Origin: Tetracentron sinense
Taxonomy: Eukaryota > Streptophyta > Magnoliopsida > Trochodendrales > Trochodendraceae
Assembly (NCBI GenBank): GCA_015143295.1
Contig: CM026551.1
Span: 43,016,034 to 43,080,033, forward strand
Direction: 5' to 3'
Length of the DNA stretch: 64,000 bases
Part shown: one piece after another, positions 1 through 64,000 of the stretch
Position numbering within the stretch: the stretch's first letter is position 1
Layout: each line of letters opens with the position of its first letter
The notes under the pieces: model-generated
Database searches by the model: none
Told to the model about the DNA's origin: nothing
The model's input: the letters and a program-made list of their open reading frames with translations, nothing else
Position numbers and translations under genes: made by a program

Positions 1-2390
1 ACATAGGAGATTGGCTTTGAGTATAAATGGGAGATTGTTAGACATTTTTGCCCATAAAAGTCATTATAGACTTATATTAATCTATATTATCAATAAAGCA
101 TCTTTACATTCACACATGGTCTTCTGCATTAAGTAATATATAATAAACTATCTCATAAGAAGAGACTACTTTATCCCTTAGGTAACATTGTAGGAAAACC
201 ATTCAGTTGGTTTTGAACCAAATGCTAAGGAGATATGGTTTTCCGGTTCCTTGTAGACCTAGAATAGTTCTAATTTATTTAGAATACATCCGGACAATGT
301 ATTCCTACTAACTTACACATGGTTAGTTCTATAATATGGAGTGATGAATCTCAATCACTGAGAGAAAGGTCTTTTGACTAAGATGTGGATATAAGTAATA
401 AGTACTTATATTGTAATAGGATCGCTTAGTGGATACCCTTAGAAATATATTGTCTATATATTTAGGATAGTCCATTTAACAGAATGTCCTTAACCTGAGA
501 AATCAACATCTTCTCTGCTATTTGCCTATATAGCTTTGATGTAGCCAATTTTCAATGTCCAACACAGCGGACTAAATACGAGCTCGTTGGATTATGTATG
601 CTATATTTGAAGAAGTGTGTGCATACTCAACAAGGAATCCATCGCTCTACATTTAGAGTAATTTATATTGAGTTGATACTTGTCAAACCGGACTTGGAAA
701 TCCAGCAGATGTTTATCAATTAAATTGTTTTATCGAAATGATTATTTCTAAATAAAAGAAAAATAAGAATTATTATTCTTTTAATGTATTTCAAATTGTA
801 TTTGAAAATCCAAGTTTGACTAAAGGTATCAAAGAGAGAGTTCTCAATATAAGCTAGGGATTACAAACAGTATAAGATATTGTCCCGTAAGCTTATAAAA
901 ATATTAGACGGTGGAAGGACGTGTCTGCAAACAAATCTTATAATAGAAAATACTTGCAAGTAATTCTTTAATTTCTGGGGTTAGTCACATTGTGTTAATG
1001 GACATTATTCTGATTAGTGGAAGTCCAGGGACTTAGATAACATTTTATGATCCTAATGGTATTATAGGAAAATATTTCCTAGCAACAAGACTTCAACCTA
1101 AATGTGAAGCACTTGGTCTCACAACCGGAAGTAGGAGATCATTTTAGATGCCACACACTAGGACCTTTTTAAAGCTTTTAATTTATTTAAAAATTAAATT
1201 AATTAATTTCTCCATGTATTTCACTATGTGGTATAGTGAAGCTCTTATAGGTGAAATCACATAAGATGTGATTGACCAAATGGGTATGACCCATACGGGA
1301 TTTTGATAAAGATCAAAAGGTAACAAACAAGGAGTGTGATACTCCAAAAGGAGCGTGTGATATGTGGGGCCCACCTAGGGTTGGACGCCCACTTCTATGC
1401 ATAATTCTCTATTATCTTTAATTATTTACTAATGGTTAGTTACTAATTAAATATTTGTTTCCTAATTGAATTAGGAATACATAATGAGAATTAAATGGGA
1501 ATTCTAATTAGATTAGAAGAGTTTTTATTTTGATTTAATTGAAATTTCGATTTGATTTGATTTGTAAATTTTCAGATTTCTATTTGATTATGAGAATCGA
1601 TACAGTTTCAGTATTCGGTCATAACTCTATGACCGTACTCCGTTTTTGGTCCAATAGTATATCGTTTTGAAGCTGTCGAAAAGATCTACAACTTTCGTGA
1701 AGATAGTTTTTCCAGAATCAATCGTTTTGAAGGTCAAAACCTCAGTCAAAAATCCAAAACGGAATAATCATAATAGAATTAAAAAGAGAGTTCTAATTAG
1801 ATTAGAATTTAGAAAGAGGAGTTTGACTTGATCTACAAGTTAGCAATCAAAGGGTTTATAAATAAACCTCTAGTGTGGAATGTCCAACACAATTGATTGA
1901 GATTCCAAAAATCTCTTTCTCTCTCTCCCTAAAAAGTGCACACTCCTCTCTTTCCTCTTTGGGTTATACGGTCACCCCTCTCCCATCTTCTTCATTTAGT
2001 TTGTTTTGTTCTTGTTGAAGATCAAGAACCATTCTTTGAAGATCAAGATTGTTTCTTCGAAGATTAAGATTATTTCTTTAAAGATGAAGATTGATTCTTT
2101 ATTGATCAAGAAGAGTTCTTGCAATCAAGAAAAGATTATAGAGCTTGGATTGGAAGGGTCATTAGCTTCTATTGGAGAAACTTTTTAAAGATATAAAGAA
2201 GGTTCGTATAAATCACGAATGAGACTTTTCACTTGCGAAGTTTTGCGGGTATTATTATATCATTCGAATCGCAAAGAAGACTTTTCACTTGAAAAGTCTT
2301 GATGGTATTTATTGTTCTATCATTCATTGAATAAAATAAATTAGAACTATAGTCAGGTCTTGGAATTCGATGTATGCCCCCCAAGAACTA
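1..2390 (+). repeat. Ty1/copia 3' end and LTR (LTR from 36)
   Basis: Bases 1-35 end in the purine tract AAATGGGAGAT. The LTR then opens with TGTTAGAC at 36. The same arrangement (ATTGGCTT, purine tract, TGTTGGAC) occurs at 49700-49741, and the first ~700 bp of both LTRs align by eye, so they belong to one copia family. A TATA box lies near 1856. After it comes a pyrimidine-rich leader and an imperfect tandem run of GAAGATCAAGA-like units (2017-2110), which gives a spurious 60-residue open frame. The 3' limit is uncertain because I could not find a matching CA end and target duplication; about 2390 is a guess. The rest of the element lies outside the window to the left. Confidence 0.7.
1856..1865 (+). 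promoter_or_regulatory. TATA box of copia LTR
   Basis: TTTATAAATA lies about 30 bp before a CT-rich leader, the usual U3/R layout of a plant LTR promoter. Confidence 0.5.
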
Positions 2391-2424
2391 TTTTTCTAAA
2401 ATTAAAAAGAGGCACACTTTCAAT

Positions 2425-2435
2425 GCACACACACT

Positions 2436-2471
<36 letters not shown>
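2425..2471. repeat. (CA)n(TA)n microsatellite
   Basis: A CA run with one interruption (2425-2458) passes directly into a TA run (2459-2471). It abuts the MITE at 2486; a second short TA run lies on the MITE's other side (2679-2688). Confidence 0.9.
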
Positions 2472-2485
2472 GTGGAAAATCTAGA

Positions 2486-2666
2486 GTTCACACAATGCGT
2501 GAAACTCTTAAAGGTCACGCAAGTGTAAAACCAAACAGGATGTCATTACTATAATTATGAAAGATAATTGTTTTTTCAAAATGGCCACCACTTCACACTA
2601 TAATTACAGGAATGCCATCCAATATGAACATGCGTGATCTTTTAGTGTTTCACACATTGCGTGAAC
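2486..2666. mobile_element. MITE-like element with ~36-bp terminal inverted repeats
   Basis: The left end GTTCACACAATGCGTGAAAC is matched by the reverse complement of the right end, GTTCACGCAATGTGTGAAAC. The match continues for about 36 bp through a shared TCACGCA block. The interior is AT-rich with no coding capacity. TATATATATG borders both sides (on opposite strands), so it may have gone into a TA-rich site; an exact target duplication is not resolvable. The superfamily is not identified. Confidence 0.6.
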
Positions 2667-2699
2667 AGTAGCAGCCCCATATATATATAATCTCCACTA

Positions 2700-3465
2700 T
2701 AATAACGACAATATATAGAGCACTTATAAACGGTGATTAAACAAAATCGCACTTATACTTAATTTTAATTTAGTAAAAAAATGGCTTTTACAATGAGGAT
2801 TCTCATGTAAATTGACAACTTAATCAACGTTTTAAAGGGCTTTATTCTCATGATAATAGTAGGTTCGTTATAATAGTAGAGGTAAAGAAGATATAAGTGT
2901 AAGGGTAGTTTTGTCAATCTTAGAAAAAATTGAGGAGATAGTAGTGTAAGAGTAATTTTGCCAATACTGATTATAATAGTAGCGAGAGAAAATAAAAGTG
3001 TAAGAATGATTTTTTCAATACTGAATATAATAGTAGTGTGAGAAAAATATAGGTATAAAGATAATTTTGTCAATATGATTATAATAGTAGATAGAGAGAA
3101 AAATATCATATAAGGAATTTTGTCAATCTCATTATAGAGAAGATATATAAGGATAATTTTCTCAATAGTGGCAAAATTCAAAAACCTTTTTATGGGTTCT
3201 ATTCTCGTTATAATAGTAAAGATAATGAAAATGAGAAAGTATCATTCACTTATATCTTTCAATCTTTACTATTATAACCATTATTGAAAAAATTACCCTT
3301 ACAATTCTATCTTCTCTATTATTATAATGAGAATGACAAAGTTACCCCTGCACTTATATATTTTCTATCTCTGGTATTATATTGAGAATAGGGCACGTAT
3401 AACGTTGATGGAACAAAATTACACTTACACTTATATTTTTACAATAATTAATTTATATTATAATA
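2700..3465. repeat. Fold-back array of ~60-bp degenerate units
   Basis: From about 2860 to 3200, units built on TAATAGTAG...AAGTGTAAGG...TTTTGTCAAT recur every 55-65 bp. From about 3205 to 3400 the same units appear in reverse complement (CTATTATAA...TTACCC...CACTTATA). The whole behaves as a large imperfect hairpin centred near 3210. The 138-residue minus-strand open frame here consists of these repeats and is not a gene. Confidence 0.55.
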
Positions 3466-3690
3466 TGATATTTTTATTTTTATTTTATTTTGTAAGTTGG
3501 GGTGTCCCTAACCCTTCAGGTCAGGACTAATTCCCGAGGGTGCGACAAAGGCCCACAATTCGCCACATCAAGAAAGTCCAGGAAAATCCCATGTGCGGCT
3601 GGCCTAAAAGGAGGTGAGAAATCAACCCAAGACCTTCCGTTTCATGAGGTGTAAGTCCCAAGAACCACTAATCCACCTCTTCCGGGTTTG
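3466..3690 (-). mobile_element. tRNA-derived SINE candidate
   Basis: Read on the minus strand, GGATTAGTGGTT resembles a pol III A box. About 40 bp on, GGTCTTGGGTTGATTT resembles a degenerate B box. The unit ends in an A-rich tail, seen on the plus strand as the T-rich run at 3466-3496. That combination is typical of plant SINEs. No target duplication was resolved and the family is not recognised. Confidence 0.4.
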
Positions 3691-4018
3691 AATTCTTATG
3701 TAGGTTGAATATTTTAAAATTATATAACTATTTTTTAACTTAGAAATATTTTTATTTTTGAGTTAAGGGTAATTTTATCATAAAGATGATTCCTCATGTT
3801 CAAAACATTGATTAAATCTTTTATAATTTCAAAACTATCCTTCGTACTTAGCCCTTAAAATCATAGATGAAAATTTGCAAAATTTTCAAACTACCCTTAT
3901 CATAATCATTATATAAGTCAAACACTTAATAATTAAATGTTTGCTTAGTTCCTATATTACAGCCCACTCATTTAATCTATTAAGCTTGAAATTCTCTACG
4001 GTTATAACCATACTTCTT
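3691..4018. other. AT-rich non-coding spacer
   Basis: No gene seen. Bases 3880-3960 hold an inverted copy of the TAATGATTATG...AAGGGTAGTTT repeat also present at 9065-9480. Confidence 0.5.
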
Positions 4019-4302
4019 GGAGTCCAGTTACATCACTGAGGTCGTCATATGTCCCTTTTAACACTCTTTAACTATGGTTAAAATTCACCAACTCCTAAGA
4101 TTCACCCAATTATCATTGGATTCTAGAAAAAAAAATATTGAACCCTAGGAATTAGTAAATTTAAACTAGGATTTAAAAAAAGTTAATATTTTTTCTAAAA
4201 ATCGAGGATAGGTAAATGAACTCTAGGGGTAAATGAATCTTAATCACAATTAAGAGGTGTCAAAAGAGACACATGGCAACCTCAAGGGCGTGATGGGACT
4301 CC
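4019..4302. mobile_element. Fold-back MITE, ~110-bp terminal inverted repeats
   Basis: The left arm begins GGAGTCCAGTTACATCACTG. The reverse complement of the right arm begins GGAGTCCCATCACGCCCTTG. Arms stay aligned for about 110 bp with ~25% mismatch through GTGTCYCTTTTRACAC and GGTTAARATTCAYYNAC. The middle is an A/T-rich hinge. Further copies or halves lie at 4303-4540, 5570-6000, 6125-6576 plus 9009-9045, 11990-12140 and 25800-26070, so this is a local dispersed family. There is no coding capacity and no transposase was seen. Confidence 0.6.
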
Positions 4303-4610
4303 AACTGTGGTTAAAATTCACCGACCCCTATGATTCAACCACTTATTCTTGGTTTTTAGAAAAAAAAGAATAATTTCTTTTAAACCTTGATTAAAATTCA
4401 CTAACTTAAGGGTTAATTTTTTTTTCCCTAAAAATCAAGGATAAGTGGGTGAACCATAGGGTGGGTGAATCTTAATCACAGTTAAATAGTATTAAAAGGG
4501 ATATATGGCGACCTTTGTGGCATAACTTGACTTATCGCTCTCTTGGCAAAATGTTTCGAAAGACGAAAACTCTAGCCAAGATCTCGCCTGCCCTTTTCTT
4601 TGTTATACCC
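4303..4610. mobile_element. Second fold-back copy and inverted flank
   Basis: The left arm lacks the terminal GGAGTC part but has AACTGTGGTTAAAATTCACC. The right arm runs CAAGGATAAGTGGGTGA to CTTTGTGGCATAACTTGACT. Bases 4515-4610 are the reverse complement of the flank seen at 5500-5570 and 6060-6130 (AACAAAG...TTGGCAAAACGTTCTTC), so these elements share longer outer sequence. Confidence 0.45.
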
Positions 4611-5569
4611 AACATGTTTCTAAAGTTTTATTATTTTTAAAATGTCTCAACATCATATTTTATAAGTAACGTGTTTCTCGCAATTTTTTCTATCTAAAAT
4701 ATTCCTTAAATTTTTTTATCAAAAACCTTCTTTTCAATCTCTCCTCTTTCACTCTCTCTCACGTGTATGGTACGTGCTACCTATTAGTCTTTTTATAAGA
4801 ATTCTACGTCTTTCTCATTTTCGTACTTTTTTTTTATGTCTCTCACATATGGGCAACGTAACTATGGTCCTCGGATAAACTAGTAAATTTTTTTGATATT
4901 TTTCAGAACAGCTAAAGCTTACGCAGTCACTCAAAAAGAGAAAACGCTTATCCTAACCCAGACTTACCTCGTGAACACCCAACGTTACAAGGCAGTTGTA
5001 ACGGGGGGCCTTGAGCACTTGTAAAAATTAATGGAGTAGTTCTTTTCGGACGGATCATGACAAGATATAAGAGGATTGATTGGATTGAGTTGATTGGTGT
5101 GATGGTTGATAGGACTGTGATGACATTATCATCCTCACGTCAGCATTTAATTCCATTTCCACGTCTTGTCCTCTCACTCTTGGAAGACGTTTTTGCTTTA
5201 GCCTGGTATGTTTTTCTTTTTCTTTTCGGTAAATAGCCATGAAATTACTGCTTTGGACTATTAGAATACAGAAGAAAAAGGACGGGAACAAAGCTAAAAT
5301 AAAAAATCAATCTCAATCTCATTGGTACTAGCAGCGGCAAGTGAGAGAGGGATTAAGGATTATTTCGGAGATAAAAATTCAAGTGACATTGTGCATATAT
5401 AAAAAAAAATTGTCAACGAAAGGTTGGTCGATTGGTTATAGAAATGTAACATATGAATATTTAAAAAACTAAAAAGTTTTAGGGGTATTTTAGGTATAAC
5501 AAAGAAATGGGTGGGTGAGACCTTGATGAAATGTTCTTCTTTCGGAATGTTTTGTTAAGAGAGTGAAGA
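4611..5569. other. Non-coding spacer
   Basis: AT-rich sequence without a credible gene. A 78-residue minus-strand open frame near 5055-5291 has no recognisable domain and low-complexity Ser/Gln ends; I do not call it. Confidence 0.4.
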
Positions 5570-6000
5570 ATCCAGTTATGCCATTGAGATCATCATGTAT
5601 CTCTTTTAACCCTTAGGATTCATCTACTTATTATTGGGTTTTTTTTTTAAATGAATTTTTTTTGTATGGGTTAATAAATTTTAACTAGGGCTTAAAAAAA
5701 TTTCATATTTTTTTAAAAAAAAACAAAAGATAAGTGGGCAAACATTGAGGGTGAATCGTAACCATAGTTGGAGTCTGGTTACGCCCTTGAGGTTGCAAAG
5801 TGTCTCTTTTGACACCGCTTAACTGTGGTTAAGATTCACCTACCCCTAAACTTCACCAAACTATCCTTGGTTTATAGGAAAAAAATATTTTTTTTTTAAA
5901 TCCTGGTTAAATTAAAATTCACTAATTCATATGGTTCAATTTTTTTTCAAATTATTTTCTAAAAACCAATGATAAGTGGGTGAATTCTATAGTCATTGAC
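5570..6000. mobile_element. Two tandem fold-back units
   Basis: Two adjoining units of the 4019-4302 family. Each has GAGTC(C/T)-type ends, GGTTAAGATTCACC and GATAAGTGGG hallmarks and long A/T hinges. Internal deletions make the arms unequal. Confidence 0.45.
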
Positions 6001-6124
6001 TATAAAAATATGACATAGGGACATTTTGAGAACCAAAAACCTTTAAGGGTATTTTAAATATAGCAAAGAAAGGAGCGAGCAGGGCCTTGGCAAAACGTTC
6101 TTCTTTCAGAGTGTTTTTCCAAGA

Positions 6125-6576
6125 GAGCGAGGAGTCCGGTTATGACACTGAGATCGTCATGTGTCCATTCTAACATACCTTAACTATGGTTAAGATTCAC
6201 CAACCCTTGGGTTCAGCAACTTAGATTGATTTTAAAATATATACGAATTTTTTTTAACCCAAGGAGTTAGTTAATTTTAACTAGGGTCTAAAAAAAATTA
6301 TTATTTTTTTCTAAAAACCAAAGATAAGTAAGTGAACCTTAGGGGTAAGTGAATCTTAACCACAGTTGGAGTTTGGTTACGCCATTGAGGTTGTCATATG
6401 TCTCTTTTGACACCTCCTTAATATTTTTAGGAAAATAGATTAATTTTTTAAACGTTGGTTACAATTTGCTATCTCCTTGGGTTAAATTTTGTCTTATATT
6501 TCTTTTTCTAAAAATCAAGGATAAGTGGGTGAATCTTAACCACAATTAAGTAATGTTAAAAGAGACACATGACAAC
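6125..6576. mobile_element. Fold-back units, interrupted by solo LTR
   Basis: This starts GAGGAGTCCGGTTATGACAC. It shows the same arm and hinge pattern and runs to AAAGAGACACATGACAAC, where the solo LTR begins. The missing right end, CTTAGTGGTGTAACCTGACT, is found directly after the LTR at 9014, so one element was split by the insertion. Confidence 0.55.
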
Positions 6577-7261
6577 TGTAATGACCTCAAAATCCTACAA
6601 GGCTAAAATAAGACTTTAGAATCGTCACATTACTTAAACCTGCTTAAAAACCATGCATACAAGGCTTACTACACGAGTCTCCAAAAATGAGAATAATAAA
6701 ATTCCGATATATAAACTATAGCCAACCTGCACGAGTCCACGGTCAACATATACAACCCACTATAAACCAACAAGTATGAAAAATACAACTATAAAAGTCT
6801 ACTGAGCAACATCCTCAAAAAGTCTATTTCAAAACTCTCTCAACTAAACAAAGCATAAACTAAGAGGTATAAACACCCAAGCCTCCGGCTCCTTCCTCGG
6901 AAGGCTCACCTTCTCCTGCTTCCTCAATGTAAGCTTCCTCAATCCATGGCTCCGCCGTGTACTCCTGCTCTAAACCTGCCAAGACAAAGTCCAGCTGAGT
7001 ACAAAGGTACTCAGTGTATATAAAATCCAACCAACAATAATAATATACATGTACTTAATTAGAAACATATCCAATAACATAATAACATAATCAGGGTGCG
7101 GAAGAACGTGTGCGCATATATATCATATCATCACCTTGACACGTTAACTTGTGAAAATCTTAAACTTAGAAGACAATATACTTATGAGCTGCTTATGCCT
7201 ATGAGACCACGTGCTTGTGAGATGCTTATGCTTATGCACTTCTTCAAATCATACAATGATG

Positions 7262-7400
7262 TGACATGCCGTTCTTGACGGATACGGACCATGTCTAAGA
7301 AATCATATGGTTGGCATGCCATTCTTGGCGGATACGGACCATGCTTAAGAATCAAATGGTTGACATACCGTTCTTGACGGATACGGACCATGTCATGCTC
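7262..7400. repeat. ~56-bp tandem repeat inside solo LTR
   Basis: About two and a half copies of a unit built on CGTTCTTGACGGATACGGAC. It sits where Elements 1 and 2 carry their own unrelated tandem arrays. Confidence 0.75.
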
Positions 7401-8257
7401 ATGCTTATTCAGAATGTCATAGGTATGTCATGCTCGTGCTTGTGGTCCACATGTGTGACTTGTGAGACTCTTATTTTAACATGCACGTGCATATGTGCTT
7501 AAGTATCGAAATTAACATTCGAGTTGGTAATTGCTTAGATTCCGATCTCCCACCATGGAAACTCCACTATACTGTCTCATACCAAATAGTTAGAGAATTC
7601 CCGATTTGAGAGATTTTCATCTAAATTCTTACCTTCCTAATTGCCAATTTCCATGCAAGTAATTAGACATACTTATCAAACAATCACATATACATATCTT
7701 ATCATAATTCATAGCATAACTCATAATCAATTTACCACCATTTCATTATAGTATAATAGCATTTATCCTCTCAAGCATTTTCACAAACACATTGAGTACG
7801 CGTAATATGAATCCATTGCCCTTCTACATTTTCAAGCATTCATCAAACCATAATCCATCCATACAATCCATTCACCATTCACATCCACATATTAATCTCA
7901 TCCTCCATACATTCTATCTACATTCTAATCCACATTTTCATCCATAATTAGCTTACTTCATAGAAAATTTGGGAAAAATGCATCTAATCTCTATTCTATT
8001 ATTCCTATCATATTAACATTCACAAAACATTAAAATATAGTTGATTAGGATAGTATATCGACCTTAGGAATCCTTCCCTTGGATTCAAAACGCTCCCGAG
8101 GTGATTTGGGGAAACTTTCCAAACTCTCCTTGTAAAATCCAAGCTATTTCATTCTTCTCAAAGAAACCCCTCTCTCAAACCCTAGGTTTTCTCTCTCTTT
8201 TTGCCAAATTAGGTTAGAAATAGGTAGAGTATTCTAGGACCCCGAAATAGGATCCCT

Positions 8258-8265
8258 ATTTATAG
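8258..8265 (-). promoter_or_regulatory. TATA box of solo LTR
   Basis: TATAAATA on the minus strand, preceded by the palindrome array and followed by the leader part of the LTR. Confidence 0.4.
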
Positions 8266-9008
8266 CCCCAAGGTCTGAGAACCAAAAGACCAAAAAGCCC
8301 TTACTAAAATTCTATAAAAAAACGAAAGACCGAGCGATCGGTGTTTCTGGTCGAGCGATTGGTTGAAAACACCCTCTCTGAAAAATTTTCTCAAACAAAA
8401 AAGTTAACCAGTCGATAGCTACCGATCGATCGGTTTTGAACCAATCGATCGCTACTTCTGACCGAGCGATCGGTTTTGTACCGATCGATCCCTAGCGATC
8501 GGTGTTCTGCAGATTTTTGACCAATTTTACTGTTTTGGCCATAACTTTTGACTCGTTCGTCGGATTTCGACGATTCAACTTGCGTTGGATTTGTCTTCCG
8601 AAAAGGGACATTTCTGGTACTTTAAAATTTTCAAATTCCCTCTCAATTATGGACCAAAAAGTCCCCAAAGTTGACTGATTTGCAATTCTATCAGACAAAA
8701 CATTAGAAAACCCGCCTTTTGACTTAGCTTAGACTAAAAAAATATGGAAAAACATTAAGCATGAACTTCGAAGAGGGTTCCAATACCTTTCTAATGATTC
8801 AAAAATCACTCAATTCCAATAAACGGTGCCAAAACTAGAGCTTCCTAAAGTTTAGGGTGTGTTATGACATCTCTCCGCTTACAAGTTTGATTAAGCCTTA
8901 ATCACACTATACCAATTAGATATAAATACATAAACATTAAAACATCACAAGGACTATAATACCCCTAATACTTGTAATAAAAATATAAAAAAGATTCGGG
9001 TCTCTACA

Positions 9009-9045
9009 ACAACCTTAGTGGTGTAACCTGACTATAAAGAGTCCG
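9009..9045. mobile_element. Right end of the interrupted fold-back element
   Basis: After the ACAAC duplication, CTTAGTGGTGTAACCTGACT resumes the fold-back arm that stopped at 6576. Confidence 0.5.
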
Positions 9046-9480
9046 GTTGTAACTGTAGAGAATTTCAAGTCTAATAGATAGATGAGTAAAGTGTAGTATG
9101 AGAATTAAGCAAAAATTCAATCAAGTGTTTGTTTATATAATGATTATGATAAGGGTAGTTTGGGAATTATGAAAAATATTAGCCTACGTTTTTATGAGAG
9201 TTTTTCTCATAGTTAAAATTTTTTAACCATGAGAAAACCATATAATGACTATGGTTACAATTTAATAACTCCTATGAAAAAGAGGGAGAAGAAATGGTTT
9301 GATCTTCTTATTTCTCGAACCCAGAGATCCATGAGATAGTTAGATAAGTAAGGGGTAGTATGAGAACCAATCAAAACATTCAATCAAGTGTTTGTCTTAT
9401 ATAATGATTATGGTAAGGGTAATTTGATAATTATGAACAAATTCAACTACGTTTTTAAGGGGAGAATTGTCATTATAGAT
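9046..9480. repeat. Direct duplication, ~150-bp units 250 bp apart
   Basis: 9065-9210 and 9315-9480 both carry ATTCAATCAAGTGTTTGT, a TATAATGATTATG block and AAGGGTA(G/A)TTTG in the same order. The first copy also contains a short palindrome around AACCATGAGAAAACC. Confidence 0.5.
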
Positions 9481-11989
9481 AAGGTATATATGATAAATGA
9501 GGATATGATTTCCCATGAATTCGAAGCGGACAATAGTATATTTAAATTAACATTGTATTAGATTACTTATATTGTAAATTGATTTTCTAATTTAAAAATG
9601 AAAAAAAAAATTCTAATTTAAAGTCTACTGTAATTCGAGTAACAATTCAGATGCACACTATCTCTCCGTGTGAATAATTTTCTATAATCTCAAATTTTCT
9701 CAATAACAGAAGGCATCACTTGGTAGTATTACTAATCCAAAATAATGCAGTAAATTTTCTATCAATAACCAAACCTCTGTATGTGCGGTAAATTGTCCAG
9801 ATCTGACCTAATATAGTAAATCGTAACTTGTACCTAACCACAAGGCGCAAATCAAGATCTGCAAAAAAAAATGTTGAAAGAACACAAATGACAAGTTGAG
9901 GCGTGATCAAAATCACTATTTATAATCGATTTTGCCCCCACTAGATAATTTCCTAGTAGTTGGGTGTGTGGCGCTCAATATGTAGGATTCAACAATTTTT
10001 CCTTGTTAATTAAGCATGTACATGCAAATAACAAGGGCTTTGTACTCGTATAAAGATGATATTGCCCAAATGAGAGATTGAAAATCTTAAATCAATTGCA
10101 AAACACTCAATATTTTGTGCACATAAGAGAAAGAAGAATGGTTCTGCTTTTATAAGGTTACCATCCTCTTACAAAATAAATTCCATAATAAAATCTTTAG
10201 AGATTCTAAATTGATCTCATTAAAAAGTCCATTAAGATACCGAAAAGTGTACTAGTAATGACTCTAAAACTTAATTAAGGAAAATTACTGTTTCAGAATA
10301 ACATTAAACAAAAGAAAGAGGAAAACAATTTCTCATAATACCAATGCGCACGACACGACATGGCCCGGCCGGCCGGTCAACCACGCGTGTGTCTTTGATA
10401 TGTTGTGCAGGACACAACCCGTAACGCATCACCCAAGAAGGGATTCCAACATGGCTCGCCAAATTCTCACTGGGAGCCCGTGGGCCACCCATTGGTCCCC
10501 CACATGCGCGTGGGTTAAGTCCATTCTCTTGTAACTCAAATACTTTAGAAGTAGAGAAACATATAAACCGCAGCAACTCTAAGTTCTTTCTTGATATGGA
10601 ACTAAAATAGATAGACAAAACACACAACACACTCAAAACAAAATGTAAGATTTCAAATCTCATAAAAAAAAATTATGAGACTTTAAATCTCATGTTGATA
10701 AGAACTAATATTGTTATAAACCTTGATAAAGTGACCTAAATTCACTACTAATTTAACTATCATAACACAATGCCAAATGCAAAGTGCTAAGCTTTGTAAG
10801 TCTCGTAGTAGTAACATTCTTCATCAATAGACACCGATAAAAAAAAAATTTTAAAAATTCATTTAATGTTGTTAGTTTCTTTTACGTCACCAAATCGCTT
10901 AAGCAATGACATATGGTAGCAAAACAGTAAAAGACAGATGGATTATCTCTTGCTTTCGGTGTAGCTGGCCCCGACGGAAGGCCCGCACCATGAGCTATTA
11001 AGTGAGTGGTTGAATCACAAACACTCTATCATTGTGTGGTTGTGCTTGCCAATGAGAATTATTGGCAGCATGGATGGTTTAATGTGCTTATATATCTTCA
11101 CCCGAACCAGAGATGTAGATCATTAAAGGCACATCGACATTGCCTAAGATTCGAACTTCCAATGTGTATGTATGTCTTAGGGAAGTCCCAAAAGCATCCT
11201 CTTTTAAAGCAAGTGCTGAAATAGTGGAATAGTACAGTACATGAACAAAGGGTTAAATCACCATAAAATAAAGGGGTCCTTGCATTCTTAGGGACGTGAA
11301 AGACTAGATCCCAATCTACACCCCAAAGTTGTGGGTCCTAATGGAGAACCTTGAATCCCCTTTTCTTTTTCCCCTCAACCCATTAATCACTTACTAATTT
11401 ACAAGGTCTACGCATGACTTCCATCTCTCCCTCTCTATCCTCTACGGTCCAACGTAATTTTTTTAGAGAGATAGCTCTACCATTTTTTGGGGAGTGAGCT
11501 CATATAACTAATAATGAAGCAATACCTATCCTTAATTTATTCTAAAACCCTAATTAAATAAATATTAATCATATTTAATGCTAAAACAATTAGGATTATA
11601 AGAAAAAGTAAGACATAAATATATCCATTTCATTAGTTAATTTGACTCCAATTACAAAAATAGGGATCCCTCTAAACATTTTTTTTGGGTAGTTGAATAC
11701 GGTTAGGTTGCAACTCTAGTTAGCATGAATTGACGGGTGGGGTGCCCCCCAAATTTTTTGAAATTTCTTATAGAGTAAGTAATAAATAGTTTTTACTATT
11801 ATTAATATAGTTGGCCCCAAGTGTTTTTGTCTTGTATATATAATGCCCCCCATTTTTTGTCTTACATATTAGTGGGCCCCAATTGTTAAGAATATGTTAG
11901 TGTCTAATTCTGTAGAAAGAAAGAAAATGCTTAGCTTACCTTCGGTTGCATTTATGTAACGAAAAGGCCGGCCTTCATTGGTCCACGCC
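9481..11989. other. Unclassified intergenic region
   Basis: AT-rich with no convincing gene. A GC-richer patch at 10350-10520 contains GGCCGGCCGG and allows a 119-residue minus-strand open frame without any recognised domain. 9900-10330 has an LTR-leader feel (repeated AAATCTTAAAT, polyadenylation-like stretches), but I found no paired ends or duplication. Confidence 0.4.
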
Positions 11990-12140
11990 CTACTTTTTAA
12001 AATTCGCTAATTATGATTAAAATTCACTCATCCCTAAGGTTAAGCAATCCAACCTTGATTTTTAAAGAAAAAAAAATCTTAATTTTAATTTAGTTAAGCT
12101 TAATCAAGGTTAAAAGGGACACAAGGACACGGCGGTGACT
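11990..12140. mobile_element. Half copy of the fold-back family
   Basis: GATTAAAATTCACTCATCCC, an A-rich hinge, and then TTAATCAAGGTTAAAAGGGACACAAGGACA match the shorter relatives of the 4019 family. Confidence 0.4.
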
Positions 12141-12292
12141 TTAGTAGAAGACCTATGGATCCTCTAATCACTGACTTTCATTAGAATGTAATATTAATGG
12201 ATTTTATAACCATGATGGACCCATTACTAGAAAAAAAATTCTCGGAGACTATGCCCCCGGACCCCCAAGTTCCATGGTCTCAAATCCATAAG

Positions 12293-12318
12293 TTATATAT
12301 ATATATATATATATATAG
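12293..12318. repeat. (TA)n microsatellite
   Basis: Uninterrupted TA run of about 26 bp. Confidence 0.9.
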
Positions 12319-12385
12319 ATGTAGTTTACTGAAAAATCTTGGCTCCACCCTTGGGTGAACACCCCTAAACCTTGGACACCTTACA

Positions 12386-12783
12386 TCTATACTATAATAT
12401 AATGAAATAAGAGTCTACCTTTGATCCCAAAACTCCAATCCCTCTATTCTTTAAGTTTTATTTTTAATCTAAAGATGTCATGTGACTTTTCTCTTTAATT
12501 CCCACAATTCAACTCCAATCCTTAGAATTTTAAGAGTACAAACATGACACCTCTTAAAAAAGAGAGATTTTAGTGGATTGTGATAAGAGAAAAATAGAGA
12601 GAGAATATAGAGACATATTGATCTAGTGGAGGAGTTTTAAGGAAATTGTGATATGAGAGATAGAGACGTACTAATTCATGGGGAGAGATTTTAGGATATT
12701 ATGATAATTAAGAGTGCAATAGAGAGTGTGTAGAGATTTTTTTTTTTTTATTCACATTCATGCAACGCATGGGTCTCTGCTAG
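12386..12783 (+). mobile_element. Non-autonomous Helitron, 398 bp
   Basis: The 5' end TCTATACTATAATATAATGA is typical of plant Helitrons. Near the 3' end is a short hairpin CATGC-AAC-GCATG (12759-12771), and the element ends CTAG 8 bp later. It lies between A (12385) and T (12784), as expected for A|T insertion, with no target duplication. There is no Rep/helicase coding, so it is a passive derivative. A similar end lies at 24214-24625. Confidence 0.7.
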
Positions 12784-12965
12784 TTAAGAATACATACATT
12801 GTCACCAGGGGAGGAGCAACATGGGCCAAGGGGCTTCAACTCCTTTAATTTCAAAAAATTATAGTATTAATAGGGGCATAACCTGAGAACAAAGGCGGAG
12901 CCGGGGAATGACAGGCTCTAGCCTCCTAAATATTTGGAAAAAAAATATTCCTTACAAACCGGCAC
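12784..12965. other. Non-coding spacer before Element 1
   Basis: No gene seen. It holds a degenerate repeat with GGCGGAGCCGGGG, distantly echoed on the other strand at 26205-26230. It ends in GGCAC, the target duplication of Element 1. Confidence 0.5.
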
Positions 12966-15195
12966 TGTCACGCCCCAAAATACCCCATAGGAGTTTAGGG
13001 ATATTTTAGATGTGACACTTCGTACCTGCCAAACCATCCTGTAATGCACAAGATAAACACAGTACTAAACAATGATAATCAGAGCGCGGAAGCTAAACAT
13101 AATTTGCGGAAGCAAAAACTAAATTTTTCGTTTCTTTATAATGATCCAAAATGTAGTATTCCAAGTTAACATAAATACAAAACACGCCTAAGTCTAAGGT
13201 GGACAGGCCCACCTATCAAAATACCAAAATACATAAGACCCAACACTTCATCGGTCAATAGCCACCCCCGTGAGGCCAATGGTCTAAGTCTCTCGCCTCC
13301 GCCTGAGGCTCAACTACTAGATCCTCATACGGTTCTTCCTCCCCGTAGTCCTCCTCTATCCAAGGACCCGGATCACATATGTCAAGAGGAGCTCGTGTAC
13401 CTGCCGACATGAAAGTACGGCAGAGCGTGGAATACTCAGCGAGTACAAACTCCTAACCAACAATGGTAATAACGAACAACATCATATACAAGTAATAGAA
13501 TGAGTACAATTCATAATCAATTTCTAACGACATCATACATAAACGTTTTATCAAGTATAATTGTTATGAAACCAAAACACGTCTATGAATCATACGAAAC
13601 CTCTTTGAGTTATCCTTTCAATATTTCTTATGAGCCAGAGGTTAGCACCCGCATATCCCTGTACTACCAACCTCCTTGACAGTACAATATATTTCTTATG
13701 AGCCAGGGGCTAGCACCCGTGTAATCCCTGGGCTACCAACCCCCTTGACAGTACAATATATTTCTTATGAGCCAGGGGTTAGCACCGGTATAATCCCTGG
13801 GCTACCAACCCCCTTGACAGTACAATACCTTTCTTATGAGCCAGAGGTTAGCACCCGCAAAATCCTGGGCTACTAACCTCATTGACATTACCATTTCTTT
13901 TCTTATGAGCCAGAGATTAGCACCCTTAACCGGGGCTACCAACCTCCTTGACAATACTATTTCTTTTCTTATGAGCCAGAGGTTCGCACCCTTAACCGGG
14001 GCTACCAACCTCCTTGACAATATCCTCCATCTGCATATGTGCTCGTGCATAGCAATCGTGAAATCATGATGACATATAGCATTTTAACAATTCCCAACTC
14101 ACATGAGAATTTAAGAAGCGAAATAAACACATGTATACAACTTGCCAAATGGGGAATATTTATGTGACTCATGCTTTCAAATCTTAGTTTATTCATGCAT
14201 TCTATCAAACATGTGGTATTCAACCTTTTTACCTTTAGTTATTTCATATTTTCTCATTCGAACATTTCATCAAACACTTGGGGTGTGTTCATTATGCGTA
14301 ATATGTCATTCCACCATTTTTCCATCATTCAATACATCACAACATGGCATCCAATCGCCTCCACTCCTCATCCATTCCTACATTCCACCCTTTGTTTGTA
14401 TTATCTTGTTTATGTTTTAGGGATTTAGCATATACCAACACAAGGGAGCAATGGGGAAGATCCAACACATATTTACTTAGGAAAATCCTAGGTTATTACC
14501 AAAGTAACTAGGAAGAGTGTACTAACCTTGAAAAGGATAAGAAAAATCCTTGAGGATGATGTAGAAACGCTGCCCTAGCTTGGAAGAGGTACTCCACACG
14601 AGCTTGAGGTTGGATTTGGAGAATCCAAGCCTTTAGAACGGTTCTAGGGTTCTAAAACCCTTGATTCTCTCAAGTGGAAAACCCTAGATGTAAATCCCCC
14701 TTCTCTTCTCTTCTTCTCTCTCAAAACCTTCTAAGTAAGGTGAATGAAGCCCTAAAGGCTCGGGCAAGCCCTTATGAGTAAGGGTTAACACCCAAAAGAC
14801 GAAAACGCCCTTACTAAAAATTCTGCAAAACTCGATAGACCGAGCGATCGGTGCTTATGACCGATCGATCGGTTGCCGACCGAGCGATCGGTGTTATTGA
14901 CCGATCGACCGGTCAAAAACATGTTCTCTGGAAAATTTCCCCATATAAAATTTCTGACCAGTCGATAGCCACCGATCGATCACTGCTCTGCAGGTTCCAC
15001 TATTTTGACCATATCTTTTGACCCGTTCGTCCGATTTTGACGATTCAACTTGCGTTGGATTCGTCTTTCAAAAACGGAAATTTCTGACGTTTCGGAATTT
15101 CCGATTTCTCCCTTATTTATTAATTATACTATGAGGAAGGCCAATTGGTAACGAAAATGCTATTCATTAAAGTTGGAAAAGTCCGGGGTGCTACA
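12966..15195 (-). repeat. Element 1 3' LTR (left), 2230 bp
   Basis: Starts TGTCACGCCC and ends GGGGTGCTACA directly before the polypurine tract. It has six ~68-bp tandem units (13620-14030) and a palindrome array at 14838-14980. About 41 bp present in the other LTR are missing from that array near 14973. Confidence 0.92.
13620..14030. repeat. Tandem array, six ~68-bp units
   Basis: Units contain TTTCTTATGAGCCAG, TTAGCACC and GGGCTACCAACC. They keep an open frame on both strands, which gives several spurious small open frames. The partner LTR has eight units. Confidence 0.9.
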
Positions 15196-15210
15196 TTCTC
15201 CCCCCCTTAC
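15196..15210 (-). other. Element 1 polypurine tract
   Basis: On the minus strand, GTAAGGGGGGGAGAA lies immediately upstream of the 3' LTR. It is the expected plus-strand DNA primer site. Confidence 0.85.
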
Positions 15211-15286
15211 AAAAATTTCATCCCCGAAATTTGGACGATACATACATGCGTAAAACTATAACAAAATACAAGGGAATTTCAAGGCC

Positions 15287-18200
15287 TTAAACAAATAAAT
15301 GAGGGTACTTTTCTCGTACTTCGGCTTCTCGTTCCCAAGTAGCTTCCTCCCTTGAAAGGTGTTGCCATCTTACCAAGACCAAGGGAACGGTCTTGTTGTG
15401 CAAGACTTGATCTCGCCTATCCAAGATCTGCACCGGTTGTTCATCTAGGGTGAGGTCCTCTCGGATCTCTATCGGATCAAGCTCGATGACATGAGAAGGA
15501 TCCGGGATATACTTCCGAAGCATGGAGATGTGAAATACGTTGTGGATCGCCGCCATGTGAGCGGGCAAGGCAACTCGGTAAGCTACCTCACCAACTCGAG
15601 TAATGATCTCGAACGGATCCACATATCTCGGGCTAAGCTTGCCTCTCTTCCCGAATCGCATAACACCCTTGGTCGGTGAAATCTTGACAAAAACAAAGTC
15701 ACCGACTCGGAATTCAAGATCCCTCCTTCGATTGTCGGCATAGCTCTTCTGTCTATCTTGTGCGGTCTTCAACCTTTCCCGGATGAGCTTGACTCTATCT
15801 GCAGTTTGTTCAATCAACTCGGGGCCCAAAATTTTTCTTTCTCTCACTTCATCCCAATACAACGGGGATCTACAACTCCTTCCGTACAAAGCCTCAAAAG
15901 GTGCCATCTGTATGCTTGCCTAGTAACTATTGTTGTAGGCGAATTCCACTAAAGATAGGTGATCTTCCCAACTTCCCTTGAAGTCCAGCATACATGCACG
16001 GAGCATGTCTTCAATAATCTGATTCACTCGCTCGGTTTGTCCATCCGTCTGAGGATGGAAGGCCGTGCTAAAGTCTAGTCGGGAACCCATGGCATCCTGA
16101 AAACTTTTCCAAAACCTGGATGTGAATCTTGGATCCCGGTCTGAGACAATGCTCACTGGTACTCCATGCAATCGGACTATCTCTTTGATGTACAAGGCAG
16201 CTAACTGATTTGAGTTGAATGTAGTCCGGTACGGTAAGAAATGGGCGGACTTCGTGAGTCTGTCAACAACAACCCATATCGCATCAGTCTTTCTAATGGT
16301 CTTTGGCAACCCCACAATGAAGTCCATAGAGATATGTTCCCATTTCCACTCGGGAATAGGGAGAGACTGCAACAGACCCGCCGGTCTCCTGTGCTCGGCC
16401 TTGACTTGTTGGCACACCAAGCATCGGGATACGTACTCCGCTATTTCTCGCTTCATGTTTCGCCACCAAAAGTGTTCTTCAAGTCCCTATACATCTTGGT
16501 ACCCCCGGGGTGAACGGTGTACTTAGACCGGTGAGCCTCGTACAAGATTTCTCGTTTAAGCTTCTCATCGGTTGGGACACATACTCTTTCCTTGAAAGTG
16601 ATAATTTCATCATCCCTCACCGCAAAATCTTTGCTGCCACTTTTAACTGACTGGTCTCGGCAAGACAGTAGCTCGGCATCCATTCCCTGCAACTCCCTCG
16701 TCATGCTCAGGATATATGGCCTAACTGTGATATTAGCCATTACTGGCCCAAAAGTAGGGAGACTAAAACTGATGTCGAGGTTGGATGCATCTTCTAACAA
16801 CCTCCATTCCCTAAACATCATGTGCGCCAAAAGTCCAGTGGGCTTCCGGCTAAGAGCATCGGCTACAACGTTCGCCATGCCCGAATGATATTGAATGGAA
16901 CATTCGTAGTCTTTCAAAAACTCTACCCATCTCCTCTGCCTTAAATTCAATTCCTTTTGGGAGAACAGGTACTTCAAGCTTTTATGATCCGTGAATACGT
17001 CGAACTGTTCCCCATAGAGATAATGTCGCCAAATCTTCAAGGCAAACACAACTGCGGCGAGCTCTAAATCGTGAGTGGGATAATTCTTCTCATGCTCTTT
17101 CAATTGCCTGGAGGCGTTAGCAATGACTTTGCCGTGCTGCATAAGTACACATCCCAACCCCACATGCAAGGCATCACTGTAAACCACAAAACCACAACTC
17201 CCGGATGGCACAGTAAGGACGGGGGCCGTGGTGAGGCGTTTCTTCAACTCCTAAAAGCTCACTTCGCATTTGTCGCTCCAACTAAACTTGGCATTCTTCC
17301 TCGTCAAGTAAGTGAGAGGTGCAGCCAAACTGGAGAATCCCTCCACAAATCTCCGATAGTAGCCTGCCAGCCCAAGAAAACTACGTATCTCCGTGACGCT
17401 CTTGGGTCTCTCCCATCTTATAACTGCCTCTATCTTTGCTGGGTCAACAGAAATGCCCTCAGCCGACACTACGTGGCCTAGGAATGCCACCTTCTCCAAC
17501 CAAAATTCGCACTTGCTTAACTTAGCGTATAGCCTATGCTCTCTCAACATCTCCAGAGCAAGACGAAGGTCTCGTGCGTGATCTTCCCGTGTCTGGGAAT
17601 ACACTAAAATTTCATCTATGAACACAATCACACATCAATCCAAGTACGATCGGAACACCCGGTTCATCAAATCCATGAACGCCGCCGGTGCATTCGTCAG
17701 CCCAAAAGGCATGACAAGGAACTCGTAGTGCCCATACCGAGTCTTGAAAGCCGACTTCGGAACATCTTCCGCCTTGATCTTTAACTGATGATACCCCGAT
17801 CTAAGATCAATCTTGGAGAAAAATCTCGCTCCCTTCAGTTGGTCGAACAAGTCGTCTATCCGAGGCAAAGGATAACGATTCTTAATAGTCACCTTGTTCA
17901 ACTGCCGATAATCTATGCACATTCTCATTGACCCGTCTTTCTTTTTCACAAAGAGGACCGGAGCTCCCCATGGTGACACACTTGGTCGGATGAAACCAAG
18001 TTGTTGCAGCTCCTCAATTTGCTTCTTCAATTCTTCAAGCTCTATTGGGGCCATTCTATACGGCGCCCTTGAAATCGGAGTGGTGCCTGGAGTAAGCTCT
18101 ATAGCGAACTCAATCTCCCGATCTGGAGGCAATCCGGAAAGTTCCTCTGGAAACATATCCAAGAACTCACTCACGACCGGGATGACCGAGGAGTTTTGTG

Positions 18201-18617
18201 CTTCTGGGTTTACTAAGCTCAAAGCTGCGAGGCGAGCAATGTCTCTTTCCCTCAACCCTCGAAAGTGAAATGGCTTAACTCCCATCGGCTCGAAGTTCAC
18301 CATCTTCTCGAAACATGCCACATGTCCGTGGTGAGCCGATAGCCAATCTATACCGAGTATAACATCGAAATCTAAGTCTTGGAAGTCCAGGATGATGAGG
18401 TCGGCTAACAACTCATTCTGTCCCACTTGGACTACACAGTCCCTGTATATACGGTCCGTGTCCACCGACTTGCCAAGCGGTGTGGAGATGGTCAATTCAT
18501 GCTTCAACTGACTGGACTTGGTTGAAAATCCTTTCGCAAAGCTAGGCGATACAAAGGAATGAGTGGATCCTGTGTCAATCAACACTCGGGCTAGGCATTC
18601 ATTCACTAATAACGCGC
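15287..18617 (-). pseudogene. pol: Element 1 pol: protease-RT-RNase H-integrase-chromodomain, broken
   Basis: Protease DTGSTHSF lies near 18560. Reverse transcriptase runs from about 18230 to 17480, with [11 protein letters not shown] and [10 protein letters not shown]. The catalytic box reads FIDE (17611-17622) instead of the family's F(I/V)DD. RNase H covers about 17250-16850. The integrase core (16400-15980) keeps [17 protein letters not shown] and QTERVN, and the tail ends EEATWEREAEVREKYPHLF. Breaks: TGA at 17635-17637, TAG at 17251-17253, a one-base deletion near 16474, and TAG at 15920-15922; the frame ends at 15287. The first stop fits CGA to TGA and the last CAG to TAG. The start is set by the putative splice acceptor at 18618, not by an ATG. 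Non-functional as it stands. Confidence 0.92.
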
Positions 18618-18753
18618 CTGTGTGATTAATTAAATTCACGTTAATAGATTTCACACAATAACACATAAGTATAGGTAGTATGTCATACATATAAGCAATC
18701 ACATCACATAATAGAAGCCAATTACAACTCAAAACTTTAGCATGATAGCATAC
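18618..18753 (-). other. Putative spliceosomal intron, 136 bp, between gag and protease
   Basis: The minus-strand donor CAAG|GTATGC and acceptor TCACACAG|GCGCG bound an AT-rich interval with a branch-like TATTAAC about 30 nt before the AG. Splicing joins VVQ-G to ALLVNE in one frame. Without splicing the Gag frame meets TAA at 18737-18739. The length is not a multiple of three. Element 2 has the same structure at the equivalent codon (32584-32726). Inferred from sequence only, with no transcript evidence. Confidence 0.7.
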
Positions 18754-19989
18754 CTTGCACGACATCGTCAGATGCACGTGCATCCCGTTCCGATAAGGCA
18801 AAGACCTGCCCCTGGTCTGCCCTGCGAGGCGGTGGAGTGGATAACGTGGGTCGTGAAGGCCTAGACGCAGAAGCCTGTGAGGATCCCGGCTAGGACTCCT
18901 GTCGAACTGGGGGCCTACTCCCCTGGGGTTGGATAGGCTGTAGCTGCCTGCGTGGGCAATCCCTGACCATGTGATTCACATCTCCAAAGTGAAAGCACCC
19001 ACCCGAAATCCTCCGATATTCACCAATCCAGTGACTCCGACCACAATAGGAGCACTCCTCAAATGCTGATGAGGATGAAGGTGGAACATATCGGGTGGCC
19101 TGTGAAAGTGTGGGACGAGGTACCGGTGTAGTGGTAGGCCGAGATACTTGTGATGTCAAGGGAGGCCTCTGTGACCGTATCGGCTTGGATGCTTGATATG
19201 GGGCTGCCCTAGCCCTCTTCTCTGCCGACCCCGAACTACTCAATTGGCCTCGAGCCACATCCCTTCTCTTGAAGAATTCTTCCGAATTCTTCTCGGCAAG
19301 CTTCGCCTTGCTCATAACCTCTCCCCAAGTAGCCACCTGGAATATCGAGACCCTGTCTCTAATGGAGGGTTTCAATCCCCGCTCAAATTTCCTGACTCGC
19401 ATATGCTCCGATGCAATTAGGTGAGGTGCGAATCTCGAAAACTCCACGAAGGTAGCCTCATAATCGCCACACTCAACTCTCCTTGTTCAAGAGTCATGAA
19501 TTCAATCTCCTTCTGTTCTTTGACAGCCGCCGGAAAATACTGTTTATAGAAGACATCCAAAAATTCCGACCATGTCCACAGCTCCCCCGCCCTGGTGGAC
19601 TCCCTCTGTCTCTGTGCGGCTCTCTACCAATGCTCAGCCGCACCTTCCATCACGAAGGTGACCCAGTCCACTCTCTGTTCATCCGTGCAGTGGAGCGCTC
19701 TAAAAATCTTTTCCAATTGCATCACTCATGCCTCGGCGACCATGGGGTCAGTAGTACCGAATAAGGTAGGAGGACGCAATCTCCTAAATGCCTCCAATCT
19801 TTAAGCATGGTGTGCCGGAGGTGGCGGAGGCGTAGAAGGAGTAACAGCAACCGGCCTTGCTGCTAACATAGCCAAAGTCTCGGCTATAGATGCAAAAGCT
19901 TGGGCAAAATCGGGTTGCTCGTCACCGAAAGGGGCATCACTTCCACTTCCCCTCGTATTGTATCCACGACCCCGAGCACCGCGTCTCAT
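18754..19989 (-). pseudogene. gag: Element 1 gag, broken
   Basis: Nucleocapsid precursor. It starts at an ATG (19989) giving MRRGARGRG, aligned to MRGGTRGRG of Element 2. A Retrotrans_gag-type core follows, then a basic Pro/Ser-rich linker and a C-terminal zinc-knuckle region. The knuckle reads [14 protein letters not shown]: the second cysteine of CX2CX4HX4C is Phe, so metal binding would be lost. In-frame stops stand at 19801-19803, 19726-19728 (a Trp position) and 19624-19626. A one-base loss lies near 19463, and a TAG at 18890-18892. The downstream part (18890-19447) is open. Not functional; recognisable only by comparison with Element 2. Confidence 0.85.
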
Positions 19990-20310
19990 GATGTGATCCT
20001 GAGAACGACAGTACCACATGAGTCTAACTTGGATACGCATTTAATACAATTTCGCAATTCACTTAATACATATTCATCAGACATATTTAATAAGCACAAC
20101 ACAATTTATGCACACATGGTATACAACATCATATCATAACATACATGTCGTGTTCCTAGCGTAGGATTCTAAGTTTGGTTGAAGTTCAACCTATTTTGAC
20201 TAAGACTAACTTGTTAGTCTATACTTGGAATACAACTCTTTCCTACACCTAATGCCTTGTTCAATTATGGCATCTAGTACTAAGCGACCCTAGGGACTCT
20301 AATGCCTAGA

Positions 20311-20322
20311 GCTCTGATACCA
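20311..20322 (-). other. Element 1 primer binding site (tRNA-iMet)
   Basis: TGGTATCAGAGC on the minus strand, four bases inside the 5' LTR, is complementary to the 3' end of plant initiator tRNA-Met. Confidence 0.92.
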
Positions 20323-20326
20323 CATC

Positions 20327-22732
20327 TGTCATGCCCTAAAATACCCCCTAGGAGTTTAGGGATATTTTAGATGTGACACTTTGTACCTGCCAAACCATCC
20401 TGTAATGCACAAGATAAACACAGTACTAAACAATGATAATCAGAGTGCGGAAGCTAAACATAATTTGCAGAAGCAAAAACTAAATTTTTCTTTTCTTTAT
20501 AATGATCCAAAATATAGTATTCCAAGTTAACATAAATACAAAACACGCCTAAGTCTAAGGTGGACAGGCCCACCTATCAAAATACCAAAATACATAAGAC
20601 CCAACACTTCCTCGGTCAATAGCCACCCCCGTGGGGCCAATGGTCTAAGTCTCTCGCCTCCGCCTGAGGCTAAACTACTAGATCCTCATACGGTTCTTCC
20701 TCCCCGTAGTCCTCCTCTATCCAAGGACCCGGATCACATATGTCAAGAGGAGCTCGTGTACCTGCCGACATGAAAGTACGGCTGAGCGTGGAATACTCAG
20801 CGAGTACAAACTCCTAACCAACAATGGTAATAACGAACAACGTCATATACAAGTAATAGGAGTACAATTCATAATCAATTTCTAACGACATCATACATAA
20901 ACGTTTTATCAAGTATAATTGTTATGAAACCAAAACACGTCTATGAATCATACGAAACTTCTTTGAGTTATCCTTTCAATATTTCTTATGAGCCAGAGGT
21001 TAGCACCTGCATATCCCTGGGCTACCAACCTCCTTGACAGTACAATATATTTCTTATGAGCCAGGGGCTAACACCCGTGTAATCCCTGGGCTACCAACCC
21101 CCTTGACAGTACAATATATTTCTTATGAGCCAGGGGCTAGCACCCGTGTAATCCCTGGGCTACCAACCCCCTTGACAGTACAATATATTTCTTATGAGCC
21201 AGGGGTTAGCACCCGTATAATCCCTGGGCTACCAACCCCCTTGACAGTACAATATATTTCTTATGAGCCAAGGGTTAGCACCCGTATAATCCCTGGGCTA
21301 CCAACCCCCTTGACAGTACAATACCTTTCTTATGAGCCAGAGGTCAGCACCCGCAAAATCCTAGGCTACTAACCTCCTTGACAATACCATTTCTTTTCTT
21401 ATAAGTCAGAGGTTAGCACCCTTAACCGGGGCTACCAACCTCCTTGACAATACCATTTCTTTTCTTATGAGCTAGAGGTTAGCACCCTTAACCGGGGCTA
21501 CCAACCTCCTTGACAATATCCTCCATCTGCATATGTGCTCGTGCATAGCAATCGTGAAATCATGATGACATATAGCATTTTAACAATTCCCAACTCACAT
21601 GAGAATTTAAGAAGCGAAATAAACACATGTATACAACTTGCCAAATGTGGAACATTTATGTGACTCATGCTTTCAAATCTTAGTTTATTCATGCATTCTA
21701 TCAAACATGTGGTATTCAACCTTTTTACCTTTAGTTATTTCATATTTTCTCATTCGAACATTTCATCAAACACTTGGGGTGTGTTCATTATGCGTAATAT
21801 GCCATTCCACCATTTTTCCATCATTCAATACATCACAACATGGCATCCAATCGCCTCCACTCCTCATCCATTCCTACATTCCACCCTTTGTTTGTATTAT
21901 CTTGTTTATGTTTTAGGGATTTAGCATATACCAACACAAGGGAGCAATGGGGAAGATCCAACACATATTTACTTAGGAAAATCCTAGGTTATTACCAAAG
22001 TAACTAGAAAGAGTGTACTAACCTTGAAAAGGGAAAGAAAAATCCTTGAGGATGATGTAGAAACGCTGCCCTAGCTTGGAAGAGGTACTCCACACGAGCT
22101 TGAGGTTGGATTTGGAGAATCCAAGCCTTTAGAACGGTTCTAGGGTTCTAAAACCCTTGATTCTCTCAAGTGGAAAACCCTAGATGTAAATCTCCCTTCT
22201 CTTCTCTTCTTCTCTCTCAAAACCTTCTAAGTGAGGTGAATGAAGCCCTAAAGGCTCGGGCAAGCCCTTATGGGTAAGGGTTAACACCCAAAAGATGAAA
22301 ACGCTCTTACTAAAAATTCTGCAAAACTCGATAGACCGAGCGATCGGTGCTTATGACCGATCGATCGGTTGCCGACCGAGCGATCGGTGTTATTGACCGA
22401 TCGACCGGTCAAAAACATGCTCTCTAAAAAATTTCCCCATATAAAATTTCTGACCAGTCGATAGCCACCAATCGATCGGTTTTGGACCGATCGATCGCTG
22501 ATGAGGACCGAATCGATCGGTGCTCTGCAGGTTCCACTATTTTGATCATATCTTTTGATTCGTTTGTCCGATTTTGACGATTCAACTTGCGTTGGATTCG
22601 TCTTTCGAAAACGGACATTTCTGACGTTTCAGAATTTCCGATATCTCCCTTATTTATTAATTATACTATGAGGAATACCAATTGGTAACGAAAATGCTAT
22701 TCATTAAAGTTGGAAAAGTCCGGGGTGCTACA
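20327..22732 (-). repeat. Element 1 5' LTR (right), 2406 bp
   Basis: Starts TGTCATGCCC and ends GGGGTGCTACA. It has eight ~68-bp tandem units (20980-21520) and a full palindrome array (22335-22523). As the 5' LTR on the minus strand it would drive transcription. The conserved GCTGAGTATTCC motif (minus strand) lies at about 20790-20802. Confidence 0.92.
20980..21520. repeat. Tandem array, eight ~68-bp units
   Basis: Same unit as 13620-14030 with two more copies. The 112-residue open frame here is repeat translation, not a protein gene. Confidence 0.9.
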
Positions 22733-22737
22733 GGCAC

Positions 22738-23041
22738 AAACAAACATGATATGATTCCTTACCTTAGCCTAAAAGAAACTGCGGATTATGGCTCGAAACC
22801 CACACCCCGTTTTTAGCCCCCTTGCAAGAAAATCCTGCTCCGCACCTGACTGCAACTGGCACAAGCCAGCCAATGTCACTCTAAACTATCTAAACTATTT
22901 GCTCTCTTTTCTCTCGGGGCTTTTGTCCTCCTCTCTCCCTCCCTATCTTTGGACTATGGGAAAATCTCTATTTCACTCTCGAACTGGTACGCAGGTAACT
23001 TAGCATACGGCATAGTTGTAAGCAGCTGAAGACGCGAAGTA
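22738..23041. other. Non-coding spacer
   Basis: No recognisable gene. CT-rich stretch at 22890-22960. Confidence 0.4.
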
Positions 23042-23336
23042 AGCTTCAAGGCTTCGGATTCTCTCTGGCAGGTGCCAGAAAAGTGCTCTCGAGCTATCAC
23101 AAATGAGGCAACACTTGGCTGGAGGATGGAGAGAAATCATTCCATTTTCTCTCCATGATTTTGACTTCTCCCCACTTGATACCTCTTCTCCCTTTTCTCA
23201 CCAGTTTCTCGATACAAGTTGCAAAATGGTTGGATAAGTCAAAATCATGGGAACATGAAATGACTTCTCCAAAGTGTAGTCTCATTTGTAATAGCCCGAA
23301 TGACACCTGCTTAGAGAGAATCCGAAGCCAAGCTTC
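23042..23336. mobile_element. MITE-like fold-back, ~295 bp
   Basis: The left end AAGCTTCAAGGCTTCGGATT and the reverse complement of the right end, AAGCTTGGCTTCGGATTCTC, match through CTCTCT...CAGGTG. The match continues inward over ACAAATGAGRCWACACTTGG and ATGATTTTGACTT. No coding capacity; target duplication not resolved. Confidence 0.5.
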
Positions 23337-24213
23337 AAAGGACGTAAAATTTTTTTATCTATACAGGGTAATCATTCTGTGGATTTTAGATAAAATACCT
23401 TGGATATAATTAAACCTTGTCTCAGCAAGAGGAGACAAGGGTGTTCAACAACACGTGGGTACGCACAATTAAATTCTAAATGGTGGACCATGATACACCA
23501 CTGTTACGTCAAATCAACTGCCCACTATGAAAAGCTCAACTTCAGCCAAACAAGATCTTCTAAACATCTAATTTAACATATTTTATTTTCACTTTATTGC
23601 AATATAAAGGTGACGGGACTTGGTTGGGATGGGTGGAAATTCATTTATTTATTTAAATTACTTAATTTAATATATATTTTTTATTTGCCCATGAAATTTC
23701 CTACCATTGAGTCAACATACTATTATCATAAATGGAATAAGTAAATTACTAACTCTTGTCCTTTTATATCTTTATTTTTATTATTGTTATTAAGTAAATC
23801 GCACATGAACTTTTATTTATTTTTGCATCGGATATCATTTATCTACGGTAGCAGTTTAGTTATTAGCTTGGGTCCTCAACATAGAAGTCACACCCCCAGC
23901 TGGCGCAAGAGGCGGGGTGTAATCGCACTTAAATCTTCGAAGCGTAATTTTATATTTCCCACACGCGAAAAGTTTCGACTTCTTTTCTTCTGTTACCCTC
24001 AGTATACTTGAAGCAGGGACCCAACCAACGATTACGATACAAGACCACTCTATCAAAGCACATATAACTTGCAATACTAGGGACTAGAAGCCGAATGTAT
24101 AATATATACACATAAGGTTGTGCGCTTCAACTTATCTTCATAAAAGACCTCTTAAAGTATATCTGGAGAGAGTGATTCAAGGATTTAATATCTCACACGC
24201 ACACACACATACA
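23337..24213. other. AT-rich non-coding region
   Basis: No gene supported. Two overlapping 70-75-residue open frames near 23784-24074 lie on opposite strands and resemble nothing known to me. Confidence 0.4.
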
Positions 24214-24625
24214 TTTTTACTATTATAATGCAAGAGGCAGCTGTAGATGATTTTTCCAAATTTCTCATACTACCCTTATATAAAACAAAACTTTGATTTA
24301 ATATTTGCTTTAATTTCCAAACTACCATTTGCCTTTGATTTAATTTCGAAACTACCCTTGCTCATCTATCTATTTTGAATCACAGCCAATCGTGATTGAA
24401 CTCAGGGAGAGTTCAATCGCACCCGCGAGTTAACACGTGACCCTTTTAACTCCTATTAATTGTGGTTAACTCCTTCCCCTTGCTCTTACCGTCTTATGTG
24501 CATCGCACGTGCCACTAGCAAGTTCAATTGCACCCACGGGTTAACACGTGTCCCTTTTAACTCCTATTAATTGTGGTTAACTCCTTTCTTTCGCTCTCAC
24601 GTGCAACGCACGTGCCACTCGCTAG
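24214..24625 (+). mobile_element. Helitron-like element with duplicated 3' end
   Basis: The 3' end has hairpin CACGTGC-AAC-GCACGTG (24598-24614) followed by CTAG (24622-24625) and a T. The 5' limit near 24214 (TTTTTACTATTATAATGC) resembles a decayed TCTATACTAT start. The last ~110 bp are present twice in tandem (24411-24521 and 24522-24625), each with GTTCAAT(C/T)GCACCC and a hairpin. Confidence 0.5.
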
Positions 24626-24640
24626 TATATATATATATAT

Positions 24641-25799
24641 GGTGTTACTAACGTTCACCCAATTTGTGAACTTGTTAATATTTACCAAGATATTTTCACC
24701 CTTGCATTAATTATCAAAACTCTCTAAAATTAAGGGTAGTTTAATCTTTTTACTGGAGATCGGTCATTAGATACAAGAGAGAGAAAATACAGTTAGGATT
24801 TTCTTAACTTTTTGTCTCTTCTATTTAATGAATTGACCCTATGAAAATATTAAAGTTACTACATATAATAGAATGGTATTCAATACATAAGGGGTAAAAA
24901 AAAGTCAATGTAAAATTTAACAAGTTTACTAGTTTGAGTGAAGAATAGTATTCCCAAAATATAGTCATTTGTGCAAGTTAATTATTGCAACTAATTAGTT
25001 GAAAGTAGATAATTCCTATATATATATATATATATATATCCTAACGGCTTTTGGAATGTGATTCTAATGAGATGATGAAAAGTTAATGTGAACATGAACT
25101 TTTACACTATTTTAAATCAGAACACATAAAGGTATAATGGTCAATTATCAAAACGAGAGTCGCTAAGGAAAAATATTAACCCTAAATCTAATGGATAAGG
25201 CAAGGTCTAGAAATAAAAATTTAGTTAAGAGATTCGGCTAAATCAAGGAAATGAGTTAGGCACCCTTAATTTTTCTCCCAAAAGCGGTTACCTAGTTTCT
25301 AAATCGAAATTAAACTACTGAAAATTATAGTGGAATTTACTATTTTATTCTCATGCTAAATTAGAATCGTACTTAATGATAGAATCATACCTTTTTAATT
25401 AAAGTCTCTCAGTGGGAGAGGGGTGTTTGCCTGACCCCTACATGTTTATTAATAAATAATAACCATTGGGGAACATAAAAATTTATCCCTACCATGATAA
25501 TAGAAAATAAAACACATTTTTTAAAAACAAATTTGATATTTCTCAAGCCCATTTTATCTAAGAAAACTAAATTTCTAACATTAGAATGCACTTCAAGAGA
25601 ATAATTTTAAAAAATCAGATTGTTCCTCATTACAAACATGATTAATTTGCTAGAGTATATGCATCAACATTTTTTTTCCCAAATACATGAGTCCAAGAGA
25701 GCTATTATTTAAAAACAATTAATTGTATTTTTAATTTTTTTATATTTTATATATAAATAAAATTATTCTTTTCAACGGAATACACGGGCCTCTACAACC
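24641..25799. other. AT-rich non-coding region
   Basis: Contains a (TA)n run at about 25017-25039. No gene supported; a 60-residue minus open frame at 25409-25591 is unremarkable. Confidence 0.45.
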
Positions 25800-26070
25800 A
25801 CCACGTGTCCCTTCTTAACATCCACTAACTTTGGTTAAGATTCACTCACCCTAAGGGTCATCAATCTAAGCATAGTTTTTAGAAAAAAAGATATTGACCT
25901 TAAGTTGATTAAGCTTAACCACAGATAAAGGAGGATCTACTAGTTGCCATGTGTCCCTTTTAACACCCACTGATTGTGGTTAAGCTTCACTCACCCCTAA
26001 GGTTAATCTTGGTTTTTAGAAAAAATATATATATTAACCTTAATTTAATTAAGCTTAACTACAACAGTTA
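25800..26070. mobile_element. Two half-copies of the fold-back family
   Basis: Two successive units share CATGTGTCCCTTTTAACA-type sequence, CACTGATTGTGGTTAAG-like arms, ACTCACCCCTAAGG and a GTTTTTAGAAAAA hinge. They are close to the 11990-12140 copy. Confidence 0.5.
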
Positions 26071-26823
26071 AAGAGAGACGGATGGAGTGTGTGTGGAAAT
26101 TTGGGGGGCACTATATATAAAATTTTGAAATTATTTATTTTTTTAAAAAAAAATTACCTAATATCAGAAGGATTTCCCAAAATTTTGGGGGGCCATGGCC
26201 TCTGCCCACCCTCCTGGCTCCGCCCCTGAAACATGCATTCAATCTTATCATGTTCAAATTAAAACACGCATTGCTAGACTATGGCCATCAACCCCATCTT
26301 CTTATGTAGAATCTTATATAAAAATAATAATAATAAACAAAAAAAGAGAGAATGTAGGTAGAAGAAGAACAAAACAAAATTGAAACTCAAATTTATCTAA
26401 GGGTTTAGAATTTCTCCTACCTTTGAACACCCGAGTCTGAATGATTAGGTCCTCATATTTGAAAGTTTATGCACCAAAGAATAGAAGATAAAGAAAAAGA
26501 GAGTCTTCATTAATTTTAAATCCCCCAAAGTAGACAATTCTTCTTAAATTTTAAAGCAATTTCCGTAAGAGAGTAAAATTCTAGAGCAATTTCTTTCAAA
26601 GGTTGCTTAAATAAGCGAGTGTCTCCTTCCTTAGGGATTGAAAGTCTGAAATTTGGACACCCAGAGTCAAGAGATCCCCATTGAAGAAAGTAAGAAAAAA
26701 AAATAGGATATTCCCTAAAAACAAGGGCGATTGACCATGCAATGCTCGGTTATAATCTTATTGATCATTTCGGGCTTATATTTTAAAACAATTTCTCTGA
26801 TTATGCTTTAAATAAGCGGGCCT
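26071..26823. other. Non-coding region
   Basis: No gene supported. GGGGGGCCATGGCCTC near 26187 and GGCTCCGCCCCTG near 26216 are relics of a degenerate repeat echoed at 11740-11880 and 12820-12920. Confidence 0.4.
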
Positions 26824-26924
26824 ATTGACTTATATACTATTCTAATTGGGGTAAAATAGTATTTTTGCAATTAAGGGTTGCAAAAAGACTATTTTACCCC
26901 AATTAGAATAGTATATAAGTCAAT
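26824..26924. repeat. Near-perfect 101-bp palindrome
   Basis: Two 47-base arms (26824-26870 and 26878-26924) are exact reverse complements except for one A/C mismatch. A 7-base loop TTAAGGG separates them. The arm carries CTAATTGGGGTAAAATAGT. The right arm contains TATATAAG and is followed by TTTAGGGTT, so a core promoter may have been inverted and duplicated. There is no coding capacity. It could also be a snap-back MITE or a small-RNA precursor; sequence alone does not decide. Confidence 0.9.
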
Positions 26925-26946
26925 TTTTTAGGGTTAGAGCCATTTT

Positions 26947-29175
26947 TGTCGCGACCCAAAACCCACCCTAAGAGTTAGACCCCTAAGAGTTAGAGTGAAC
27001 TTTGGACAACTAATCATGACTTACATGACTTGCTAGACAAACCATCCTGCAAAAACCCACAGAGCATATACAAAGAGGATATAAACAGCGGAAACATACT
27101 TAAACATAGCACAGCGGAAGACTTAACCAAACCTCTATGTATATACATAAGTGATCTAGTTACACAAAAGGAGTCCAAAAGAAAGTGCGGACAGGACCGC
27201 AAAAATGCATGGATATACATCTCTCAACTCACCCACAGCTCTATCACTCAGAATCTACAACCACTACCTAATAGTAGCCCTCTACCAGAGGTTCCTCCAA
27301 AAGTTCCTCAACGTACTCCTCCTCCACCCATGGGCCAGGAGCACAGACATCAAAAGGAGCAGCCGCTCCGCTATCACCTGCTGACATAAGAAGTACGGAT
27401 GAGCATGGAATACTCAGCGGGTACCAAATACTAACCAATAGTCATAGCATAAAAATGGCAATACATAAATCAGGAGCAATTCATATATGTTAAACGGGAA
27501 CAATTCATGTCATACAAGGAAGTAAAGCAATTTATAATCATGCTTGCATTTCGTAAAAAGCCGATAAAACCTCTTGAAATCATTGTGTGCTTGACTTGAT
27601 TTGAAATATCTTTTTCGTACTTGAAAGCTTGTCATGTTTGTCTTGCTTGATCTTGTCAAGCGTGTCGTACGTGTCATGTCATGCCATGCGTGTCAAGCGT
27701 GCTTGCTTGTGAGATACACTTGTGAGATATCCTTGTGAGATGCACTTGAGAGGGAAGGGAGACCCTTCTTTATGCAATGCACTTGAGAGGGAAGAGAGAC
27801 CCTTCTTTATGAGATGTACTTGAGAGGGAAGGGAGACCCTTCTTTATGCAATGCACTTGTGAGTGAGGGGAGTCCCCTCGTGGTATGTTTGTTCTTATTT
27901 TCTTGTGAAAAGCGAGGTAAAACATATCGTAGGATATGTCCCACCTCTAAACCTCATTCTTGAAAGTACCGATAAACCATGTCATGCATGCCGTGCTCGT
28001 GGAATCGTGTGCATACTTGCATTTGAAATTTAAGATGACATTTGAGGATTTTAACAACACATAGCATATCACAATTTCAGCAAATAATGAATTACACCAT
28101 TTAAGGAATGTAAGAAACACACTATCATAAGTCCTAGCAATTTCATGAATATTTAAGCATGCATTCTTCTTTTCAATTTATCCTTCATTTTATTCACCTT
28201 GGCATTTCATCAAACATAGGGTGTGTTCATTATTTATTTAAGCCTAAATCATGTTTTTTCTAGGTGGGTTCATATTCACTACACGCTTGTGTGTTTATTA
28301 TTGGTACAATACCCTTCCCCTTTTTACTCATCACATCATTCGCACGGCATCCAATCGCCAATTCTATCTCCATTCATAACATCCACACATCCCAACTCAT
28401 GGCACATGTATAGATGAAGGAAAACAAAGAATAATAAAGGAAAAGAGGAACTATAACTAGGAGGGTAGCAAAAGGTACCTACCTTGACAAATGAGGAAAA
28501 GAATCTCCTTCCAAAACATCCGTGAGTAGCTGCCCTAGCTTGGAGAAACTGCTCATCGCGTGCTTGAACCGAATTCTTGAAGCAATCCAAGCTTGAGGTG
28601 ATCTAGGGTTCACAAACCCTTTGATTTCTTCTCAAAAATCAAACCCTAGGTTTAGAAATCTCCTTTTCTTCTCTCTTCCTCTCTAATATCTTCTAAGTGT
28701 GGTAAATGAGCCCTAAAGGCTCGGGCAATCCTATATAGGAAAGGGTTTAACGCCCAAAAGATGAAAACGCCCTTAATGAAATTCTGCAAAAACCCGAAGA
28801 CCGAGCGATCGGTGTTTATGACTGATTGATCGGTTGCCTACCGAGCGATCGGTGTGTTGATCGAGCTCTCGATCAAAAATCAGCTCTCTGAAAAATTTCC
28901 TCATACAAAATTTTCCACCAGTCGATAGCCTCCGATCGATCGGTTTTGGACCGAGCGATCGATGGTCTGTAGGTCCAAACTGCTTTGGCCATATCTTTTG
29001 ACTCGTTCGCTGGATTTTGATGATTCAACTTGCGTTGGGTTCGTACTTCGAAAATGAACATTTCTAACATTTCGGAATTTTCAATTTCTTCCTTATTTAT
29101 TAATCGTACTACATTAAAGCTAAATTGGCTACGAAAGTGCCATGCATTAAGCATGAAAAAGTCTGGGGCTCTACA
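26947..29175 (-). repeat. Element 2 3' LTR (left), 2229 bp
   Basis: Starts TGTCGCGACC and ends GGGGCTCTACA. It includes a ~39-bp tandem array (27735-27860, core GAGAGGGAAGGGAGACCC), a palindrome array (28799-28968) and CTATATAG (TATA) near 28731. The first 50 bp hold an extra small duplication of AAGAGTTAGA not in the other LTR. Confidence 0.92.
27735..27860. repeat. ~39-bp tandem repeat in Element 2 LTR
   Basis: Three and a half copies of a unit with CACTTGAGAGGGAAGGGAGA. The partner array lies at 35107-35235. Confidence 0.85.
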
Positions 29176-29190
29176 TCCTCCCCCCTTACA
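29176..29190 (-). other. Element 2 polypurine tract
   Basis: TGTAAGGGGGGAGGA on the minus strand, immediately before the 3' LTR. Confidence 0.85.
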
Positions 29191-29257
29191 AAAATTTCAT
29201 CCTCGAAATTTGGACGATTACATGCATTACAAAAAATTTACAGGTCACATACAAAAC

Positions 29258-32200
29258 TTATTCAAACAATTCTGGGTACTTCGCTTTGACTTCGGCCTCA
29301 CGCTCCCATGTAGCTTCTTCTCGAGCATGATGCTGCCATTGCACAAGAACCAATGGAATAGTTTTGTTGCGAAGGACTTGATCTCTCCCGATCCAATATA
29401 TGAACCGGCCTCTCAACTAAAGTGAGATCCTCTCGAATTTCCAACGGTTCCAAGTCTATGACATGCGAAGGATCCGCAATATACTTCCGAAGCATAGACA
29501 CATGGAAAACGTTGTGAACCGCGGCCATGTGAGGTGGAAGAGCTACCCTGTAAGCAACCTCACCAACTCGCGTGATGATCGCAAATGGGCTAACATATCG
29601 AGGACTAAGCTTGCCTCGCCTGCCAAATCTCATAATCCCCTTGCTAGGAGATACCTTCACAAAGATTTGATCCCCAACCTGGAATTCCAAGTCCCTACGG
29701 CACGTGTCCGCATAGCTCTTTTGACGATCTTGAGCGGCTTTCAACCGATCCCAGATGATCTTGACTATACTAGCAGTTTTCTCGATCAACTCCGGACCCA
29801 ACACCTTCCTCTCTCCTACCTCATCCCAATAGAGAGGAGACCTGCAGCTTCGCCCATATAAGGCCTCAAATGGTGCCATTTGGATGCTCGCCTGATAGCT
29901 ATTGTTATAGGCGAATTCAACCAAAGGCAAGTGCTTTTCCCAACTGTCTTTGAAATCCAGCATATAAGCTTGAAGCATGTCTTCGGTAACTTGGTTCACT
30001 CTCTCGGTTTGTCCATCCGTTTGTGGATGAAATGCAGTGCTGAAATCAAGTCGGGAACCCATAGCTTCCTGAAAACTTTTCCAGAATCTTGATGTGAATC
30101 TTGGATCCTGATCTGAGACAATACTAACTGGCACCCCGTGTATTCTAACCACTTCCTTTATGTACAAAGCGGCCAACTAGCTAGAATTGAACGTGGTTCG
30201 GTAGGGTAGGAAATGAGTGGACTTTGTCAAACGATCCACTACTACCCATATCACATCTGAGCCCCTTACCGTCTTTGGCAAGCCAACTATGAAGTCCATG
30301 GAGATATTCTCCCATTTCCACTCGGGAATAGGAAGAGACTGTAATAGACCGGCGGGTCTCAAGTGCTCTGCCTTCACTTGTTGGCATACTAAGCATCATG
30401 CTACATACTCTGCAACATCCCTCTTCATATTCCGCCACCAAAAGTGATTCTTGAGGTTCTGATACATCTTTGTACCCCCTGGATGCACCGTGTACTTTGA
30501 TCGGTGTGCTTCATCCATAATCTCGCTTCGAAGATCTACATTAGCTGGAACACGAAGTCTTCCTTTAAACGTAATAGCACCTCGACTAGTGAGAGAAAAG
30601 TCTTTACTACCCTTGGCAACTTTCTTGTCCCGATAAGCCAACAATTCAGCATCTGTGGCTTGATATTCTTGGATCAAATCTATAATGTATGGCCGAACTG
30701 TGACATTTGCTAAGATAGGACTACGGACAAAGTCATTCACACTGATGTCCAGATTTGCCAAATCTTCAAGTAGCTTCCATTCCTGCACCAACATGTGTGC
30801 TAATAACTCCGGAGGTCTTCTACTCAAAGCATCAGCCACTACATTTGCTTTACCTGGGTGGTATTGAATGGTACAATCATAGTCTTTCAAAAATTCCATC
30901 CAATGCCGTTGCCTTAGATTTAGCTCTTTTTGAGAAAAGAGATACTTGAGGCTCTTGTGATCCGTATACACATAGAATTCTACCCCGTAAAGGTAGTGTC
31001 GCCAAATCTTGAGTGCAAACACGACCGTGACAAGCTCCAAGTCGTGCGTGGGGTAATTCTTCTCATGCTCCTTCAATTGCCTTGATGCATAGGCAATGAC
31101 TTTCTTGTGCTGCATGAGTATACACCCAAGTCCAATGTGTGAGGCATCACTATACACCTCATACCCATAAGGTCTGGATGGCACAATAAGGACAGGGGCT
31201 GTAGTAAGCCTCTTCTTCAGTTCCGTGAAACTGATCTCGCACTTGTCACTCCATACAAACTTTGCATTTTTCCTTGTCAAGTAAGTGACATTGCCACAAG
31301 GCTAGAGAAACCCTCTACGAATCTCCTGTAGTAGCCTGCCAACCCAAGAAAACTGCGAATCTCTGTGACACTCTTGGGCCTCACCCAACTCATGACTGCC
31401 TCTATCTTCTTTGGATCTACCGAAATACCTTTTGTGGATACAACGTGGCCTAGGAATGCCACCTCTTCCAACCAAAACTCACACTTACTAAGTTTGGCGT
31501 ATAGCTTGTGCTCACTCAGCATTTCCAAAGCAAGGCGAAGGTCTCGCATGTGATCTTCCCGTGTCTGGGAGTACATCAAGATATCGTCAACAAATACTAT
31601 ATCGCATCGATCAAGATATGGTCGGAACACCTGGTTCATCAAATCCATAAAGGATGCCGGCGCGTTCGTGAGACCAAAAGGCATCACCAAGAACTCGTAG
31701 TGCCCGTATCGAGTCCTAAAGGCAGTTTTGGGCACATCCTCGGCCTTGATCTTCAACTGGTGGTAACCGGACCGAAGATCAATCTTAGAGAAAAATCTCG
31801 CTCCCTTTAACTGATCGAACAAGTCATCAATTCTAGGCAATGGATACCTATTCTTTATAGTGGCTTTGTTCAATTGCCGGAAATCGATGCACAGTCACAT
31901 CGAGTCATCCTTCTTCTTGACAAATAAAACCAGGGTACCCCACGGTGAGGCACTTGGTCGAATGAAACCAAGACCTTGCAATTCCTCCAACTGAGTCTTC
32001 AACTCCTTGAGTTCAATAGGGGCCATTCTATACGGAGCCCTGAATATAGGAGCTGTGCCTGGTGCAAGCTCGATCACAAACTCAATCTCCCTGTCTGGAG
32101 GCAACCCTGGCAACTCCTCTGGAAATACATCCAGGAATTCACTCACGACCGGAATAGTCGAAGAGTCCTTTGCCTCGGGGTTCGCTAGGCTCAACATCGT

Positions 32201-32583
32201 AAAACGGGCAATATCTCTACTTCTCAACCCCCGAAAATGAAATGGCTTGCCTTCCACTGGCCGGAAGAGTACCATCTTTTCAAAACAAGCCACATGCCCA
32301 TGATGTGTTGCTAACCAATCCATTCCCAAGATGACGTCGAAGTCTTGAAATCCAAGGATGATTAGATCAACCGCCAATTCGTGACTCCCCACTTGAACTA
32401 CACTATTTCTACACACTTTATCTGCCACTACTGTCTTGCCGAGAGGAGTCGAAATGGCCAACTCCTGTTCTAGCTGACTAGGCTCCACAGAAAAGCCTTC
32501 TGAAAAACTCGGTGAGACAAACGAATGAGTAGACCCGGTATCAATCAACACTCGAGCCAAACATTCATTGACTAGTAAGGTTC
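29258..32583 (-). pseudogene. pol: Element 2 pol: protease-RT-RNase H-integrase-chromodomain, broken
   Basis: Protease DTGSTHSF lies near 32540. Reverse transcriptase runs from about 32100 to 31450, with an intact FVDD box near 31580. RNase H runs from about 31280 to 30780. The integrase zinc region starts near 30450, and its core has [17 protein letters not shown] and QTERVN, all three acidic positions kept. The tail carries a GPF-like SPRYVSPF stretch and NVFHVSMLRKY. Breaks: TGA at 31895-31897, a one-base loss near 31290, TGA at 30396-30398, TAG at 30177-30179, and an extra base near 29395 that shifts the chromodomain out of frame. The inherited frame would end at 29258. The stops fit CGA to TGA or CAG to TAG changes. 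Confidence 0.92.
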
Positions 32584-32726
32584 CTGAAATTTTAGCTAGC
32601 TCGGTCAATCCATGCATCAACATCCTATATATAGGTAAATAGATATATATAGCACGCCACATACGTACACAAGGAGTAAAGCATAACATGATAATCGCGG
32701 ATAAAAGAATAACTCTAAACGCGTAC
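32584..32726 (-). other. Putative spliceosomal intron, 143 bp, between gag and protease
   Basis: The minus-strand donor CAAG|GTACGC and acceptor AATTTCAG|GAACC bound an AT-rich interval. TTGAC about 25 nt before the AG could be the branch site. Splicing joins VVQ-G to TLLVNE in frame. Read through, the Gag frame ends at TGA 32617-32619 inside the interval. It occupies the same codon (phase 1, after the first base of Gly) as in Element 1, although the intron sequences share little. Confidence 0.72.
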
Positions 32727-33974
32727 CTTGCACCACATCATCAGATGCAAGTGCATCACCCTCTGTCAAGGTAAAAACTCGCCCCTGGTTCACCTGGCGA
32801 GGCGAAGGTGTAGACCGGGTAGTCTGGGATGACACCTGGTATGATCCTGCTGGGCATGCTGGGGGCCTAATCCCCTGAGACTGGTCTGGTAAATGCCGAC
32901 GGGGCAATCCTTGATCACATGGCCCTGGCGACCACAATGAAAACATCCACCCGATGCCCTTCGGCAATCTCCTGCCGGGTGTCTTCAACCGCACGAAGTG
33001 CAGACCTCGTGTGTATAGGTCGGAGGGGCCGGAGGTGGAGCATACCTCACCGTCTGAGGTTCAACTGGCCATGGAGCTGGAAGAGCCTGAGGATGTGGTG
33101 CCTGAGGCACGAACGACCGTGGAGCTGGAGGCGCATAAGATGGCCTCGTCGGTGGTGCTGGCCACGTGTACTGATAAGGGCCGTTACGAGCTCGCCTCTC
33201 TGGAGGTACTGAACTACTGGCTTGGCCTCTCGCCAACTCCCTCTTCTTGGTCACGGCCTCGTAATTCGCCTCGACCAATAAGGCTTTGTCTACTACCTCA
33301 GGGTAGGTAGCATGTCTGAAAACCGAAACCTTCTCCATGATAACATCTTTGAGCCCTTGCTCAAACCTTCTTGCCTTCATTGCCTCGCTAGCAATCATGT
33401 GTGTCGCGAAGCGTGATAGTTCTGAGAACTTGGCTTCATACTGAGCCACCGACATCGAGCCCTGCTCAAGGTTAATGAACTCCCTCTCTTTCTTTTCCTG
33501 AGTTCCAACCGGGAAGTACTTTTTATAAAAAGTATCCTTGAACTCCTCCCAAGTCCAAGGTTGACCCTGCATGGTCAAATCTCGCGTCCTCAATGCGGAC
33601 AACCACCAATGGTGGGCCTCACCCTCTAGCATGAAAACAGCCCATGCTACTTTCTCTTCCTCTGCCGGAGAGACAACCGCAAATATCTTCTCCACTTGGA
33701 GGATCCAAGCCTCCACAGCAAGAGGGTCCACACTCCCATGGAATGATGGAGGCCTTAATCTCCTGAATGCCTCGACCCCAGCTGTACGATGTACTGGAGC
33801 CGTAGGCGATGGAGTAGGTGCCGCCGATGACGGTATAGTTTGCTGAGCCGCCAGGATGGTAAGAGTCTCAACAATAGAGCCTAAGACCTGAGAGAGGTCC
33901 GGCTGCTCAAACTCATCTCTAAAAGAAGATGAAGCTCTAGTATGTGGTCCACGACCCCGTGTGCCCCCTCTCAT
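32727..33974 (-). pseudogene. gag: Element 2 gag, nearly intact N-terminal part
   Basis: Structural protein of the retrotransposon particle. From the ATG at 33974, 329 codons are open. An Arg/Gly-rich N-terminus is followed by a Retrotrans_gag core (EAFRRLRPPSFHG, AVEAWILQVEKIF, HHWWLSALR, TWEEFKDTFYKKYFP, LEQGSMSVAQYEAKF). A Pro-rich linker and a first Cys motif CTSCG come next. A TGA at 32985-32987 stops the frame just before the zinc knuckle. The knuckle itself is intact in the DNA (CFHCGRQGHVIKDC, CX2CX4HX4C). A one-base loss near 32911 moves the last part, ending DALASDDVVQ, into another frame. This is the better reference of the two gag copies in the window. Confidence 0.9.
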
Positions 33975-34313
33975 GACTAAGGTCCTGAGAACAATAGCAC
34001 CACATGAGTCTCACTTGAAAACACAATTTATCACAGTTCTATTTCACAATAATTCAATTTGTATTAGTTTTATAATACTAATATTCATCGCATCACAACC
34101 CTCGGTGTATTTATAATATTATACCTTGGTGTTCTAGTGTTTCTAGACACGCACTTGGTCGGAGCAACCATTTTGGACTAAGACTAAAGTTTAGTCTCGC
34201 ACTTGGAATCATGACTCGCTTCCGACTTAATTCCTTCCTAACTTGTTCCGGGCATATGCTCTTGTCAAGCCGTGCTATTAAATTCTAAGTGACCCTAGAG
34301 ACCTAAAGCCTAA

Positions 34314-34325
34314 GCTCTGATACCA
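34314..34325 (-). other. Element 2 primer binding site (tRNA-iMet)
   Basis: TGGTATCAGAGC on the minus strand, four bases inside the 5' LTR. Confidence 0.92.
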
Positions 34326-34329
34326 CTTC

Positions 34330-36560
34330 TGTCGCGACCCAAAACCCACCATAGGAGTTAGAGTGAACTTTGGACGACTAATCATGACTTACATGACTTG
34401 CTAGACATACCATCCTGCAAAAACCCACAGAGCATATACAAAGAGGATATTAACAGCGGAAACATACTTAAACATAGCACAGCGGAAGACTTAACCAAAC
34501 CTCTATGTATATACATAAGTGATCTAGTTACACAAAAGGAGTCCAAAAGAAAGTGCGGACAGGCCCGCGAAAATGCATGGATAAACATCTCTCAACTCAC
34601 CCACAGCTCTATCACTCAGAATCTACAACCACTACCTAATAGTAGCCCTCTACCGGAGGTTCCTCCAAAGGTTCCTCGACGTACTCCTCCTCCACCCATG
34701 GGCCAGGAGCACAGACATCAAAAGAAGCAGCCGCTCCGCTATCACCTGCCGACATAAGAAGTACGACTAAGCATGGAATACTCAGCGGGTACCAAATACT
34801 AACCAATAGTCATAGCATAAAAATGGCAATACATAAATCAGAAGCAATTCATATATGTTAAACGGGAACAATTCATGTCATACAAGGAAGTAAAGCAATT
34901 TATAATTATGCTTGCATTTCGTAAAAAGCCGATAAAACCTTTTGAAATCATTGTGTGCTTGACTTGACTTGAAATATCATTTTCGTACTTGAAAGCTTGT
35001 CATGTTTGTCTTGCTTGATCTTGTCGAGCGTGTCGTACGTGTCATGTCATGCCATGCGTATCAAGCGTGCTTGCTTGTGAGATACACTTGTGAGATATCC
35101 TTGTGAGATGCACTTGAGAGGGAAGGGAGACCCTTCTTTATGCAATGCACTTGAGAGGGAAGGGAGACCATTCTTTATGAGATGTACTTGAGAGGGAAGG
35201 GAGACCCTTCTTTATGCAATGCACTTGTGAGTGAGGGGAGCCCCCTCGTGGTATGTTTGTTCTTGTTTTCTTGTGAAAAGCGAGGTAAAACATATCGTAG
35301 GATATGTCCCACCTCTAAACCTCGTTCTTGAAAGTACCGATAAACCATGTCATGCATACCGTGCTCGTGGAATCGTGTTCATACTTGCATTTGAAATTTA
35401 AGATGACATTTGAGGATTTTAACAACACATAGCATATCACAATTTAAGCAAATAATGAATTACACCATTTAAGGAATGTAAGAAATACACTATCATAAGT
35501 CCTAGCAATTTCATGAATATTTAAGCATGCATTCTTCTTTTCAATTTATCCTTCATTTTATTCACCTAGGCATTTCATCAAACATAGGGTGTGTTCATTA
35601 TTTATTTAAGCCTAACATGTTTTTTCTAGGTGGGTTCATATTCACTACACCCTTGTGTGTTTATTATTGGTATAATACCCTTCCCCTTTTTACTCATCAC
35701 ATCATTCGCACGGCATCCAATCGCCAATTTCATCTCCATTCATAACATCCACACATCCCAACTCATGGCACATGTATAGATGAAGAAAACAAAGAATAAT
35801 AAAGGAAAAGAGGAACTATAACTAGGAGGGTAGCAAAAGGTACCTACCTTGACAAATGAGGGAAAGAATCTCCTTCCAAAACGTCTGTGAGTAGCTGCCC
35901 TAGCTTGGAGAAACTGCTCCTCGCGTGCTTGAACCGAAATCTTGAAGCAATTCAAGCTTGAGGTGATCTAGGGTTCACAAACCCTTTGATTTCTTCTCAA
36001 AAATCAAACCCTAGGTTTAGAAATCTCCTTTTCTTATCTCTTCCTCTCTAATATCTTCTAAGTGTGGTAAATGAGCCCTAAAGGCTCGGGCAATCCTATA
36101 TAGGAAAGGGTTTAATGCCCAAAAGACGAAAATGCCCTCAATGAAATTCTGCAAAAACGCGAAGACCGAGCGATCGGTGTTTATGACGGATCGATCGGTT
36201 GCCTACCGAGCGATCGGTGTGTTGACCGAGCTCTCGATCAAAAATCAGCTCTCTGGAAAATTTTCCCATACAAAATTTTTCACTAGTCGATAGCCTCCGA
36301 TCGATCGGTTTTGGACCAATCGATCGCTCCATGGACCGAGCAATCGGTGGTCTACAGGTCCAAATTGTTTTGGCCATATCTTTTGACTCGTTCGCCGGAT
36401 TTTGACGATTCAACTTGCGTTGGGTTCGTACTTCGAAAATGAACATTTCTAACATTTCAGAATTTTCCATTTCTTCCTTATTTATTAATCGTACTACATT
36501 AAAGAAAAATTGGCTATGAAAGTACCATGCATTAAGCATGAAAAAATCTGGGGCTCTACA
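34330..36560 (-). repeat. Element 2 5' LTR (right), 2231 bp
   Basis: Starts TGTCGCGACC and ends GGGGCTCTACA. It carries the ~39-bp array (35107-35235), the palindrome array (36164-36350) and a TATA-like CTATATAG at 36096-36103. This copy would act as promoter for the minus-strand transcript. Confidence 0.92.
36096..36103 (-). promoter_or_regulatory. TATA box of Element 2 5' LTR
   Basis: CTATATAG, a self-complementary TATA-like site. It lies downstream of the palindrome array in transcription direction and upstream of the tandem array. Confidence 0.4.
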
Positions 36561-36565
36561 ATTTT

Positions 36566-36838
36566 TCTCATCTTGTAAGAACTAAGAGTGCTCTGGCGAT
36601 TCCAGCCCAACGACTCATTGATGATGTTCTCTTCTTATAACCCTAAAATGAAATCTGAACCCTCATTTGCGTTCAAGGAGCTTCACTTTTCATCTCTGCA
36701 GATCCAAAGCTTTCAATTTTTTTAGTAGAGATGAAGCTTATTGCTACGTATTTCTCGCTCTTTTGGGAGGGAACATCGAGAGTGTTCAAGATTCGGATCC
36801 TGATGTGCAGAAGCTAGCAATCGAATGGATGAGGTAAT
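36566..36838 (+). pseudogene. Possible host exon fragment, unrecognised
   Basis: After the ATTTT duplication the sequence has ordinary genic composition. A frame from about 36697 to 36832 reads through FSRDEAYCYVFLALLGG and SVQDSDPDVQKLAIEWM. A donor-like ATGAG|GTAATC follows, then T-rich intron-like sequence. I do not recognise the protein. The palindrome with TATA and telo-box-like TTTAGGGTT lies just left of Element 2, so Element 2 may have landed between a host promoter and its first exon. This is inference. Confidence 0.3.
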
Positions 36839-37204
36839 CATAATGTTCTTAGTTTACATGATTTTTTGACTTTCTCCTTTCCCTATTTTGTTTGAGGTTG
36901 GTGTCTGTGTGTGTTTTTCCTAAATTTTCTTCTTCCAAGTGTTTTCTTGTGTTAAATTAGATTATTTGTGATGTGTAATGCATATGAACTTTGGCTAGCA
37001 GGGTTAGTTAATGCGGACACTTAATTGCATTCATTACCAATATTGGCTGCATGAGAAGTAAAAAAATATCCATAAAAAAGTAATATCAGGGAATTATAAA
37101 TATCTTTGTATTGAGCACTTTGGAATGTTTGCGTTCAATAATAGTTATGATGGATGTTATGGTCAGTTGCAAGGCACCTTTTGTTGCCAATTGTTTCATA
37201 GCGT

Positions 37205-37300
37205 CCTGAATATCATCATGCGATTGAACACTCAATGGATTTAGGCAGAGTAAGGAAGAAGCTGGGAAATGGGGCATACGCTAACTTGGAAGAATTCTGA
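37205..37300 (+). pseudogene. Bromodomain-like exon remnant
   Basis: A 31-residue open stretch beginning PEYHHAIEHSMDLGRVRKKL and ending AYANLEEF, then TGA at 37298. It resembles the part of plant bromodomains that reads PDYxxVIxxPMDFxTVRKKL followed by an acidic helix. The usual HPMD is HSMD here. An in-frame TAG lies two codons upstream of the stretch. Neither the acetyl-lysine-binding Asn helix nor other domain parts were found nearby, so this is a fragment or pseudogene at best. Confidence 0.45.
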
Positions 37301-38850
37301 GGTTTTGTAGCCATAATTCATTGTGTAGGGTTTGTGTATTTATCTATTGTTTGAGATGTATGTCTTCTCTTTATAATGTGGCTAATGTTTCTTTGGTAGA
37401 ATGGATATATGGGAACTGTAATGGTTATTAGTTGTCTATGCAGTCTTGATTTATTTGATGTCTTACCTCATGTTGTTTGGAGTTCCAACAAAATTTTGAC
37501 TCAAGCTTTTCATACTAGAAGCTATTATTTTTAGGTAATTATTGTAGATAAATCCTAATTTTACTATTATCTCCTGCTATAATGGTGTCACTTCTCTGAA
37601 TTGATTGACGATCTTTGTAATTATTTTACCCCCATTAACGATTTGATGTGAGATGGGTCAAATCCTATACATTATTTGGTCTTAATGACTTAGGTGTTCT
37701 TTGCCATGTGCAATCCTATTCATTATGTGGTCTTTCTTCTCAATCGACTTGTTGCAAATATAGGGTTCAGTCTCTTGGACTGAGGGATTGGGATGCCGGT
37801 CTATTTGTATGAAGCAATGTCCTCACCTTGGTGCCGTTAGTTATAATTGTTAGACTTTTATGGTTGTTTATTTTATTCTTCAAATGTACTGAAATGCAGT
37901 GCAAGTCCCAAAATGTTTGTTCTACCCTATGAAAAATAGATGAAAAACATCACCCCTCCGGAATCATTTTCAAATAGGATTGCGAAATTTTAATTAGGTT
38001 TTTTTTTATTTTTCTTAATGTAGACTCTTCACCTTGGTATGCAAAAATTTGTATTGGGTAAGGCTTATATGATGGACCTAATGCTTAGCATTCTTAATGG
38101 ACTATTCCCCTATGCCATATCTGATGGCTCACCATCCTATAATTTTGGTGGGTAGTAGGACGATCATAAATTGTAAAGTTCAACAGAGATGATAATGTCT
38201 TCTATTTTTCGCTTTATCCTTAATGTCACTGGAATAATGTCCCTTTTTAGTAAAGGAAGAAATCTATGGTCTTTTTTTAAAAAAAAAATTAAATTAGAAG
38301 CTACTAAGATGTTATTTAATTAGTAATTGAATTCTTCTATCAGTTTGAAAAGAATCCAGTTCGAAGTGGATATACTGATGAAGTTAGAAGGTTTTCCCCT
38401 AAAGCAACAAAGATAAATGGTCATGATTTCTCCTCTTTCTATTAAGAATTTGCTTGCTACATTTTATACACACTATCATTTTAAGAATCCAAACAACCAT
38501 AGAGGAAAGTTTGGATTATTTTTTCTTTAATCAATTCCAATTTAAGATCTAGGCGTACTCACATTGGTTATAGTAAAAGGGTACCGGACAATGGTTACAA
38601 AAATTTCTTCTTTGCTTTACCTGTACTAACTATTGCGTAAAATTATGTTTCATTCCTCTAACATCCCTATTTGCAATGGAATACCATTTTCCTGACTTTA
38701 TTGTGATTTATGTATTAGTTTGTTTTAGGATCAATTAGAACTCGTACATAAGTTTATACATGGGTTCTTGAGATTATTTATCCGTCTCGTAGAGCAACAT
38801 CCAATATTTGCATTTGTAATTTCTGCATTCCATTTTATCTGCATAATGTG
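37301..38850. other. Intron-like, non-coding sequence
   Basis: T-rich sequence resembling plant intron or spacer. No open frame over 60 codons and no repeat structure that I could delimit. Confidence 0.45.
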
Positions 38851-39391
38851 TGTAGAACCCAGATTTTCATGTGCACAGTACTAGTAAATTTTGTTGTGAA
38901 AGTGCTATGAAATGTGTGTTTTAAAACCAAAAATGTTTCAACGTATAGTTGGGTTGTATGATTTATGATAACAAGGTGGTTGTGTGTAATGATGAGTTAT
39001 GGTGTGTGTTCTAAGGTCTTAAGGACCTTTTGTAATGCTTAAAAAGTGTTGAGGCCTAACCCAATGAGAAAGAAAATGAGAAAATGGGAAAAAAAAAAAC
39101 TGGGGCAACAGTTCGAATAGTTCCCTCAACTGTTCGAACGATGCCAGCGGTTGATGAATAAAAACTTCATCATTCAAAAACAGTAACCAAAACCGTTCGA
39201 ACGGTTAATGACCGTTCGAACGATCCTAGTAAATATGGAATCAGAATTTCGGAAACCAAAAATAGTATGCATGACCATTCAAACGATCACACCACTGTTC
39301 AAACGATCAAAAGACCGTTCAAACAGTCATGCACAATAAAGTCGTGAAAAGGCCCAAATTTGGGATGTTTTAGGGTTTTATTCCCTTGGGC

Positions 39392-39400
39392 TATATAAAG
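39392..39400 (+). promoter_or_regulatory. TATA box of plus-strand gypsy LTR
   Basis: TATATAAAG, about 60 bp after the palindrome array. Confidence 0.5.
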
Positions 39401-39894
39401 GCCATTTTCGTGGGTTTTAGATTAACCCTAAACCTAAGAGAGATTTGGGAGATAAAGGAGAGGGAGTTAGGGTTCTGGAAAGGATTTTCTCAAGGATCAA
39501 AGGTGAGGCCCAAATCTCACCTCCAAAGCTTCTCAAACACAAGAACGACAAGGATTCAAGCTCAAAGAGGTAAATACACTCCACTAGCTAGTTGTTGTAA
39601 AACATTAATGAGAAGCATGGGTTTCTTGATATGTATATCCCGGTATGTGTGTAGACACACTCTACTAAACTTAGCTTGTTGTATCTCATTAATAGAAAAT
39701 AAGTTTGTTTGATCTTTTGTACGCTATAACCATGTTATTAAATGATTTATGATTTTTGCTCGTTATTGCTCACAAATGATCACGTGTATTTCTATGTGAA
39801 ATTGTTGTTAGATCATCATGAGTTTTGTTTTAAAAGAACAATCTTGGCTAAAAAATGGTTTTTGTCTCAAAGTGAAGACTTTCTCAAAGTAAGA

Positions 39895-40130
39895 TTTGCT
39901 TGTAAAGTTTTGGAACCAAGGGCATGAAGCCTTGCTTGTAAAGTTTCGAAACCAAGGGCAAGATGTCTTGCTTGTAAAGTTTTGAAAGAACTCGTCTCAT
40001 TAGGTGTTCCGAGAAAGGAAACACTTTTGTACTCAAGGGCTTGAGGCCTGGCTTGTAAAGTTTTGTAAAAGAACTCATCTCATAAGGTGTTCCGTGAAGG
40101 GAAACACTTTGTTGAAAAGAAGGTCTCAAA
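39895..40130. repeat. Degenerate tandem block in LTR
   Basis: Four copies of CTTGTAAAGTTT with accompanying AACCAAGGGC or GAACTC(G/A)TCTCAT, and two copies of AGGTGTTCCG...GGAAACACTT. Confidence 0.7.
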
Positions 40131-40526
40131 GTAGAACTTGTACAGTATTGTTAGAAGTAAGATTTTGAAAAGCTTGCACATGTCATATTTTGAAAAGTAT
40201 CATAGTTTCCTTATTTGAATATTCCAATACGTTGTTTCGCTTATTTCATTGAATTGCAATCTTGTCTTGATTTGTGAAGCATGTTATTATTAATGTCTAT
40301 TACTTGCTACGTTAGTGTTTGTATACGCTGAGTATTCCATGCTAAGCCGAACTATTATCTTCGGTAGGTATTTTTTATATTTGTATTCCGGAACCATGGG
40401 TCGAGCAGGAGTATGTTAAAGAACCGATAAGCGGTTGTCCTGAGGGTGATAGGGATCTTGATGTGTGGCCCTATCCGGGGTATTACTGAGAGATGAGAAA
40501 GACAGTGAAATGTATTTTGGGAATTC

Positions 40527-40564
40527 TTTTTTTTTTTTTTTTTGGGGGGGGGGGGGAGGGGGGG
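40527..40564. repeat. T17 then G13-A-G7 homopolymer tract
   Basis: Seventeen T, thirteen G, one A and seven G in succession. A G-quadruplex is plausible on the plus strand. Assembly of such a tract is error-prone. Confidence 0.9.
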
Positions 40565-41141
40565 CGCGGTTACTTGTATATGTCTAAAGTCTTTAGTTTT
40601 GTACATTGGTAACTTGGAATACAGTTGGTATATATAAAAGAAAAAATTTTGTTACACTTCCGTTACGATATTCCTTGTATATTGCATAGGTTGGTTCATC
40701 ATCGTAAGCACCCTATTTTACACCCCTAGCTAACCATGGTTAAGTCTCTTAACCATGGCAATTCCCCAGCCAAGACCCCTTTAAACCTAGGTCTTACCCT
40801 ACCAAACCCTAGGATTGAACCCTAGATAAGCCCCAATCATAGTTAAACCTAGGCCTAACCCTAGGTAAACCCTAGCCTAGCCCTAGCCAAGCCCTAGCCT
40901 AGCCCTAACCGACCCTAGCCCAAGCCTAGCCAAGCCCTAGTAAGCCCTGGGCCATTAGGGCTTAACCCCAAGCCCAAAAAAATCCTAAGATATCAAAGCC
41001 TCGGTTTAGGCCCAAGCAAGGGCCCAAAAATTTTTAAATCCCAACCAAGTACCGCATGCCTGCATGGGCCATGAGCCCTATGGGCAAACACCATTTTGGG
41101 CGGTAATCCCTTTCACCGACAGCCCATTGTTTCAAATCTTT

Positions 41142-41174
41142 GGGAATGTCGGTAAATACATTACCGACATTCCC
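41142..41174. repeat. Stem-loop in Element 3 LTR, 14-bp arms
   Basis: GGGAATGTCGGTAA, loop ATACA, then the exact reverse complement. It is the first of five similar CGGT/ACCG stem-loops; the others lie near 41796-41824, 41990-42016, 42200-42219 and 42243-42272. Confidence 0.85.
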
Positions 41175-41329
41175 AGTATCTTCTTCTTGCTGCACAACCA
41201 CCCTATCCTGCACACTCCACCACCGTCCACTGTACACCAACTCCTCCAGGGGTGTAGGCACACTCCTGCTCACCCCCTTACCTCCTCAGACCTTCTCTAG
41301 TAATCCCCAACAGGTCCCCTAAGCTTCCC

Positions 41330-41336
41330 TATAAAT
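41330..41336 (+). promoter_or_regulatory. TATA box of Element 3 5' LTR
   Basis: TATAAAT in CCCTATAAATGGC. The same box lies at 57611-57617 in the right LTR. Confidence 0.55.
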
Positions 41337-43559
41337 GGCAGCCACCCCCTTGGCCAAAAACTCACTCCACAATCCCTACTCCGAACCACTATTCGACTCA
41401 CAAATCAAGGCCCCCTCCAAGCTTCAGGAATCCTCAAAGATCACCCTTAGCCTCTCCCCTCACCCCTGTGCAGCACCACCATGAGCCACCAAGCTCCACC
41501 ACCTCCGCCAGTAGCTCCACCGTCCTCACAACGTGCAGCAGGGTAGGGCATCCCCCTACCCACCTTTTCCTTGTTTTTTTATTTACTATTGTGAGCCCCT
41601 GGTCCGTCCAGGGGTGTTTCCATTTTGGTTTTGCAGTCCCCCATCTTCATCATAGGTGTAGGGAACCCCCAAGGGGTACAACACCACTTCGACCAGCCTC
41701 AGAGCTTTCTAGGGGTCCCCCACATCATGGGGAAACTCCTGGTATGGCCCTCGTAGCAGCCCCATAGGGTTGTGTTAATTTTCTAAAAATTTGCAGGGTG
41801 TCGGTAAACACAGTGCCGACACCCCTATAGCTTTCTGTTCCTGGGCTTATAGGCTCCACCTAGTGCCACCCTGGTCTAATCCAGGGCATGGCTTTTATCC
41901 CTGAGACCTCTTGGAGCTCAAACTAAGCTTTACAGCCCTTGACTATCATCCTAACTATGGTTAATTTGTAGATCAAAAGAAATTGTCAGAGTGTCGGTGG
42001 ACTGATTACCGACACTGTCATTTTATGTGCACTGAGTTTGGGCCCACACCAGGCCCACACACAGCATCCCCTAGGGCCCACAGCAGGTCCAAGGCATTCT
42101 CCTCATCCTAAGATTTACAAGCATGGGTCATGGACCCCCTAACTCCACCCCTAACCATAGTTACAGGGGGTACAAACCTTGGTTAAAAATACTGAAATTG
42201 GCGGTGAAGCATTCATCGCCATTCTGGTTTTGTGAATAATCTGAATTGACAGTAAAGCATTCACCGCCAATTCCAATTTGGCAATGTTTTGGGCTTTACA
42301 ATGAGCCCAGCCCTGGGGAGACCTCTACCAGCCTCGACATAGCCCCTGGGGCCCACCCTAAGCCTGCCCAGGCCTTGCCCTTGCCTTAACCGTGGTTAAC
42401 TCAACCATGGTTAAAGAGTTAACCACAGTTAATTCATCAAACTTCTTAGAAAAATTTTAAAAAATCTTAGAAAATCCAAAATATTCTAAAACTTTGGAAA
42501 ATGTGACTCTTGGACTGTGTGCTCATACCTAACCACTGTTAAATGGGTTTAACCATGGTTAACTTTTGGTTTGACCATGGTTATGCCCATTTAAACCTTG
42601 GAAAAATTCTGAAAAATCATAAAAAATCTCAAATGGTAGTATAATTCCAAATTTGACTTTGTACACTGCCTAACCTTGGTTATCCGGACTAACCATAGTT
42701 AAACCCATGTCTTAACCATGGTTAGCCCCATTTAACTTGGCAAATTTGGGAAAAAGCTCCAAAAAATGTCCAAATCACATTTAAGGACCATAATCATACC
42801 TTGGACCTTGCCCAACCCCGGTTAGAAATCATAACCATGGTTAAACTCCTCTTGGCCTATCGAGCCTTCCTCTAAGCTTACCGGGCTTACCCTTGACCTA
42901 CCGGACCCAACTCAAAGCCTAGCGGGCTTATCCTTGGCCTACCGAGCCTAATCTTGGCCCACCAAGCCCAATCCTTAGTCTACTAGACTAAACCCTAGCC
43001 TCCGGGCTTGCATCCAAGGCCTATCGGGCCTAATCTTGGCCTACCGGGCCCAAACCCTAATCTATCGGACTACCCTTTAGCCTGCTGGACCCAATCAAAC
43101 ATAGTCAAACATTTGACCAACCCGGTCAATCACCCCTAGCCTCCCGGCTAGACCCTAAGCCACCCTTGGTGCACACACAACACTCTCCTAACCTTGGCAT
43201 GGGCTCATGTGCCAGAACTACGCTCAATCTAATCTCAGCCCAATGTGAGTACGTAGGCAACCTAACACGGATTCGAACCTAGTTTAGCTTTTTCCTTCTT
43301 GGATTAGTATAAACTAAACATAAGGCATTTGACTAATAATTGACATTAATTTGACTTAAACCTACAAGTAGGGAACCGTTGTAAAACGGAAGTGTCGGGG
43401 TGCCTAGCACCTTCCCTGGGCTTAACCGAACCTTTTACTCAGAACTCTAAGCTAACCAAGACCTTATCCATTACTTGGGACTTATCCCTACCGAATCAAT
43501 AAGTGGCGACTCTGAACATAACCACAAATGTGGGTAACCGAAATTCGTGCTCAGAGCTC

Positions 43560-43577
43560 TGGCGACTCTGTTTTGCC
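43560..43577 (+). other. Element 3 primer binding site (tRNA-Arg-like)
   Basis: TGGCGACTCTGTTTTGCC starts four bases after the LTR. The first eleven bases resemble the tRNA-Arg-type site of Ogre/Tat elements; the rest has diverged. Confidence 0.55.
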
Positions 43578-44711
43578 ATACTTCAAGGTTCAACCCAAAA
43601 CCTAGGTCTAAGCTAAATTAGCATCAATATTACTCAAATGCCTTAGAATTTAATCTAATACTAATTCTTTATACCTTTTGAGTGTATTTTGTGTTATGCA
43701 TCCCATACATAGCATAGTAGTATAACAACCCTAAACCCTTTAGACAGGCTTAATACGCTTACGGCTGCTGGATGATTATCCTCAGTGACAGAGGCTTAAA
43801 AGTCTTGGAGGTCTACGAAGTTACTCCTACAGGGTGATTACCCTCAGGGAAGGATTCTGAATGCTCCCACGTACACCTATCGTCCCTTTTCAAGAGAGTT
43901 GCATATACGGTGTTAAGTGATCCTCCATCCTTAGGAACACACTTGCATCACCCCAGCATGCATACATATAGTTTAGGCCAGAGTATAGTCTACAAGCAGC
44001 CAAACTTGGAGGGATATTCTAAACCTTAACCTGCTTACATCCTATGCCTGTCCCCAATCATGGTTGAATACCCGGGCACATCCTACCTGGATAAGCACCC
44101 ACCCAAGGGCATGTGATGAGCCAAACTTGTTCTTGTAATAAAACACATCTCACCCCACATTTTGACATAGCACATGGGGTTCAAATCCCAAAAAAATATG
44201 TCTCCATCAGACTTATCCCCCACCTTGACCTGATAGGCCCCCGATTCCCAATAACCCGGGTAAAGCATACCAGATCTCTGTCCGCTTGCCCTATCGGATC
44301 ACATGTGTCATGTCGTACCCAATCAAAATATCAAAAAAAATACATCATCTTTGCATCCTGCATACACAGTACACTCACACAGAGTTTGTATATTTGTCCA
44401 GGTAGATGGCAAGTCCGTCAAGGATTGTTCCTTCAAATGGTCAACCTTCACGGCCCGTGCATCTGACTACCCAGGGGGCATGTGACAAAACTCTCCAAGA
44501 AAAAAATTAGGCCCTAATTCGGGATCAGCGTCTCGCTTGGGCTCAGTACTACCTAATGGGTAACACCCTAAACCTATCCATGGTTGAGTCAGACTAGCGC
44601 ATCTTAAATGCTACAATCCAGTATTGGAACCCATCCTACATGGTGTTCCGTTTTGGTAAAAACGAGTTGTGTCCAACACTGGAGGAAATATAGTGCATTC
44701 TTGGCCTAATC
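43578..44711 (+). other. Element 3 leader region
   Basis: Untranslated leader between primer site and ORF1. No long open frame. 44470-44700 shows degenerate coding-like sequence leading into ORF1. Confidence 0.5.
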
Positions 44712-46100
44712 ATGGAAGGCGATGCCATAGTACCGCACTATAGAGCAAACTCACAGGCAAACCTCTCAAGGTTTTTACAATTCAAGTCTACCTCCCTACA
44801 GCACGATCCCTGCGGCACTTATGAACGGGTGTCTATAAAATTTCTTGAGAAACAGTACCGACCCAAGTGGAACCCTGATTCCCTTATAGCTGAACTCCCT
44901 GGTCTCAATGCCTTTACAATGATCAGCTTGTCCCAGTTAGTGTTCCCGAAATGCCGCACCCTCACCGACTCAGTATTGGTGGGGATCATCGAAGACATGT
45001 GCGACTCCAAGACGGTCATCCCAGTCATCCTTACAGAGCTTCTCAGGGCTCTTAACAAAGCAACAGAACGCAGAAATGGCATCTTCCATGCCAATGACCA
45101 CTACTACACCTGTGGCTGGTATCACACCTGCCTACCATCGTACCGGTACCCGACGTCACTCAAGATGCATACAGCCTGCCCAGGAAGATTTCTCATAATC
45201 GGGGCCAGATAGTGACCACAGACATCAAGACCCTCTACCAGCTTCTTCAAAACCTGACAGAGGAACAGATTACATGGGAATACGTGTGAATGGTTCACAG
45301 ACAGCTACCACGTGTTGTCATAGCAGGAAGGCGATGCATAGTCCTAGCCGGGCTCACCGGCTCAGCAGCCTACATACCACTCCGAGTCCTCAGACATTTT
45401 GGACTCCCTCAATGCATCCCAGTGATAAATAATCTGGGATAGGACTTCGTCAACTTCACAATGCAGTCTGAACGCCTCACCCGCCGATTCCAAGCAGATT
45501 GGCGAAGCCCCCGGAGAAACCAATGGCCAGACTTTGTGGTCACAACAGGACCATCGACTGATTCTACGTACCGACTATAGGTGGAAGACCCTGACATTCA
45601 TCCAGTATACCAGCACCCAGGGAACTGCCAACGCTAGTTTCCGCTCCATCACGAGGAACCTTACCCATCACTGAAATGGTGGTTCCTTAAAGAGACTTCT
45701 TCCTGGAAAGGCAGTTACAGATCTAGAAGAAAGAGAAGAGGCTAAGGAAGGCCCAATAAGCATTCAGGCAACAGGAAGCAGAACAGAACCACGAACTCCT
45801 AGTCATGTTGGAACAGGTAGACCAGCTCAAGCATACAGTCCAATCCCTCCAAAAGAGACGTAAGGGTGATGCCAAAGAAACCGTCGTCACCAGAGCCCAG
45901 CTGCACTTTATCAAGAACAGCTTGACAGTGCAAAGGTTGAGATGACCAGTTGGATCCGACAGTTCAGATCCCACATGTTCAATGCCACATAAATAATTGA
46001 ACACATGGAGGTTGAAATCACATCCCTCCAACAACATATCATGGACCTTAAAGGCGTGCCCTAGCCGCTTGACTTTGCCATCCCCGATGGACCTGCTTAG
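44712..46100 (+). pseudogene. Element 3 ORF1 (Ogre/Tat upstream ORF), broken
   Basis: An extra protein of unknown function that Ogre-type elements encode before gag. The first 166 codons are open (44712-45212). SLSQLVFPKCRTLTDSVLVG, then IPVILTELLRALN, follow the pattern of the plant ORF1/DUF7745-like family. Later frames give LRVLRHFGLPQCIPV (around 45380) and a coiled-coil-like stretch MLEQVDQLKHTVQSLQKRR (around 45808). Stops and frameshifts separate these parts, for instance after 45212 and at 45286. Assignment rests on pattern memory of the family. Confidence 0.6.
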
Positions 46101-46352
46101 GGTTGAGTTTTTTTTTTCTTGAGTCACTATCCTGTACTCACTCACTCAATCATGTATTCAATGAAAAAAAATTTCCTGCATTCTGTCTCATCATGCATAA
46201 TCGTGATTAGCCGTTGCATTCTTTTCAATTGCATGAGCCGACCCATGACTCGCTCTATGACTACAATTCTCGCAGAAGTAGCAGACACACTCCTTATAGA
46301 AGTACCGGTCTCAGAATAGGTGCCCATCCAAGCCATATCAGAAAGCAGTTCG

Positions 46353-47327
46353 GATACAATGGCAGAACCAGTTGATCAGCAATAGTGGACTAGTGAGATC
46401 CTACAAGCTCATGACAGGGACATTACGACCATGCAAGCGAAACTTGACAGTGTTCTGGAATCTCTGAAGATTCTAATTGGAACCCGAATCGATGAATCTT
46501 CTCTCTGGATCCCCACCAGTGAATCATCCGAGCAACCTATCCCTGAGCCTCACCATAACCCGATTATCATCCCTAACCCTAGGCCCGCTACAGGCGGAGG
46601 AGATATGGAGTATGAGCACTTCGAGGGGGCAGAGCAGCCTAAGGCCTCCCCCATTAATTAGGACAGATCGTCTTCTTCTGATCCCACACCATCTCTTCGA
46701 GACCAGCATGAAGAGATTAAACAAATGAAAGAGGAGATGAGAAAGATGAAGGGTGCATCTGCTAGCACCAGTCTGTCACTAGAGGACTTGACTTTCTCTT
46801 CAAGGGTTGCAGTTCCCGCAGGTTTCAAAGTGCCAGACTTTGATAAATACGATAGCTCAGGCTGTCCAAAACAACACCTACAGCTATACCTGGTGGACAT
46901 GCTCCTGCACCAGAAGAACCAGTCCCTCCTTATACAGTACTTTCAGAAGAGTCTGAAGGGGGCAGCCCTGATGTGGTGGATGTCGGTAAACAAACGGAGG
47001 ATAAAGACTTGGCAGGATGCAATGGACTGCTTTGTGGAGTAGTATTCCTTTAATCAGGAGCTCTGGCCTTAGCAGAGCCAGCTCGAACAAATGAGCCAAC
47101 GCAATAATGAGTCCTTTTTAGAATACGCCACCCTGTGGAGGGAGATGGCAGCTAAAATCCCTACTCCTATCCGTAAGGAGGAACTGATAAGTATGTTCAT
47201 GGGCACACTGAAGCAGTCCTACTCGACCCTGATGGTCACTTTGCCCGTAGTTGATTTCGGCACCATCGTCAAGACTAGTGCCCGTATAGAAACGACCATC
47301 AAGAGTGGGCCATCCACTCCAGTCTAG
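46353..47327 (+). pseudogene. gag: Element 3 gag, broken
   Basis: Retrotrans_gag-type protein of the Tat clade. The N-terminal part has helical Glu/Lys/Met-rich sequence (46725-46790). The core runs VPAGFKVPDFDKYDSSGCP, then LKGAALMWWMSV and IKTWQDAMDCFVE. A TAG at 47040-47042 interrupts it. The next part (47091-47327) continues NNESFLEYATLWREMA and ELISMFMGTL. In-frame stops also occur before 46425. The exact start codon is not clear; 46353 is the first ATG followed by gag-like composition. Confidence 0.75.
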
Positions 47328-48146
47328 GGCTTGATCCTCTAAAAGCTGCAGCCTCAACCAGGCACCACTGCCCCCACACAACAATTAGGTTAATTTCATA
47401 CAGTGGGAAGAGCCCAGGGCAAGGCAGCCTAAACCCAACACACCCGCAGTAAATGATGGCATCATCAGGCCTTCTTACAGACCTCCAGTCGTTATCCCCC
47501 TCCCTCTATCAAATATCCAGGCCATCCAGGCCCTAGTACAAATCCTCGCTCTTGAAACTGACGAAGAGAAAATTGTCTATACAATCCCCTATCCCGCCAA
47601 TTGGCCCACGGCTCCAGCCCAAGCCTCCACTTCTACCGGCCTAGTTCGAATCCCTCACATCCCTTCTCAACCTCGTACCCTCAACCATGTACCCGCTCTC
47701 TGCTCTCTCATCCTTGAGAGCAAAAGTATAGCCAACCTCACCCGTTCTGGCCGGGTGTACCAACCGTCGGCACCTGAGCTGGCAAAAGGGAAAGGGAAAA
47801 GGAAAGAAACAGAAACAACAAGGGTACCAGACCCTGAGAACGAATCAGCAGACTCTGCAGCTCTGCTAAAATCTTAGAGAAAGTGGAAGAATTCAAAATC
47901 ACTCAGCAGTTGAGAAAGACACTAGCCCAGATCTCAATCATGGGTCTTCTTCTGACTTTCGAGCATCACCAGAAGCAACTCCTCCTAGTATTTAACAGCG
48001 CCCACGTGACACCAAATATTACGCCCGAGAAGTTGGGGCATATGGTGGGATAACTACTAGAACCAAGTGTTATCTCCTTTACAGAAGAAGAGATACCGGA
48101 GAGTGACAGGGACCATACCCGAGCACTTTCCATAGCAGTACAGTGT
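47328..48146 (+). pseudogene. Element 3 gag-protease linker
   Basis: Proline-rich translated sequence (YRPPVVIPLPLSNIQAIQAL, VYTIPYPANWP, SGRVYQPSAPE) typical of the Tat gag-protease junction, with stops at 47325 and near 47876 and frame changes. No zinc knuckle was found. Confidence 0.6.
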
Positions 48147-48677
48147 ATGGATAGAACTCTCTCCTCAGTGCTCATCGACAACGGCTCCGGCCTGAACGTC
48201 TGTACACTGTCAACACTACAAAGCTTGGGTATGAACCTCAGTCAGGTGAAGAAGAGGCCCATGACGATCAGAGCTTTCGACAACTCAACAAGGCAGAATC
48301 TGGGCGATATAGATCTGGCTGTCAGAGTTGGATCTGCTCAATTCACTACAAATTTTCAAGTTGTAAATGTGTCTGCCTCATTTATCCTACTCCTTGGGAG
48401 ACCGTGGATCCACGTAGCCGGAGTCATTCCCTCTTCTCTGCACCAAAGAATCAAATTCATCCAAGACGACCACCTGGTCGTAATACCGTCAGAGGAGTTA
48501 GCGAGTTCCTTCGAGGACATCCAGGAGCTTGGGCAAGGCACAGCCTTTATGTCTTACCAATTTGAGCAAGTCAGTTCTATCGTCCAGATAGAAAAGCAGA
48601 ACGAACAGCAGATTCGACCATTTGTCAGGATGATGGCGAAGATGAATTATCAACCAAGGTCAAGCCTGGGTGCCTGA
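48147..48677 (+). pseudogene. Element 3 aspartic protease with G-patch-like tail
   Basis: One open frame of 176 codons. LIDNGSGLNVCTLSTLQSLG corresponds to the Tat protease active-site loop (D-N-G-S, the usual form in this clade). ILLLGRPWIHVAGVIPSSLH and KFIQDDHLVVI follow. The end, MMAKMNYQPRSSLGA, looks like the G-patch segment that often follows Tat proteases, with some Gly lost. Bases 48678-48765 still read as element sequence (GYRPKHVAYG), after which the copia fragment begins. Confidence 0.8.
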
Positions 48678-48765
48678 AACTAAGGGATGAAGAAGAGATA
48701 TGCACCTCCGTGTTATACCGCACCCTTTAGACTGGGCTACAGGCCCAAACATGTTGCATATGGCT

Positions 48766-50440
48766 AAGAACCTTTAAAGAGTTCAATGCTACTTGCAAAG
48801 ATGTTCAAAAGAATTGGATTTTCAAAATCCCGAGCATTTATGCAAAGGAAAGAAATCCAAGATTTTCCATTGGAAAGGTATTCTAGTAGTATGGACAAAG
48901 GCTCTTCTGAGAAGAAAGGAAAGTATAAGGATTGTGCTTCATAGTGAAGCAATTGGTAATGATACAGGACAAACCTTTGGAAGGATTGTCCAGCTTGTAT
49001 ACTCATCAAGTCCAACTTAATTGTTGGAACATCTAGCTCCTAATGCTTGGTATAATCTTGCATAAGTGCAATAGTTGCATGTTTGTTAAGGAGAAGGAGA
49101 AATCTGAGTGGATAAAACTTCTACTTACGAATGGGACAAAAGTTTGATGATCGTAACCATATGAATCTTCCATTAAGAGGTAGCTAACTTTATTTCACAT
49201 TCTTTGAAAAGTTCAAGGAATTCCGCATTGAAATAAATAAACAGCTAGGTAAGTCTTCCATGATTGAGAAGAGTACCTCTTAATAGAAATTTCATAATTT
49301 ACTCTCATTACATCTGTCTCAGATAATTCTCATAACAAACCATAGCATGATGGTGTTGTTAAATCGAATTATATTGGATATGATTTGATAGAAGATGAGC
49401 TTGGGATTCGCATTAGAGATACTTAATCTCTATTCCTGGATAACAAAAGATATTGATCAGATTAGTCCGGAGCATTGCACAATGATAAAGCACAAGCATG
49501 TTAACTTCTGAAAATGACTGTTGGACAGTATCATTTTTGTTTAGTCTTTTAAGACTATGGTTATTGATAATAAATTTGCAAGAGTTGCAAGTGTTATTGC
49601 ATCACTACAATAGTTGTGGTAAAGCAGACATGACAGACCCATACATATTAAGTTATGTCTCAATTGGTGTTTGAGAAACATCACTGAGAAGATGGGTATT
49701 ACATCTAATTGGCTTAGAGTGCAAGTGGGAGATTGTTGGACATATATGCCCTCAAAAGCCAATAAGAGACTTTTCTATGTTGATTAGATAAGCATTATAT
49801 TCACACAACCAACTATAAAGGGTATTTATATTAATTACTGTCTCATATGATGATGACATAAAGTTCCATAGGTAACATTGTAGGAAAATCATACAAAGGT
49901 TGCGAGGAGATATGATTTTCCGGTTCCTTGTAAACCTAATATTGTTCGAAGCCTCTAGAGTACTGGTTGGGCGCCGTACTTCATCATGGCTTGCACATGT
50001 GTAGTTCTATGAGATAGTGTGATGAATCTCATTCACAGAGAGTGGTGACTCTTGACTAACATGTGAGTATATGTAGCAAGTACATAATACTGAACGGGGT
50101 CACTAGTGGATACCCTATGGAATACACTGTCAGATTGTATTAGGGTTATCCATTTAACAAATTGTCCTTAGACCTGAGAGGTTAACATCTTCTCAGAAAT
50201 TTGTCTATATGGCTTTGATGTGCCAATCGGCAATGTCCAATACACAAGACTAACTCCGGGTACGTTGGGTCATGTACACTATGTTTGGAGAAGTGTGTAA
50301 ACACTTAATAAGGAATCCACAACTCCTTAATTGGAGATAATGATATCAAGGTGATACTTGTTGAACTGAACTGTTAAATCCAGTACTGGTGCTTTTCAGT
50401 AAAATGGTCTTTATCGAAGTTGATATTTTTAATATGAAAA
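48766..50440 (+). mobile_element. Truncated copia fragment with partial LTR, inside Element 3
   Basis: 48766-49733 is decayed copia internal sequence ending in the purine tract AAGTGGGAGAT. The LTR starts TGTTGGACAT at 49734 and aligns with the LTR at 36 for about 700 bp, then stops near 50440 where Element 3 sequence resumes. Both ends are missing: no 5' LTR, and the LTR is cut well short of the ~2.3 kb seen at 36. No target duplication is visible, so deletion followed or accompanied insertion. Confidence 0.7.
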
Positions 50441-51034
50441 AATATCAAGGTGACTATCTCGCCAAATTTGAGCCTTATCCTGACACCTCTACTGCACCAA
50501 TTGCCTTAACCTCTCAACCCAATGCTAAATCTTCAAAGATTCCAGATCCAGAGATCTTCAGTATGGCCTAATTATTCGACGAGCTGACTGTCGAAGATGC
50601 TACCGAAGTAGAATATCCAGTGGGAGAACAGGCAATAGCGTCGAAGCATCATCCAGTCACCAGCTACTAATCCGTTGGTGGATTGAGGCTCTCACCATTG
50701 AGGCCATTTAGGGCCAAGGCAACAGCAGTGCAGAAAAGGTCGGTCAGACCAGGCAGTGAACAAGCATCACCCTTCTCCTCCTTTTATTTCTCTTTTGCTC
50801 CTGTTGGCAAAATCCAAATGTCAGGCCACTGTCGGCCTCTTTTTTATTGAGTCAACTTTTGTAACAACAATCATACTTGTTTTATAAATGAAATCCAGCA
50901 TTTTGACTCAAAAACATGTTTTGCATCAAACATTTTGGTTGATGACGAAAATCACACGGACTCCTCCCCTAGAAGGCCTAGTGTCCTGAAGCCACCAAAA
51001 ACAAAAAAAACATAAGCATGTTAAACTTAGCAAA
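50441..51034 (+). other. Element 3 protease-RT spacer (region of the known Ogre intron)
   Basis: Degenerate, partly T-rich sequence (50760-50900 holds TTTTATTTCTCTTTTGC and TTTTTTATTGAG). Ogre elements are known to carry an intron between protease and RT. I expect it here, but donor and acceptor cannot be fixed because of the copia insertion. Confidence 0.4.
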
Positions 51035-52027
51035 ATGTCTTGCCAGGAAATCGCCTGCACTAGGGCTACCCCTAAAACCCTTCTGGAACTAACGGAAGTG
51101 AAATATGACTCAGAGCAGGAAGAGGAACCGCCTCAAGAGATACTTGATCTCCTGGAACGCATTGAGGGGCTTCTGCAGTCAAACATTGAGGATACCGAAA
51201 CAGTCAACCTTGGTTCCGAGGGCAACCTCCAGCTAGTCAGGATTGGCACAAGCATGAACTCTCAGCAGAGAATAGACATGATCAGCTTTCTGAAGAGCTA
51301 CAGTGATGTCTTTGCCTGGTCATATGCAGACATGTCCGACCTGGATCCAACATTGGTAGTACACAGACTACCCCTGAACCCTGACGTCAGACCAGTTAAA
51401 CAGAAACTGAGACGGATGAGACCAGAATAGTCGCAGAAAGTCAAGGAAGAAGTTGAGAAGCAGATCAATGCAAGCTTCTTGGTAGTAGCAACTTATCCTG
51501 AATGGTTGGCCAACATCGTGCCTGTACCCAAGAAGGATGGTAAAGTCCGGATGTGCATCGACTACCAGAATCTGAACAGGGCAAGCCCTAAAGACAACTT
51601 CCCTCTCCCGCACATCGACATCCTGGTCGACAACACCGCAAGGCACGAGACTCTCTCATTCATGGATGGTTTCTCCGGGTACAACCAGATCAGAATGGCA
51701 GAAGAAGACATGGAAAAAACCTCCTTCATCACACCTTGGGGCACATTTTGCTACAAGGTCATGCCCTTCGGACTCAAGAATGCAGGGGCAACCTATTAGA
51801 GGGTCATGATGGCACTATTCCATGACATGATCCATCAGTCAACTGAAGTCTATGTGGATGACATGATCGTCAAGTCGCCTACTGCAAGGCAACACCCGGA
51901 AGACCTGAAAAGACTTTGTGACAGACTCAGAGAGTTCGGCCTAAGACTGAATCCGACCAAATGTGTCTTTGGAGCCTCATCAAGAAAGCTCCTTAGCTAT
52001 AAGGTCATGCCCTTCAGTTCACTCTGA
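51035..52027 (+). pseudogene. pol: Element 3 reverse transcriptase, broken
   Basis: A 131-codon lead (51035-51430) with SDVFAWSYADMSDLDP ends at TAG 51428-51430, likely a Trp codon. The palm continues VPVPKKDGKVRMCIDYQNLN, LPHIDILVDNTA, MDGFSGYNQIRM and VMPFGLKNAGATY, then TAG at 51797-51799. The catalytic box EVYVDDMIVKS (about 51847) is intact. LNPTKCVFGASSRKLL marks the start of the connection. From about 51993 the expected connection segment is missing and the sequence jumps to YKVMPFSS, an apparent deletion. Confidence 0.88.
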
Positions 52028-52039
52028 TTTACGAGCCAA

Positions 52040-52560
52040 TCTTTAAGCTTCTCCGGAAGAACACGCCTATAGTCTGGACAAACTAGTGTCAGAAAGCCTT
52101 TGACAGAATAAAGAAATACCTGCTCAATCCTTTAGTACTTGTGCCTCCTACACCAGGATGGCCCCTACTACTCTACATCTCAGTGCAAGAAACCTCCATA
52201 GGGTGTGTCCTAGCATAGCATGACGAGACAGGCAGAACAGAGCAAGCTATCTACTAAATTAGCAAACGCCTGCTAGAGTATAAAGAGAGGTACAACCCTC
52301 TTGAGAAGACATGTCTGGCACTAGTCTGAGCAACTCAGCGTCTTCGGCATTATCTGCTTTCCTACCCGATAATTCTGATCTCCCAGATAAACCCGCTCAA
52401 ATACTTACTAGAAAAGCTAGCCACCACCGGAAGAATTGCCCGATGGCTTATGATGCCGTCTCAATTCGACATCACGTACATGACACAGAAATCAGTTAAG
52501 GAGCAGGCGATAGCAGATCACTTGGCCTACAGTCCAGTAGAGGACTACGTCTCAATACGA
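52040..52560 (+). pseudogene. Element 3 RNase H (gypsy type), broken
   Basis: Frames with KAFDRIKKYLLNPLVLVPP, LLLYISVQETSIGCVLA and KRLLEYKERYNPLEKTCLAL are gypsy RNase H hallmarks. Several in-frame TAG codons interrupt them (near 52085, 52217, 52255 and 52327). KYLLEKLATTGRIARWLM marks the end of the domain. Confidence 0.8.
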
Positions 52561-52606
52561 TCAGTTTCCTGACAAGGCCATCCTGTACACAGAAGCAGAA
52601 GAGCAA

Positions 52607-53026
52607 GAGTACTCCGACTGGGAGTTATACTTTGACGGAGCTGCCAACAGTCAAGGGCACGGGGCAGGAGCAGTCCTGATCTTACCCAAGGGAGCACACC
52701 TCCCCATCTCAGTCAAGTTGAAATTCAGATGCTCCAACAATGAAGCTGAATACGAGGCATCCATAGCCGGTCTGAAAGAAGCCCCGGGCATCAGGATTGA
52801 AGAGATAGACGTCTACGGTGACTCGTCTTTGGTAATCTATCAAGCAAACGAATCATGGGTCATCCGAGGAGCAAGGCTAGTCCCGTACTTAACCTATTTT
52901 AACATGCTGATCACTCAGTCCAGAAGAATCACCTTCAGCCACAAGTCCAAGAACCACAATAGGTTTGCCGATGCACTGGCCACCCTCGCCTCCATGATTC
53001 AAATCCCTAAGGGCATCATGCTCTAG
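52607..53026 (+). CDS. Element 3 archaeal-type RNase H domain, open
   Basis: The second RNase H found only in the Tat clade, thought to have been acquired in addition to the gypsy enzyme. The frame is open from about 52607 to the stop at 53024-53026. ELYFDGAANSQGHGAGAVLI carries the first Asp, NNEAEYEASIAGL the Glu, VYGDSSLVI the second Asp, and NRFADALATLASM the last Asp. All four catalytic acids are present. This makes it the best preserved domain in the element, although it is embedded in a broken polyprotein and cannot be made in its native context. Confidence 0.85.
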   Translation, partial: EYSDWELYFDGAANSQGHGAGAVLILPKGAHLPISVKLKFRCSNNEAEYEASIAGLKEAPGIRIEEIDVYGDSSLVIYQANESWVIRGARLVPYLTYFNMLITQSRRITFSHKSKNHNRFADALATLASMIQIPKGIML

Positions 53027-54345
53027 CCAATTAAGATTCAACAACAGGATCAGCCTGCCTACTGCCTCAAACTAGACGCAGTATCCGACAACAAGCCTTG
53101 GTACTCGGACATCAAGCAATACCTCGAGGACGGGACATTCTCACTTGATGCCACCAAAACAGACTGGCAAGCAATCCGAAGACTGGCTATTCAGTTTAGC
53201 CTCTGAGGAGGAGTCTTGTACAAAAGATCACCGATTCTAGTCTGGCTCAGATGCCTTGACACCAGTGAAGTAGTACAAGTAATCGAAGAAGTTCACGGAG
53301 GAACTTGCAGCCCACACATGAACGGGCTAATACTATCCAAGAAGATTCTCAGGCTGGGTTATTACTGTCTACAATGGAAACTGATTGTTGTAAACACATG
53401 CAGAAGTACCACCAGTGTCAAATCTATGATGATAGAATCACTGCATCACCAACAAGGCTCCACAACTTGACTGCTCCTTAGCCATTCTCCGCCTGGGGCA
53501 TCAACATCATCGGTCCCATAACACCGAAAGCGTCTAACGGTCATCGATTCATCCTGGTTATAATCGATTACTTTACCAAATGGGTTGAGGTAGCCTCTTA
53601 TGCCAACGTCACAACTTCTATGGTTCAGCGCTTTCTGAAAAAGGATATCATCTGCCGATACGGAGTCCCATATGAGATTATGACAAACAATGTTCTTAAT
53701 TTCTACAATAAGTAGATGACTGATCTCTGCCAGAAATTCAAAATACAACATCATAATTCCACACCATACAGACCTCAGACTAATGGTCCAGTGGAAGTAG
53801 CCAACAAAAACTTGAAGAAAATCATTGAGAAGATGGCGACCAACTATTCTGCCTAGCATGAGATGCTCTCATACGCACTCATGGCCTACAGAACGTCTAT
53901 CAGAACCTCAAGTGGGGCAACACCATTTTCTCTGGCTTATGGTATGGAAGCATTCCTCCCCGCCGAAGTACAAATTCCATCACTCTGAGTGCTAATGGAA
54001 GCAGAAATCTCAGAGACAGAATGGGCTCAAACCCTGTACGAGCAGTTGAACTTGATTGAATAACGACGACTGAAAGCCATCAATCACTCCCAGGCCTATC
54101 AGAGGCGTATGGCTAGGACATTCAACAAGAAATTCAAACCCCGCAGCATCAAAGTGAATGACCTGGTTCTCTGAAAAATGTTGCCAAACCGCCCTGACCC
54201 AAGGGGCAAGTTCACTCCTAACTACGAAGGCCCATACGTCGTCCGAGACAAATTCTCAGACAGCACCCTTTGGCTCGGACGGATGGTTGACAAAGACCTC
54301 CCAGAGCCCGTTAACATCGACAAAGTCAAGAAATACTATGCTTAG
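53027..54345 (+). pseudogene. Element 3 integrase, broken and with altered catalytic residues
   Basis: The zinc-binding part (53270-53440) reads EVHGGTCSPHMNGLILSKKI, but the Cys pair region is out of frame. In the core, the first catalytic position lies in WGINIIGPI, where Asn replaces the usual Asp, and the second in IMTNNVLNF, again Asn for Asp. The Glu in NGPVEVANKNLKK is kept. The tail has [17 protein letters not shown] and GPYVVRDKFSDSTLWL, and ends KVKKYYA at 54345. In-frame TAG/TGA codons lie near 53716, 53855, 53988, 54061 and 54172. Not functional. Confidence 0.85.
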
Positions 54346-56159
54346 GGTCTAGATCTGATAGCCGCTTTGCACTCTTAGCTTCTCCGGAAAATGATAAGAG
54401 GTCATCTTTGGCACACTCCTTATCCCCCACCATTGTAAAACCTTTTACAAAAATCAATGAAATCCGCTAGTTAGCCCCTTGAACCTCACAGCCTTTTTTT
54501 CACAAAACCTTTTCAGGGACACCCTCCCTCTCCAGCTTGTGGCATCTGCCTGAACTACGTCATGACCTAATCCTGCAAAGGGTACGTAGGCAACCTGACA
54601 AATCAAGTGCGATCACTAAAAAGGAAAAATCCCCCCAATCTCCCCAAACAGAGTCAAAATCTCTTTCAATTTCCTCGACGGAGTCGACATCAAAGTATAC
54701 AAAATTTCCAACAAAAGAAAGCCCAAAATAGAAGTCGAAACATTCTCAAGAGTCAGAGACTCTCCACAGAGATAAAAATCTCTGGACTCTTTCTCCCAGC
54801 AGAGACAACCTCTCTCTCTCCCCGACAGAAACAACCTCTCTCAAATTCCCCAGCAGAGCAAAAAAAAACCTCCAAGGGAGTACAAATCAACTACAATTCA
54901 GGGTATCTCAAACTTCGGTCCCCGAGCCTACGTTTCATCCTACTCTAAGTCTTTCTAGATCCCCTAGAAACTGCGAGCACAAGCACAACATCACATCTAC
55001 ATCCTCAAGGGGAAACATCATCCATAATCCCCAAAGGAGCACCATTCAAGGCAATGAAGGGAGAAGACATATTTTTCCCCAGTAAATCACGGGCTTCCCC
55101 AGCCAGTGGCAGGCATGAGTGAAAACTGGAAACGGCCTCATTGTACAAAAATTACGCGATTCTCAGACCTAGTCTTGCGATTAGGGGTAAAAAATGGACA
55201 AATATCAATCAGCTTCGCAGGCATGAGGAAAACCGACAACAGCCTCATCGCGCAAAAATTATGCGAACTCCATGACTTGGTCATTCCAAGGGTAAAAAAG
55301 GGAGAAAAAGCTGAAGATCAGTTTGGCAACAACATCCGGTAGAAATTAGGCTTCCTGAATTCCCCAATTATCCCCAGCAGTCAGCATCTCTCAGCGGATC
55401 GGTATCCCCAGCAGAGATTCCAACAGGGAATATCCCCCAGTAGATGTTTAAATCACAAACATTCCCCAGCGGAGAATCCTTTAGAAAACATATCTCCAAC
55501 ACATAAGCAAACATCGGGACATCCCCAACAAACCAAATTCCCTAGCAATGGTCCACATCAGAAGCCCACTCCCCAGTAGAGCCTTAATGGCAAACAATCT
55601 TCAATCCCCAGCAGATCCCTAATAGAAGCCTCCGACGACTCGCATCAGTATTCTTCCATAGCAAGAATCTAGAAGCTTACAAAGCCCATCAGAAAGCTTC
55701 TCCTCAGCTAGGGCCCTCAGCTTGCAGTAGTATTTGACAAGCTTGTCCACACCTGGTAGCATCCTGCTCTGAATCATACTCCTCTCTTCGAGAGTGAAAG
55801 ACAATTCACAAATCCCCTTAAGCCCTAACATAGGCGATTTACTAGCATATCTGAAAGCTAACTAAGCAATTTTTATTGTCAAACTAAAATCTTTACAAAA
55901 GTCTTCTAACACTTTTTCTAAAAAAAAGATTTTCAAAAACAAGCTTTTGGTACCAAAAACACGTTTGTACCAACCTGCGCCAAGCAGCCCTAGCTAGTAA
56001 GCAGAGGAAGCCAACACCGCGTATCCCCACCAATTGCGAATCGCAGCAGAGTCATAGGAAAGCATCATCATCTTCATCCCTGCATGACAGCATAGCATCA
56101 TCAAAATCCAATCCCTCTCAGACAATTCCAAAATCAATCTAGCGTGACGCCTTGAAGCT
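54346..56159 (+). other. Element 3 3' untranslated region, CCCCAGCAGAG-rich
   Basis: No gene. Short CCCCAGCAGAG-like motifs recur irregularly between about 54790 and 55620. Such motifs are common 3' of pol in Tat elements. Confidence 0.6.
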
Positions 56160-56690
56160 TTTGACACCCCCGTGTGTCCTAGACATCCTATGTGCTCTGT
56201 GACAACCTCGTCACACTGCAGTATTACCTCCTGCATGTCTCCCTTTTGTGGCACCCCCGGTGTGTCCTAGACATCTTGTGTGCTCCGTGACAACCTCGTC
56301 ACACTTCAACATTACGTCCTGCATGTCTCCCTTTTGTGGCACCCCCGTGTGTCATAGACATCCTGTGTACTCCGTGACAACCTCATCATAACCAAACCTC
56401 ACCCTACATGTCATCCTTTGTGGCACCCCCGTGTGTCCTAGACATCCTGTGTGCTCCATGACAATCTCGTCATACTGCAGCCTCACCTATTGCATGTCCC
56501 CCTTTATGACACCCTTGTGTGTCCTAGATATCCAGTGTGCTCTATGACAGCCTCATCACACCGCAACCTCACCTATTACATGTCTCCCTTTTGCGACACC
56601 CTCACATGCCCCTGACACCTTATGTGTCCTTTGACACTCTACGTGTCCCTTTTTAACACCCCATGTGTTTCTGACACCCCGTGTGTCCTC
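56160..56690 (+). repeat. ~87-bp tandem array, about six units
   Basis: CACCCCCGTGTGTCCTAGAC-like starts recur at 56164, 56251, 56340, 56424, 56510 and 56597. Each is followed by TGTGTGCTC(C/T)GTGACAACCTCGTC and TGCATGTC. Divergence rises toward the right end. Confidence 0.88.
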
Positions 56691-56977
56691 CGATCGTTTT
56701 AGTTAATATCCCCTGGGAAGCACCGTTTCAATCAAAACCCTCTGCCACTTCCGAGCGACACCCTCTGTCGGCTAAGCACCTCTGGGCCACACAACCTCTA
56801 CATTCATTTTCTTCCCCAGCCACTCGCTACCCCCTAGCAGTAGTCCTGATCACTTCACAGAGCACTCACCGCTTGTACAGCACACACTCTGTTGCACTTT
56901 CCTAAACCCAATCTTGATGTAAAAATTAAATGATTCTAATCCTTGTCATTCAAATCTCCGATCTCGACATTCTCCTA
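56691..56977 (+). other. Element 3 terminal 3' UTR
   Basis: No gene or repeat seen. Leads to the polypurine tract. Confidence 0.5.
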
Positions 56978-56991
56978 CAAAGAGGGACAGT
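56978..56991 (+). other. Element 3 polypurine tract
   Basis: ACAAAGAGGGACAG, directly before the right LTR. Confidence 0.75.
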
Positions 56992-59775
56992 TGTAAGCAC
57001 CCAATTTTTACACCCCTAACTAATCATGGTCAAGTCTCTTAACCATGGTAATTCTCAGCCATAACCCCTTTAAACCTAGGTCTTCCCCTAGCAAACCCTA
57101 GGATTGAACCCTACTTAAGCCCCGATCATAGTTAAACCTAGGTCTAACCCTAGGTAAACCCTATCCTAGCCCTAATCGAGCCCTAGCCTAGCCCTAGTCG
57201 AGCTGGGCCTAGCCCAAGCCTAGCCAAGCCCTAGTAAGCCCTATGCCATTAGGGCTCCCCAAGACCAAAAAAACCCTAAGATATCAAAGCCTCGGTTTGG
57301 GCCCAAGCAAGGGCCCAAAAAATCCAACCAAGTACTGTGTGCCTGCATAGGCCAGGAGCCCTGTGGGAAAAAACCATTTTGGGCGGTAATCCCTTCACCG
57401 ATAGCCAATTGTTCCAAATCTTTGGGAATGTCAGAAAATACATTACCGACATTCCCAGTATCTTCTTCCTGTTGCACAACCACCCTCTCCTGCACACTCC
57501 ACTGCCATCCACCGTACACCAACTCCTCCAGGAGTGCAAGCACGCTCTTACTCACCCCTTACCTCCTCAGACCTTCTGTAGTAATCCCCAACAGGTCCCC
57601 TGAGCTTCCCTATAAATGGCAGCCAACCCTTTGGCCAAAAACTCACTCCACAATCCCTACCCCAAAACCCTGTTCGACTCACGAATCAAGGCCCCCTCCA
57701 AGCTTCAGGAATTCTCAAGGATCACCCTTAGCCTCTCCCCTCACACCTGTGCAGCACCACCATGAGCCGCCAAGCTCCACCACCTTAACGAGCACCTTCA
57801 CCGTCCTCACAACGTGCAACAGGGTAGGGCATCACCCTACCCACCTTTTCCTTGTTTTTTTATTTACCATTGTGAACCCCTGGTCTATTCAAGGGAGTTT
57901 CCATTTTGGTTTTGCAGGTAATCCCATAGTGGTGGGTGTCCCCCACCTTCATCATAGGTGTAGGGAACCACCAAGGGGTACAACACCACTTCGAGCAACC
58001 TCAAGGCTTTCTCGGGGTTCCCCACATCATGGGGGAACCCCTGGTATGCCCCTCGTAGCAACCCCATAGGGCTATGTTCATTTTCTGAATATTTTCAGGG
58101 TGTCAGTAAACATAGTCCCGACACCCCTGTAGCTTTTTGTTCCTGGGCTTCTGGGCCCCACCTGGTGCCACCCTGGTCCAATCCAAGGCATGACTTTGAT
58201 CCCTGAGACCTCATGGAGCTCAACCTAAGCTTTATAGCCCCTGACTATCATCCTAACTATAGTTAATTTACATATCAAAAGAAACTGTCAAAGTGTCAGT
58301 GGACTGATTACAGACACTCTATCATTTTATGTGCACTGAGTTTGGGCCGAAACCAAGCCCACACACAGCATCCCCTGGGTCCCACAGTAGGTCCAGGGCA
58401 TTCCCCTCATCCTGAGCTTCACAAGCATGGGTCATGGACCCCCTAAATCCACCCCTAACCATAGTTACAGGGGGTACAAACCTTGGTTAAAAATGCTGAA
58501 ATTGGCGGTGAAGCATTCACTGCCATTCTAGTTTTGTGAATAATCTGAATTGGCGGCAAAGCATTCACCGCCAATTCCAATTTTGCAATGTTTTGGAATT
58601 TACAGTGAGCCCAGCCCTTGGGGAGACCTTTACCAGCCTCAACATGGCCCCTGGGGCCCACCCTAAGCCTCCTCAGGCCTTACCCTTGCCTTAACTGTGG
58701 TTAACTCAACCATGGTTGAAGAGTTAACCATGGTTAATTCACCAAACTTCTTGGAAAAATTCCAAAAATTCTAAAAAATCTAAAATATTCTGAAACTTCG
58801 GTTTGACCATGGTTAAGCCCGTTTAAACCTTGAAAAAATTTCTGAAAAATTTCAAATTGCAGTATAATTTCAAATTTGACTTTGTACACTGCCTAACCAT
58901 GGTTATTCAGACTAACCATAGTTAAACTCATATCTTAACCATGGTTAGCCCCAATTAACTTGAGAAATTTGAGAAAAAGCCCCAAAAAATGTTCAAATCA
59001 CATTTAAGGACCATAAACATACCTTAGACCTTGCCCAACCCCGGTTAGCGATTCTAACCACGGTTAAACCCCTCTTGGCCTACTGGGCCTAATTCTAAGC
59101 CTACCAGGCTTACCCTTGGCCTACCGGTGCCAACTCAAAGCCTATCAGGCTTATCCTTGGCCTATCGGGCTTAATCTTGACCCACCAGGTCATCCTTAGT
59201 CTACCGGACTAAATCCTAACATCCGGGCTTGCATCCAAGGCCTACCGAGCCTAATCTTGGCCTACCGGGCCCAAACCCTAGTCTACCGGACAACCCTTTG
59301 GCCTACCGGGCCCAATCAAACATAGTCAAGCATTTGACCAACCCGGTCAATCACCCCTAACCTCCCAACTAGACCCTAAGCCACCCTTGGTGCACACACA
59401 AACTCCCCTAGCCTTGGCACGGGCTCATGTGTCAGAACTACGCTCGGTCTGATCTCACCCCAATGTGAGTACGTAGGCAACCCAACACGGGTTCGACCCT
59501 AGTTTAGCTTTTTCCTTCTTGGATTATTATAAACTAAACCTAAGACATTTGACTAATAATTGACATTAATTTGGCTTAAACCTAGTAAGTAGGGAACCGT
59601 TGTAAACAGAAGTGCCGGAGTGCCTAACACCTTTCCCGGGCTTAACCGAACCTCTTACTCCGAACTCTAAGCAGACCAAGACCTTATCCATTGCCTAGGA
59701 CTTATCCCTACCGAATCAATAAGTGGCGACTCTGAACATAACCACAAATGTGGCTAACCGGAATCCGTGCTCACA
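56992..59775 (+). repeat. Element 3 3' LTR, 2784 bp
   Basis: Starts TGTAAGCACCC and ends GTGCTCACA. Same internal order as the left LTR with many point differences. The first stem-loop is broken (TGTCAGAAA...), while the fifth is perfect (GAATTGGCGG/CCGCCAATTC, 58546-58576). A 215-residue open frame at 57422-58069 is LTR sequence and not a gene. Confidence 0.9.
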
Positions 59776-59807
59776 ATCATGATATGTTTAGTCTCACACA
59801 AAGTCCC

Positions 59808-62800
59808 TGATCAGTGCTAATTGTGACACATTTATGCACCTCAAACTACATTTGTTAACCCTTTAGAGTTCTCTTTTAAAAGTATGTTACAGTAATTTTT
59901 TGTCTTTGTCCATGACAGGATTATGCAAGGAATACAAGAAAAAATCAAAGAAATAATAGATGGAAAACTCAGAAAGGACCACATTCAAGAGAAAAGCCAA
60001 AAGAAAGAAAAAAAAGAACAAGAAAATCAGAGGATGGTCAATCGTCCATCTCAGTACAATCGATTGTAGGTTGAATTAGAGACGATCAATCGTAGCATCT
60101 TTGATGGTCGATCGTCCAAGAGCCCGTAGCCAAAGTTGAAATTTCTGAAAGGGACGATCGATCATCCCAGACTGACGATCGATCATCATCAGCATTTTTA
60201 ACCTCGGAATCCGCACGCAAAGTGGAGAGTCACCCTTGGGGAAGTTTCTAAAAAGGAGAATTGAACCCTAAAAGAGGGTTCTCTATAAAGGGAAAGCTCT
60301 TAACTCAAAAAGGGTTCTGAAATTTAAGGTTTTAAAGTAGAGAAGGCTTTGGAGATCAACAAGGTTGGAAGATGGAGCATTTGAGTTCATCGTGTTTTTC
60401 GTCAAAAGTGGTGTTTCTGTCTCCTACCATGAACTAATTCTTCTGTTTCTAGGGTTTTGATGAAACCCTAGCCAAGTAATCATGTCATGTATATTTTATT
60501 TATGTTTCTTCTTGTAAAAACTCTGATTGCATAATGAGAGGGTTGTCTTGAACTAACTATTAAAGCTTATAATCAATTTCAATATGGTTCATCCTTGTCT
60601 TAGGCTCTCTTGTGTTAAAATTGAATTCGTTCATATATCTTTCTTGTTGCCCAGATTATGGACCATAAAGGGGGATGAATAGAGTCTATGGCAATTAAAA
60701 ATTATTTACTCTAAATTCCTTAAGCGGAATTTCAACTTTAAGACAAGTTAAAGGGAAATAGAGAATCTGACAATTTTGCTTAAACAATAGTGTAAACAAC
60801 AATGGAAATTAGTTAAGTAGAGAGAGTTAGAGAGATGCAAACACTTGACACCAGATATTGTTCACGAGGTTCAGCAACCCACCTACGTCCCCACCTTGAG
60901 TTATTCCCGCTCCAAGGATTCCCCACGATTTTATTCCCAAACTGTGTCCTCTTTTTCCGGGTGAAGAGTAAACCGTTACACTCCGTTGCAGGCTAGGAGA
61001 CCACCTTTACTATCATTTTATGGATTAAGGATGAACCATTACACAATCCTTTTATGGCTCAGGATTAAACCTTCACAATCACTTGAGGTTAAGGATGAAC
61101 CTTTACAATGTAGAGATTTTGGATCTTGAATCCGAAATACAAACTCCTTTAAGAGTTGGATAAGAATGGAATAACAAACTCTAAGAAATCTCACAAAAGA
61201 TGGATTGGATTTCAACTCAAAAACAGAGTATTGGGGATTTCAGATTTTTCACGATGGATTTGAGTTTTGGATCTTGGTGAATGATTGGGAATTGATAGAT
61301 TGATCACCCTTATTGTTTTAGTTCATAGAACATCTCAATTTATAGAGCATTTAAGAATATAGTCATTAGAGAAGCAATAGATGCGAAACTGCCCATTATT
61401 AATATAGTCGTTGAGCATTAAAGGCGAGTTTCAGTTTTTTTTCAGGTCATCTAGTCAATTGGAAGAGTCCTTTGATCGGCTGGATGGTCACTACATCGGA
61501 TGGATCAGTCATTTGATCAACTAGATAATAAAAACCACATTTTGAGCTTTTTGTTCTATCCAGTCGAACACAAGGGTTGTGTGATTGAATGAATGGACCA
61601 CCTAATCGATTGGATGGTCCTCCTGATCGGCTTGATAGACCAAAAAAGAGTCAGATCTTGGTTTTCTTAGACTATAATGATTTGCATGATTTCCAAAGTC
61701 TTTTAACACATTAAGTAAACATGATTAACATCTCATAATGATCTTTTGAATGATCTAATATGGATTCATAAAGAGTTTCAACTTGATCAGTACATGCAGA
61801 CAAATTTTGACAAAATTTGTTCTATCCAGTCGATTACAGGAGTTGTCTGATCGACTGGATGGTCTGCCTGATCAGATGGATGGCCTGTCTGATCGACTGG
61901 TTCTTTGCTGAATCCATTTTTCAAAACCTTTAAGATAGGATATGATTCCAAGGTTTTGTACTTAAACTTTATGAGAAAGATGATCATGTTTTAAGGTCCT
62001 TAATTATATTTTTATATTGGTTTAAGAAACCTATGGTCAATCTAAGGTTATTAAGCTTTTATCCAAACCATGTAATGAGGGTTTTTTACAAAAGTCCTAA
62101 ACATTCTCAACTTAAACTAAGACACTAAAAACCTTGAGAGTTCTCTTCTGATCATGGATCTGGTATTACTTTGTGATGATCCATCTTCTTCAATTTCATC
62201 TTTGAGCTTTGAGCTTTTGTCATCTTGAATGATGTGAGCTTCAATAATCTTGACTAGAACTTGTTCTTGCATATAGGCTTTAATATGATTCAGCTCATAC
62301 TTTTTGGTTGAATGGCACTCTAATGCTCTTCTTAATCTGATTTTCATAGAAACTCAAAAGAGACATTAGTAACATAATATTCATTCCTTTATTGTGTTAT
62401 CATCAAAATCAATGATGTTGCCTTAGGTCAAAACCTAAAGGCTAACATTTCTATGATTGAAAATATGAATTTTATGCAATGGTATTTATTGTAAATGAAT
62501 TGAATTGTAGTATATTCCATTCTTAGGGAAGACGAGTGACATCACAACCCTAACTTAGTGTATATCATTCGTACTAACCACAGATAGGATATATCTAGAA
62601 TTTGGTCCATTGAATCATTCTAGTTTCTAATGAGTTGAGACTTGTAGTCGATCTCATCCTTTTTGTTTATGCTTGAGGGACATAAATGGATACATGTGGA
62701 CGTGATTATGAGGCTAGAGGTGGATTCAAACACCCTAGAAGTTTTCTCACCGATATATCACCAATCTTTTTAGTTTAATTAGGATTACTAAAATCTGTTA

Positions 62801-62981
62801 ATTTAAATTTCACTCTTAGGTTAAATTAAATCAAATCACTCAATCTTGTTACCTGTTGACTTAGAATTAATCTTGAAAAAAGGACAACGAAACCAACACA
62901 ATCTTCTGTGGTTCATCACCCCATACTAGTCACTATTCTACAGAATTGTAGCTACTACGAGGTTTAATAAATTGACGATCA
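59808..62981 (+). repeat. LTR of an Athila-like gypsy element, split by a solo LTR
   Basis: Starts TGATCAGTGC and ends GACGATCA, with mirror-image TGATC/GATCA termini. An altered tRNA-Asp-type primer site follows. Removing the nested solo LTR and one duplication copy leaves about 1.4 kb. A palindrome array (GACGATCGATCATCC type) lies at 60035-60190. No second LTR is in the window. Confidence 0.65.
60655..62447 (-). mobile_element. Solo copia LTR (SIRE/Maximus-like), 1793 bp
   Basis: Ends TGTTGCCC...GGCTAACA, flanked by perfect duplication TTTCT (60650-60654 and 62448-62452). On the minus strand it starts TGTTAGCCTTTAGG and has GATTTTGATGATAACA near its start, as SIRE-type LTRs do. The region near 60700 holds AATTGCCATAGACTCTATTC, also typical. 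An array of CCAGTCGAT/GATCGACTGG motifs lies at 61440-61905. No coding. Confidence 0.82.
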
Positions 62982-62986
62982 ATTTT

Positions 62987-63004
62987 TTACGGCGTTGCCG
63001 GGGA
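62987..63004 (+). other. Degenerate tRNA-Asp-type primer binding site
   Basis: GGCGTTGCCGGGGAC follows the LTR by a few T residues, matching most of the GGCGCCGTTGCCGGGGA site used by Athila-like elements. The first bases are changed. Confidence 0.6.
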
Positions 63005-63199
63005 CTACTGGAATAGTTTAGTTGTTTCATTCAAGAGATTAAGACTGAGTTATTTTTATTCAAACATTCATAACAACATCTTTACTGATCCTCACTTGTT
63101 CTGTGTTGCAGGTACCAAATTGCTTGAATTAAAAACCAGTGCGCTACTATTACAAGAGCTATCATAAATTCCAACTACCGAAAGCACTGTAAGTATTCT
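63005..63199 (+). other. Leader remnant of the Athila-like element
   Basis: About 200 bp of leader-like sequence, then an abrupt switch to Tekay-type RT near 63200. The Athila-like element is therefore truncated. Confidence 0.5.
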
Positions 63200-63723
63200 C
63201 TCATCTGGTACGGGCACTACGAGCTCCTTGTCATGCCTTTTGGATTGACGAATACACCGGCGGCATTCATGGACTTGATGAACCGGGTGTTCAGACCTTG
63301 TCTCGATCAATGTGTCATAGTATTCATCGACGACATCTTGGTGTATTTCCAGACACGGGAAGATCATGATCGAGACCTTCACCTTACTTTTGAGACACTT
63401 CAAGAGCATAGACTATATGCCAAGTTGAGTAAGTACAAATTTTGGTTGAAGAAAGTGTCGTTTCTTGGCCATGTAGTATCCACGGAGGGTATTTCGATTG
63501 ATCCGGCAAAGATAAAGGTAGTGATGAGCTGGGAGAGACCCAAGAGTGTTATAGAGATACGTAGCTTCCTTGGTTTAGCAGGCTACTATCGAATAATTGT
63601 AGAGGGATTCTCCAGTTTAGTGGCACCGCTCACATATCTTACGCGGAAGAATGCCAAGTTTGTTTGGAGTGAAAAGTACGAGAATAGCTTCATGGAGTTA
63701 AAGAAGTGGCTCACTACAGCTCC
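63200..63723 (+). pseudogene. pol: Tekay-type reverse transcriptase fragment
   Basis: RT from the palm onward: [15 protein letters not shown], an intact FIDDILVY catalytic box (about 63320), [25 protein letters not shown] and [14 protein letters not shown]. It breaks off at LTTAP, where an LTR begins. The rest of RNase H, integrase and the polypurine tract are absent. N-terminal RT, protease and gag are absent too. Confidence 0.88.
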
Positions 63724-64000
63724 TGTAGCACCCCGGACTTTTTCATCTTTAATGAAAAAGCACCTTCGTAGCTAATTGGCCGTTTTTGTAGTCTAATTAA
63801 TAAATAAAAGAGAAATCGGAAATTTCGAAATATCAGAAATGTACGTTTTCGAAAGACGAACCCAACGCAAGTTGAATCGTCAAAATCCGACGAGCGAGTC
63901 AAAAGATATGGTCAAAACAGTCCAGACATACAGAGCACCGATCGCTCGGTCCAGTCAGCGATCGATCGGTCCATAACCGATCGATCGGTAGCTATCGCAC
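63724..64000 (+). repeat. Tekay-type LTR, cut by window end
   Basis: Starts TGTAGCACCCCGG and carries the conserved CCAACGCAAGTTGAATCG block and a palindrome array (63936-64000) of CGATCGATCGG type. It is closest by eye to the LTRs of Element 1 read in reverse. It continues beyond the window. Confidence 0.85.

Follow-up and report, generated by a model that had tools for sequence, protein, structure and literature searches.

A probable spliceosomal intron between gag and protease in two chromovirus families of Tetracentron sinense

Two Ty3-gypsy elements, E1 and E2, lie on the minus strand of the window, that is, the whole stretch of 64,000 nucleotides of Tetracentron sinense DNA that was analysed, and in each of them a short interval parts the end of gag from the protease. 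This raises the question whether the interval is an intron whose removal joins the two frames, a spacer that is never spliced, or a site at which ribosomes change frame.

Two elements and the interval at their gag-protease junction

Window coordinates are used as first given; those of both intervals were found to be correct, and both intervals lie on the minus strand. The features are as follows.

12965..15195, minus strand: 3' LTR of E1 (approximate), repeated in the 5' LTR
15290..15919, minus strand: C-terminus of the E1 integrase, SH3_Tf2-1 and Chromo (Pfam)
17644..17949, minus strand: start of the E1 reverse transcriptase (RVT_1, Pfam), in the frame of the protease
18316..18617, minus strand: start of the E1 downstream exon, aspartic protease RVP_2 with DTGSTHSF; the second whole codon is profile position 26
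18618..18753, minus strand: E1 interval, probable spliceosomal intron of 136 nt, phase 1, GTATGC...CACACAG
18754..18889, minus strand: tail of the E1 upstream exon, end of Gag; the split Gly codon begins with its last base
20311..20322, minus strand: putative E1 primer binding site, tRNA-iMet-like, motif match beside the 5' LTR
20326..22732, minus strand: 5' LTR of E1 (approximate), repeated at 12965-15195
26940..29175, minus strand: 3' LTR of E2 (approximate), repeated in the 5' LTR
32282..32583, minus strand: start of the E2 downstream exon, aspartic protease RVP_2; the first whole codon is profile position 25
32584..32726, minus strand: E2 interval, probable spliceosomal intron of 143 nt, phase 1, GTACGC...ATTTCAG
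32727..33027, minus strand: tail of the E2 upstream exon, end of Gag (...GDALASDDVVQ); the last 22 whole codons weakly resemble RVP_2 2-23
32988..34010, minus strand: E2 gag (Retrotrans_gag and Ty3_capsid, Pfam)
34314..34325, minus strand: putative E2 primer binding site, tRNA-iMet-like, motif match beside the 5' LTR
34323..36560, minus strand: 5' LTR of E2 (approximate), 95% identical to 26940-29175

Pfam scanning along the minus strand revealed protease, reverse transcriptase, RNase H and integrase parts in that order in E1 and E2, and gag domains were found in E2. The protease and the start of the reverse transcriptase share one reading frame in E1, as judged from Pfam matches. The C-terminus of the E1 integrase contains a chromodomain (E 1.4e-06). 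In E2 the zinc-binding and SH3 parts of the integrase were matched; Pfam gave no match for its integrase core and none for a chromodomain in the piece scanned. The two LTRs of an element are about 94-95% alike (95% in E2), and the motifs at 20311-20322 and 34314-34325 are presumably tRNA-iMet-like primer sites. The E1 chromodomain and the tRNA-Met-like primer sites support a plant chromovirus type. Both E1 LTRs also carry 69-bp tandem repeats (13586-14023 and 20944-21519), apparently in different copy numbers. Elsewhere in the window, a segment of about 2.8 kb occurs in two diverged copies that are 84-92% alike (40767-43553 and 57056-59773), and the open reading frames 41258-41764 and 57224-58066, one in each copy, gave no match in the Pfam scan. 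The plus-strand open reading frames 52541-53023 and 63128-63772 gave RNase H-like (RVT_3) and reverse transcriptase (RVT_1) matches and probably belong to other retroelements.

The two intervals interrupt the same codon in the same phase. The E1 edges read CAAG/GTATGC...CACACAG/GC and the E2 edges CAAG/GTACGC...ATTTCAG/GA, so that the shared codon of VVQ-G reported in the initial annotation is borne out, with CAAG/GTAYGC donors, CAG/G acceptors and phase 1 in both. Both intervals are AT-rich, having a GC content of 29% (E1) and 36% (E2) versus 45-60% in the 120-nt flanks, and T accounts for 42% and 40% of their letters, respectively, and for about 42% over the copies. Of 40 E1-type intervals, including a truncated one, 37 have the branch-like motif YTNAY, which is frequent by chance, with its A 23 nt before the end; in 62 of 73 E2-type intervals the A of this motif lies 21 nt before the end. 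The interiors have little sequence in common: alignments of E1 with E2 are hardly better than those of shuffled letters, 37 of 1000 shuffles being equally good when the ends are included and 129 of 1000 for the interior alone. In the flanking exons, E1 and E2 have the same letter at 66 of 90 ungapped sites on one side and at 68 of 90 on the other. Neither pairwise nor profile alignment of E1-type with E2-type intervals gave a convincing sign of homology; the profile control used fewer distinct shuffles in one direction.

Joining the interval edges restores one frame, and the protease profile runs across the joint. In E2 the downstream part begins at RVP_2 position 25 (E 4e-30), and the upstream tail aligns with positions 2-23 (E 0.19, weak by itself and obtained for a 30-residue piece only). 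Therefore, the split glycine falls on position 24, with nothing missing or extra. Neither the E1 exon-1 tail nor a longer E2 tail gave a Pfam match.

The interval in the host genome and its reading frames

The host genome (1.16 Gb) was searched with queries spanning the junction, which contain the interval and favour copies carrying it, and with queries of exon 2 only, which are blind to the interval and reach only the nearest 40 places per family. With the E1 junction query, 28 copies were read (L001 being E1 itself) from the 40 best of 3081 first-look candidates; GT was kept in 28 of 28 and AG in 26 of 28, and the length was 136 nt in 27 copies and 137 nt in one. The best 40 places of the E2 junction query gave 30 read copies (L029 being E2 itself) with GT in 29, AG in all 30 and lengths of 141-148 nt. 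Among the best 40 places of the E1 exon-2-only query, 29 were also junction-query places and 10 of the 11 others carry the interval, shortened to 98 nt in one and 135 nt long in another, while in the remaining place (L114) only the interval 3' end was recognised. For E2 the blind query found the interval in 38 of its best 40 places (35 newly read, plus E2, L050 and L057), missing in L067 and L076; the 35 newly read intervals measure 127-149 nt, with GT in 35 and AG in 33. A further 15 places (L089-L103), which came from the closed-junction search described below, yielded one E1-like interval (L089, 135 nt) and eight E2-like intervals (136-149 nt), all nine being GT...AG; five places were devoid of the interval and L091 was unreadable.

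Taken together, GT and AG are present in 39 and 37 of 39 E1-type intervals and in 72 and 71 of 73 E2-type intervals, resulting in 111 and 108 of the 112 carriers with both ends read. These counts leave out L091, the upstream side of which was not recognised, and L114, and they include L098, whose interval 3' end (1 of the 73 E2-type) was placed by looking for its expected letters. Behind the first acceptor of L098 stands a second downstream-exon-like stretch, resembling a local duplication. The interval is 135-149 nt long in nearly all copies read, and the donor GTACGC is present in both types, namely in the E2 type, in the E1-like L089 and in 6 of 28 E1-type copies. In the E2 alignment the commonest letter has a mean frequency of 0.86 per column, with 0.99 and 1.0 at the GT columns and 0.89 and 0.88 at the last two; the splice-site columns rise only moderately over this background, and raw GT/AG counts were used instead because gaps blur the 3' end and lower the last two values. 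The conservation of the splice sites is partly due to recent common descent, E1-type copies differing by 1-2%. Scoring of GT/AG ends and of a continuous frame, a test set beforehand, was carried out on copies of both families and did not refute an intron.

Reading through the interval gives no single frame, in agreement with the initial annotation, as the Gag frame stops within 28 of 28 E1-type and 29 of 30 E2-type intervals. Counted from the split codon, the stop follows after 5 residues in all 28 E1-type copies and after 4 to 44 residues in 29 E2-type copies; in the thirtieth the frame runs for 55 residues, past the interval. Unspliced RNA would thus add to Gag a tail of the split glycine and 4 residues in E1, and of the split glycine and 7 or 33 residues in 23 of 30 E2-type copies. 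The lengths of 136 nt (1 modulo 3) and 143 nt (2 modulo 3) imply that one frameshift cannot serve both elements, and the E2-type lengths alone fall into all three residues (36, 21 and 16 copies for residues 1, 2 and 0), which fits neither a spacer that codes nor a single fixed frameshift. A programmed frameshift, bypass or re-initiation over a spacer, giving Gag-Pol, would agree with the change of frame between Gag and protease, which many retroelements have, and with the lack of protease-frame stops in the E1 interval of 25 of 28 copies. However, a protease-frame stop lies within the interval in 26 of 30 E2-type copies, leaving 4 open, and relatives without the stretch have one frame at the junction. 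Frameshifting was rejected on the interval lengths modulo 3, and we regard the whole class of recoding explanations as extremely improbable. The stop-free E1 interval is non-coding in look, and its 25 open copies of 28 are near-identical; about 2% of shuffles are open.

Divergence patterns give a less clear answer. When 29 E2-type copies were compared with L029, the interval had 40 gap events and the 180 nt downstream of it had 3; the 180 nt upstream had 31, indicating that the Gag linker also varies freely. By codon position, divergence in the downstream exon is 0.075, 0.062 and 0.118, with the excess expected at third positions; the upstream 180 nt shows none (0.072, 0.058 and 0.058), and divergence by phase within the interval is uneven (0.087, 0.077 and 0.123). 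Codon-position divergence does not cleanly favour the intron reading. Small samples and shared descent may account for these misfits and for the open protease frame of E1, and are the only explanation that we can offer.

Copies without the interval and their history

A degenerate pattern of 29 places for the closed junction, with up to 3 mismatches, had 102 matches in the host genome versus 2 for the reversed control. Thirty-five closed loci were read, 30 from a first set and 5 from the 15 places L089-L103, and each shows a single frame at the junction codon, reading V(V/M)Q-G-(T/A/S)LLVNECLA or close variants; most of the other ten of these 15 places are acceptor-side matches in intron-bearing copies. 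Ten of the first 30 loci have no stop in about 60 codons before and 99 after the junction, and several distinct families are represented. The 35 loci were picked by the closed-junction pattern and demonstrate the existence of such copies, not the precision of the absences. In the blind exon-2 samples only two complete absences were found (L067 and L076), besides two intervals shortened to 98 and 127 nt. Intronless E2-like copies recur (L077, L081 and L103), the exon-2 start AACCCTACTAGTCAATGAGTA occurring at at least 20 places among the matches listed, of which one, L103, was read.

The recurrence of intronless copies at many places means that the intron is dispensable and that splicing is not essential. 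The interval had been called conserved in Tekay-type elements, which is too wide, since copies without it occur in related families of this genome; the further claim of selected splicing finds no support as worded, given the same recurring intronless members. The intron is not general, and the copies sampled from sister families are without the interval.

The recurring intronless copies also bear on the possibility that the interval is a non-coding insertion or a decayed spacer between gag and pol that was inherited from a common ancestor and is never spliced, with intronless copies doing the work and carriers being passengers helped in trans. Stops near the junction in many intron-bearing copies and the missing third-position excess of the upstream flank would fit such a spacer as well. 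Against it, the intervals of the two families are unalignable and yet occupy the same codon and phase with the same GT/AG ends, GT and AG persist in the 112 copies as counted above, the protease and Gag-tail frames adjoin the interval in most carriers read, and exactly the GT..AG stretch is missing in relatives. We consider a never-spliced spacer very unlikely. The kept position and GT/AG ends, the length free modulo 3, the T-richness and the copies lacking exactly the GT..AG stretch argue instead for splicing: the interval is, with high probability, a short U2-type spliceosomal intron between gag and protease-pol in two related plant chromovirus families; the spliced RNA would code for Gag-Pol and the unspliced RNA for Gag.

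To place the intronless copies, trees were built from 900 nt of the downstream exon (88 copies, the intronless rows chosen by pattern) and from 600 nt of the upstream exon (55 copies, namely 30 E2-type, 22 intronless and 3 of the 28 E1-type, with 8 distant ones dropped). In the exon-2 tree the E1-type copies are grouped in a single clade (100/100), and the neighbours sampled around it have no intron, the nearest being L069, L073, L075, L084 and L086. The E2-type copies are not one clade. Seven intronless copies (L064, L067, L070, L071, L076, L077 and L081) fall within the intron-bearing E2 group, and further intronless copies lie outside it. The exon-1 tree likewise places L064, L076, L070/071 with L072, and L077/081 among intron-bearing copies, with L067 at an open fork. 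Nesting of intronless copies by both flanks is the outcome expected of reverse-transcribed spliced RNA.

The intronless copies of the E2 group might instead have arisen only by ordinary deletion or by recombination (template switching) with families that have no intron. Over the first 45 nt of exon 2, behind an E2-type upstream exon, L070, L071 and L072 carry letters like those of the outgroups, and L072 is inside the intron-bearing group by exon 1 and outside by exon 2; these mosaics suggest that intron-bearing and intronless elements have recombined. In addition, the donor and acceptor have the letters AGG or AG in common, and an ordinary deletion between these short repeats, which permit precision, could yield an identical closed junction. 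In contrast, L064, L067, L076 and L077 have E2-type letters right at the junction on both sides (L081 nearly so), and L064, L076 and L077, but not L067, are nested by exon 1 also. Junction letters and both trees together suggest that some absences are true losses and some recombination. Recombination or deletion as the sole source is in our judgement rather unlikely; it is compatible with a true intron, and its likelihood overlaps with that of the intron reading.

The same trees bear on how often the intron arose. Two independent gains at the same codon (site CAAG/G), one in the E1 and one in the E2 family, would be a sub-case of the intron reading with overlapping likelihood, and would agree with the intronless state of the nearest sampled E1 relatives and of the sampled E2 outgroups, and with the lack of homology detected by the profile between the two interval types. 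However, the donor GTACGC occurs in both types, many of the absences can be losses, as losses are likely, and pattern-chosen intronless rows cannot date a gain. Two gains thus seem possible though not favoured, and one old gain with later losses is the likelier and the simplest history. It is a still bolder suggestion, and in our view an unlikely one, that one plant chromovirus lineage acquired a splicing switch between Gag and Gag-Pol two or more times at this codon and repeatedly lost it via reverse-transcribed spliced RNA. If it were true, one genome with matched intron-bearing and intronless families would be a natural experiment on the worth of the switch.

Proposed role of splicing and known systems

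For the probable intron we propose the following course of expression. The unspliced full-length RNA would be translated into Gag with a short tail. It would also be the genome that is usually reverse-transcribed in both families, since nearly all copies of the blind samples keep the interval. Removal of the interval by the host spliceosome would fuse the Gag and Pro-Pol frames into a Gag-Pro-RT-IN polyprotein, and partial splicing would set the ratio of Gag to Gag-Pol. Spliced RNA may occasionally be reverse-transcribed, leaving an intronless copy. The sequences suggest that RNA splicing governs the amount of enzyme produced by the element.

To our knowledge, it is poorly understood how Gag comes to exceed Pol in plant Ty3-gypsy elements with a single polyprotein. 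A gag/protease intron would offer a testable answer for one chromovirus group, with close intronless relatives in the same genome as a control, and individual copies could be used to trace how an intron is lost by reverse transcription. There is also a warning for annotation, in that such elements will be called frame-broken at the junction though splicing may restore the frame.

No relatives were found among the viral contigs scanned. In the literature covered, which takes in few subscription journals, no intron at a gag/protease junction was found, and one may already be in print; the consulted part of a Retand survey has nothing on such an intron (PMC11963269), and in that of a beet chromovirus paper, Tekay included, the word intron occurs once, for a host gene (PMC3605345). 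Most plant LTR element groups are described as coding their polyprotein in a single ORF (PMC6317226, relevant section), and the corresponding part of a 2025 review holds that plant LTR elements are generally without introns, with Ogre and EVADE as exceptions (PMC12786077). Like Tekay/Del chromoviruses such as Bongo of beet, E1 and E2 have long LTRs (about 2.5-3 kb in Bongo), and E1 has a chromodomain, which in those chromoviruses precedes the polypurine tract (PMC3605345, in part); E1 and E2 differ from them in the single-ORF polyprotein typical of most plant LTR groups (same section of PMC6317226).

Ogre, CRR and Bagy2 are named as spliced in PMC3735527. BARE1 itself, a Ty1-copia element, has a facultative intron of 104 nt at the end of gag (PMC3735527). 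Similar to E1 and E2, this is a short U-rich intron at the gag/pol border, and splicing sets Gag versus Gag-Pol; the logic is opposite, however, as splicing in BARE1 makes a stop after Gag (PMC3735527), whereas the spliced RNA of E1 and E2 would code for Gag-Pol. RNAs of two sunflower copia elements are spliced into short Gag forms, according to the part of PMC7730604 consulted. In Bianca, also Ty1-copia, two ORFs are split by a region averaging 172 bp, for which a regulatory strategy was suggested; it differs in superfamily, and the section concerned cites no splicing evidence (PMC6317226). Ogre is similar in plan: an intron between protease and reverse transcriptase is spliced in part of the transcripts (PMC6317226), so that an intron separates polyprotein parts of a plant Ty3-gypsy element, gag-pro and RT-RH-INT in that case. 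Ogre belongs to the Tat lineage and is a non-chromovirus, and its interval averages 274 bp, whereas in the chromodomain elements E1 and E2 the interval lies before the protease and the Ogre-type position was not encountered. A splicing intron in plant LTR elements is already known from the protease/RT position of Ogre; E1 and E2 would place one at the gag/protease junction of a chromovirus.
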